42,708 bases of DNA, taken from IMG/VR virus record IMGVR_UViG_3300032323_000800, positions 1 through 42,708 of that record; one strand, 5' to 3'. Below, one piece after another: positions 1 through 42,708 of this stretch (the first letter of the stretch is position 1; the number at the start of each line of letters is the position of its first letter). Source of the DNA: a virus. The notes below the pieces were generated by a model, which was not told the origin of the DNA, ran no database searches, and was given only the letters and a program-made list of their open reading frames with translations. Position numbers and translations under genes: made by a program.

Positions 1-1350
1 GGCATTGCCGCCTGGATCACCTTGAGCACCTTTTGCTGATACCACTTCCCAATGTGTTGCGTCAGGTGGAGGATATCCTGATATGCTGTTGCTGACACCG
101 TTTCTACGATAGGTTGAACCTTGATGAGCAACGATGTCACCTTCTTGATACATTGGGTCATCGCTGTAGTCGCCTAGCCAATTCCATAGAGCATCGGCAC
201 CTGGTTCGCCCTGTGCTCCGTCTGCTCCTGCTGGCCCAGGGTCGCCTTGGGGGCCTTGCGGTCCAATCTCGCCTTGTGGACCTTGTGGTCCTGTAGGTCC
301 TTCCGGACCCTCTGGTCCTTGTGGTCCAACTGCTCCCTCTGGTCCTTGTGGACCTGCTGGGCCTTCAGCACCCTGTGGTCCTGGATCGCCCTGTGCTCCG
401 TCTGCTCCATCTGCTCCGGCAGGGCCTGGATCTCCTTGTGGCCCTTGAGCACCTTGACTGCCCGCAGGTCCTTGTGGGCCTGGATCTCCTTGTGGACCTA
501 CAATAGGTCCTACATTGTTCCATTCTTGATCTGTTAAGTTCCAGAACCATAGGTCGCCACCACCTTCTGTGACAATCCAACCGTGTCCGGCAAAATCGTC
601 TCCGACGCCAGGTGTTGGTAAATCTGCGATTAATGCTTTGGTACCTTGTAGTGTTACCGAAACACCCTGTGCTCCAGTGTCACCTTTGTCACCTTTTGCT
701 CCAGGTGCTCCTTGTGCTCCGGCGGGTCCTGTAGCACCCTGTGCGCCAGTTGCTCCGGCAGGTCCTGTTGCTCCAGGTGCTCCCGCAGCACCGCTAGGTC
801 CTGTAGGCCCTGTGGGCCCTGCTGGTCCAGTATCTCCCTGTGGTCCTTGTGGTCCTGCGGGTCCTTGTGGTCCAGTAGCACCTATAGGACCTTGATCGCC
901 TGGATCGCCTTTAGGTCCTTGAATACCTTGTGGGCCGGTTGCACCTGTAGGTCCTTGATCACCTGTGTCGCCCTTATCACCTTTAGGTCCTGTGGCACCA
1001 GTATCGCCTTTGGGGATATTTTGTACATCATCTAAGGTTGCTAGTGTAACTCGATTGTTGACATCGCCTACTACTAGTGTGTTATTGCTAACAGTGATTG
1101 GAGTGTTATCAATATAGATAGTGTCGGTACTTACATACAGACTGCGCCATTGTCGAGTAGGCGATCCTAGATCGTATGTACTGTCCGTAGCAGGAATAAT
1201 GTGTTGATCTACTGCTGACAGATCAATGTTGCCGCCTATTCCTCCTGCATATATTTCATCAAAATTGTCATTGATTTTCTTAAATGCATCACGGATTATG
1301 TCACCGTCTTTGCCGTTAGGAGTACCTAAATTTATTGTCTTTTTAGCCAT
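1..1350 (-). CDS. Collagen-like tail fibre protein (3' end outside window)
   Basis: The reading frame opens at ATG 1350-1348 and stays open to the left edge, giving 450 codons without a stop, so the C-terminus is missing. The first 40 or so residues ([17 protein letters not shown]..., then [12 protein letters not shown]) look like the short N-terminal module common on fibre proteins of marine T4-like phages. Around residues 45-70 is a [14 protein letters not shown] motif shared with other fibre genes in this window. From about residue 113 there are two Gly-X-Y blocks, about 39 and 34 triplets by my count, separated by a roughly 60-residue non-collagen segment rich in Trp and Gly. After the second block comes a [18 protein letters not shown] stretch resembling a small carbohydrate-binding module. 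Phage collagen-like segments form trimeric rods, so a trimeric fibre shaft is the likely role. A late promoter box lies about 30 bp upstream. Confidence 0.85.
195..1011 (-). repeat. Two collagen Gly-X-Y repeat blocks
   Basis: Read on the minus strand, two runs of Gly-X-Y codons (about 1011 to 670 and 510 to 195) use a few recurring triplets such as GPQ, GDP, GAT, GPA and GAD. At the DNA level this gives a degenerate 9-bp periodicity dominated by GGACCT/GGACCA-like units. Such arrays are prone to slippage and recombination, so their length may vary between related phages. The periodicity also creates long spurious open frames in other frames. Confidence 0.85.
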
Positions 1351-1378
1351 TTTTACGTCCCGGGTTCCTTGCTATCAG

Positions 1379-1386
1379 TATTTATC
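1379..1386 (-). promoter_or_regulatory. T4-type late promoter box (GATAAATA) for the collagen-like fibre gene
   Basis: On the minus strand the box reads CGATAAATA, matching the NATAAATA form of the T4 late promoter -10 element recognised by the gp55 late sigma factor. It lies 28 bp upstream of the fibre gene ATG. It is one arm of a perfect inverted repeat whose other arm faces gp14. Confidence 0.65.
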
Positions 1387-1391
1387 GAAGC

Positions 1392-1399
1392 GATAAATA
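1392..1399 (+). promoter_or_regulatory. T4-type late promoter box (GATAAATA) facing gp14
   Basis: This plus-strand box is the mirror image of the minus-strand box at 1379-1386 (9-bp arms, 3-bp spacer AAG). Only seven bases separate it from the gp14 ATG at 1407, and no clear Shine-Dalgarno sequence lies between them. A transcript starting six or seven bases after the box would therefore be nearly leaderless. That could mean leaderless translation, or that gp14 is expressed another way. Confidence 0.5.
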
Positions 1400-1406
1400 T
1401 ATTACT

Positions 1407-3029
1407 ATGCCAAGATTAAGCCTTTATCGCCCTGAAAAATCTTCAGATTATAAGTTCATGGATCGCACTATCTACGAAATGTTTCAAGTAGGTGGTGTAG
1501 ATGTGTATCTGCACAAATATATAGGGCCAACAGACCCTAGTGATCCTAATAAAGCCCTTGGAGTTACTACCATACAAGATGTGCTTTTTCTTGAAAATCG
1601 AGATAGAAAATATGCCGCAGATGTACTGACAATTCGCGGGCACTATCAGGTAGCAGATATAGATTTTAATTTAAGTCAATTTGGACTGTTTTTACAAAGT
1701 GACACTGTGTTTATGACTGTGCATATTAACGCTACTGTAGATGCTGTAGGACGTAAAATTATGACCGGTGATGTTTTAGAGTTACCTAATCTAAGAGAAG
1801 AGTACACATTTGATCTCAGTGATGCGTTTAACTTTGCCAAGGCTATTAAGAAATTTTATGTAGTCGAAGATGTAAACAGAGCCGCAGAAGGTTTTTCAGC
1901 AACTTGGTATCCACATTTATATCGACTAAAATTAAAACCTATAACCGACACACAAGAATTTAAAGACATACTAAACAAGCCCGAAGACGAAGATAACTTT
2001 GCAGGCGACTATGACAACGATCGTATCTACTATCCAGGCGAAGTGGTTCGATATAATGGCACACTTTATCAAGTTAAAATAGACGGATCTGTGCCCGACA
2101 CTGGTACTAATTTAGAACCACCTAATTCAGATGCATGGATTCTATATCAAGAAAGCACACTAAAAGATTTACTGTCTACTTACAACAAAGAAATGGCCAT
2201 TAACGCTGCCGTAATTGCAGAAGCAGAAAGCGATGCTCCTCTCAGTGGCTACGAAACGGCACATTTTTATACTCTAGCAATAGATCCATTAACTGGGAAT
2301 GCGGCTGTTAATACTGTAGATAATTCTGTAGACGATATATCTGGCACTGCGGCGCTGGTTAGCGATGTTAATACTCCTCCAATAAGAGACGGTTATACTG
2401 GCTACTTATTAGCAGATGGTATCCCTCCAAACGGTCCGTTGTCTGGTACTAGTTCACAGTTTGGATTCGGTATTCAGTTTCCTCAGGCACCTGTGACAGG
2501 TGATACATTTTTACGCACAGATTTTTTACCTAACAGATTATTCCGCTGGGACGGTAGTCGTTGGATCAAACAAGAAGATAATGTACGTATGACTATGAGC
2601 AACAGCAACGACAATCGTCAAACATTGTTAACTAGTTTTATTAATAATAACGAACTCAGCGGTATTACAAGAGTAATGGATGACATAATTTTAATATTAC
2701 CCAACGGAACTGCTCAATTTGAAGTTGACTATGGCACCGTTGAATATCCAAAATATACAACTACAGATGTTGTAGTATCGGCTGCTCAATTGATCATTAG
2801 TACAAACTTACCATACGATGCTAAATTTAAAGCAGAAGTATGGTTAAACGAAAGTTCAAAAGCAATTAATATAAAAACAGAATCATCGAATGGTCTGTTA
2901 AGAATAGTGATAGAACACGCAATACAATCTGATACACGTATAAGATATACAGTGTACGATCAAGTAGTAGAACAACGTCAAAGTCTTAGCAAGGCTCTGC
3001 GTAGAATCAAACCCACAGCGGACGAATAA
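1407..3029 (+). CDS. 14: Neck protein gp14, long form
   Basis: Product is 540 residues against 256 in T4. The N-terminal 200 or so residues keep the gp14 pattern in order: an EMFQVGGVDVYLHKYIG segment matching the T4 stretch before its YYVPREYV motif, an LSQFGLFLQSDTVFMTVHI segment, and a GDVLELP strand. T4 gp14, with gp13, forms the neck that joins the filled head to the tail. The C-terminal half is extra: about residues 207-250 (YYPGEVVRYNGTLYQV, then a Trp about 20 residues on) resemble a CBM5/12-type carbohydrate-binding fold, and later there is an LFRWDGSRWIK motif. It sits directly before gp15, three bases apart, but no gp13 or gp16/17 accompanies it here. Identity is inferred from conserved segments read by eye. 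Confidence 0.75.
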   Translation: MPRLSLYRPEKSSDYKFMDRTIYEMFQVGGVDVYLHKYIGPTDPSDPNKALGVTTIQDVLFLENRDRKYAADVLTIRGHYQVADIDFNLSQFGLFLQSDTVFMTVHINATVDAVGRKIMTGDVLELPNLREEYTFDLSDAFNFAKAIKKFYVVEDVNRAAEGFSATWYPHLYRLKLKPITDTQEFKDILNKPEDEDNFAGDYDNDRIYYPGEVVRYNGTLYQVKIDGSVPDTGTNLEPPNSDAWILYQESTLKDLLSTYNKEMAINAAVIAEAESDAPLSGYETAHFYTLAIDPLTGNAAVNTVDNSVDDISGTAALVSDVNTPPIRDGYTGYLLADGIPPNGPLSGTSSQFGFGIQFPQAPVTGDTFLRTDFLPNRLFRWDGSRWIKQEDNVRMTMSNSNDNRQTLLTSFINNNELSGITRVMDDIILILPNGTAQFEVDYGTVEYPKYTTTDVVVSAAQLIISTNLPYDAKFKAEVWLNESSKAINIKTESSNGLLRIVIEHAIQSDTRIRYTVYDQVVEQRQSLSKALRRIKPTADE

Positions 3030-3031
3030 TT

Positions 3032-4384
3032 ATGCAATGGTTTTATGACGGTCAAATTAGAAGATATGTAGGACAAGTAATCCGTATGTTTAGCGGATTT
3101 AAATATCAAGCCGCTGACGGTAAACAAGTAACAGTGCCTGTTACCTACGGCGACATGACTCGTCAAGTTGCCAGTATCATTCGTGACAACAGTGAAAACA
3201 AACTGCCCAGTGCTCCACGTATTGCTGTTTATATTTCAGATCTACAACTAGACAGAAGTCGACAAAGTGATCAGAGTTTTATCAGTAAAGTACATATTCG
3301 TGAAAGAGAAAAAGAATACGATTCTGCAGGAGAATTTGTGGGCTATGGTTATACACAGGGCAGTGGATATACTGTAGAGAGATTAATGCCTAGTCCTTAT
3401 AAGCTCACAGTTAAAGTTGATATTTGGGCAACTAACACTGATCAAAAACTACAGATTATGGAACAAATATTAATGTTGTTTAATCCAAGTTTAGAATTAC
3501 AAACCACAGACAACTATGTAGACTGGACCAGTCTTACTGTAATTGAATTAACCAACATTAGTTTTACCAGCAGACAGATTCCGCAGGGTATAGACAGCGA
3601 AATAGACATTGCCTCGTTGACATTTGAAACTCCAATATATATTAGTCCTCCTACTAAAGTTAAACGTTTAGGTGTTATTCAAAGTATTATTATGAATGTA
3701 CACGACGAATCATATAGTTTTGAAGCGGAAGAACGTGTTAGTATTGGCGGGTCTGATATCTTTGTTTACTATGATAAAAACATAGGTCAGTACATGGCCG
3801 AATTGTTAGATGAAAAATCTATAATTAAAGCCTTAGACGACGATGCTGCCTCAGCATGGGCCAAAACAGGACAGGATTTTAACTGGCGTGTATTGTTAGA
3901 TCAATACCCTGGTAAATTCCGCAGTGGGTATAGTCAAATATTTTTACAGCAAAGCAACGGTAATGAAATTGTAGGTACCGTGACATTGTTCCCTGCAGAT
4001 GAAACAAAATTAGTTATTAATTTTGACCAAGATACATATAATACCAATACTTTGATTACTGGTGTTGTAAATCGCACTAACATTGACGCTATCATAAATC
4101 CAGAAACGTTTAATCCAGGTACTCTATCGGGTAATCCAAGATATCTATTGTTAAATGATATTGCCGACGACACGACTGCGTGGAATGGTTTTACAGCAAA
4201 AACTAACGACATTATTGAGTGGAACGGTACTACATGGAATATAGTATTAGAAGCAGCCACTACAGATGATGTAGTTTACACAACTAATTTACGCACGGGT
4301 GTTCAATACAAATTTGAAAACGGTGAATGGACTCGTGCGTTTGAAGGTGAATATCAAGAAGGTTACTGGCGTTTGATACTGTAA
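3032..4384 (+). CDS. 15: Tail completion / sheath terminator protein gp15, long form
   Basis: Product is 450 residues against 272 in T4. The start (WFYDGQIRRYVGQVIRMFSGF, then VPVTYGD) matches the gp15 N-terminus, where T4 has YFYNSSFRRYATLMGDLFSN followed by VPITYAS. Further shared elements are a PSPYKLTVKVDIWATNTDQKLQIMEQIL stretch and an LTFE..PIYISPP stretch, which correspond to T4 PSPIKM...IVEQIL and LTFEVNGWMYPP. In T4, gp15 caps the tail tube and sheath and provides the site where the head neck docks. The C-terminal 170 residues extend beyond T4 and contain a Trp-rich segment (DIIEWNGTTWNI, FENGEWTRAFEG). It lies between gp14 and a Nudix gene on the same strand, consistent with one transcript. 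Confidence 0.8.
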   Translation: MQWFYDGQIRRYVGQVIRMFSGFKYQAADGKQVTVPVTYGDMTRQVASIIRDNSENKLPSAPRIAVYISDLQLDRSRQSDQSFISKVHIREREKEYDSAGEFVGYGYTQGSGYTVERLMPSPYKLTVKVDIWATNTDQKLQIMEQILMLFNPSLELQTTDNYVDWTSLTVIELTNISFTSRQIPQGIDSEIDIASLTFETPIYISPPTKVKRLGVIQSIIMNVHDESYSFEAEERVSIGGSDIFVYYDKNIGQYMAELLDEKSIIKALDDDAASAWAKTGQDFNWRVLLDQYPGKFRSGYSQIFLQQSNGNEIVGTVTLFPADETKLVINFDQDTYNTNTLITGVVNRTNIDAIINPETFNPGTLSGNPRYLLLNDIADDTTAWNGFTAKTNDIIEWNGTTWNIVLEAATTDDVVYTTNLRTGVQYKFENGEWTRAFEGEYQEGYWRLIL

Positions 4385-4397
4385 TATAAGTATCTGT

Positions 4398-4832
4398 ATG
4401 TCAGAACAAATCGTTTGTAGCGGAGCATTATTCTACGCTAAATCTACTAAAAGAATCTTACTGTTACAAAAAACAGAAGGCAAGCACTCTAGTACTTGGG
4501 GACTAGTAGGCGGAACCAATATCGAAGGCGAAACCGCTTGGCAAGGTCTACAAAGAGAAATTTCTGAAGAAATTGGGTTTTTACCAGAGATTAAAAAAAC
4601 ATTACCATTAGAAACTTTTGTCAGCAACGATAGTGTGTTTAACTTTCACACTTACCTCTGTGTTGTAGAGGATGAATTTATACCTCGTCTTAGCGTAGAG
4701 CACCAAGGGTGGGCATGGTGTATTATAGATCATGTGCCAAAACCGTTACATCAAGGATTAAGGTCGAGTTTTAACAATCGTATTGTACGAACTAAACTAC
4801 AGACAGTTTTTGATATTGTTGACTTGATATAA
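4398..4832 (+). CDS. Nudix hydrolase
   Basis: Product is 144 residues, a normal length for a single Nudix domain. Residues 39-61 give a complete Nudix box (G-x5-E-x7-REIxEExGF): G39, E45, R53, E54, E57, E58 and G60 are all present, so the metal-binding catalytic helix looks intact. Nudix enzymes hydrolyse a nucleoside diphosphate linked to another moiety; candidate substrates are damaged dNTPs, ADP-ribose, dinucleoside polyphosphates or an NDP-sugar. The sequence does not tell which. It is the last gene of the plus-strand gp14-gp15 unit, 13 bases after gp15, and is followed immediately by a strong terminator, so it is probably expressed late with the neck genes. T4 carries a Nudix gene (nudE), but elsewhere in its genome. 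The ATG has only a weak ribosome binding site. Confidence 0.9.
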   Translation: MSEQIVCSGALFYAKSTKRILLLQKTEGKHSSTWGLVGGTNIEGETAWQGLQREISEEIGFLPEIKKTLPLETFVSNDSVFNFHTYLCVVEDEFIPRLSVEHQGWAWCIIDHVPKPLHQGLRSSFNNRIVRTKLQTVFDIVDLI

Positions 4833-4855
4833 AAATGCCCCTTTCGGGGCATTTT
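4832..4855. terminator. Bidirectional rho-independent terminator
   Basis: A perfect 10-bp stem (AAAATGCCCC / GGGGCATTTT) with a TTTC loop sits between the convergent Nudix and giant fibre genes. Both strands have a T-run after the stem, so it can end transcripts from both sides. The stop of the minus-strand fibre gene is at 4859 and the plus-strand Nudix stop is at 4830-4832. Confidence 0.9.
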
Positions 4856-4858
4856 GTT

Positions 4859-7800
4859 TTACATACGTCCTACCACTACTTCAATAACTCCGCTTTCGCC
4901 GTCGAAGTTTTCCAATGCTTTACCAATTACTTGGCCTAACTTTGGATCTTCTTCTGCGCGAGCATGTCCGTTACCTGCGGCAACTAACATATCACCTTTG
5001 CGGATCTTGCCAGTTACTTTACATGGTACACGACCTTGTAGTGCTAGAGCAACTACTTTTTCGCCTTGTAGATCGCTGTTCATCAAGTAAGCAGGATTTG
5101 TAGAAACAATACCTGCTACCTTACGGCAACCATCTACGTTGCAAGTAGTAACTTCTGCTTCACCGCCAAAGCATACAACTGTGCCTGCTTCAATTTCAGC
5201 ATCTGCACGATAGTTTTCTGCTAAGTCAGCGTAACGTGCTGTTGTAGCAGTACCACGGAACAAGTTAGCAAAAATGTCTTGGTTAGCATCACGTAGTGCC
5301 ACTGTGTTGGCAGCACTTGATGTACTACCAGCATAGTCTGTTGCACTTACACGGATATTTGTTGCGGCGCTGGCTAAACCACTTAATGTAGCAGTAATTG
5401 TACCTGCGCTAAAGTTACCTGAAGCATCACGGTTAACTACTGTGTTACCAGTATTAGCGTTTGTTGCGTTAACTGCTAGAGTACTTGCGGCACTACCGTT
5501 ATAGTTTGTACCAACACTCCATGTTAGGAATGAACCGGCAGTCAATGTGTTTAAGTTACTGCCTAAACTTATTCCAGAAATAGTCGAGTTAGCCAACTTA
5601 GCATTAGCGATACTGCCTGCCAACATTGTGTTAGTAACTGTACTAGTGTCGCCTGTAGTTATAATAGTACCGTTAACGTTTGGTACTGTTAATGTACGTG
5701 TTACACCTGTTGAAACACCACTTAATTCAAATGACATTTTCTTGGTGTTATCAGCATCGTCCTGGAACAGAGTTGAACTATCAGTAAATGTTTTGTTAGT
5801 TAATGTTTGTATACCAGATGTTGTTGCTACAGTATTAGCAATACTGATAGTACGTGCGGCTGAACCGTTAAATGTTGTACCGCTGTCTAACACTAGGCCT
5901 GTGCCTACAGTTAGCGCATTTGGTAGATTACTTGTGATAGTTACTGTATCACCTAGATTAACTAAAGTACCGTTCAGTGTAATACTACTGTTAGTCAACT
6001 TAGCATTAGCAATACTGCCTGCTAACATTGTGTTAGTAACAGTGCCGGTGTCGTTAGAACCAACTAATGTACCGCTGGTTGGTAATGTTACGTTAGTGGT
6101 GTTAGTAACTGTAATTGTAGTGTTAAATGCGCCACTTGTAGTTAAGTTACCGCCAATTGTAATTGTTTTACCTGTGTTAGCAACACCAGTACCACCATAT
6201 TGACCTGCAATAACACCAGCGTTCCAAGTACCACTAGATAGTGTACCTACACTAGTTAGACTTGAACTTACAACGCTTGTTCCTAGTCCAGTTGCTGTTA
6301 ATACGTTAACGTTATTAACTTTAAAGGCTTTACCTGTTGAAATATTAACGTGTTCACTTAGTGTCCAGTTAGCATTTGCAGTGTCCCATAAAATTGTATG
6401 GTCAGTTGTACCTTTTAAAATAATACCGCCGCCGTTGGCTACAGCATCTGTTGGTGTAGTACGTTGTGCTAATTGAATTGCATTATCAGCAATCGTTACT
6501 GATGTTGCACTGATTGTGCTGTTTGTACCATTAACTGTTAAATCGCCAGTAACTGTTAAGTTATTACGAACAGTGGTTGTACCTAAGTTATTAGCACCAA
6601 TTGTAATTGCAGTACCTGCACGAGCAAAGTTAACTGTTGTTGCATTAGCATCAACTAAGTTAAATGTTGTAGCAGTTGTAGTAATATCACCACCGTTTAC
6701 AGCGATGTCACCACTGCTGGTAATATCACTGCTGACAACAATACCGCCTGCGGCACCTGCTCCTAGTGTTAATGTACCTGCTGGATTAATAGTGATAGCA
6801 CTGAGTGTACCAGTTGGAGCAAAGTTAATTGTCTGTTGGTTAGCAACAGCATTTAGATTACCAACTAATGATGTTTGTATACCTAATGTACCAATAGTTG
6901 TTACGCCTGCTGGCTGTATGCTAACAGTACCTGTACCGCCCGGACTTAGTGTAATGGCAGCATCATCGCCAGTAATACTTAAAGAACTGTTAAAGTTAAT
7001 AGCACCACTAACTGTTAGGTTACCACCAATGAATGCGTTACCGGTCATACCTATACCGCCGGTGATACGTACAGAACCAGTAGTTGTACTTGTACTCTGT
7101 ATATTGCCGTTGAACACAGCGCCTGGAGCAGTTAAATCACCGCCTAATGCTAGTGTTGTACTCCAACTTGGGTTAGTACCGTTTGAAGTTAATACACTGT
7201 TGATAGCACCAATACCTAACTGTGTCAACGCACCGCCTGCTGTGGCAACTATCAAATCACCTTGATTGTAAGTTGTTAAACCAGTACCGCCTTTTAACAC
7301 AGGCACAGCCTTGCTAAGATTATCTGGATTAGTATAGTATGTGCCTGGTTGTCCGCTTAGGAAACCTGCGTCAATAACACCAGTCTTAATGCTTATTGTA
7401 CCAGGATCTGCTGGAGTATTCAGCGCACGACCCACAGTAAACTGTGACTTGTCGTAGCGAGCTACACCATAATTAGTAAAGTTAGTGTCGCCGCCGTCGC
7501 CGTCAACTTTCTCAACGTCTAAAACAGGGACATTGTAGTAGACCGTGTTAAGGCCATCAACATAACTGTCACCAGTTAATGATATTGCTGAATCTGTTAC
7601 CTTACGAATACCCTGAACGGCCAATGCCCATTCGCTATCACCGCGTAAGAATGTTTGATCGTTGGCAGTACCAGTACCTGCTAGTCGACTTGTAGCAAAC
7701 ACACCGGACACAACGTTGCTGGCGTCAATGGTTGTAACACTGACTGAACCCCAATTGGCTGCAAATTTACTACTGTCATTAATAGTGTCAGTGAAGGTTA

Positions 7801-10800
7801 CGTTTTGCAGTGTAAATGTTGCACTACCGCTACCTACGTCAGTTACAGTAACTTTACCAGTTGTTGTACCGCCCACACTGGCCAAAGCGTTTGATCTTAA
7901 TGTATGTAGTGTGAATGTATTAACACTAACGCTACCAATAAAATAGTAATTACCGCTGACTAACCCCGCTGGTAGATCTGAACCTGATATCAATACTGGA
8001 TCACCTGCTGACAAACCGTGTCCTGCAATTCTAAAGAAGCAAAGATTTGTAGTACCAATAGTAACAATATTACGTGTTAATGTATGATTACCTGTGCTAG
8101 ATGAAGTGAACAATATTTGGTCACCTGCGCCTAATGCATAGTTACTGTATAATTCAACAGTACTGGAGTCAATAACTTTGATAAAATAACCTCTGTTATT
8201 GACTAACCCACCAATGCTGGTGTTAGACTGATTACTGTAGATTACTGCATCGCCGTTGCTTAAACCATGACCGCTTAATGTTATACGGCTAGTAGTAGTA
8301 TTAACATCGCCGCCACTGCCTGTCGATTGTGCATTGAAAGTAAATGTAGCAAATGTCGCTAAGTTAGCGATAGTATCTACTGGCGCATTGTTGTCTGCAA
8401 AGAAATCTGGACTTGCAGTGCTGGCGTTAAATTTAGTCTTATCGCCAATTAATTCTACATACAAGCGAGTATCGGCACGGCTTACAGTGATTTGGAAACC
8501 ACTACCTGACCCACCAATATTAGACGAACTAGCACTTACTATGTCGCCAGCATCGTAGCCGCTGCCGCCTGAAATGATAGAAACGTCTGACACAGCACCG
8601 TTAGTAACAGTGATGTCTGCTGTTGCACCTGTACCTGTACCGCTGACATTAGTCAATGACACATTAGTATAAGTCTGGCTGCCGCTGCCTGGAGTATATG
8701 AACTACCGCCATTTAATGTGCTTAGGTTTAGGGAGTATAGCACACCTTCACGATATTCTGTGATCTCGCCTTCTGCTAAACCGATAGCACTCTTAATATT
8801 GTTGCCATTGGTAAATGCATAACCTGGGCCATCTAATATTAAGAATTGACTGCTGTTGTCATTGTTTAAGAAATAGTTGTCAACAATTTCAGCAACTGCG
8901 GTTAATCCGCTTGGGTAAACACCTGTAACAGTTGTACCATTTTTACGGATTGTCTGTGCGGCATTATCCTCTGTGAATGTGCCGGTTACACCATATAGTG
9001 TTACACTTGTTCCGCCTGTGACTGCTTCTTTAACACGACCGCTACCAGTAGTACCGTTTTGTGTAATTATATCACCAACAACTGCGGTTAATGTACCACC
9101 AGTTAATGTTAGAGTCTGTTGCTGATATGTTTCGCTGGCGTTGTCGCCGTTGAATACTTCTACAGGAGGAATTTTTTCGCTTAATAATAAACGACCGCCA
9201 AACTCTGTAGTAGCATATGTTGTTACACCACGTAGTGGAGGAATTAAGTCAGCATTAATTAAACCTTGGCTGTTTAACTGTACAAGCGCACCTGCTACAG
9301 CGTTGGTAGAAACTGCTTTGTCTAGTACGTTACCTAGTCTGTTGTTGATAAACAAACGTACAGAACGCTGTGTTGGTAGTCGTGTGTCACTGGCTCCGCC
9401 AATTTCATTGTCGCCTAGGCCAATGTCATTACTAATAGCACTAATTTCAATGCTAGACAGTGACAATCTCAATACGTTCAACTGTCCAACTGTAACTTCA
9501 GTACGGAATGTAATCTTACCAGTGTTGTTTTCCGCTTTAATAAAGTCACCAACTTTGAAGTTACCAAATTCGTCAGTACCTGAACTGTAAACACGACCTG
9601 GCAGTTCAGTAAACTGTTCAAATGCTAATACACCTTGGCCGCCGTTTTGTGGTAGAGCGTTATAGTCTGTACCTGAACCAGCATATTCCCAAGTATGTGA
9701 AGAACTGTTTAAGATACTTGGACGATGGAAGTTACATTTTAGACCAATTGTGCCGCCTGGACTCTGAATCTGGCTTGCAGTCTTTGTTGAATTAGTCTTA
9801 AATGTAGCAGTATACAAATCTGTTCTGTCGGCTACAGCACTGATAGGAATTGCTGTAAATGGACTTGGACTTTGATCTGTTGTAATAGTGCTTAATGTTG
9901 TAAATTTAACACGTTGTTGTTCTTCTCCTACTGTAGTTAACTCGTTGGAAATTATCAACTTACGAGTAGTGTTGTTCCAACTTAACACATAAGCATTGTT
10001 GGTAAATGCACCAGTGGTACCTGTTATAGCAGTACCAATACCAAATGTATAAGATGGTCCAGGTGGCAATGTCAATTCTTGATAGACATTGTGACTGGTT
10101 TCTACAGTTTCAACGAAAAATTCTTCAACGTTTTTAGTTATACGCTGTGTACCTATACCAGTTCCTGTAATATCTACAGGGAATGCAAGACCGTTGTCAT
10201 TGAATAATCTAAAAGTATTCAAACTAACAATACTAACATAATAGATAGAGTTATCAATCATTCCTGGAATTACTGTGTTACCTGAAACTGTTAGGTAATC
10301 ACTTTCATAGACTACACTGTCACCGTTTAGTAATCCATGATTATCGATAGTAATAAGATTACTTACAGGGTTTACATCTGTAGCCGCATTGAATGTTAAT
10401 TCTGTGGAGGCTGATTTAAAGTTATTAGTTACGTCTGCATCAGTGTCGGCATTGCGGAATTTCAATACAAACTGTGCTGTAGGTATACGTGCTTGACCAA
10501 TAGTAGTTAATGTTACACGACCGCCACTGGTTCCTGTATTGGCTACAAACGCACGGTCGAATGAGAATGCGTTTGGTGAAAAGCCCGAACTACGTAGAGC
10601 ATACAAACCAAAGTTTGTAGCAGAGTTAGTGATAGATAGGTAACCACCTGACTGTGTATATGAACCGTTCAAACAGAAAATCTGGAAACAGGACACTACC
10701 TGAGCATAACCGTCGTTGCTACATAACCAACCTGTACCACCGAAAGAAACCATGGTAAATGCGTTAGCAACCATGGACTTACCTTGTGGAGGTGTTGCAC

Positions 10801-13800
10801 CCTCTACTGGATTTTCTTGCTCAATTTCAAATCCTGGAGGACTGATGTTAGGATCGCGAATCTTACTACCGTCAACCCAAATACCGTTACCACCTAAGAA
10901 CGAAATAATAGAACAGTTTTGAATGTATGGTGATAGTGTAATTCTTGGTTTATCATTACGTAGACCAAAGTATCCATTTCTATCCACAGTGTCATCGTTG
11001 GCATCATCAAAGGCTACGCACCAGTTAAATGTATAACTTGGAACAAGATTTGCATCTAAACCGTCACGGAAAGTGAAACCAGTCATGTATGCGCCGTTAC
11101 GAATACGGAACATGTCCTTGCCAGCGTTTAGCGGACGCACTGTTACAGAGCGTAGACTGTCGCCTACCACAGAACATAAGTCTGGAATAATAATTGGGTT
11201 GTCAATGTAGAAGTCGCCTGCGGCACACTGAATAGTAATAGGTATCTGTTGGAACCTATTAGGATCTAATGCTGGTGCAGGATCTCCCTGGAATATATTA
11301 ATTACTACATCAAACAACTCGCCAATGCGTGTCATCTCAGCAGAGTCTACAGTGATACTTGGATATTTTACTTGCGTTGGCTCAGCACCCACTGGTGTAA
11401 AGAACGGACTGATAGTTTGATTAGCAGAAATCTGCATTGCAATACGCTTGGCGTACTTATTGGCTTCTACTGTTTCAAACAACTGCTGTTGACGAACCAA
11501 AAGTGCGCTGGCATTACCCGACTCGTAGTAGGCAAGTCCTGCTTCTCTTGTACGTTCGTTGCCTGACAGAATTAAGTCAAGGATAACGGCATCAACAATT
11601 AAGCCAGTGTCTCGTGAACAAATAGCCTGATTATAGGTAAATCCTGTAAATGTATCTGCAATATATTGTATAACAGCATTAATAATAGTATTTCTATTTG
11701 TAGTACGGAACGATGTCAAATTAGCAGTAATACCACCAGCAACCCATGATGTGTCCGGTAAAGATACCGCTGGTAGTGTACCAATGCCATCTGTAATCAC
11801 TGTGGTAATGATGTTGATCAGTCCTGTTAATTCGTTGGCTGTGGTTTGGTCAGCATTGCTACCTGAAGTTATCTGCGTAACAGCATTTTGATAAGTGTCT
11901 GTAATAGTTACACCACGTACTACACGATCTACCAAATAACTTAAACGTTGTATAGCCTGCGCTGTTACACTCTGCTGTCCTGGTACTTGGGTAGTATATG
12001 TACTACCATCAAGAGTTATCCAATAAGCATCTGCAGAACGCACTGTGGCGCTGTTACCTTGATATAAAATGTCATAGGTTAAGCCATCAACAATGTATCC
12101 TACATCACGTGAACACTTGACATTATCGTAGACAAAGTCCTGGAATGTAGTTTGAATAAATGTAATAGTTCCATCAATAATACCCTGACGATCTGCTATA
12201 AGTTCTGTACGTGCTGTCTGTAAATTTGCATCTGCAAAAGTTACATCTGGATTGATTGCTGTCGGTAGTGCAGTTAATCCGTTTTCAACTACGTTGGCAA
12301 TAATACCAATTAATTCTACTGCTTGATTAACTTCAGATGTTCCTGCCACTGCAGGCAGAGGACCTTCAAGAGAAATAGATTCAGCAGTGACAAAACTACC
12401 ACCAAAGTCTGGAGCAGGACTATTCCAAGTTACAAACGCTTCAAAAGTAGAAGCAAATGGCTCCCACTCTCCTGAGATTGTACCAGTATGTGTTGTACCA
12501 CCGACAACTACTGAAAAAGTCGATCCGACTGGGAATTCAATGATTGACACATAACCAAATCCGCTCCAATTTGTAGTGTTAAGACGAATTTTATTAACTG
12601 ATCCAAAATTAACTGTGCTGGATACTGTTACTCCGTTTGAAGTGTAATCTGTTGGACTGCTGTAAGTAACAGGGCTTAGTGAGATTGCTACGCCTACTTG
12701 AGGGACGCCGTTATATGCTTCTACTATGCTGATATTAATAATATTAGCAGTGTCTGCATGACTTCCGCCTAGTGTTTGTCCTACGGTTTTAGAAGTTGTT
12801 AGAGTTACAGTGCTAGTATTGATAACTGTGTTAGATACAGTAACTTCTGTGCCGTTAACGTAAATGTTGTAAGGTTCTGATACAGTGAACAAGGCTGTAA
12901 ATTTAGCAAGGAACGCTGTACCATTGCTGTTACCTGTGGCTTCTAATGTTAATGTATTTTCAGTCCAATCGGTAACTGTAAATGCATTAGTAGCACCTGA
13001 ACCTTTAGTATACACCACGCGATCCTGACTTGGAGTTACACTAACACCTAATAACACATTATCAACTATGGTTGATAGATACTCGTAGGCATTCTTAGTT
13101 TGGAATATTTGATCATTAACCTGTGTAGTTGTACCAACCCAGTATGCTCCTGCGGCTGTGCGTGTAGCAGTGTTACCGCCATACAGAATATCGTAAGTTA
13201 ATGCATCGGCAATATAACGTGTGTCTCTCTTACACTTATCACTGTCATAGATAAACTGGTCAAATGTTGTAGTTAGATATGTACTAGTGTTAGTAATAAT
13301 TGTTGGTTTAGCAGTTGCTAGAGCGTTAGTTGCTGAAACAATATTGGCATTTACCCAACTTAAACTTGGTAAAGTAGGTGTTGGTAGTGAATTAGTGTCG
13401 CCTGCAGTAATAACGTCAATATATAATTGTAAATCGTCGTTAATTAATGTGGCTTCAACTGTGGTAGCATTACCACCTGGACCTACGCCCTGTTGTGTTG
13501 TAGTGTTGCCCGATGTAGGTGTTACAGCAATACCTTGTACAACATTTTCAATTACTGTCTGTAAATGTGTATACGCATTAATTGTGGCAGTTGCCTGTCC
13601 AGCACCTAACTGGCTTACTGAACCAACAAAATATGCTCGAGCACCTGCTACGCTGGCCGAGTTACCACCGTAGATGATATCGTAAGTTAACCCGTCAACA
13701 ATAAATCCAACGTCTCTGCGGCATTTAACTTGATCGTAGGGTTCTGCTCCAACCAGGCCAACAGTAATCGCACTTATGCCTCGATTAAAACCACTTGTTG

Positions 13801-16381
13801 ACCCATATGGGTTAGATGTAAATGATATATATACCCATGCACCGGTAGGTCCAAAATCTGAAATTGATGTAATGGTTCCAGTAATTGTTAGTCCAGCATC
13901 ACGATCAGTGAACGAAACCGGTGTTCCGACGGATTGCGAAATAAAATTAGCATAACCGGCTGTATTAGGCCATCTACTTAAGTCAAGTCTTAGGAGTCCA
14001 TCTGTGGCCGGCGGATCTGCAGACCAGACTATTCCGTTGGTTGTGTAATCAACGCCTTCAGTGTACGTGGCTCCTGCTGGTGGAGTATTTGCGTTAACAT
14101 ATGCAACAACTTCATCTTGTAAAAATGCTCTGTTGTTAATCAATTGATTCTTAGCATTAATTACGTTTTGACTTGCGGTAGTTGGGTTAGGGAACACTAG
14201 TGCGTCGGCAGATGTTTCAGTGGATACTACTCCGTTTTGAAAAATATCAATAATTTCATCAAAGGCTGCGCTAACACGATTTACAGTAGTACCATTTGCG
14301 GCTACTGCTGTTAATGACTGTGTCTTAGCAAAACGAATGGCTTCTAAGGTTTGTAAATTTTGACCTGCTAACACATAACTAGAGTTAGCACGTTGGTAGG
14401 CTAATCCTGAAGTTACAGCGTTATAGTTTGTACCTAATGCGGCATCAAAACGTGCGGCATCGATAATAATACCTAAATCACGCTCGCAGGTGTCTTTAAC
14501 ACCATAGTTATAAACATAACCGGTAAACTGTTTGTTAATATAAGCAGTAACAGCATCTGCTAGGAAATTACGATTAGACTGTAATAAATCTCTTGCATCG
14601 ATATTGTTTTGATCAACGCCTGCAGGTGCGGTGAATACGATAGCATCTGTGCTGTCATCGCCTTCGGCATTGTCGAGAATATCTAAAATTTCATCAAATG
14701 CTAATGTTAATCGTTGTCTTGCTACGGCGCTAGAATCTACAGTAGCACTTAGCGATTGAACAGAAACGCCCATTGCAAAACCTGGGTAATCTGTGGTACC
14801 ATTTACTGTATAAGAGTTAACGTTGTCAAAGGTCCATGCCGTTGTTGTGGTAAATGTATATGTAATTCCGCCTGCAACAAAATTAAATGTTGTGCCTGAT
14901 GGTAATCCTATCAGTTGATTGAACAATGCAGTATTAGTCCACTGTGCTGTTGTTGCAGATAGTTGAGGAGTTCCTAAGTTAGTAAAACCTGTTCCGTTAG
15001 GTAAGTTATAATCCACTCCGCCAGTTGCAGAGAAAGATATAGGAGTTCCTGTTACACTGGCCAAGACTTGTGTCTTAGCATACTGGAATGCGGCTTTAGT
15101 CTGTAGTAACTGATTGTTTTGTAAGTAGTTTGCGTTAGCACGTAGGTATGCACGGCCTGCAACTACACTATTATAGTTTGTACCTAGCACCATGTCAAAA
15201 CCAGCGGCATCTAGCAATAAGCCAGTATCACGACGGCATTTGTCTGTGTCGTAGGTAAAGTCGCTGAAGTTTGTGTTAATCCAAGCAATTACTTCAGCAC
15301 GTAAGAATGATCTGTTAGCCTGTAGTTTATCTTTGGCTGCAGAACGATTTGCATCTACACCTGTTGGGTTAGGATAAACAATAGCATCAGTGCTGTCGTC
15401 AATACCTTCATTTTCAAGAATATCAACGATTTCGTTGAAAGCAAGATTATAACGACTCAATGCGGTAGAATTGGTTACATAGGCAAGGCCCTCTTCTTGT
15501 GCTTTTAAAATAGCAGATTTTGTTTGAAGAATTTGATTGTCTATTAGATAAGCACTGTTAGCACGACGATATGAAAGTCCTGTGGTCACAGCATTAAAGT
15601 TTGTACCTAATGTAAAGTCAAATCCCACTGCATCAATAATAAAACCTAGATCTCTACGGCATTTATCTTCGTCATATTGGAAGTTAACAAAGTTGGCATC
15701 AATCCATTTAATAACTTGACTTTGGATAAAACTACGATTGGCTTCTAGTAAACGTTTTGCATTATAAGCACTTTGCCCTGGATCTGTTAGAGGACGTAGA
15801 CCTAAACTGGCTGCAATTTGAGCACCGCGTTTTAGTGTACGAACTGGAGCATTGATACCATCATTAGCATCGTCACCTTTTCTATCACTAACGTAAACAC
15901 GGTTACCACCAAAACTATCTGCTGAGCCCCATTCTAGATTGCCGTTACCATCTAGGCTTAATACACTGCGATCAATAGGTTGGAAACTAGGAAGTTTTAA
16001 TGAGTAACTAAAACTTACATCGTCGGGTGCTTTAATTTCTACATAGTTACTGTTGTTAGCGTCATTAAATCGGATCGCTTTTTGATCCTTCATTGTTAAT
16101 CGTTCTGTAAACTCAGTACCTGTAGCAGTTACTTCAAACTCTGTTACACCATCAACTTTTGCAATAATTTTACTAGGTGTAGCACCGCCATCGTCGCTGG
16201 CTGTAATGCTAGTATCACGTTCAAAAGTTGTTTTTGTAATGTCTAATACAGTATTGTCTTCTTTCTTTAAAAAAACTTTACCGTCTGCGGTATTCAGCGC
16301 AATTTCGCCTTGTACCAGTGAACCTGCGCTTGGTGCAACTCCTGAGTTGCTGTTACGCTTAAAAAGGATTCTAGATGCCAT
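4859..16381 (-). CDS. Giant modular tail-fibre / virion-surface protein (3840 aa)
   Basis: This is one of the longest ORFs expected in a phage of this type. The ATG at 16381-16379 has a GAGGAA ribosome binding site. Modules in order: a fibre N-terminus (MASRILFKRNSNSG..., then QGEIALNTADGKVF); a beta-helix-like start (VYVSDRKGDDANDGINAPV, about residues 162-180); seven copies of a module centred on CxRDxGxIxD (about 240-1600); a second beta-helix-like stretch (IIIPDLCSVVGDSLRS, about 1715-1780); a long Thr/Ser/Gly-rich beta region; one FNLVDANATTVNF repeat; two TVTNTMLAGSIANAKL repeats; and a Cys-containing C-terminal domain starting at YADLAENY (about 3715). The composition suggests a trimeric, elongated receptor-binding or surface fibre. 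The C-terminal domain may be a chaperone or knob. Function is inferred from architecture only. Confidence 0.85.
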   Translation of the reverse strand: MASRILFKRNSNSGVAPSAGSLVQGEIALNTADGKVFLKKEDNTVLDITKTTFERDTSITASDDGGATPSKIIAKVDGVTEFEVTATGTEFTERLTMKDQKAIRFNDANNSNYVEIKAPDDVSFSYSLKLPSFQPIDRSVLSLDGNGNLEWGSADSFGGNRVYVSDRKGDDANDGINAPVRTLKRGAQIAASLGLRPLTDPGQSAYNAKRLLEANRSFIQSQVIKWIDANFVNFQYDEDKCRRDLGFIIDAVGFDFTLGTNFNAVTTGLSYRRANSAYLIDNQILQTKSAILKAQEEGLAYVTNSTALSRYNLAFNEIVDILENEGIDDSTDAIVYPNPTGVDANRSAAKDKLQANRSFLRAEVIAWINTNFSDFTYDTDKCRRDTGLLLDAAGFDMVLGTNYNSVVAGRAYLRANANYLQNNQLLQTKAAFQYAKTQVLASVTGTPISFSATGGVDYNLPNGTGFTNLGTPQLSATTAQWTNTALFNQLIGLPSGTTFNFVAGGITYTFTTTTAWTFDNVNSYTVNGTTDYPGFAMGVSVQSLSATVDSSAVARQRLTLAFDEILDILDNAEGDDSTDAIVFTAPAGVDQNNIDARDLLQSNRNFLADAVTAYINKQFTGYVYNYGVKDTCERDLGIIIDAARFDAALGTNYNAVTSGLAYQRANSSYVLAGQNLQTLEAIRFAKTQSLTAVAANGTTVNRVSAAFDEIIDIFQNGVVSTETSADALVFPNPTTASQNVINAKNQLINNRAFLQDEVVAYVNANTPPAGATYTEGVDYTTNGIVWSADPPATDGLLRLDLSRWPNTAGYANFISQSVGTPVSFTDRDAGLTITGTITSISDFGPTGAWVYISFTSNPYGSTSGFNRGISAITVGLVGAEPYDQVKCRRDVGFIVDGLTYDIIYGGNSASVAGARAYFVGSVSQLGAGQATATINAYTHLQTVIENVVQGIAVTPTSGNTTTQQGVGPGGNATTVEATLINDDLQLYIDVITAGDTNSLPTPTLPSLSWVNANIVSATNALATAKPTIITNTSTYLTTTFDQFIYDSDKCKRDTRYIADALTYDILYGGNTATRTAAGAYWVGTTTQVNDQIFQTKNAYEYLSTIVDNVLLGVSVTPSQDRVVYTKGSGATNAFTVTDWTENTLTLEATGNSNGTAFLAKFTALFTVSEPYNIYVNGTEVTVSNTVINTSTVTLTTSKTVGQTLGGSHADTANIINISIVEAYNGVPQVGVAISLSPVTYSSPTDYTSNGVTVSSTVNFGSVNKIRLNTTNWSGFGYVSIIEFPVGSTFSVVVGGTTHTGTISGEWEPFASTFEAFVTWNSPAPDFGGSFVTAESISLEGPLPAVAGTSEVNQAVELIGIIANVVENGLTALPTAINPDVTFADANLQTARTELIADRQGIIDGTITFIQTTFQDFVYDNVKCSRDVGYIVDGLTYDILYQGNSATVRSADAYWITLDGSTYTTQVPGQQSVTAQAIQRLSYLVDRVVRGVTITDTYQNAVTQITSGSNADQTTANELTGLINIITTVITDGIGTLPAVSLPDTSWVAGGITANLTSFRTTNRNTIINAVIQYIADTFTGFTYNQAICSRDTGLIVDAVILDLILSGNERTREAGLAYYESGNASALLVRQQQLFETVEANKYAKRIAMQISANQTISPFFTPVGAEPTQVKYPSITVDSAEMTRIGELFDVVINIFQGDPAPALDPNRFQQIPITIQCAAGDFYIDNPIIIPDLCSVVGDSLRSVTVRPLNAGKDMFRIRNGAYMTGFTFRDGLDANLVPSYTFNWCVAFDDANDDTVDRNGYFGLRNDKPRITLSPYIQNCSIISFLGGNGIWVDGSKIRDPNISPPGFEIEQENPVEGATPPQGKSMVANAFTMVSFGGTGWLCSNDGYAQVVSCFQIFCLNGSYTQSGGYLSITNSATNFGLYALRSSGFSPNAFSFDRAFVANTGTSGGRVTLTTIGQARIPTAQFVLKFRNADTDADVTNNFKSASTELTFNAATDVNPVSNLITIDNHGLLNGDSVVYESDYLTVSGNTVIPGMIDNSIYYVSIVSLNTFRLFNDNGLAFPVDITGTGIGTQRITKNVEEFFVETVETSHNVYQELTLPPGPSYTFGIGTAITGTTGAFTNNAYVLSWNNTTRKLIISNELTTVGEEQQRVKFTTLSTITTDQSPSPFTAIPISAVADRTDLYTATFKTNSTKTASQIQSPGGTIGLKCNFHRPSILNSSSHTWEYAGSGTDYNALPQNGGQGVLAFEQFTELPGRVYSSGTDEFGNFKVGDFIKAENNTGKITFRTEVTVGQLNVLRLSLSSIEISAISNDIGLGDNEIGGASDTRLPTQRSVRLFINNRLGNVLDKAVSTNAVAGALVQLNSQGLINADLIPPLRGVTTYATTEFGGRLLLSEKIPPVEVFNGDNASETYQQQTLTLTGGTLTAVVGDIITQNGTTGSGRVKEAVTGGTSVTLYGVTGTFTEDNAAQTIRKNGTTVTGVYPSGLTAVAEIVDNYFLNNDNSSQFLILDGPGYAFTNGNNIKSAIGLAEGEITEYREGVLYSLNLSTLNGGSSYTPGSGSQTYTNVSLTNVSGTGTGATADITVTNGAVSDVSIISGGSGYDAGDIVSASSSNIGGSGSGFQITVSRADTRLYVELIGDKTKFNASTASPDFFADNNAPVDTIANLATFATFTFNAQSTGSGGDVNTTTSRITLSGHGLSNGDAVIYSNQSNTSIGGLVNNRGYFIKVIDSSTVELYSNYALGAGDQILFTSSSTGNHTLTRNIVTIGTTNLCFFRIAGHGLSAGDPVLISGSDLPAGLVSGNYYFIGSVSVNTFTLHTLRSNALASVGGTTTGKVTVTDVGSGSATFTLQNVTFTDTINDSSKFAANWGSVSVTTIDASNVVSGVFATSRLAGTGTANDQTFLRGDSEWALAVQGIRKVTDSAISLTGDSYVDGLNTVYYNVPVLDVEKVDGDGGDTNFTNYGVARYDKSQFTVGRALNTPADPGTISIKTGVIDAGFLSGQPGTYYTNPDNLSKAVPVLKGGTGLTTYNQGDLIVATAGGALTQLGIGAINSVLTSNGTNPSWSTTLALGGDLTAPGAVFNGNIQSTSTTTGSVRITGGIGMTGNAFIGGNLTVSGAINFNSSLSITGDDAAITLSPGGTGTVSIQPAGVTTIGTLGIQTSLVGNLNAVANQQTINFAPTGTLSAITINPAGTLTLGAGAAGGIVVSSDITSSGDIAVNGGDITTTATTFNLVDANATTVNFARAGTAITIGANNLGTTTVRNNLTVTGDLTVNGTNSTISATSVTIADNAIQLAQRTTPTDAVANGGGIILKGTTDHTILWDTANANWTLSEHVNISTGKAFKVNNVNVLTATGLGTSVVSSSLTSVGTLSSGTWNAGVIAGQYGGTGVANTGKTITIGGNLTTSGAFNTTITVTNTTNVTLPTSGTLVGSNDTGTVTNTMLAGSIANAKLTNSSITLNGTLVNLGDTVTITSNLPNALTVGTGLVLDSGTTFNGSAARTISIANTVATTSGIQTLTNKTFTDSSTLFQDDADNTKKMSFELSGVSTGVTRTLTVPNVNGTIITTGDTSTVTNTMLAGSIANAKLANSTISGISLGSNLNTLTAGSFLTWSVGTNYNGSAASTLAVNATNANTGNTVVNRDASGNFSAGTITATLSGLASAATNIRVSATDYAGSTSSAANTVALRDANQDIFANLFRGTATTARYADLAENYRADAEIEAGTVVCFGGEAEVTTCNVDGCRKVAGIVSTNPAYLMNSDLQGEKVVALALQGRVPCKVTGKIRKGDMLVAAGNGHARAEEDPKLGQVIGKALENFDGESGVIEVVVGRM
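5594..5638 (-). repeat. 45-bp direct repeat, copy 1 (encodes NTMLAGSIANAKL)
   Basis: This segment is nearly identical (two differences by eye) to 5996-6040 in the same orientation, about 400 bp away. Both encode the peptide VTNTMLAGSIANAKL inside the giant fibre protein. It is a recent or conserved internal duplication and a possible site for in-frame recombination. Confidence 0.85.
5996..6040 (-). repeat. 45-bp direct repeat, copy 2 (encodes NTMLAGSIANAKL)
   Basis: Second copy of the repeat at 5594-5638. The differences I see are silent (GCA/GCG and GCC/GCT-type changes in the plus-strand reading), so protein-level selection is preserving the module. Confidence 0.85.
11580..15665 (-). repeat. 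Seven copies of a CxRDxGxIxD protein module in the giant fibre
   Basis: Seven related segments are encoded near 15655, 15235, 14485, 13725, 13235, 12115 and 11620. Each contains Cys-x-Arg-Asp-x-Gly/Arg-x-Ile/Leu-x-Asp followed by a D-x-x-(L/Y)-G-(T/G)-N stretch and an Ala-Tyr pair, for example CRRDLGFIIDAVGFDFTLG and CSRDVGYIVDGLTYDILY. They fall into two subtypes: LGTNxNxV (the first three) and YxGNSA/YGGNTA (later copies). The copies are spaced unevenly and have other beta-rich inserts between them. Function is unknown. Confidence 0.85.
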
Positions 16382-16410
16382 AATATTCCTCGTTTTTCCT
16401 TATCAAATCT

Positions 16411-16418
16411 TATTTACC
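16411..16418 (-). promoter_or_regulatory. Possible late promoter box (GGTAAATA) for the giant fibre gene
   Basis: GGTAAATA on the minus strand lies 30 bp before the ATG of the 3840-residue protein, in the only gap between the two giant genes. It departs from NATAAATA at one position, so it is a weaker candidate than the other boxes in this window. The spacing to the start codon is right, and the gap has no terminator. Confidence 0.4.
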
Positions 16419-16444
16419 GGTTTTAAATCTTATCCATTTAATTC

Positions 16445-19400
16445 TTAGTAAGTACCACAATCAATTACGTCTGTCCAAACTGGAACACCTTGTGCAGTAG
16501 TAGTCAATATTGCATTACTTGTTTGCTGGTTAGTTCCTGTGTATGGATTTTCATAATCACTGCCCGCTGTGCTTTCTAAAGGTGAAGTACTATTACCATA
16601 TACTATACCTCTAGCGTTAAATTGACCTGCTCCAGTACCGCCGCTAGGCACAGCCAATTCGTTATCAAACAACACAGTACCGCGCAGTGTTAATGCATTA
16701 GCACTTAAATTGCCTTCAATGTTTACGTTTTCGCTAACAGCCAAACCGCCTGTGACTACTACAGAACCAGTGGTTGAATCTGTACTACTAATACCAGCAG
16801 TAAATCTAGTTTGGCCATTAGAATCTAATGTAGTAAACGCACCGGTACCTCTTACGCTGGCTCCAATATTTGTGTTATTAATATTACCAGTTGTAGTTGG
16901 ATTTACAGTTAAACCGCCCTGTGGTTCTATAATTACTCGTCCAGTTCCTTGAGGACTGATAACAAAGTCATTGTCTTCGCCACTGGTGTTTAAAGATGTC
17001 AGTGTTAAGTTACCATTAACTGTTAAATCTTGATTAATTTCAGTGTTACCGTCAACTGTTAATGCATGATTAATAGTAGTTGTACCTGAACTAGCACCAA
17101 TATTGATAGATGAAGCGGTTCCTGCAAAGTAAATGGTAGTTGCTGTAGTGTCTGCAATGTAAGCCGTAGTGTCTGATACACTAATACGGCTAACGCCACT
17201 ATCTGCGGCGCCCACTGTTAGTACACCAAATACATTTGCATCATGTTTGATGTTTGTCTGGCCACCTAAAATGCTACCAATATTAATGGTACTGGCTTCT
17301 CCACCAAAATTAATATTTTGTGCTACAGTATTCAATAGATCAAAACTGGTGCTTTCTGTTTCAACACTAGAACCAACGTTAGTACCGCCTAAGAAGTTAA
17401 ATTTATCACCGTCAAAACTAATGGTACCGCCTGCTAAGTCGATAGTGCCACCGCTTAGATACAAATCACGGAAACGATTTGTTGGACTACCTAAGTCGTA
17501 AGCGATATTAGTATCTGGAATAATATGTCCACCTACTGTAGTTTGCCCTGTAACAGTTAATGCATCACCCACAGTAACCATACTTGTAACAGCACCAATA
17601 TTAACTGTGGCAGCATTGCCTGCAAAATTAACAGTTGTAGCGCCGCTGTTAATTAAATTAAATGAGCTTTGATTGGTAGTAATATCGCCACCTTGTACTT
17701 CTAAATCTCCTACTACTTGTAGATCGTGTTTGACACTGGTAGTACCACTACTTGAACCAATATTAACTTGAGTGGCTGCGCCACCAAAATTAATAGTAGT
17801 TGCGGTGGTATCTAGCAGATTAAATGTAGATTGATTTGTAGTCAAATCTCCACCTTTGATCTGTAGATCTCCTTCTAGTGTGGTACTGCCGTCTACTGTT
17901 AAATTGTTGTTAACATTAGTTGTGCCTGTTGTAGAACCAATTTCTACTAAGGTTGCGGCACCGCCCATGTATAGGTTTTCAACAAAAGTATTTGTTAGAT
18001 AAAAACTTGTGTCTGCACTATCAATACGTGCTACTGTTGAATCTGCTGAACCTAGTGTTAATACACCGGCAACATTCAAACTGTGATTAATATTTGTGGA
18101 ACCATTTGTGTTTCCAATATTAACCTGTGTTGCGGCGCCACCTAAATTAATCGTATTAGCAGTGGTATTCAACAAATTAAATGTTAGAGCACTGGTGTTT
18201 AAATCGGCGCCGTCGATTCTTAAGTCGTCTTCGATAACAACATCCTGACGGAATGTAGTTGTACCAGTTCCTGAACCGATGGTAATTGTTGAGGCTGCTC
18301 CAGCAAAGTTAACAGTGGTTGCTGTTTCGTTAATTAAATTAAAGGTTGTTTGATCTGTGATTAAATCACCGCCTTTAACAGTTAAATCACCGTCAAGAAT
18401 TGTTGCCGCACTCTTGATTGTTGTTGTGCCAGTTGCTTCACCAACGTTGATAATTGTGGCTGCGGCAAATGCACTAACTGTAGTTGCGTTGGCTGGTAAC
18501 AGATTAAAGTTAACATTACTTGTGCCTAATGTGTCACTGTTAATAGTTAAATTTTGACCAACAGTTAAGTTATTGTTAACAGTAGTTGTACCTAGACTGC
18601 TACCAATGCTGATAGTTTGTGCGCTACCACCCATGTTTAATTCGGATGCGCCGCTGGTTACGAAATTAAACACACTTTGATTTGTAGTAATATCGCCACC
18701 GTTTACCGCAAGGTCGCCATCAACTTGAACAGTGCTGTTGCGTAGTTGAATTGTACCTGTATCAGCACCCATTACTATACTAGTTGCTGCCTGACCAATG
18801 TTTAATGTTGTAGCAGTGTCGTTGATCAAATTAAATGTTGTTTGATTTGTAACTAAATCACCACCCTGAATTTCCACATCGAATGCAAAAGTTCCTTGAC
18901 CTTCAACTAATAAGTCATTGGCTGTGATATCTCCAGTTATACCATTTAAAATAACTGTGCTGTTGTCTCCAAAAAAACTGCCTTTGAAATTACCTACCAC
19001 ATCACCTGCTCGAATTTCTCCGTTTAATGTAGTAATACTGTTTACGTTACCAATATTAATAGTATTAGCAGAACCTGCAAAGTTTACTGTAGTTACTGTG
19101 TCGTTGATTAAATTAAATGATAGAGCATTAGTGGTTAGATTACCGGCTGCTCCAGTGAACACAGAGTTTACATCTAAATCTCCGTTGATCTGTGTATTAT
19201 TTCTAATAGTTGTTGTGCCGTTTGGCTGACCTAAAGAATTTACAGCACCCATAGTTATTGCTGTTGCTTGTCCACCAAAATTAATAGTTGTTGCTGTGTT
19301 GTTTATTAATTCAAATGTTGTTGGCACAGTATTCACTGGTCCAACACCTTCCCAACTAATTGCTAGTACCTCACCGCCGCTGACTCCATCAACTACTGGT

Positions 19401-22400
19401 TCTACAGCATTTACAATAGTAACTGTAATGTCATTTGCTGGTCTTGTTCCACCAATAAAAGTACCATCGATTGTTACTATTTCTCCTATACGATAATAGT
19501 TTCCTGGAGCAATAATTCTAATATCTCTAACAATGCCAGTACCATACTCGATGTCGACGTCCAACGCCATAGAGGTACCGCTTAGTGTTGTACTTGGTGC
19601 ACCAATACCGCCGCCTGGACCTTGTAGTAATCCGCTGAATGTTTGTACGTTTGGACGAGGATTAATTTTACCCACATCACCAACAATACCAACTCGTAGT
19701 GTGTTACCAATAATGTCTGCATCGTTGGCTAGATTAACTCGGCCACTAGGTCCACCAATTGTAACACTGTTAGAACTGTTGGCAATAGTGAACGTTTCCA
19801 ACGTTGTTGGATACATATCCAACACGGTTTGTGTTGTAAGAATATCACCTTCTGTGGTTAGGTCGTTGGTTACTACCAGTTGGTCTGCTATTGTAATAGT
19901 ACTAGTAGGAGCACCAATAGTTGCGGCAGTTTCACTAGGAAATAGTTCTGTTTCTGTTAATTTGTCTACGCCGTCAATCATGTATGCTTCTAGCGTTGCT
20001 AGATTCATACTTTCGCTAGATGTCCATGCTACATTAGCATCATCATATTGAAAAGTTTTGTTTGTTGTACCTTTAACAGTAATACCGCCACCGTTGGCTG
20101 TGATGTCTGTGGCGCCGCCACCATCGAATGTTATTGTACCTGCTGTGTTAGCAGTTGATGCTGTTACGGTAATCTGTGTTGCGCTGTCAACACTGGCAAT
20201 AACGGCACTAGTACCAAATGCACCAGTACCTGCTGTCTTAGTTACAGTTTGTCCTGATATTAAACCTGTAGTTGTACTTAGACCTGTAACTGTAGTCGTA
20301 GTAGCACTGCTTGTAATATTACCTGTAATTCCAATGACTGCGGCTACGCTGGCTAATTCTAAATTCTTATCATCAACTTGAATAGTGCTTGAATTAATAC
20401 TGGTAGTTGTACCGTTAACAGTTAAGTTGCCAGTAATAGTTGTGTTACCACTAACTGCTAGGTCGTTTCTTACAGTTGTAGTACCTGTACTGTCACCGAT
20501 AAACAATGATGTGGCTGCTCCGGCAAAGTTAACTGTAGTAGCATTGGTATTAATTAAACTAAATGATGTTTGATTTGTGGTTAAATTGCCACCGTCAACA
20601 TTTAAATCTAAGTCAACATCTAGATTGTTATTAATGCTAGTAGTACCAGTAGCACTACCGATATCAACTTGAGTGGCTGCACCACCAATATTAACTGTAG
20701 TTGCTGTTGTGTTTAGTAAATTAAATGTTGCTTGATTAGTTGTTAAATCGCCACCATTTACGGCAAGATCTCCAGTTAATGTAACATTACCTGTAAGACC
20801 GGTAGTGCCTGTCACAGAGAAGGTACCTGTAACATTGGTATTACTCTGTAATTCAATAGTACCGGTACCTGCTGTGTCGATCTCTATGTTTGTATTGCTG
20901 TTAGTTGTACGAATACGATTGTCTTTGATAGAAATTTGTCCGTTGTCAACTTGATCAACATGGATGGTGCGCCATTGTTTAGCACTTGCGCCTAGATCAT
21001 ATGTTTGATCTGTGTCAGGAATCAAGTTACTAGTAAAATCTGCTTGCACAGTAACAGTGTCAATAGGTGTATCACCAATAACGATGTTACCTGCTAGTGT
21101 AATATTTCCACCAACATCTAAATTACCTGTAACACTAACATCTGCATTTAAAATAATATCTGAAGAACCACTTGGATCAATAGTAATATTACCAGATGAT
21201 GACGACAAACTATTGCCGGCTAATGTTAAATTACCAGTGCTAACTTGTGTTGGATCAACTACAGTAGTTTGTATACCGTTGGTAAAGTTAATACCTGACA
21301 ATGAACTAACATCAAATGCTGGTGCTTGGAACGTTACGTTACCTGTTTCAAAATCTACGCTGAATAAATCACCAACACGCCATGTGCCTGTCTGATCAAC
21401 TGAGTTAAAATATATACGACCACCGTTGAGTTCAATAACTTCATTGGCTTGTACTACAGCACTCTTGTTATTAGTTAAGTCTGCACCTGTACCGATGTAG
21501 GCAAAGTTGTGTGCCATTAACTGCAATCTTACGTCATCACCGTCGGCTTTAGCACCTTGGTTACCGTAAATATTAGCGGATGCAATAGAACGTAGTTCTG
21601 CGGCAAACTCTGAACGGTCGTATCTTGCTATGCTAGTAGCAGTTGTACCAGATGTTAGACCTAAAATGCTTCCGCCTGTACCTGGAGTAAAATCTTCGCC
21701 TTCTAGTAAATCAAATTTACCATCTACTAATATTGTGCTGCCATTAACAGTTTCAACTGGAATATTAAACACAGTTGATCCGTCAGTAGACGTGTACTGA
21801 ATATTTTCACCTGCTTGGAAACCTGTACCACTTACGCCAGCAAATGTAATACGTGTTTTACCATCACCGCCTCGACCTGATGAAGTTACTAGACCTTCAA
21901 TGGCTAAATCTGCAAAGTATGTAAAACAAGTTAGCCATTCAACACGGGCACCGTTTTTCATTATTAAACCGCGGCTGTTTGGTACAATAAATGTACACTC
22001 GTTAAACAACATTGCGGCTTCTAAACTAGCACGAGTAACTTTTGCACCGTCCACTTCAGCACCACGACCTGCATCGCCTGTTAAGAAACCGTATGGATCA
22101 TTTGCTGTTGGGCTAGAACCACGGCATAGCACTGTAACACGTTCAATGTATGGTGAACGTGTGGTAATTACTGCACCGTTTTGGAAACGAAATGCGTAAC
22201 CTGTGTCGCCTATTGAATCATAAAAGAAATCTGCAACTGTTAAATCAACAACACCGCTTTCACCTGACAACAAGAATGCATCTTTGTTGTTTGTACCTAC
22301 TGTAGGAACAATCTTCGTTGCTCGAATACCAACACCAACAATACTAACACCTGCTGGTACTGTTAATGGAAATACTTCTGTAAATGTACCAGAACCAACT

Positions 22401-23401
22401 TTAATAGTATCACCGGCAACTGCTACTGTTAATGCTTTTTTAACTGTGGCAAATGCGCCTTGAATACTAGTACCTGGTTCTAAGTCGTCGCCGTCTTCTG
22501 TAACATAGTATGTTTTACCTTCAACACGGTCAAAGGATAAATCATTAATTTTGTTAATGTATAAATTATTCCAACGTTGTCCAGTACTACCTAAATCAAA
22601 ACTTAAACTTGCATTTGGAATAATATCAGATGTAAAATCTGCTTGTACTGTGACTGTGTCAACAGGAGCATCACCAATAATAAGATTTCCGCCTAGTGTG
22701 ATATCTCCTGTAACATCTAAGTTACCTTGAATATCCATGTCTGTTAATGCAACAACTTTACCAGTGCCGGCGGCATCTAATTCTAAATTTGCATTACTGT
22801 CAACAGTAGTTACAGTATTACCTTGGAATACTACATCGCCGCCGGCAAAACCGCCGTCAGCAAAAATAACTTGTGTGCCGTCGCCATTAGTAATAGTAAG
22901 GCTTGTAGCGTTTGCTTCTAGTTTTGCAGGACCTAGATAGATACTGTTACCACTGAAGTAACCGTCTTTAAATCTTAAACTTGGAGTACCTAAATCGTAG
23001 ATACCATCAGCCGACGGAATAACATCTTGATCTACATAACTTAGATCATACCCTGCGGCATAAAGTTCCCAGTTAGAATTAATTGTAGATGGAAGAACAA
23101 GAGGAGGATTGTTAGTGTTATTATCAGTGACAGAAATCCATGTACTAGATAGATAATTTACTACTGCATTTTTTTGATAGGTTGTTCCAGAATTCCAACT
23201 GCCTTTCCAACTAAAGCCTTCAGACATCTTGGTCCATTTGCCGCTATCTCTATCTGCAGGAAATCCTGCAGAAGTGTGTGGAGTTTCGCAGACCCAGCCT
23301 TGGCCGTTGTACTCGACGATATCATCTTTAACGTATGCTGTAGTAGTTGTCCAACTACCTTTCCATACAAACTTTAATCTACCTAATTTAAAATCTGCCA
23401 T
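16445..23401 (-). CDS. Giant repetitive tail-fibre protein (2318 aa)
   Basis: The ATG at 23401 follows an AGAGGAAAAC ribosome binding site, 12 bases after the previous gene's stop. The N-terminus has two short Trp-rich units (FVWKGSWTTTTAYVKDDIV and FSWKGSWNSGTTYQKNAVV, about residues 11-90) that resemble CBM5/12-like folds. Next come YDLGTPSLRFKDGY-type motifs and a beta-helix-like region starting at TYYVTEDGDDLEPGTS (about 295-560) containing PLTVPAGVSIVGVG. The rest is dominated by about 14 degenerate repeats of roughly 45-90 residues with the core FNLINxTATTVNFAGxATxINIG followed by GTTTVRNNL. The same repeat occurs twice in the 408-residue neighbour and once in the 3840-residue neighbour. 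This architecture suits a long beta-structured fibre shaft. Receptor-binding or surface-decoration function is an inference. Confidence 0.85.
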   Translation of the reverse strand: MADFKLGRLKFVWKGSWTTTTAYVKDDIVEYNGQGWVCETPHTSAGFPADRDSGKWTKMSEGFSWKGSWNSGTTYQKNAVVNYLSSTWISVTDNNTNNPPLVLPSTINSNWELYAAGYDLSYVDQDVIPSADGIYDLGTPSLRFKDGYFSGNSIYLGPAKLEANATSLTITNGDGTQVIFADGGFAGGDVVFQGNTVTTVDSNANLELDAAGTGKVVALTDMDIQGNLDVTGDITLGGNLIIGDAPVDTVTVQADFTSDIIPNASLSFDLGSTGQRWNNLYINKINDLSFDRVEGKTYYVTEDGDDLEPGTSIQGAFATVKKALTVAVAGDTIKVGSGTFTEVFPLTVPAGVSIVGVGIRATKIVPTVGTNNKDAFLLSGESGVVDLTVADFFYDSIGDTGYAFRFQNGAVITTRSPYIERVTVLCRGSSPTANDPYGFLTGDAGRGAEVDGAKVTRASLEAAMLFNECTFIVPNSRGLIMKNGARVEWLTCFTYFADLAIEGLVTSSGRGGDGKTRITFAGVSGTGFQAGENIQYTSTDGSTVFNIPVETVNGSTILVDGKFDLLEGEDFTPGTGGSILGLTSGTTATSIARYDRSEFAAELRSIASANIYGNQGAKADGDDVRLQLMAHNFAYIGTGADLTNNKSAVVQANEVIELNGGRIYFNSVDQTGTWRVGDLFSVDFETGNVTFQAPAFDVSSLSGINFTNGIQTTVVDPTQVSTGNLTLAGNSLSSSSGNITIDPSGSSDIILNADVSVTGNLDVGGNITLAGNIVIGDTPIDTVTVQADFTSNLIPDTDQTYDLGASAKQWRTIHVDQVDNGQISIKDNRIRTTNSNTNIEIDTAGTGTIELQSNTNVTGTFSVTGTTGLTGNVTLTGDLAVNGGDLTTNQATFNLLNTTATTVNIGGAATQVDIGSATGTTSINNNLDVDLDLNVDGGNLTTNQTSFSLINTNATTVNFAGAATSLFIGDSTGTTTVRNDLAVSGNTTITGNLTVNGTTTSINSSTIQVDDKNLELASVAAVIGITGNITSSATTTTVTGLSTTTGLISGQTVTKTAGTGAFGTSAVIASVDSATQITVTASTANTAGTITFDGGGATDITANGGGITVKGTTNKTFQYDDANVAWTSSESMNLATLEAYMIDGVDKLTETELFPSETAATIGAPTSTITIADQLVVTNDLTTEGDILTTQTVLDMYPTTLETFTIANSSNSVTIGGPSGRVNLANDADIIGNTLRVGIVGDVGKINPRPNVQTFSGLLQGPGGGIGAPSTTLSGTSMALDVDIEYGTGIVRDIRIIAPGNYYRIGEIVTIDGTFIGGTRPANDITVTIVNAVEPVVDGVSGGEVLAISWEGVGPVNTVPTTFELINNTATTINFGGQATAITMGAVNSLGQPNGTTTIRNNTQINGDLDVNSVFTGAAGNLTTNALSFNLINDTVTTVNFAGSANTINIGNVNSITTLNGEIRAGDVVGNFKGSFFGDNSTVILNGITGDITANDLLVEGQGTFAFDVEIQGGDLVTNQTTFNLINDTATTLNIGQAATSIVMGADTGTIQLRNSTVQVDGDLAVNGGDITTNQSVFNFVTSGASELNMGGSAQTISIGSSLGTTTVNNNLTVGQNLTINSDTLGTSNVNFNLLPANATTVSAFAAATIINVGEATGTTTIKSAATILDGDLTVKGGDLITDQTTFNLINETATTVNFAGAASTITIGSGTGTTTFRQDVVIEDDLRIDGADLNTSALTFNLLNTTANTINLGGAATQVNIGNTNGSTNINHSLNVAGVLTLGSADSTVARIDSADTSFYLTNTFVENLYMGGAATLVEIGSTTGTTNVNNNLTVDGSTTLEGDLQIKGGDLTTNQSTFNLLDTTATTINFGGAATQVNIGSSSGTTSVKHDLQVVGDLEVQGGDITTNQSSFNLINSGATTVNFAGNAATVNIGAVTSMVTVGDALTVTGQTTVGGHIIPDTNIAYDLGSPTNRFRDLYLSGGTIDLAGGTISFDGDKFNFLGGTNVGSSVETESTSFDLLNTVAQNINFGGEASTINIGSILGGQTNIKHDANVFGVLTVGAADSGVSRISVSDTTAYIADTTATTIYFAGTASSINIGASSGTTTINHALTVDGNTEINQDLTVNGNLTLTSLNTSGEDNDFVISPQGTGRVIIEPQGGLTVNPTTTGNINNTNIGASVRGTGAFTTLDSNGQTRFTAGISSTDSTTGSVVVTGGLAVSENVNIEGNLSANALTLRGTVLFDNELAVPSGGTGAGQFNARGIVYGNSTSPLESTAGSDYENPYTGTNQQTSNAILTTTAQGVPVWTDVIDCGTY
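17050..20770 (-). repeat. About 14 tandem-like FNLINxTATTVNF repeats
   Basis: Within the 2318-residue protein, units begin GGDLTTNQxTFNL, continue xTATTVNFAGAATxINIG, and end with GTTTVxNNL plus a linker (TVxGDLxVxGGDL) to the next copy. Copies are degenerate in both DNA and protein but keep the Thr/Asn/Gly pattern, indicating a repeating beta-structure. Single units in this array could be gained or lost without breaking frame. Confidence 0.85.
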
Positions 23402-23413
23402 TTTGTTTTCCTC

Positions 23414-23770
23414 TTAAACTTCTGCAGGGTAATCTCTATTACCATTGTATCTTACTACCAAATAACCGTCATCGTCGACCCAATATAATAAGTCATCGTG
23501 ACTAAATCTAATCTGTGTAATACCTAATGTCTCGCTGATCACTGTGTGATCTGGATTAATATTATCAAATAATTGATCTACATCGAACCCTGAAAATTCT
23601 AGTTGTTCTTCGTCAACACGATCCTCTGTGTCGTTTATTGTTAATGTGTAGTCATCAAATTCTAAGTCTATTTTTGTAAAAGTTAGATATCCTAAATTAT
23701 CTTTAGTTAACTTATACATGTATTTTTTTGCGCCTCGGGGAAGCGGACCATATCCAATATATCGCGCCAT
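23414..23770 (-). CDS. Small virion-associated protein, unknown function
   Basis: I chose ATG 23770-23768, giving 118 residues beginning MARYIGYGPLPRGAKKYMYK, over an in-frame TTG nine bases earlier. The ATG has a GGAG site ten bases upstream, avoids overlap with the preceding stop at 23772, and gives a more typical N-terminus. The protein is rich in acidic and aromatic residues and has no motif I recognise. Its position between a small beta protein and the 2318-residue fibre, all closely packed on one strand, suggests a structural or fibre-attachment role. That is inference from context. Confidence 0.75.
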   Translation of the reverse strand: MARYIGYGPLPRGAKKYMYKLTKDNLGYLTFTKIDLEFDDYTLTINDTEDRVDEEQLEFSGFDVDQLFDNINPDHTVISETLGITQIRFSHDDLLYWVDDDGYLVVRYNGNRDYPAEV

Positions 23771-23771
23771 A

Positions 23772-24101
23772 TTATACAATCTCCAAGACGCTTACAATAA
23801 CGTCTGCTCCGTTTGCCACTGAAGTTTTTACAGACAATGTATTGTTTTCTATCATAACTAATTTTTGATCTCCGCCCATTGCGGCTAAACTTGAACCTCT
23901 AGGAATAACCACATTTTTAACTAGATATGTTTCTACTGCTGTTGCGCCTTCTAAAATAATGTCAGCGTAAATAGTCTGATCAACTTTATTCGCTATATTA
24001 ATACCAATAATGGTACTAACAGTTGTTGCATTAGTAGCATAAACTGTTACAGGAGTTGTTCCTATATCTACTGTTTGTTGATTATTAAATCTATTTGCCA
24101 T
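23772..24101 (-). CDS. Small beta-rich structural protein, paralogue of 26006-26335
   Basis: Product is 109 residues starting MANRFNNQQTVDIG, with an AGGATAA ribosome binding site that overlaps the end of the upstream gene. Predominantly Val, Ile, Thr and Ala in alternating pattern, so a compact beta-sandwich is likely; there is no membrane segment or signal peptide. The C-terminal half (LVKNVVIPRGSSL, then QKLVMIENNTLSV) aligns with the 109-residue protein at 26006-26335 (IVKDLTIPAGETV, then EKIILGSADTVQA), so the two look like paralogues. The fibre-gene context points to a virion component, perhaps a decoration or fibre-base protein. No specific function can be given. Confidence 0.75.
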   Translation of the reverse strand: MANRFNNQQTVDIGTTPVTVYATNATTVSTIIGINIANKVDQTIYADIILEGATAVETYLVKNVVIPRGSSLAAMGGDQKLVMIENNTLSVKTSVANGADVIVSVLEIV

Positions 24102-24104
24102 TTT

Positions 24105-25331
24105 TTATCCTAGTGCTATAGCAAAAGCAATAGCATCGTCATCGTGCACCATGCGATTCCATTCTTCGCCGTTGTAATTTTCAACACGCTGATCGTCTGT
24201 GTTAAACCGTATCATTCCTATTGCAGGTGGTGTTGGGCGTTCTGCAGTATTTCCTACTGGCAGTATGACTCCACCGGTTCCTATAAACACATATCTACCT
24301 GTACCGGCTGTGTCAAATTCTAAATCAGCATTACTTTCAGTAGTGCTAATTTTGTTACCATCTATGGCTATTTGACTTAGTCCTAGATTACCAGTGATTT
24401 CAATATTTGTTGCATATAAATTACGCCATGCTTGATCTGGAGTTCCTAAATCATATGTGTCTGTTGTATTTGGAATTAAATTGCTAGTGAAATCTGCTAC
24501 AACAGTAATGCTGTCAAATGTTGTGTCACCTAATGTTAAATTACCACCTATATTTACATCGCCATTAACACTTACACTACCGTTTACTTGTAAGTCATTT
24601 CTAACAGTTGTTGTACCACTGAGAGGAGCACCAATATTAATAGTAGATGCGGCTCCAAATGCATTTATAGTAGATGCATCGGCATTGAATAAGTTAAATG
24701 TGCTTGTGTTAGTGGTAAGATCGCCACCTTTAATCTGCAAGTCTTTGTTAATTACAACATCGCTTCTAAATGTTGTTGTACCTGTGCTAGAAGCAAAAAC
24801 TAAAAGTTCAGCCGCACCAAATGCCTGCACAGTAGTTGCTGTTCCGTTAATTAAGTTAAATGATGTTTGATTTGTAGTTAAATCTCCACCATTTACTGCA
24901 ACATCTCCGCTAACTTCTAAGTCAGCATCGATTAATGTATTTGTTAAAATTTTAACTTTATTAGTTAAAGTTGAACCTGCTAATTCTAAATCAAACCCGT
25001 TTTGTGATTGAATTTTGTTGCCGTCTAATCTGATATTGTCTATATCAGCATAGGCATTTTCATATTTTCCGTTAGTTTTAACTAACAGAGCATTAGTACG
25101 AGTAGTTCCTACTACATCTAATTCGTATGCTGGGTTTGATGTGTGAATGCCGATTCGGCCAGTCCAGGTAGACAGCGGGTATGTGACAGGATCATTTGCT
25201 GTTAGAGCAACATCGGCTGCATGAGTGTTAACATCAAAATAAAGTAGGTTGCTCTCAACACGAAGATTTACTGTATCTCTCAGTAAATTTTCTTTGAGTA
25301 GCGGACCCGAAATACGACCAATTTCAGCCAT
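24105..25331 (-). CDS. Tail-fibre-like structural protein (408 aa)
   Basis: The ATG at 25331 has a strong AGGAGAGCG site. After a unique N-terminus (MAEIGRISGPLLKENLLRD) come a YELDVVGTTRTNALLV segment, two copies of the GGDLTTNxTFNL repeat that dominates the neighbouring 2318-residue protein, and an IPNTTDTYDLGTPDQAWRNLY motif. The C-terminus (IGMIRFNTDDQRVENYNGEEWNRM) is a small module often seen at the end of phage fibre proteins. The shared modules imply recombination or duplication among the fibre genes. It is probably a fibre or baseplate-proximal fibre subunit. A late promoter lies about 100 bp upstream, so this gene likely starts the transcript that runs into the giant genes. Confidence 0.8.
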   Translation of the reverse strand: MAEIGRISGPLLKENLLRDTVNLRVESNLLYFDVNTHAADVALTANDPVTYPLSTWTGRIGIHTSNPAYELDVVGTTRTNALLVKTNGKYENAYADIDNIRLDGNKIQSQNGFDLELAGSTLTNKVKILTNTLIDADLEVSGDVAVNGGDLTTNQTSFNLINGTATTVQAFGAAELLVFASSTGTTTFRSDVVINKDLQIKGGDLTTNTSTFNLFNADASTINAFGAASTINIGAPLSGTTTVRNDLQVNGSVSVNGDVNIGGNLTLGDTTFDSITVVADFTSNLIPNTTDTYDLGTPDQAWRNLYATNIEITGNLGLSQIAIDGNKISTTESNADLEFDTAGTGRYVFIGTGGVILPVGNTAERPTPPAIGMIRFNTDDQRVENYNGEEWNRMVHDDDAIAFAIALG

Positions 25332-25433
25332 ACGCTCTCCTAAACACCGACTTTCACGGATGCTACCCTGTTACATAGGGGGTATAAACCTGTTTAATAG
25401 CCTAGCGAACCAAGGGTCAGCAATAGACAAATG
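25332..25433 (-). other. About 100-nt untranslated leader with small hairpins
   Basis: Between the late box at 25434-25441 and ATG 25331 is an unusually long non-coding leader for this tightly packed strand. It contains possible hairpins CCCT-GTTACAT-AGGG (near 25364-25379) and CCG-ACTTTCA-CGG, and ends in the AGGAGAG ribosome binding site. It could stabilise the mRNA or control its translation. I see no tRNA-like or known riboswitch pattern. Confidence 0.4.
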
Positions 25434-25441
25434 TATTTATC
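25434..25441 (-). promoter_or_regulatory. T4-type late promoter box (GATAAATA)
   Basis: The minus strand reads CGATAAATAC, the same nonamer CGATAAATA found at the other strong late boxes of this window. It lies in the 132-bp gap between two co-directional structural genes and is followed by the long leader of the 408-residue fibre gene. Confidence 0.65.
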
Positions 25442-25463
25442 GGATTGGTAAAATATGGTGGGG

Positions 25464-26006
25464 TTAGCGGTCGATTCCGTGCAGTACGTGAACAGGTTTT
25501 CCAAATGGAACAGCACTGTCAAATGCAATGTATCTGCCTGCAGGTTTGCTTGGAGGATTGTCAACTAGACTATAGTTTACACCTGCCAATTGCGGAACGT
25601 TTTCAATAAACACTAAAACATTTTGTGGACTGGCTAGATCAGGAACATACGGTGTGCCGTCATAGTTTGTAGAACCAGAAACTAATGGACCAAATAATGT
25701 TTCGCTGGCATCACCATTGCCAAGATCTTGTAGCACCATTGCGTGTGGTTCTTTAAATGCTACTCGACGCCATGCTCCGTTTTGACGAACTTCTAACTCA
25801 TTTTTAGTAGTGTTATAACGAACCATACCGTCTTCAATTTGTGTAGCATCTGGTTGCTGTGCGTCTGTACCTTTAGGAACACGTAAACTGTTAGAGTTTT
25901 CCATAACAACGCGAGCACTTTGTACTATCGTGCCGTCTACAACAACAGCAACATCTCTGTCTTTGAGATTGTGTTTGTTAAGTTGACTTTGTTTAAGAAA
26001 TTTCAT
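25464..26006 (-). CDS. Structural protein with fibre C-terminal-type module (180 aa)
   Basis: ATG 26006-26004 overlaps the upstream stop by one base (TAATG), implying translational coupling. Residues about 48-80 (PDATQIEDGMVRYNTTKNEL, then EVRQNGAWRRV) match a small fibre-associated module also found at the end of the 408-residue protein. The N-terminus is polar and basic (MKFLKQSQLNKHNLKDRD), and the C-terminus is Pro/Gly-rich and ends HVLHGIDR. There are no enzymatic motifs. In this cluster it is probably a virion surface or fibre-associated protein; the exact role is unknown. Confidence 0.75.
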   Translation of the reverse strand: MKFLKQSQLNKHNLKDRDVAVVVDGTIVQSARVVMENSNSLRVPKGTDAQQPDATQIEDGMVRYNTTKNELEVRQNGAWRRVAFKEPHAMVLQDLGNGDASETLFGPLVSGSTNYDGTPYVPDLASPQNVLVFIENVPQLAGVNYSLVDNPPSKPAGRYIAFDSAVPFGKPVHVLHGIDR

Positions 26007-26335
26007 TAACTTACTCTCACGGTACTAACTGTTGCTGTAACACTTAAAGTTGGTGTTGCCGATGCTTGTACTGTATCTGCAGAACCTAATATAATTTTTT
26101 CTGTGTCCATAGTCACTGTTTCGCCTGCCGGAATAGTTAAATCTTTTACTATTTGGCCTTGAGAAAATGTACCGCCATTTGGAACAACATATAAGTTTAA
26201 TGTTGCTGTAGAACCTGATGTATTACAAAAAATCATACAAGTTACTGCGTGTTCTTGTGTGTCGGTCACCGGTGTACCAGGACAAGTATAAATTACTGTT
26301 GGTATGTTTTGTAGTGCTGTATTTTGTATAGCCAT
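26006..26335 (-). CDS. Small beta-rich structural protein, paralogue of 23772-24101
   Basis: Product is 109 residues starting MAIQNTALQNIPTVIY, with an AGGACA ribosome binding site ahead of the ATG. It is a Thr/Val-rich beta protein with three Cys residues in its N-terminal half (YTCPG, VTCMIFC). The second half, with IVKDLTIPAGETV and EKIILGSADTVQASA, can be aligned with the equally long protein at 23772-24101, so the pair probably arose by duplication. It is coupled by a one-base overlap to the next gene. A capsid or fibre decoration role is possible, but nothing in the sequence decides it. Confidence 0.75.
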   Translation of the reverse strand: MAIQNTALQNIPTVIYTCPGTPVTDTQEHAVTCMIFCNTSGSTATLNLYVVPNGGTFSQGQIVKDLTIPAGETVTMDTEKIILGSADTVQASATPTLSVTATVSTVRVS

Positions 26336-26344
26336 TTCTTGTCC

Positions 26345-27340
26345 TTAAAATATCATGCTGTAAGCAATGGCTTTGCGCCTGCTTACTAATTCATCTCTGT
26401 AGTCATCTCTATTTACAAAGTATAATCCGCTACCACCATATTCTGGATCTTTAACATATACTTTAGTACCGTCTGAATTAAATGCAGGGTCGCTAGATGC
26501 TACAGTTATTCTTAAATTATCGTCTACAACAACAGAACCTGTACCACTAGCACCTAATACAAGGTCTTGGTTGCTAGAGTTAATATCAATTCTATTGCCT
26601 GCTATTCTTATTTGATCTGCATCAAGATTTCCAGTAATTATTATACCAGAAGTTGTGAGTTCTGTTCTTGTGATTCCATCTACTTCTAACACAATTTTGC
26701 TTTCGGGGTCGCCAGCATCTGTATCAAACGCACGAGCGCCTGTGTCTAACGGTGTTGTACCGTCAAATGCACTAAATCTATCTACTAACGCTACGCCACC
26801 AAATGCCAGTACATAGTTATAAACCCATTGTAGGTTTGGAATATCGTCTGGATCTGTGGCTCTCGATTCGTAGTTAGGAACACTAGATACAGATATTACA
26901 CCCGAACCAGTTAGCCCTGTGTTAATCTCTAAGTCTGAATTATCAGTTTTAATTGAGTTAATCTTTAACGGTATTAAAGTATTATTAGTATACTTTAACA
27001 CAAATTCATCCGCGCTTTCATCATATAATATCTGCGCATCAGGGGTAACAGGACTGGCGCTATTTTCACTGCGCTGTATTTGAATACCAGCACTGCCTTC
27101 GGTAATGCCAGATCCTGTTTCACCTTTGTTTAATAAAATTATGTTGTCTTCAATCGCTAAGTTAGTAGTATCTACTGTGGTAGTGTTACCTAACACACGT
27201 AGGTCACCTGTGATAATCACACCACCGATCCATCCTGCTGGGGCAATCGGTGTGTTAGCACCAGTATCTAGTACTATAGTACCGCCGGTTTCAACAGTGA
27301 TCTTATAATCTGTATCACTAACTCTAACAACTTTTGACAT
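26345..27340 (-). CDS. Fibre-like structural protein (331 aa)
   Basis: The ATG at 27340 has an AGGATT site. Residues about 40-75 (VIITGDLRVLGNTTTVDTTN, then LAIEDNIILLNKGE) form a module widespread in fibre proteins of marine T4-like phages. The middle contains NLQWVYNYVLAFGG and a second GNLDADQIRIAGNRIDINSSN segment typical of beta-structured fibre shafts. The C-terminus (VYVKDPEYGGSGLYFVNR, ending SMIF) is compact and looks conserved. It lacks the FNLIN repeat of the giant proteins. Likely a fibre or fibre-adaptor subunit, by composition and context. Confidence 0.75.
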   Translation of the reverse strand: MSKVVRVSDTDYKITVETGGTIVLDTGANTPIAPAGWIGGVIITGDLRVLGNTTTVDTTNLAIEDNIILLNKGETGSGITEGSAGIQIQRSENSASPVTPDAQILYDESADEFVLKYTNNTLIPLKINSIKTDNSDLEINTGLTGSGVISVSSVPNYESRATDPDDIPNLQWVYNYVLAFGGVALVDRFSAFDGTTPLDTGARAFDTDAGDPESKIVLEVDGITRTELTTSGIIITGNLDADQIRIAGNRIDINSSNQDLVLGASGTGSVVVDDNLRITVASSDPAFNSDGTKVYVKDPEYGGSGLYFVNRDDYRDELVSRRKAIAYSMIF

Positions 27341-27352
27341 TGTATAATCCTA

Positions 27353-27757
27353 TTAGATTGCTGTCAAACGAATAACGTCTGCGCTAGAATCGTTTTCTAA
27401 GTACCACTTGTAACGGTTACCGCTAAAATCAACAGCAAGACGCTTGGTTAGTTTTCTAATAGCAACTGTACCTGGAACCTGATCGTTAGTTGCGCCTAAA
27501 ATACGCATTTGACCTACAGCATTTGGCTGTGCAGATTGTAGAACACAAGTAAACTTGCTAGTACTACTTTCTAAGTTCGAATTTAAGTTACCAATTTGTG
27601 TTACTACGTATGTTTTAGCACCACGTTGACGAACAATAACACCGTCTGTTCTTAGTGCTGTACCGTCGTGAAATTCGCAACGGATACCTGCGTTTAGGTT
27701 TGCATAACTGGCGCGAACATCTACGCCGTTAACATCTTTTCTTAATGGACGTCCCAT
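27353..27757 (-). CDS. Conserved virion protein of marine T4-like phages, function unknown
   Basis: Product is 134 residues beginning MGRPLRKDVNGVDV, with a strong AAGGAGA ribosome binding site. Distinctive segments are GIRCEFHDGT, IVRQRGAKTYVVTQIG and VAIRKLTKRLAVDFSGNRYKW, which I recognise as a recurrent small structural protein near gp23 in this phage group. It is basic in the second half and predicted mainly beta. A late promoter about 86 bp upstream and two hairpins in the leader suggest high or controlled late expression. A head-decoration or fibre-base role is possible but not shown. Confidence 0.7.
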   Translation of the reverse strand: MGRPLRKDVNGVDVRASYANLNAGIRCEFHDGTALRTDGVIVRQRGAKTYVVTQIGNLNSNLESSTSKFTCVLQSAQPNAVGQMRILGATNDQVPGTVAIRKLTKRLAVDFSGNRYKWYLENDSSADVIRLTAI

Positions 27758-27842
27758 TTGTTTTCTCCTTATGTTGACGTTCTAGGTCTACGCAGAGGGA
27801 TTCTGCATAAGTTCGCATTGTGCGAATATAATTTAGACATTG
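27758..27842 (-). other. Leader with two tandem hairpins upstream of the 134-aa gene
   Basis: Two hairpins lie in the 85-nt leader: GCAGA-GGGAT-TCTGC (27792-27806) and a perfect TTCGCA-TTG-TGCGAA (27812-27826). They lie between the late promoter box and the ribosome binding site, and there is no T-run. They could protect the 5' end of the transcript or process it. Regulation is inferred, not shown. Confidence 0.45.
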
Positions 27843-27850
27843 TATTTATG
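27843..27850 (-). promoter_or_regulatory. T4-type late promoter box (CATAAATA)
   Basis: CATAAATA on the minus strand matches NATAAATA. It overlaps the last codons of the 93-residue gene and lies about 86 bp ahead of the 134-residue gene, so it would start a transcript covering the fibre block without relying on read-through from gp23. Confidence 0.6.
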
Positions 27851-28127
27851 TCTTACTTAGAGTTGCAAGAATCTCACGTTTTGAAAAAGTTTTAATAATA
27901 TCCGATGCTTGTCTATATTCTTCCTGTGCGGCTTCTAGATAACTGCGAGCATGCGTTTGTCTATACATCACTAATTTTTTACCTGCTTCCGAAATACGAA
28001 ATTCTACAGTTTTTTCTAAACGCAGTATATCGTTAATAAACATGCTGTGATTTTTTTTCCAATTAGCAATAATAGTACGCTGTATCTTGTACCAATCTTC
28101 GGGAGAATTTATAGTAAAATCTTGCAT
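27846..28127 (-). CDS. Small helical protein of unknown function (93 aa)
   Basis: Starts MQDFTINSPEDWYKIQRTII and is predicted almost entirely helical, with alternating charged residues and no Cys. It lies between the gp23 terminator and the promoter for the fibre block. Its own ribosome binding site is poor (only ATTGG before the ATG), so it may be translated weakly, from terminator read-through or from a promoter I cannot see. I do not recognise a family. Codon usage is consistent with a real gene, and no competing frame is better. Confidence 0.6.
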   Translation of the reverse strand: MQDFTINSPEDWYKIQRTIIANWKKNHSMFINDILRLEKTVEFRISEAGKKLVMYRQTHARSYLEAAQEEYRQASDIIKTFSKREILATLSKT

Positions 28128-28145
28128 CCAATATTTAAGTCAAAC

Positions 28146-28169
28146 AAAAAGGCTCCGAAGAGCCTTTTT
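28146..28169 (-). terminator. Rho-independent terminator after gp23
   Basis: On the minus strand: a GGCTC-TTCG-GAGCC hairpin with a UUCG tetraloop, extended by A/T pairs and ending in five T residues, 26 bases past the gp23 stop. This is a classic strong terminator and probably also stabilises the 3' end of the abundant capsid mRNA. Confidence 0.92.
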
Positions 28170-28194
28170 GAACTTGCCGTTGTACAGCGGAGGA

Positions 28195-29361
28195 TTAACT
28201 AAATGTTACGCCTGCCAATGTTACTGTACCTAGGTAATCAGCGGCATTACCTAGAGATGATGCTGTGTTATTCAACTCAACATAACCATAACGTGTCATA
28301 AATGATACGACTGGTTCAAATGTTGCTGGGTCTAGAACAACACCAGAGCTCATTAGAGGAATGTATGGGCAATAGAACGCTGCCGCATCACTCTCATTAG
28401 CACCTTTGTAGCCAACCAATACGTTAGCAGAATCTGTATCGTATGTGTTGACATATACCTTCATTGCACCGTTCAATGTACCAGCAAACTTAGTGTTTGT
28501 TGGTGCTTCGAATGTACCTTCTGTAGTACGTGCAAATGCTGAAGTTGTTGCGCTTTGTAGGATTGTTAACGCAAATGGGCTAACAACTGCAAAGTTACCA
28601 GCACCACGACGTGTACGCTGAGCGATCACGTTAGCAACGCGGTTGATCATAACTGCCAAGGCAGCATGCTCATCACCAACGAATGTTGCTGTACCAGAAA
28701 CTGCTGTCTGGTCGTAGGCTTGTGTGTTACCGTTGCCTGATGCTAATGCACGTAGGCTACCAATAACTTCTTGGTCGATTTCAGCAGTGATTTCTTGTGC
28801 TAGAGCAGCCATAATTTCTGCTTCGATGTCAATGCCTTGTTGGGCTTGTGCATCTTGTGCAGCCTCGAAAGTCCAGCGAGCTGACAATTTACGTGTCTTG
28901 GCTTCAACTGTCTGTTTCAAGATTTGAATGCTCATACGCTTACCAGCAACACCTTCTAGAGATGCTGTAGAAGCAGCCTTAGCAGGTGAACTGTCGTTAC
29001 CTGAATAGGCTTCAGCAATCTTGAATGGGCTTAGAGCCTCTTCACCTGCTGTCACACCAGTACCGCTATCTGCATAGCGAACACGTAGAGTGTGGATCTG
29101 GCCAACTGGGCCAGTCATAGGTTGTACACCAACTAATTCATTTGCAATGACTGTTGGCATTACGCGACGAATCACTGGAAGGATCACGCGATTTAGTGTT
29201 GCAACGTTACCGGCAGAAGTGGCACCTGCTGTTGCACTTTCTGACAAATACTTACGAGTGTTCTCTAAAGTAACTGCCATTGTGCTACGCTTGGTACCTT
29301 GAAGGCCTTCTAATAGTGCCTCTTTAGTTTCTTGCCAGCGGCTTTCTAGTAGTTCTGACAT
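28195..29361 (-). CDS. 23: Major capsid protein gp23, compact form
   Basis: Product is 388 residues against 521 in T4. The start (MSELLESRWQETKEALLEG), the ILPVIRRVMPTVIANELVGVQPM segment, the QTVEAKTRKLSARWTFEAAQD segment and the RYGYVELNNTASSLGNAADYLG end all follow the gp23 pattern. It forms the hexamers of the head shell. A gp21-type cleavage site, KYLSE41/S42, precedes the conserved core, predicting removal of a 41-residue propeptide (65 in T4) and a mature chain of about 347 residues. Between the GEEAL and QTVEAK segments the sequence is short, so the T4 insertion domain appears to be missing. A strong AAGGAGA ribosome binding site and a dedicated terminator fit very high expression. 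Confidence 0.93.
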   Translation of the reverse strand: MSELLESRWQETKEALLEGLQGTKRSTMAVTLENTRKYLSESATAGATSAGNVATLNRVILPVIRRVMPTVIANELVGVQPMTGPVGQIHTLRVRYADSGTGVTAGEEALSPFKIAEAYSGNDSSPAKAASTASLEGVAGKRMSIQILKQTVEAKTRKLSARWTFEAAQDAQAQQGIDIEAEIMAALAQEITAEIDQEVIGSLRALASGNGNTQAYDQTAVSGTATFVGDEHAALAVMINRVANVIAQRTRRGAGNFAVVSPFALTILQSATTSAFARTTEGTFEAPTNTKFAGTLNGAMKVYVNTYDTDSANVLVGYKGANESDAAAFYCPYIPLMSSGVVLDPATFEPVVSFMTRYGYVELNNTASSLGNAADYLGTVTLAGVTFS

Positions 29362-29373
29362 TTAAGTTTCTCC

Positions 29374-30465
29374 TTATTTCAATCCAGCAAGGCGACGAAT
29401 ATCAATTACTTCCGCCTGGCTATTAGCACTACTAATGCTATGGTTTTCTTTATTGCCTGTGATTTCTTTAGCCTCTACAAGAGCCTTCTTCTTCTCCGGT
29501 GTGCTACCAGATAATACTGCTGGTAGGTACTTGTCAAAACTAGTACGTAGTTTTACAGTCTGCACACTTTCCAATAATTCAGACATAATTTCTTTATGAT
29601 CCTTGCTCAAAGGACCTAGCAGTTCATTCATAACTTCCTTACGCTCTGCAACAGCCTTGGCGCGAGCAACTTCTTGCTCTTTGCTTTCAACTAATGCTTG
29701 CTTTTCAGAAATAGCGTCACGTGCTTCTGCTAATGCCTGATCTTTTTCTGCTATTACCTTTAGCAGTTTACTAGTTTCACTCTTCTCATTGAGTAGACTG
29801 TTCTGGTATTCTGCGGTAAACGCTTCAAATATTTTACGACCAAAGTCGTTTCGACGAGCACTGTCAATGTCTTCTTTAAGTTGTTTGATCTCTTGTGTGA
29901 GACCACGTGTAACAACATCTTCAACAAGACCTGCTGTCTGTTTAACAAACTTGCCCTTGAGCAGAGCAAACTGTTCTTTTGCTTCCTTAACAAGACGTAC
30001 TTTGGTCTCTGCCAAATCTTTCTTGTCTTCATAGAAGTCTGCAATTTCTTTAGCCAATGCTTCAACAACGAATTCTTCTAACTTAGCAAAATTCTCTGCC
30101 ATGACTTTTTGGTCACTGTGAAGTTCTGTAACTTCCTTAGCCAAACTCTTCAACACAAACTCATTTAGTTTATCTGAATGCTCACGAATTGCAACAGCAT
30201 ACTTGGCTTTAGCCTCTGCTAGTTGCTTGCGATCTTCTGTAAATTCTTGAATTTCTGCTGATAAGCGATCTGAAACCATTTGGTCAATGGCTTCGATCAT
30301 TACTGATTTATCATGTTCGTATTTCTGTGCGAATTCTTCGCGCAGTTGCTGAGTTACGATCTCACGGTTTTCTTGGATTCTTGAATTCCAAGCCGCTTCG
30401 ATGTCTGCTTTGATCTCCTCAGAAATCACATTGTTTTCGAATAATGATTTTAGTGCATCCAACAT
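29374..30465 (-). CDS. 22: Prohead scaffold (core) protein gp22
   Basis: Product is 363 residues, highly charged and almost entirely helical or coiled coil, placed as in T4 between the prohead protease and the major capsid protein. Four related units of roughly 45-55 residues are visible, each around L(A/S/T)xE(I/V)xxxxxDxK: RLSAEIQEFTEDRKQL, SLAKEVTELHSDQKVM, ALAKEIADFYEDKKDL and GLTQEIKQLKEDI. Several LxE/A motifs (QLAE/A, ALAE/A) are candidate gp21 sites, consistent with the scaffold being degraded during head maturation. In T4, gp22 forms the internal core on which gp23 assembles. The C-terminus (VIDIRRLAGLK) resembles the conserved end of the family. Confidence 0.88.
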   Translation of the reverse strand: MLDALKSLFENNVISEEIKADIEAAWNSRIQENREIVTQQLREEFAQKYEHDKSVMIEAIDQMVSDRLSAEIQEFTEDRKQLAEAKAKYAVAIREHSDKLNEFVLKSLAKEVTELHSDQKVMAENFAKLEEFVVEALAKEIADFYEDKKDLAETKVRLVKEAKEQFALLKGKFVKQTAGLVEDVVTRGLTQEIKQLKEDIDSARRNDFGRKIFEAFTAEYQNSLLNEKSETSKLLKVIAEKDQALAEARDAISEKQALVESKEQEVARAKAVAERKEVMNELLGPLSKDHKEIMSELLESVQTVKLRTSFDKYLPAVLSGSTPEKKKALVEAKEITGNKENHSISSANSQAEVIDIRRLAGLK

Positions 30466-30480
30466 GTGATTCTCCCTCGG

Positions 30481-31110
30481 TTAATGGAGCCCGCCTATTA
30501 TCTTTAATAGGCTTTCTTTAATATAGTGCTGTGCCTTTTTATCGCCTTGTACTTCCTGTGCTGTTAAAAATGCCTTGTAACCTCCCCTGGTATTCATAAG
30601 ATGCTCATAAATGGGCGTTGGATATGCACCTGGGGCACTTGGTTGTGCTACCACGTCTACCGTGATAATTTCAAAATCGCTCACTTCGCCGGACCCGTCT
30701 TCTTTGACGTTGCCTGCTCCGCGACTGGACACACCTAATTTAACACCACTTTCTAACATGGTTTTTACTAGTTGTCCCATTGGTGTAGGTAATATTTTTA
30801 GTTTACCGTAACCATTTGGACCGTCCATCCACATTTCAGTTATCATGTGACTAACACGGTCCAAGTTGATTTTTAAGTCGTCTGGATGATCTACTTCACC
30901 GAGAACGCTGTATCCCCCACTGATTTGATCATTGAGGGTCTTGACAGCCCTGCCGATTTCGCTCACAGGATACACTCGCTGATTTTGGTTGCGGATACCG
31001 CCCTGGATGCAAATACCTTTCATAAAAAGGTTTTTTCCATCTGTACCATCACTTTCGACCACCATACGGGCTTGGTCGAAAGTTAGGTTTTCACGGAGAT
31101 ATAGACTCAT
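30481..31110 (-). CDS. 21: Prohead maturation protease gp21
   Basis: Product is 209 residues, close to the 212 of T4. The herpesvirus-assemblin-type serine protease motifs are present: His75 in GEVDHPDD and the serine pair 128-129 in LGVSSRG, followed by FEIITVDVVAQPSAPG. It is made within the prohead core, activates itself, and cuts head proteins after Glu in (L/I)xE sites. Candidate substrates in this window include gp23 (LSE/S), gp22 and the 231-residue protein at 38369-39064 (LAE/S). The gene lies in the canonical position between the core protein and gp22. Confidence 0.93.
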   Translation of the reverse strand: MSLYLRENLTFDQARMVVESDGTDGKNLFMKGICIQGGIRNQNQRVYPVSEIGRAVKTLNDQISGGYSVLGEVDHPDDLKINLDRVSHMITEMWMDGPNGYGKLKILPTPMGQLVKTMLESGVKLGVSSRGAGNVKEDGSGEVSDFEIITVDVVAQPSAPGAYPTPIYEHLMNTRGGYKAFLTAQEVQGDKKAQHYIKESLLKIIGGLH

Positions 31111-31124
31111 CTATTCTTCCTCGA

Positions 31125-31979
31125 TTACTTGCCTACTACGCTCTTAGTGTTGGCAGCCTGCTCGCCAGCACCTTTCTTTTCAGCGCCATGACCTTTTGTT
31201 GGGTGCATTTTGGTCGCTGTTTTTGAACCAGACACGTTAACGTTACCTGAATTCAAATCTTTTGCAGTTGGGTTTGCTAGGCCGCCTTGTGTGCCGCCTT
31301 TGTTGCTTTCGCCGCCTTTAGCGATGTTAGCAGTTGTGCCACCCATGTCATTCTTACCTGCTACGATGCTCTTTGTGTTAGCACCATTGTCACCCATTTT
31401 AGCAGTAACTTTTTCTACGTATTCACGGACAACACCTTCGTCCATGTCTTCATCTTCTTCGTCAGATGCTTCAAATGCGAAATCTTCTTTCTTTTCTTCT
31501 TCGCCTTCTTCACCTTCTTCTTCGCCACCAAAGTCCATTTCGCCTTCTTCTTCACCTGCTTCTTCACCGCCTTCTTCACCGGCTAGCATGGCTTCAAATT
31601 CTGCTTTTAGTTCGTCCAGGGCATCTTTAATGTCCATAACGTCGTCTTTAGTTGCTGGCTCATCGCCACCCATTTCGTCGTCCATGTCCATTTCGCCACC
31701 CATTTCGTCGCCTTCTTCGTCGCCTGTAACAGCGTCGATCATTGCGTCTGCTGGGTCACCGCCAACTGCTTCTTGGCCTAGGTCCATGTCGAAGTTTTCT
31801 TCAACTTCTTCATCATCTTCATCAGATGCTTCATCTACTTGAACGTCGTCGTCAAGTAGGTTTTCGTAAATTTCGCGAGATTTTGCTACCACTAAATCGT
31901 GGAAAATTTCCTCGGCTTTTGCTTTGTCGTTGTTGATTAGATGTTCAAGCATCTGCTCGAACTTTGCGCGATCAGTCAT
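31125..31979 (-). CDS. Acidic prohead core protein (gp67/gp68-like)
   Basis: Product is 284 residues, with AGGAGGAAT immediately upstream of the ATG. Residues about 8-42 (EQMLEHLINNDKAKAEEIFH, then DLVVAKSREIYENLL) resemble the helical start of T4 gp67, which reads roughly IKSNDLVAARKLFAEAMAAR. This is followed by a very acidic middle, mostly Glu, Asp and Gly, to about residue 190. The last 80 residues are Gly/Lys/Thr/Asn-rich and near neutral or basic (GANTKSIVAGKN, then ANTKSVVGK). T4 gp67 and gp68 are small core proteins that shape the prohead. This one is longer and may combine both roles. Its place directly before gp21 is canonical. The gp67 versus gp68 label is uncertain. Confidence 0.75.
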   Translation of the reverse strand: MTDRAKFEQMLEHLINNDKAKAEEIFHDLVVAKSREIYENLLDDDVQVDEASDEDDEEVEENFDMDLGQEAVGGDPADAMIDAVTGDEEGDEMGGEMDMDDEMGGDEPATKDDVMDIKDALDELKAEFEAMLAGEEGGEEAGEEEGEMDFGGEEEGEEGEEEKKEDFAFEASDEEDEDMDEGVVREYVEKVTAKMGDNGANTKSIVAGKNDMGGTTANIAKGGESNKGGTQGGLANPTAKDLNSGNVNVSGSKTATKMHPTKGHGAEKKGAGEQAANTKSVVGK

Positions 31980-32015
31980 GATATTCCTCCTATGATAGTT
32001 ACAAGGCTGTCGATG

Positions 32016-32023
32016 TATTTAAT
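32016..32023 (-). promoter_or_regulatory. Weak candidate late promoter box (ATTAAATA)
   Basis: ATTAAATA on the minus strand, about 37 bp ahead of the acidic core protein gene. It has one mismatch to NATAAATA. It is supported mainly by its position in an 83-bp gap after a possible terminator. Confidence 0.3.
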
Positions 32024-32033
32024 ATTCACAGTT

Positions 32034-32053
32034 AAAAACCGGTCGATATCGGT
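32034..32053 (-). terminator. Possible weak terminator after the DUF115-like gene
   Basis: On the minus strand, ACCG-ATATCGAC-CGGT is followed by five T residues, ten bases past the gene's stop at 32063. The four-pair stem is short, so termination would be partial at best. Confidence 0.3.
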
Positions 32054-32062
32054 GTAAAATTG

Positions 32063-32647
32063 TCAATTTTGATAATCTATTCTTTCTCTGAACTCAGAAT
32101 AATTTATATTTTTAAAATTATTTTTATTCCATCCTGGATCGTATGCGTCAGAGTCACATACTCTATAGTACTTAATCTGATTATAATCTTTTAAAACTTG
32201 CTCTGTTTGTCGTAACCAATTACCGTAAAATGTAGCAGGAGCATTAGTTTGTTTGTAATTAGGTGTGCCAGCATATACATTATTCACATATTTTCCACCC
32301 TGTAAACCTACATAATCAAAGCCTAAAATATAGATTTCATCATAGCCATGAGTACTGGCTAACCACAATGCTGTTGGTCCAGAACTCCATCCTTTACTAG
32401 GTTGTAATATGTTAAATCCTTGAAAATCTTTGTATCTTTGATTGAAATTAGTATATGTAGGTACTTGGTTTTGCACATTGTTTTCATTTAATTCCACTAC
32501 CATTTTTGGGTCTACAGCCACAAGATAATCGGGAATAAAATCACGGTATATGGCATTACAACCATATATTTTTCCATATTTTTTTAAAGATTCACAGTTA
32601 AAATGCTGACGACTAATGCCGTTACCTAACACAAACGCACGATTCAT
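32063..32647 (-). CDS. DUF115/MptE-like protein inserted in the capsid module
   Basis: Product is 194 residues with an AAGGAG site before the ATG. The N-terminus RAFVLGNGISRQHFN, then YGCNAIYRDFIPDYLVAVDP, resembles the DUF115 family (MptE-like, Rossmann-type proteins). Some members of that family are linked to surface glycan or flagellin modification and some to pterin phosphorylation. Further on are GWSSGPTALWLASTHGYDEIYILGFDY and a Tyr/Asn-rich tail. The DNA looks more AT-rich than the flanking capsid genes, and the gene splits the usual portal-core-protease order. It could modify virion or host surface glycans. Function is not established, and the family match was made by eye. Confidence 0.65.
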   Translation of the reverse strand: MNRAFVLGNGISRQHFNCESLKKYGKIYGCNAIYRDFIPDYLVAVDPKMVVELNENNVQNQVPTYTNFNQRYKDFQGFNILQPSKGWSSGPTALWLASTHGYDEIYILGFDYVGLQGGKYVNNVYAGTPNYKQTNAPATFYGNWLRQTEQVLKDYNQIKYYRVCDSDAYDPGWNKNNFKNINYSEFRERIDYQN

Positions 32648-32655
32648 AGTGCTCC

Positions 32656-32895
32656 TTAGGCTGCGGCTTCAGTAGGTGTAGCGTACATACGTGCGATAAA
32701 CTCCATCTCGGCTTGTGTTTCTTTGATGTGTTGATCGCTGGCACGACGCAATTCGTTGATTTGTCCTAGTGTTAAGCGTGTTTTACGTGTGTCTGAGTCA
32801 TCCATGACATCAGTATCACGGTAATTCATATAGCGATTATCCTGCTCCATGTCGGCAGTTTCTCTATTAAAGTAAAATAATTCACGCAGTATCAT
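32656..32895 (-). CDS. Small conserved protein between portal and core genes
   Basis: Product is 79 residues, beginning MILRELFYFNRETADMEQDN, with a central TRKTRLTLGQINELRRASDQH segment that I recognise as typical of a small conserved hypothetical at this position in marine T4-like phages. It is acidic at the N-terminus, helical and basic in the middle, and ends in Ala. T4 has the small core protein gp67 next to gp20, so a head-core role is plausible. The sequence does not match T4 gp67 well. It begins 13 bases after the portal stop and is likely translated from the same message. Confidence 0.7.
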   Translation of the reverse strand: MILRELFYFNRETADMEQDNRYMNYRDTDVMDDSDTRKTRLTLGQINELRRASDQHIKETQAEMEFIARMYATPTEAAA

Positions 32896-32908
32896 ACTAG
32901 TATTTACC

Positions 32909-34606
32909 TTATGTAGGTGTGTTGGGTTCAGTTCCGCCTTCTGCAGGTGCTTCTGCTCCGGCGAGATCGTCAGGTGCTTCTTCTGTACCGGCGGCTGTCT
33001 CTAAATCTTGTTCCATGCCTGTAGGACTTACACCAGCAGTTCTTAACTCGCCGGCAGAATCGGTAGTTGGAGTGCCTTCGCCGTTTTCTTCTTTCCACAT
33101 TTTTTCGTTTTCTGCTAGATCTTCTTCAGTCATGCCCAAGAATCTCTTTAGTGCAAATCGCTTGCTAACAAACGGCAATGCTACCATTTGCGCAAATGTT
33201 GAAATACGTTGATTATCTAATTCTGCTTGACGGTATGCGGCAAAGTTTTGTGGACTTTGAAATTTTAAATCAAACAGACTAAAGTCAATATTCACACCTT
33301 TTTTGTAGAGATAAAGTTTAAATTCTTCATCAAATGTACTGACCATAGCCTGCTGTAGTCGTTCGCAGTATTTGTTAAAACGTAGCTCTTGAATATATGC
33401 TGTGCCAACTCTTCCGTCGTTATACTGTGATTGGCTGTCATCTGCGCCTGTTGGCAGATATGAACTTGGAATACGCAAGGCACGCATTAACTTGTTAGTA
33501 AAGTATTTTAAATCGTCAATTTCGCCTAGATTTGTACCGCCTGGTAGTGTGTCAACTTTTGAACCGCGGCCTTCTGCTGTCTGCGGGAAGAAATAGTCTT
33601 CATTGATAGACAGAGGATTATACGCAGAGTCTATGACTGAACCGCCACCTGTTGATGATGGAATCCTGCGCTGATGTATTTCGTTTTTGACACGTTCTAC
33701 AAAACTCATAGCCAAGTGGCTTGGCATGTTACCAACGTCAATGTAGAAAATTCTACGCTCTGGAGCACGTTGGATACGATAGATAATAATAGCATCTTCT
33801 AGCAATTCTTTTTGCTTGTAGACTTTGAATACTGATTCTAATAATGAATTACCAAAAGGATAGTTATTGTCTAAACCTTCACTAAGACTTAAATGTACAA
33901 CATGTTGTGCTTCAATGGCTTGTTCTTGTTGTTCTGTACTAAAGCGTGTGCCTGTTTGTTGTGGATATGCTCCGGTCATGCCGCGAGCACCACTACCACC
34001 TCGCACATAGGCTGCACCACCAGGATGCATGTTTTGCGAATTTGGATTAATCTGGGTTACTACTAGATCTTGAAAGTTTACGTTTAAGTCACGGACAACA
34101 TATTGTTCAGGTTTTTTGCCTTCGCTTTCGTTAACAATGATTTTAACAACTTTACCTGGATCAACATAAAACCATTTTTGTGTTTCAGGATCGCGAATAA
34201 AAAACCCGTCACCGTATTTGAATAAGTTACGAGCAATACGGAACATACGCTCGTCTAATTTCTGCATCTTACTCCACTGTTGTAGATACTGTTTTAAGAT
34301 GCTGATTTCCGAATTCGTTGGGCGGCCTTTAAACTTTAATGTAAAAGGTGTGTCATTTTCTTTGTTGCGTTGTGTACAAAATTCTGCTAGAATGTCCAAG
34401 GCAGCATTAACTTCACTGTCGTTGTCCATAGTATCGTACTGCATATAACGCTCGATACGATTTGGACTGCCGGTGTAAACATCTGGTAGATACGAACTAT
34501 AGTTGGTTTTAGCAGGACCTGCTCGGCCACCCGAACCTGAAATTGGACTGACTATTCCAGATCTTGGCGCTGTTTCCACCGGTGCAAAATATTTTTTCCA
34601 ACTCAT
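32909..34606 (-). CDS. 20: Portal protein gp20
   Basis: Product is 565 residues (T4: 524). The start (MSWKKYFAPVE) is followed by SYLPDVYTGSPNRIERYMQYD and the conserved DNDSEVNAALDILAEFC segment. Later come QRAPERRIFYIDVGNMPSHL, the VDTLPGGTNLGEIDDLKYF segment and LRIPSSYLPTGA, all characteristic of T4-type portals. Twelve copies form the ring at the unique head vertex through which DNA is packaged, and prohead assembly starts there. The C-terminal 80 residues are acidic and Ala/Pro/Gly-rich (EEAPDDLAGAEAPAEGG), probably disordered. An AGAGGATA site precedes the ATG. Confidence 0.94.
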   Translation of the reverse strand: MSWKKYFAPVETAPRSGIVSPISGSGGRAGPAKTNYSSYLPDVYTGSPNRIERYMQYDTMDNDSEVNAALDILAEFCTQRNKENDTPFTLKFKGRPTNSEISILKQYLQQWSKMQKLDERMFRIARNLFKYGDGFFIRDPETQKWFYVDPGKVVKIIVNESEGKKPEQYVVRDLNVNFQDLVVTQINPNSQNMHPGGAAYVRGGSGARGMTGAYPQQTGTRFSTEQQEQAIEAQHVVHLSLSEGLDNNYPFGNSLLESVFKVYKQKELLEDAIIIYRIQRAPERRIFYIDVGNMPSHLAMSFVERVKNEIHQRRIPSSTGGGSVIDSAYNPLSINEDYFFPQTAEGRGSKVDTLPGGTNLGEIDDLKYFTNKLMRALRIPSSYLPTGADDSQSQYNDGRVGTAYIQELRFNKYCERLQQAMVSTFDEEFKLYLYKKGVNIDFSLFDLKFQSPQNFAAYRQAELDNQRISTFAQMVALPFVSKRFALKRFLGMTEEDLAENEKMWKEENGEGTPTTDSAGELRTAGVSPTGMEQDLETAAGTEEAPDDLAGAEAPAEGGTEPNTPT

Positions 34607-34624
34607 CGTTTATCCTCTTGTCTG

Positions 34625-37222
34625 TTAACCTGGTCTTAGGTTTCCAGAATTTCGTTTGGCATATGTAGCAGTTTTTTCCACGGACGGTGCTACACGTTCT
34701 TGTATAGCAACTAAGTTTGCCATGTTATTATTTAAGCGATCAACCTTGCCGTTAAGGTCGGTCATGAGCGTTTCTACAGTTTTTTCTTTGGCTACTTTTT
34801 CTCCGCCAAGTTTGGCTGTGATAGTTGTACCAATTTCTTTAATTGCTCCTGACACTGCTTCAGTTATACTAGGGGAAGAGATGGATTTCATTTCTTCTCG
34901 CACTGAAGCCAATGTGCTACTAAGTCTACGTATCTTGGCTGTGCCAATATCTAAATTAGTTAACTGAGTATCAGTGAATGAAAGATTGTTTAAAGGCATA
35001 TCTGTGATAGCCAATTTAAATGCACTGAATCCTTCTGCGGCTTTGCCTAAATCATTACCAACAACTGCAAACTCTCTAAGTTTTTCTATAGGAGATTTGG
35101 CTCCAAATAATCCTGCAATACCATCAACTAAACTGCCAAAGGCATTGGTAATTCCGCCCACTGCGCTAGTAGTTCCAAATGCCAATAAGCCTCCGCCCAC
35201 AGCGGCCATGCCAACACCTACAGATTTTAATTTTTCTCCGTCTAGTGTTTCTAAAGATTTCATTCCTTCCGCTAGTGTAGGCAATGCCTTGCCCATTAAC
35301 CAACTTGCGGCAGCGATGCCTGCACCTATAATAGCAATAGATCCTGAAAAAATTGTGGCTCCTACTAATATCTTAGGATTACTAAATGCTTCAAACCCTT
35401 TGGCTAAGCCAGTCATTATTCCGCCGGCTAATCCACCTAAACCCTGACCAAGTCCTGTACCCAGTGAGGCTGCTCCACGACCCACACCACGACCTGCTGT
35501 GGCTGCTCCTGCACCTGCACCGCCACCAAGTGCGCCTGTAAGTTTAGACACTAGTACGGCTTTAATTGCGGCAACGCCTATTGCGGCAGCAAATGCTAAC
35601 CCCATAGCAGTTAACACTGTTGGATGTGTAAACAATTTTAATATTGCTTCGCCCATAATAGGAACCAGTGTGTCAACAATATCCGATCCTAACTTTTTAA
35701 ACATAGGACCAACTCCACCGTTATCAGAAGATAAGATTTCAAATAGTCCTTTAAAATAATTTCCAACTCTTTCCATGAATTCTTTGAGTTTTTTGCCTGC
35801 ACCCTTTTCAGAATCCATTAACCCTGCAAAACCTCCAACAGAATCTAAGAAAGTTTTAAGTGCTGGTTCAAGATAACTCATGAATATGTTTCTAAGATTT
35901 AAGAAAGTTCTATCCACACCAGCGGCTGCTTTTTCTGCATTTTCAACTGCTTCAAGTTGCGCCCTTTCTGCATCAGTTAAAGACTCAGCCATGACTTTCA
36001 TACCAGCCATTTCTGTAGCGGCCTGATTAGTTTCTTTACCTAACACACCTAACAATGCTGTTTGTCTAAAGAATGCATTACCCATACCAGAGGCTGCACG
36101 TTGTCCGCTGTTGAATGCGGCTGCTGTACCTTCAAATGTTCCTCTATTTTGACTAAAGGCCGCGGCCTGTCTTGCAATTTCAGGATACAGTCTTGCATAA
36201 CTTCTGCTGACATTGTCTAGACCTCTACCACCGCTGGCTACCAATTTAGCAAATACTTCAGTGTTACCTCCAGCGGCCTTTAATGCTGTCAGCGTTCTTT
36301 GATATTCTTTACGCTGTTGTTCGTTCATGCCTAACATAACATTCTTAACGTTTTTGTCTGCTAGTTGTTGCTTCTGCAACTCCATAACTTCTTTACGTTG
36401 TAAGCCTGTGGCTCTGGCCAGTTGATCTAACTCCATGAGATAGTCTTCGGAGCCCATTCTCAGTTCCATGTCAGACATCTTTTGAGCTCGGCCCAACTGT
36501 GTCTGCAACTCAATGTAGTTAACCAGTCCGCTGGCTGTTTCTTCCATGGTAAAACCAAGACGTTCTAATCTTGGCTGTACTTCTTTCTGTATGCTACCAC
36601 TAAGTGCGGCAAAACGTTTAATACCTGCGGCAGCATTGCCTTCAAGGCCTGCCAATACTGTGGCATTGCCCATTACTATATTTTTAAAATCGTCGAGACT
36701 TAGACCTGCGTCCACAGCGGCAAATCTCACAGCATTGATGTCGTTGCCAAGATCTGCACCCACCGAACTCAATGTTCTAAAATTATCTATGCTGTCCTGT
36801 GCGGCTTGACCAAATGCACCAATAATAGGACCTAATATTGGTATTCCACTAAGTGCATTAGTAAGGTCTGTGAGCTTAGGAGTAGCAGTGGCAAATATGG
36901 CTGTAAAACCTCGGCCCAACACACGGCTTACACCGTCTAAATCTTCAATGAATCGCTTGCGTTTTTCCTGCTCTTTGTCCAGCAGTTTGTTGATGTTATC
37001 TCGCTCTTTTTCTTCTTCTTTAAGTTTTTTAAGAGCGGCTACATGCCCGTCATTGCTTTTCTTTAGAGCATCTTCGTACATCTTTTGCAGACGTCCGGCA
37101 TTACCCTTGTTTGGGTTAGATGCGTTGACTGCTTGTACTAGTAACTGGAGAGTCGTTTCCGTGGCAGCGTTTTTTAAAACAACTTCTTCACTGCCTATAA
37201 AACCTTCTACTTCACCGGGCAT
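34625..37222 (-). CDS. Tail tape measure protein (gp29-like)
   Basis: Product is 865 residues. The architecture is that of a tape measure: a helical, charged N-terminus with a coiled-coil stretch (KKLKEEEKERDNINKLLDKE, about residues 60-95), a long helical middle, then hydrophobic Gly/Ala-rich segments (LAFAAAIGVAAIKAVLV, then GGAGAGAATAGRGVGRG, and ATIFSGSIAIIGAGIAAASWL, about residues 535-660), and a polar coiled-coil end. In T4, gp29 fills this role. At about 1.5 angstrom per residue, a fully helical chain would span roughly 130 nm, longer than the T4 tail. It is divergently placed from the gp26-type hub/chaperone gene, as tape measures usually are next to their chaperones. I did not confirm homology to gp29 itself. 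Confidence 0.75.
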   Translation of the reverse strand: MPGEVEGFIGSEEVVLKNAATETTLQLLVQAVNASNPNKGNAGRLQKMYEDALKKSNDGHVAALKKLKEEEKERDNINKLLDKEQEKRKRFIEDLDGVSRVLGRGFTAIFATATPKLTDLTNALSGIPILGPIIGAFGQAAQDSIDNFRTLSSVGADLGNDINAVRFAAVDAGLSLDDFKNIVMGNATVLAGLEGNAAAGIKRFAALSGSIQKEVQPRLERLGFTMEETASGLVNYIELQTQLGRAQKMSDMELRMGSEDYLMELDQLARATGLQRKEVMELQKQQLADKNVKNVMLGMNEQQRKEYQRTLTALKAAGGNTEVFAKLVASGGRGLDNVSRSYARLYPEIARQAAAFSQNRGTFEGTAAAFNSGQRAASGMGNAFFRQTALLGVLGKETNQAATEMAGMKVMAESLTDAERAQLEAVENAEKAAAGVDRTFLNLRNIFMSYLEPALKTFLDSVGGFAGLMDSEKGAGKKLKEFMERVGNYFKGLFEILSSDNGGVGPMFKKLGSDIVDTLVPIMGEAILKLFTHPTVLTAMGLAFAAAIGVAAIKAVLVSKLTGALGGGAGAGAATAGRGVGRGAASLGTGLGQGLGGLAGGIMTGLAKGFEAFSNPKILVGATIFSGSIAIIGAGIAAASWLMGKALPTLAEGMKSLETLDGEKLKSVGVGMAAVGGGLLAFGTTSAVGGITNAFGSLVDGIAGLFGAKSPIEKLREFAVVGNDLGKAAEGFSAFKLAITDMPLNNLSFTDTQLTNLDIGTAKIRRLSSTLASVREEMKSISSPSITEAVSGAIKEIGTTITAKLGGEKVAKEKTVETLMTDLNGKVDRLNNNMANLVAIQERVAPSVEKTATYAKRNSGNLRPG

Positions 37223-37246
37223 ATTTTTTCACCTAAAAACTGCGCA

Positions 37247-37254
37247 TATAAATA
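37247..37254 (+). promoter_or_regulatory. Perfect T4 late promoter box (TATAAATA)
   Basis: This is an exact TATAAATA, 36 bp ahead of the gp26-type gene, with a GGAG ribosome binding site between them. Transcription would start near 37260 and run right through the opposing box at 37269-37276. Confidence 0.75.
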
Positions 37255-37268
37255 ACTGGCAGTATAGT

Positions 37269-37276
37269 TATTTATC
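37269..37276 (-). promoter_or_regulatory. T4-type late promoter box (GATAAATA) for the tape measure gene
   Basis: The minus strand reads CGATAAATAA, 46 bp ahead of the tape measure ATG at 37222. It faces the plus-strand box at 37247-37254, so the two predicted start sites nearly coincide. Confidence 0.65.
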
Positions 37277-37290
37277 GGAGTCAAAAATAC

Positions 37291-38148
37291 ATGGAAAATC
37301 GTCAACAAAACCCGCTACAGAAATACTTTAGGCAGCCTAAAATTTATGTTCGTTTGCCTAGTTCAGGTAACTTCTATCCGCCGGGCAGTTTAGAAAAATC
37401 CGAAACTGGCGAATACCCTGTGTATTCAATGACAGCCAAAGATGAAATTATCATCAAAACACCAGATGCGTTGTTAAACGGTCAGGCCACTGTAGACGTA
37501 ATTCAAAGTTGTGTGCCCAACATCAAAGATGCTTGGAAGATTCCTAGTATAGATTTAGATGCACTGCTTGTGGCCATAAGAATTGCCACATACGGAGAAT
37601 CTTTAGATGTAACCACATTACTGCCTAATACACAAGAAACACGTACTTACGAAACTGACCTACGTACTGTGTTAGACCGTTTGTTAAACGCTACATTTGA
37701 CCCTGAAGTAAAAATTAATAATGATTTAACAGTGCTTTTACGTCCGTTGACCTATCACGAGTTTACAAAGAATAATATTCGTACAGTGGAAGAACAAAGA
37801 ATTATCCGCATTGTCAACGACGAAAAGATGGAAGAAGACGAAAAATTAACTAGATTTGCAGAAAGTTTCCGTAAACTTACAGAAGTTACTATTGGAATGA
37901 TCAGTCAAGGCATTGAAAAAATTGTTACACCTGACGGAGATGTCAGCGATCCATTGTTTATTCAAGAGTTTGTTAATAACTCCGATAAAAACACACTGAC
38001 TGCTATTATCGAACATTTAGATAGTCAACGTAAAAAATTTGCCATTGAACCATTTAAGGTCCAAACTACGGAAGAAGAACAAGCACTAGGCGCACCTACA
38101 GAATTTGAAGTTCCTATCACTTTGGATAGCTCAAATTTTTTCGTATAA
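37291..38148 (+). CDS. T4 gp26-type baseplate hub / tape-measure chaperone protein
   Basis: Product is 285 residues. The N-terminus has YVRLPSSGNFYPPGSL, the signature opening of a T4-type baseplate hub family (gp26/gp51-like, which I associate with the Pfam T4_baseplate family). Then come MTAKDEIIIKTPDALLNGQA and AIRIATYGESLDV. The middle is helical (LLNATFDPEVKINNDLTVL, then RPLTYHEFT). Proteins of this type encoded next to the tape measure are thought to act in assembly rather than in the finished tail. The last sense codons form an A AAT TTT slippery heptamer at 38133-38139. A -1 shift there would bypass the TAA at 38146-38148 and add the downstream ORF. A late promoter and GGAG site lie upstream. 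Confidence 0.75.
   Translation: MENRQQNPLQKYFRQPKIYVRLPSSGNFYPPGSLEKSETGEYPVYSMTAKDEIIIKTPDALLNGQATVDVIQSCVPNIKDAWKIPSIDLDALLVAIRIATYGESLDVTTLLPNTQETRTYETDLRTVLDRLLNATFDPEVKINNDLTVLLRPLTYHEFTKNNIRTVEEQRIIRIVNDEKMEEDEKLTRFAESFRKLTEVTIGMISQGIEKIVTPDGDVSDPLFIQEFVNNSDKNTLTAIIEHLDSQRKKFAIEPFKVQTTEEEQALGAPTEFEVPITLDSSNFFV
38133..38139 (+). other. Predicted -1 programmed frameshift site (A AAT TTT)
   Basis: The heptamer fits X XXY YYZ in the reading frame of the gp26-type gene (codons AAT TTT). The -1 frame has a stop at 38127-38129, just before the site, and is then open without interruption to the stop at 38370-38372. Downstream, GGCT-CCTT-AGCC (38149-38160) or GCCTC-AAACTCGAA-GAGGC (38158-38176) could form stimulatory hairpins, although they are modest. 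Shifting would make a 360-residue fusion: 283 residues of the gp26-type protein plus 77 from the -1 frame. Confidence 0.6.
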
Positions 38149-38183
38149 GGCTCCTTAGCCTCAAACTCGAAGAGGCATTGAAT

Positions 38184-38372
38184 ATGGTTAAGGAGCTCGA
38201 CGGAGAAGTTCTGCAATTAAAATCAGAACTCTTTAAAATATGTTGGTATATGCGTGGTGGAATAACTGCTGACGAAGTGTTTGCACTAACCTACGAAGAC
38301 CGTACATTGATTGCAGATATTGTCAAAGACAATCTTGAAACTACTAAAAAGACCGGAATGGCTTTCTTTTAA
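38184..38372 (+). CDS. Small protein, probable C-terminal part of a frameshifted tail assembly chaperone
   Basis: From ATG 38184 (AGAGG eight bases upstream) the product is 62 residues. It contains LKSELFKICWYMRGGITADE, then ALTYEDRTLIADIVKDN, and ends KTGMAFF. I recognise the YMRGG...NxExTKKTG pattern as a small conserved ORF that follows the gp26-type gene in T4-like marine phages. The frame is open back to 38130, so the ORF can also be read as the -1 extension of the upstream gene. The extra residues before the ATG (FRIRLLSLKLEEALN) would continue the helix. Both independent initiation and frameshift fusion are possible. Its stop overlaps that of the convergent gene in a TTAA. Confidence 0.65.
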   Translation: MVKELDGEVLQLKSELFKICWYMRGGITADEVFALTYEDRTLIADIVKDNLETTKKTGMAFF

Positions 38373-39064
38373 ACAGACACTGCTGTCTTTGGTTTAAGCA
38401 GTGCAGCCTTGGGTTTAGTTGAAGGTGCAGACTGTGCTTGAGTAGCAGGTGCTACCACAGGTGTTTGCGTAGTTTGTTGAGTTGATTGTAATGCAGTTTG
38501 AGCGGCCTTAACAATCCTATTAAGATCTCTTTTACTCATTTGTGGAATTACCTGTAATAATGCAGGCACACTAAATGGCTGTGAATTAGTTTGTCCAGCA
38601 GTTGGACTAACATTTGGTTGTACGCCAGCAGGCATAGTTGCAGTACCAGTAGTTCCCGCAGTTTTAGATGCTGTGCTTTTTGTCAATTTACCTAATTTTT
38701 CTTTACCAGCAAAATAGTCTTGAGAAATCTTCGCAAATGTTTGATTTAGTATATTAGGATCGACAAGTCCTTTTTGTCCTTTAATACCATCCACAGGCAG
38801 TCCTGATTTTTTCATAAACTGAGCAACATCTGCATAGGTAGCAGTTTTTTCGTCTTTGCCAGTTTGTCCTAGCCATTGACGATATGCAGTGTAATACTGA
38901 TTAGCACGATCGCCCATTTGAGCTTTGCCACGAATACCTGCGGCAGTATTTTTAGCACCTAACGCACTCAATGCGGCAGCACCAACTTTACGACCTATTT
39001 GGCTCAGTGCTCCTACAGGCGCTTCATTGATTTTAGATTCTGCTAGTATGTCTATAGCCTTCAT
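38369..39064 (-). CDS. Probable internal head protein with capsid-targeting N-terminus
   Basis: Product is 231 residues. The N-terminus MKAIDILAE/SKINEAPVG resembles the capsid-targeting sequences of T4 internal proteins (for example MKTYQEFIAE/A): about ten residues ending in (L/I)AE followed by a small residue, which gp21 removes inside the head. The rest is basic, Ala/Gly/Thr/Gln-rich and helical at the start (GRKVGAAALSALGAKNTAAG), with a likely folded part (YRQWLGQTGKDE, then ADVAQFMKKSGLPVDG), a Thr/Ala/Pro-rich linker, and a SKRDLNRIVKAAQTAL helix. Basic, disordered proteins of this sort are packaged with DNA and may be injected. The assignment rests on the N-terminal motif and composition. 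A late promoter lies 25 bp upstream. Confidence 0.65.
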   Translation of the reverse strand: MKAIDILAESKINEAPVGALSQIGRKVGAAALSALGAKNTAAGIRGKAQMGDRANQYYTAYRQWLGQTGKDEKTATYADVAQFMKKSGLPVDGIKGQKGLVDPNILNQTFAKISQDYFAGKEKLGKLTKSTASKTAGTTGTATMPAGVQPNVSPTAGQTNSQPFSVPALLQVIPQMSKRDLNRIVKAAQTALQSTQQTTQTPVVAPATQAQSAPSTKPKAALLKPKTAVSV

Positions 39065-39088
39065 TCAGAGTAATCCTTTGTGATATGT

Positions 39089-39096
39089 TATTTATT
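39089..39096 (-). promoter_or_regulatory. T4-type late promoter box (AATAAATA)
   Basis: AATAAATA on the minus strand, 25 bp ahead of the probable internal head protein, with an AAAGGA site in between. It sits at the left edge of the 39.1-39.5 kb intergenic region. Confidence 0.65.
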
Positions 39097-39103
39097 GCAG
39101 TTT

Positions 39104-39230
39104 AGATGAACTGCGTTCATCTGTTCTTCGCTTTCGCTCGAACTATTTTATTTCTTTTTCTATAATTAACTGCGAAGCAGTTTAGCATCATCTAGATATT
39201 ATGGTCACAATTCGCCCGTTTCCGGGCGAA
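39104..39230. other. Cluster of inverted repeats / hairpins
   Basis: Hairpins visible in this AT-rich stretch: AGATGAA-CTGCG-TTCATCT (39104-39122), AACTGC-GAA-GCAGTT (39168-39182), and TTCGCCCG-TTTC-CGGGCGAA (39211-39230). The last is a perfect 8-bp stem whose minus-strand RNA would carry a GAAA tetraloop. None has a convincing T-run, so they are not ordinary rho-independent terminators. They lie downstream of the GIY-YIG gene on its strand and upstream of the next late promoter, so transcript-end protection, processing or attenuation is possible. Confidence 0.6.
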
Positions 39231-39239
39231 AAGCAGTTA

Positions 39240-39515
39240 TCATCTGAGTACAACAGCCACTCTTGATAAAGGAGATTTGTATTTCTACAGCGGAGGCGGC
39301 AACCCTGAAACCCCCTACTCCAGATTCGCGAATAGTCGCGGAAGGCAGGTGATCCCTATCAAGCGAAATTCCTTACCCTTGGGTTGTATCTTTTTCACAG
39401 AGCCCAATCTTTTGAAGCCTTACGTTAACTTCTTCCGTGCAACACACCAGAATCTAACGGCTACGGGCCTTACCCCGGCTGTCTCAAGGTGAGTCGAGCT
39501 ACCCCGACCAAACTA
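39240..39515. other. GC-richer structured region, candidate non-coding RNA or small foreign gene
   Basis: About half G+C, clearly above the neighbouring genes. A 7-bp helix CTTGATA (39262-39268) with TATCAAG (39357-39363) encloses a hairpin TTCGCGA-ATAG-TCGCGGA (39325-39342), and a CGGG/CCCG hairpin lies at 39464-39477. A plus-strand frame from TTG 39277 to 39495 (71 codons, starting MYFYSGGGNPETPYSRFANS) has an AGGAG five bases upstream, but codon use differs from the phage genes and I recognise no family. No tRNA, tmRNA or group I intron core could be made out by eye. It may be a structured RNA or recently acquired DNA. Strand is undecided. Confidence 0.4.
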
Positions 39516-39520
39516 AGTTG

Positions 39521-39955
39521 CTATGATTTCTGCCTATGTTCTGCTAATGCTTTACGAAGTTTATCTGAGCCACCTACACGAACATTAATAATACCGTTGT
39601 AATATTCATCTGACTCTAACACACGTCGGTCAAATTGTTCGCGAGCCTCAATATAACTCATTTCAGCCTTAGAAGTGCAGTAATACAATATTTCTCTTGT
39701 AAAATTTTCCGGGCCTAGTTGTGCCACATCTGCTTGTAATCTATCGCTGGAACCCCAATAGTCGCGCCAATCGCTTTCTACTGTGCTTCTGCGTTTATTT
39801 TTTTTGCCTTTGAGTGGTGGTTTAGTACGTTTAAACTGTGCTAGTTTCTTGCCTATGTACTTCTGCCCGGTCTTGAGATTGGTGATGAGATAAATGAAGC
39901 CAATAACGCCTTCGGGTATTTCTTCAACAGGTTGATTTTGATAAGTCCAAGACAC
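39521..39955 (-). CDS. GIY-YIG endonuclease (Seg-type, free-standing)
   Basis: Starts at GTG 39955-39953, giving 144 residues. The GIY-YIG core is clear: GFIYLI (residues 19-24) and KYIGKK (32-37), then a Lys/Arg-rich stretch (PPLKGKKNKRR), WRDYWGSSD (63-71), FTREIL (85-90), the catalytic-type Glu in YIEARE (about 103), and YYNGIINVRVGG (118-129). Such stand-alone nucleases in T4-type phages (Seg family) are mobile elements that cut related genomes lacking them and so spread neighbouring DNA. It follows the 101-residue gene by three bases and precedes the structured intergenic region. There is no obvious ribosome binding site close to the GTG, so translation may depend on coupling. Confidence 0.85.
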   Translation of the reverse strand: MSWTYQNQPVEEIPEGVIGFIYLITNLKTGQKYIGKKLAQFKRTKPPLKGKKNKRRSTVESDWRDYWGSSDRLQADVAQLGPENFTREILYYCTSKAEMSYIEAREQFDRRVLESDEYYNGIINVRVGGSDKLRKALAEHRQKS

Positions 39956-39958
39956 AGA

Positions 39959-40264
39959 TTATGTATCTAAGTCTCCATTGTCTATCTGTTGTTTTTGAAT
40001 TTGCCTTTGAATTTTTCTTGCTCTACGCTCGCTAGGAGCAGTAGGAGCAATGCCCTTTCTTGGATGCCCGTGCAGGGCTACTTTTTTATCAAATATTTCT
40101 TTGCGCCTTACTTTTATTAGCCTTTGTATTTCTAACAGTGCTGATCTAGCTCGAGTAGCACTTTTATTAAATCCTTCTAGTTCAAATTTTTCATTATGTC
40201 TAGCATATTCCATGAATGCTTGAACTAATTTAAGGTGTGTATCGTCGTTAAATTCTTTACTCAT
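39959..40264 (-). CDS. Small basic conserved protein next to gp46
   Basis: Product is 101 residues; its ATG lies inside the end of gp46 (8-base overlap), so it is translationally coupled. It is helical, with ATRARSALLEIQRLIKVRRKE in the middle, a pattern I associate with a small conserved protein found in the replication/recombination region of marine T4-like phages. The tail is very basic and Gln-rich (SERRARKIQRQIQKQQ), which suggests nucleic-acid binding. The function is unknown. Operon position argues for a role in recombination or DNA metabolism. Confidence 0.7.
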   Translation of the reverse strand: MSKEFNDDTHLKLVQAFMEYARHNEKFELEGFNKSATRARSALLEIQRLIKVRRKEIFDKKVALHGHPRKGIAPTAPSERRARKIQRQIQKQQIDNGDLDT

Positions 40265-42038
40265 AAACTTCGATATCTGTACTGTAACTTGTAAATCCGT
40301 TTTCTTTAATTACTTTAAGAACATTGTTTACACGACCAACTAGTTCATCTCTATGACTAATTAGGTAAATGTTTTTGTGTCTTTCACGACCCATCTTTTT
40401 AAGTATTCCTAAACTACCTTCAACACCGGCAGCGTCCATACCGCTGTCGATTAGTTCGTCGATGAATAACAGATTAATGTTTTGATATAGACTTTCCCAT
40501 ACATCACGGAATGCCCAAGATAACCCTAAAATAAGTCTGTTACGCTCACCTCGACTTAAATTATCAAAATCTAGGTCCTGTCCTAGTTGTGTGATTTCCA
40601 CACTGAGATCGTTCTGAAATACCACACTGTGAGGTAATCCAACTTTATCTAGATAATAAGTTAGACGATTGTTTAGATAAGCAAGATTTTGATCAATTAT
40701 TTTCTTACGAATAAAACTATCCTTATTAGTTAGAAGTTTTAACAAAAATTCTTGGTGATCTTTCATCAGTGTTAGTGAATTTACAGTGTCCCAAGACACT
40801 TCCTGCAGAGCAGTATTTTCTAAATCTTCAATCTGCTCTTGATAAGTGTCACGTTCGCTACGTTTGTTTTCCAGTTGACTACCCAAACTTTCAAGATTAC
40901 TGCGATGATTATACGCTTCATCTAGTGTGTCATAAAAGGTATTAGGCCTTCCGTTAATGTCACCTATAGATAATAACTCTTTAGTTACTGTTTCGAGATC
41001 GCCAGCCACCTTGGACATGTATGTATCGGCTTCTACAAGATTTTTCTCTGCCGCTTTAATCATCTCATCATGCTTGTGATCATGCAATTCCTGTTCACAT
41101 GCTGGACATTGCTTTTCGGCTAGTTGCTTGATCTCTCGTTCATACTTTTTAACAGTCTTATCGGCCTGCATTAACGCTGTTTCTAGCGTGGCCTTTTCTT
41201 TGTTTAGACTTTTAATAAGAGCACTCTTTTCGTCATACTCCTTAACTAAGGTATGTTGATTAATTTCAAATTCGATATCAACACCTGCTAGTTCGTCTAT
41301 AGCACGTTGAATTTTAGCAATGTCTTGGTCGCGTCCTTTTTGCCAAGCACTCTGTTTAATTTTTAAACTGTTAATGCTTTCTTGAATACGATCGTTGCTC
41401 TTTTTTACAGCCTCGATACGAGCATTTTCTTGAAATATTTCGTCTTTGGTAATTCTAATCTGTTCTTTAAGCAGTTCTGCTTTTTCGCTGAGTACAGTAA
41501 TTCCCAACAGTTGCTCAATAATAGCACGTTGGTCATTGGCTTTCATACTTAAGAAAGGCTCAGTGTAGGTGTTAAGAGCAACGATATGTTTAAACATATC
41601 ATGACTCATGCCAATTAGTTCGTCAATGTCTTTTTGTGTTTCGCGACTATCGCCCTGACCTTCATCTTCTACATCAGCGTTTTCTTGTTCTTGATCATCA
41701 ATGTAGAATTTTAGAACGTTGGGTTTACGACCTCTCTCAATCCTAAATAGTCTGCCGTCTTTTTCAAATTCTACAGTGACTAACATGTTTTTTCCGTTAA
41801 TCTTATTAATAAGATTATCTTTTTTGATGTTAGTCAATGCTTGACCAAACAACCCGTAACTTAAAGCGTTAACGATGGTAGTTTTGCCGGTACCATTACG
41901 TGATCCGCTGTCGTCGCCTCCTTGATCTAGATTCTCGCCTAGTACAAGCGTAAGTTGTTCTTTGCCAAAGTTTACGGCTTGTGTGGCATTGCCCACACTC
42001 ATAAAATTTTTAACAGTTAAATCTTTTATTCTAATCAT
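40257..42038 (-). CDS. 46: Recombination endonuclease subunit gp46 (SbcC/Rad50-like)
   Basis: Product is 593 residues (T4: 560). It has an SMC-type split ATPase: Walker A in SRNGTGKTT (residues 46-54), long coiled-coil arms, a zinc-hook CPAC at 311-314, the ABC signature LSRGERNRL near residue 500, and Walker B INLLFIDEL with a following D-loop-like segment (near 530). With gp47 it forms the Mre11/Rad50-type complex that resects double-strand ends. That activity is needed for recombination-dependent replication, double-strand break repair and host DNA breakdown in T4. Its ATG overlaps the gp47 stop in ATGA, so the two are coupled and probably made in equal amounts. Confidence 0.95.
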   Translation of the reverse strand: MIRIKDLTVKNFMSVGNATQAVNFGKEQLTLVLGENLDQGGDDSGSRNGTGKTTIVNALSYGLFGQALTNIKKDNLINKINGKNMLVTVEFEKDGRLFRIERGRKPNVLKFYIDDQEQENADVEDEGQGDSRETQKDIDELIGMSHDMFKHIVALNTYTEPFLSMKANDQRAIIEQLLGITVLSEKAELLKEQIRITKDEIFQENARIEAVKKSNDRIQESINSLKIKQSAWQKGRDQDIAKIQRAIDELAGVDIEFEINQHTLVKEYDEKSALIKSLNKEKATLETALMQADKTVKKYEREIKQLAEKQCPACEQELHDHKHDEMIKAAEKNLVEADTYMSKVAGDLETVTKELLSIGDINGRPNTFYDTLDEAYNHRSNLESLGSQLENKRSERDTYQEQIEDLENTALQEVSWDTVNSLTLMKDHQEFLLKLLTNKDSFIRKKIIDQNLAYLNNRLTYYLDKVGLPHSVVFQNDLSVEITQLGQDLDFDNLSRGERNRLILGLSWAFRDVWESLYQNINLLFIDELIDSGMDAAGVEGSLGILKKMGRERHKNIYLISHRDELVGRVNNVLKVIKENGFTSYSTDIEVYE

Positions 42039-42708
42039 AGGTTATTATAAATTGCCAGTAAAACTTTAGGGTCATAGTTATCGCTTTGAATGTTTACAAT
42101 TTGATTAGTAACAATCTGATCTACGCTTTCAAAATGCTCAACATCTAAATCTGTGTTAATTTCTAATTCTTTCTTTTCTGGAATTAATGTTAGTTCTCTA
42201 ACTTCAGGGCGCCCCATATAAGTTTCCTTGATAAAACTGGCTTCCTCAAAACTCAAAGGCAAGTCTATGCTTACACGCAGATATGTTTTACTTTTTAATA
42301 AATTATCTGCATCGTCAATTAATTGACTCAGTTTAATAGTTTTAAATTTAGGAGCATCGTCCCATATCTTATAAACTGGAGCCTTGCCGTGTTCCAATAT
42401 CATCATACCGCGGTCATCATCCCATGCGTCTGCATAGTTGTGAGGGAAAGCATTGCCAATATAGACAATATTCTGTTTGTGCTGACGTTTATGAAAATGC
42501 CCGCTGAACACATACTCAGGATTTTTAAAATGATGTGCTTGTAGTTCTCCATGATCTGGCATCTGCACCATGGCATTCATGTAAAACAATGGCAGTTCAA
42601 AGTGTCCAAAAATATATCGACTCTTTAATTTTTCCATTTGTTTCCATTCGTCGCCTACTAGCCACGGCACCATGGTAACATCGTCGATTGTAGTAATTTC
42701 GTTAACAA
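42035..42708 (-). CDS. 47: Recombination endonuclease subunit gp47 (SbcD/Mre11-like), 5' part outside window
   Basis: About 223 C-terminal residues are present. The frame remains open to the right edge, so the N-terminal phosphoesterase motifs lie beyond the window (T4 gp47 has 339 residues). An internal ATG at 42673 is not the true start, because conserved sequence continues upstream of it (ITTIDDVTMVPWLVGDEWK). Visible calcineurin-like phosphoesterase motifs are YIFGHFELP and the FSGHFHKRQ metal-binding motif, followed by IVYIGNAFPHNYAD. It provides the nuclease activity of the gp46-gp47 complex that resects DNA ends. The stop codon overlaps the gp46 start. Confidence 0.93.
   Translation of the reverse strand, partial: VNEITTIDDVTMVPWLVGDEWKQMEKLKSRYIFGHFELPLFYMNAMVQMPDHGELQAHHFKNPEYVFSGHFHKRQHKQNIVYIGNAFPHNYADAWDDDRGMMILEHGKAPVYKIWDDAPKFKTIKLSQLIDDADNLLKSKTYLRVSIDLPLSFEEASFIKETYMGRPEVRELTLIPEKKELEINTDLDVEHFESVDQIVTNQIVNIQSDNYDPKVLLAIYNNL

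Follow-up and report, generated by a model that had tools for sequence, protein, structure and literature searches.

Two adjacent open reading frames on the plus strand of a viral genome, a gp26-type gene and a small ORF directly downstream of it, very probably constitute a single gene (probability about 0.9) from which, judging by sequence comparison, -1 programmed ribosomal frameshifting would produce a short and a long tail assembly chaperone. The window, that is, the whole stretch of DNA analysed, comprises the 42,708 nt of IMG/VR record IMGVR_UViG_3300032323_000800. A first-pass annotation of this DNA had proposed a -1 shift joining the two frames and had read the predicted products, of 285 aa and 360 aa, as a short/long pair resembling G and GT. 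Comparative evidence from 55 lineages supports the shift and argues for the pair.

The gp26-type gene (37291-38148, +) ends with the stop codon TAA at 38146-38148 and would encode the short, TAC-N-like form of 285 aa. Its protein matches PF12322 (T4_baseplate) above the cut-off (hmmscan, E 5.2e-10; 39.8 bits against a cut-off of 24.5) as well as the baseplate hub family phrog_150 (E 4.6e-13), and its AF2 model reaches a pLDDT of 85.5 and a pTM of 0.79. As had been described, the -1 frame has a stop ahead of the slippery sequence (TAG, 38127-38129) and is then open for 80 codons, from 38130 to the stop at 38370-38372. Read from the slip site, the -1 frame extension (38142-38372, +) consists of 76 aa plus the stop and is modelled by AF2 entirely as helices (pLDDT 89.5). 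It includes the 62-aa ORF that starts at Met 38184 (38184-38372, +), the ATG of which is kept only in the closest relatives. Two overlapping heptamers lie in the phase of the gp26-type gene, A_AAT_TTT (38133-38139, +) and T_TTT_TTC (38136-38142, +), the latter one codon ahead of the stop; a slip at either would give the same 360-aa fusion.

We compared the locus with relatives from marine phages, jumbo phages and cyanophages, 185 loci in all, of which 55 were retained as non-redundant (<75% identity in the extension). A run of six T residues was found in identical phase in 55/55 non-redundant loci, with the heptamer being T_TTT_TTC in 51, T_TTT_TTT in three and T_TTT_TTG in one. Neither the run nor its -1 relation, the loss of which the first-pass annotation had named as evidence against the shift, was lost in any of these relatives. 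A scan with the gp26-type protein alone recovered 29 IMG/VR loci and a scan with the -1 frame peptide 53, with matches starting at the slip site or within a few residues of it; together with further queries, T_TTT_TTC was in phase in 91/91 loci. Scans with PBECO4-type, Phosso-type and phiAS5-type proteins added few loci. T_TTT_TTN was also present in 84/84 cyanophage- and phiAS5-type IMG/VR loci, in the annotated jumbo and other phages Phosso, Atu_ph07, PA5oct, SP27/PBECO4 and Munch, and in P-SSM5, Vibrio VmeM-32, phiAS5, Rhizobium LG08 and RL38J1, Vibrio 2.275.O, XacN1, SCTP-2, RAS14, CBB, RaK2 and an uncultured 595-kb phage.

The codon ahead of the two Phe codons took ten different forms in the 55 loci (besides AAT, these were AGT, GAT, CAT, GCT, CGT, GGT, ACT, TAT and CTT), each with T as its final base. 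The A_AAT_TTT heptamer, put forward initially as the slip site, is thus present in phase in the window but ruled out as the conserved element, since varied codons precede Phe-Phe in the relatives, and a slip would most probably take place at U_UUU_UUC rather than at A_AAU_UUU. Conditioned on each amino acid and on the genes' own codon usage, the constant final T of the preceding codon corresponds to log10 P = -16.5 and the constant use of TTT for the first Phe to log10 P = -9.1, values that are indicative only because the lineages are related. These values bear on the possibility of chance, which the first-pass annotation had left standing as an explanation.

The -1 frame itself bears the marks of a coding sequence. 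It is open over 60-82 codons in 55/55 non-redundant loci, so that none of the relatives has an in-frame stop between the two ORFs, as had been suggested to check, while the other two frames are open over that span in 0/110 cases. For a measure of selection we used 23 independent pairs of ungapped sequences. Over codons 5-15 past the slip, upstream of the first ATG of the window (38184), pN/pS was 0.46 in the -1 frame compared to 0.80 and 1.69 in the other frames, and codon pairs with stops were absent from the -1 frame and numbered 37 and 42 in the others. Farther downstream, pN/pS in the -1 frame fell to 0.30 and 0.26. Purifying selection therefore acts on the -1 frame even ahead of Met 38184, and because conservation of the protein starts at the slip site, the small ORF, correctly recognized as conserved from the outset, is not confined to the part that follows this methionine. 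Synonymous differences per site in the gp26 frame, about 0.5-0.8 at most codons, dropped to 0.17 in the last four codons and then to zero over the last three at the slip, which bears out the expectation of reduced synonymous change in the overlap.

Downstream of the heptamer, a stimulatory hairpin is predicted at 38149-38197 (+; -20.9 kcal/mol). Its outer stem of 12 bp pairs 38149-38160 with 38186-38197, and it is separated from the heptamer by a spacer of 6 nt (38143-38148, +) that includes the short-form stop. Structure was assessed in the stretch 5 to 75 nt past the heptamer of the 55 loci. Against dinucleotide shuffles the mean z was -2.47 (s.e. 0.26), compared to -0.05 in a downstream control, and upstream of the heptamer the value of -0.29 was hardly above noise. 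Shuffling of synonymous codons such that the -1 protein was kept gave a mean z of -2.70 (s.e. 0.25), with -5.2 at the window locus and -0.05 and -0.29 in downstream controls. In this latter test the signal was absent in about 8 of the 55 loci, including those of RaK2 and two further loci (L040 and L054). The predicted element starts 5-7 nt past the heptamer in 41/54 cases, and compensatory pairs occur within register groups (GC/CG/AT and TA/GC/CG at single positions, for example). Percentages of paired positions are circular because the register groups were picked by their best stem, and the shuffle test is the only independent test of structure. Both a conserved in-phase heptamer of the X_XXY_YYZ type with structure about 5-9 nt downstream and a -1 frame conserved as coding sequence from the point of the shift onward, as expected for -1 programmed ribosomal frameshifting, were thus found.

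Instead of forming part of a fusion, the small ORF might be a separate gene, expressed by re-initiation or from its own start at Met 38184 or TTG 38178, a reading that we consider very unlikely. The 62-aa ORF does have an ATG at 38184 with a weak AGAGG upstream, a separate gp51 gene is annotated in many records, and Pseudomonas phage Cygsa01, which is without the heptamer, has an annotated gp51 gene that starts at TAATG. In addition, 10/55 relatives have an ATG that overlaps the stop or lies next to it (ATGA or TAATG), and re-initiation may therefore add to expression in those loci. On the other hand, the in-phase T run is kept in 55/55 loci and the -1 frame shows conservation and selection ahead of any start. 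In 11/55 loci the -1 frame lacks any ATG, GTG or TTG at a distance of up to 60 nt from the stop, and the entire 75-codon extension of PA5oct contains zero start codons. At the window locus the stop stands in the context ATAAGG, without an overlapping start, and ATG 38184 directly adjoins the hairpin at its 3' arm, so that its use as an independent start is possible but unlikely.

Even if a fusion is made, the conserved core of the signal is a homopolymer run, on which RNA polymerase could slip and gain or lose transcript bases with a similar outcome at the protein level. We regard such transcriptional slippage as very improbable. A run of six T residues is short for transcriptional slippage in bacteria, and the run is placed in phase for tandem slippage in the P and A sites with a hairpin at 5-7 nt, which is the layout of ribosomal -1 frameshifting, even though phase alone is no independent proof against polymerase slippage because the lineages share ancestry. 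From this layout we infer that the slippage is ribosomal.

According to the frameshifting model, ribosomes translating the gp26-type frame would arrive at U_UUU_UUC (38136-38142), where most of them would read one more codon and stop, yielding the 285-aa short form as the major product. A minority, slowed by the hairpin 6 nt farther on, would let the pairing of both tRNAs move back by one base (to UUU UUU) and read on in the -1 frame, yielding the 360-aa long form with its helical C-terminal domain as the minor product. We infer this ratio of short to long form and the efficiency of the shift behind it. The two products would correspond to TAC-N and TAC-NC chaperones and would work like gpG and gpGT of phage lambda, acting on the tape measure protein or on the start of hub and tube and departing before maturation. 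The lambda slip site is G_GGA_AAG. The gene order at the locus studied here differs from that of lambda.

The chaperone assignment would follow from homology to gp26 and gp51 of T4. In T4, two PF12322 genes, 26 (208 aa) and 51 (249 aa), lie back to back on opposite strands. In hhalign, the fusion of the cyanophage/phiAS5 type aligned with the gp51 family along its entire length, through the slip point (P 99, E 3e-20). Taken by itself, the extension of this type matched the C-terminal end of gp51 (P 96, E 1e-9). The cyanophage-type fusion furthermore matched gp51 of Aeromonas phage 25 (tblastn, E 1e-5) and phrog_634, 'baseplate hub assembly catalyst' (E 2e-29). On these alignments, T4 gp26 corresponds to the short form and gp51 to the long form. 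For the window-type extension the match to gp51 was weak (hhalign, P 31, E 5e-4), and its role consequently rests mainly on its position. Whole-genome searches detected two PF12322 genes in all five T4-type genomes (T4, Stupor, RB43, Moon and Aeromonas 25) and exactly one in 14 of the other 15 genomes; in SCTP-2 there were zero at threshold, and its protein is apparently too divergent.

T4 gene 26 was considered as a frameshift gene as well and was excluded: its end, GAG TTC TTT GAG, contains no heptamer, the next gene, 25, starts at TAATG, and a separate gene on the other strand encodes gp51. In Cygsa01 (L106, 1072-1982), gp26 without a slip heptamer is followed by a gp51-type ORF at TAATG; with its one gene, this phage seems, by its sequence, to have lost the frameshift. 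The chances appear to us evenly balanced that the gp26/gp51 chaperones of T4-like phages, jumbo phages among them, go back to one cassette of U_UUU_UUC and hairpin, and that the two-gene state of T4 was derived by duplication. In this ancestral-cassette reading, the 5' arm of the hairpin would have been fixed 5-7 nt downstream while its 3' partner moved among lineages, giving an element of about 32 to 70 nt, a scenario that might prove right or wrong with equal ease. In gp26 of many relatives (L085, L088 and L094, for example), pairs of Cys residues resemble a zinc ribbon (CPxC ... CxxC); they are lost in the window protein.

Frameshifting could also be real and its products nevertheless be structural subunits of the hub rather than assembly chaperones, which we think rather unlikely. 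Baseplate hub subunit is the common annotation of gp26 (phrog_150), and genetic studies cited in PMC3004832 place gp26 in the hub; however, a table in that review has gp26 and gp51 among the hub assembly chaperones, and a 2022 study calls them tail assembly chaperones, according to the papers that cite it. One record already labels gp26 and gp51 as tape measure protein assembly chaperones. A conflicting assignment is found in Citrobacter phage Moon (L193, 1656-3156), where, in GenBank, gp27 and a 'GT-like fusion' of gp27 and gp28 carry the label of tape measure chaperones, at odds with gp26/gp51 as the chaperone pair.

Structural comparisons gave no further anchor. A Foldseek search of the gp26 model against the PDB, known chaperones included, returned nothing below E 0.48, gp26/gp51 matched no solved structure by fold or sequence, and the fold of the extension gave nothing significant among viral models. 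These comparisons do not support homology to chaperones of the lambda or HK97 type. The gp26 model resembles other phage hub proteins. In BFVD it matched proteins of about 450-550 aa from Ralstonia RSF1 and RP12 and from Erwinia Special G (E about 1e-6 to 1e-5), which, as far as the models indicate, are possible distant homologues of the gp26-type chaperone family.

G-T frameshifting was described in 2016 as widely conserved in long-tailed phages except T4 (PMC5009743). The first-pass annotation knew of no description for the T4-type gp26 family, but the kind had been published: tail assembly chaperones of T4-like phages were treated by Vladimirov, Gautam and Davidson (Virology 2022), and as reported by citing papers they share PF12322, short and long forms and poly-T signals with the present locus, which is therefore an added case of a known kind. 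PMC10885494 cites this study for T4-like phages in which a short gene accompanies a longer, fused one in place of a frameshift, and PMC12846349 cites it for poly-T slip signals in T4-like TAC-N genes. T4 and its near relatives differ in having separate genes 26 and 51, whereas here one gene and a frameshift would be used. The TAC locus of Vandenendeviridae and Andersonviridae (phage Adele, PMC12846349), another phage group, similarly combines a -1 shift with a conserved poly-T (GTTTTT), and its -1 frame is without a stop in any genome (PMC12846349). In the open-access literature we did not find a description of U_UUU_UUC conservation reaching as far as jumbo phages, of a conserved hairpin whose partner shifts or of the contrast of one gene and two genes across genomes. 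Frameshifting would explain why gene 26 is followed by a tiny 'gp51' gene, or by nothing, in many T4-like genomes including cyanophages, because the piece, which annotations usually treat as a protein of its own or as a hypothetical one, would be the tail that the shift adds to the long chaperone. Frameshifting would also offer a precise signal to test in phages from marine hosts and elsewhere, and would allow shifting and gene duplication to be compared as two natural ways of making one protein pair.

The proposed location next to a tape measure gene did not hold up in its simple form, as the pair at the window locus does not lie directly upstream of a tape measure gene on the same strand. 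The neighbour (34625-37222, -; 865 aa) is divergent from the gp26-type gene and weakly tape-measure-like (phrog_167, E 0.08); it belongs to phrog_14121, 'virion structural protein', filed under head and packaging. T4 genes 26 and 51 are likewise not directly ahead of 29. The neighbour may be a real tape measure gene that is wrongly filed. Its orthologues occupy the equivalent position in SP27 and Munch, and the RaK2 neighbour is annotated as similar to tape measure protein. The window also contains two giant ORFs, one of 3840 aa (4859-16381, -) and one of 2318 aa (16445-23401, -).
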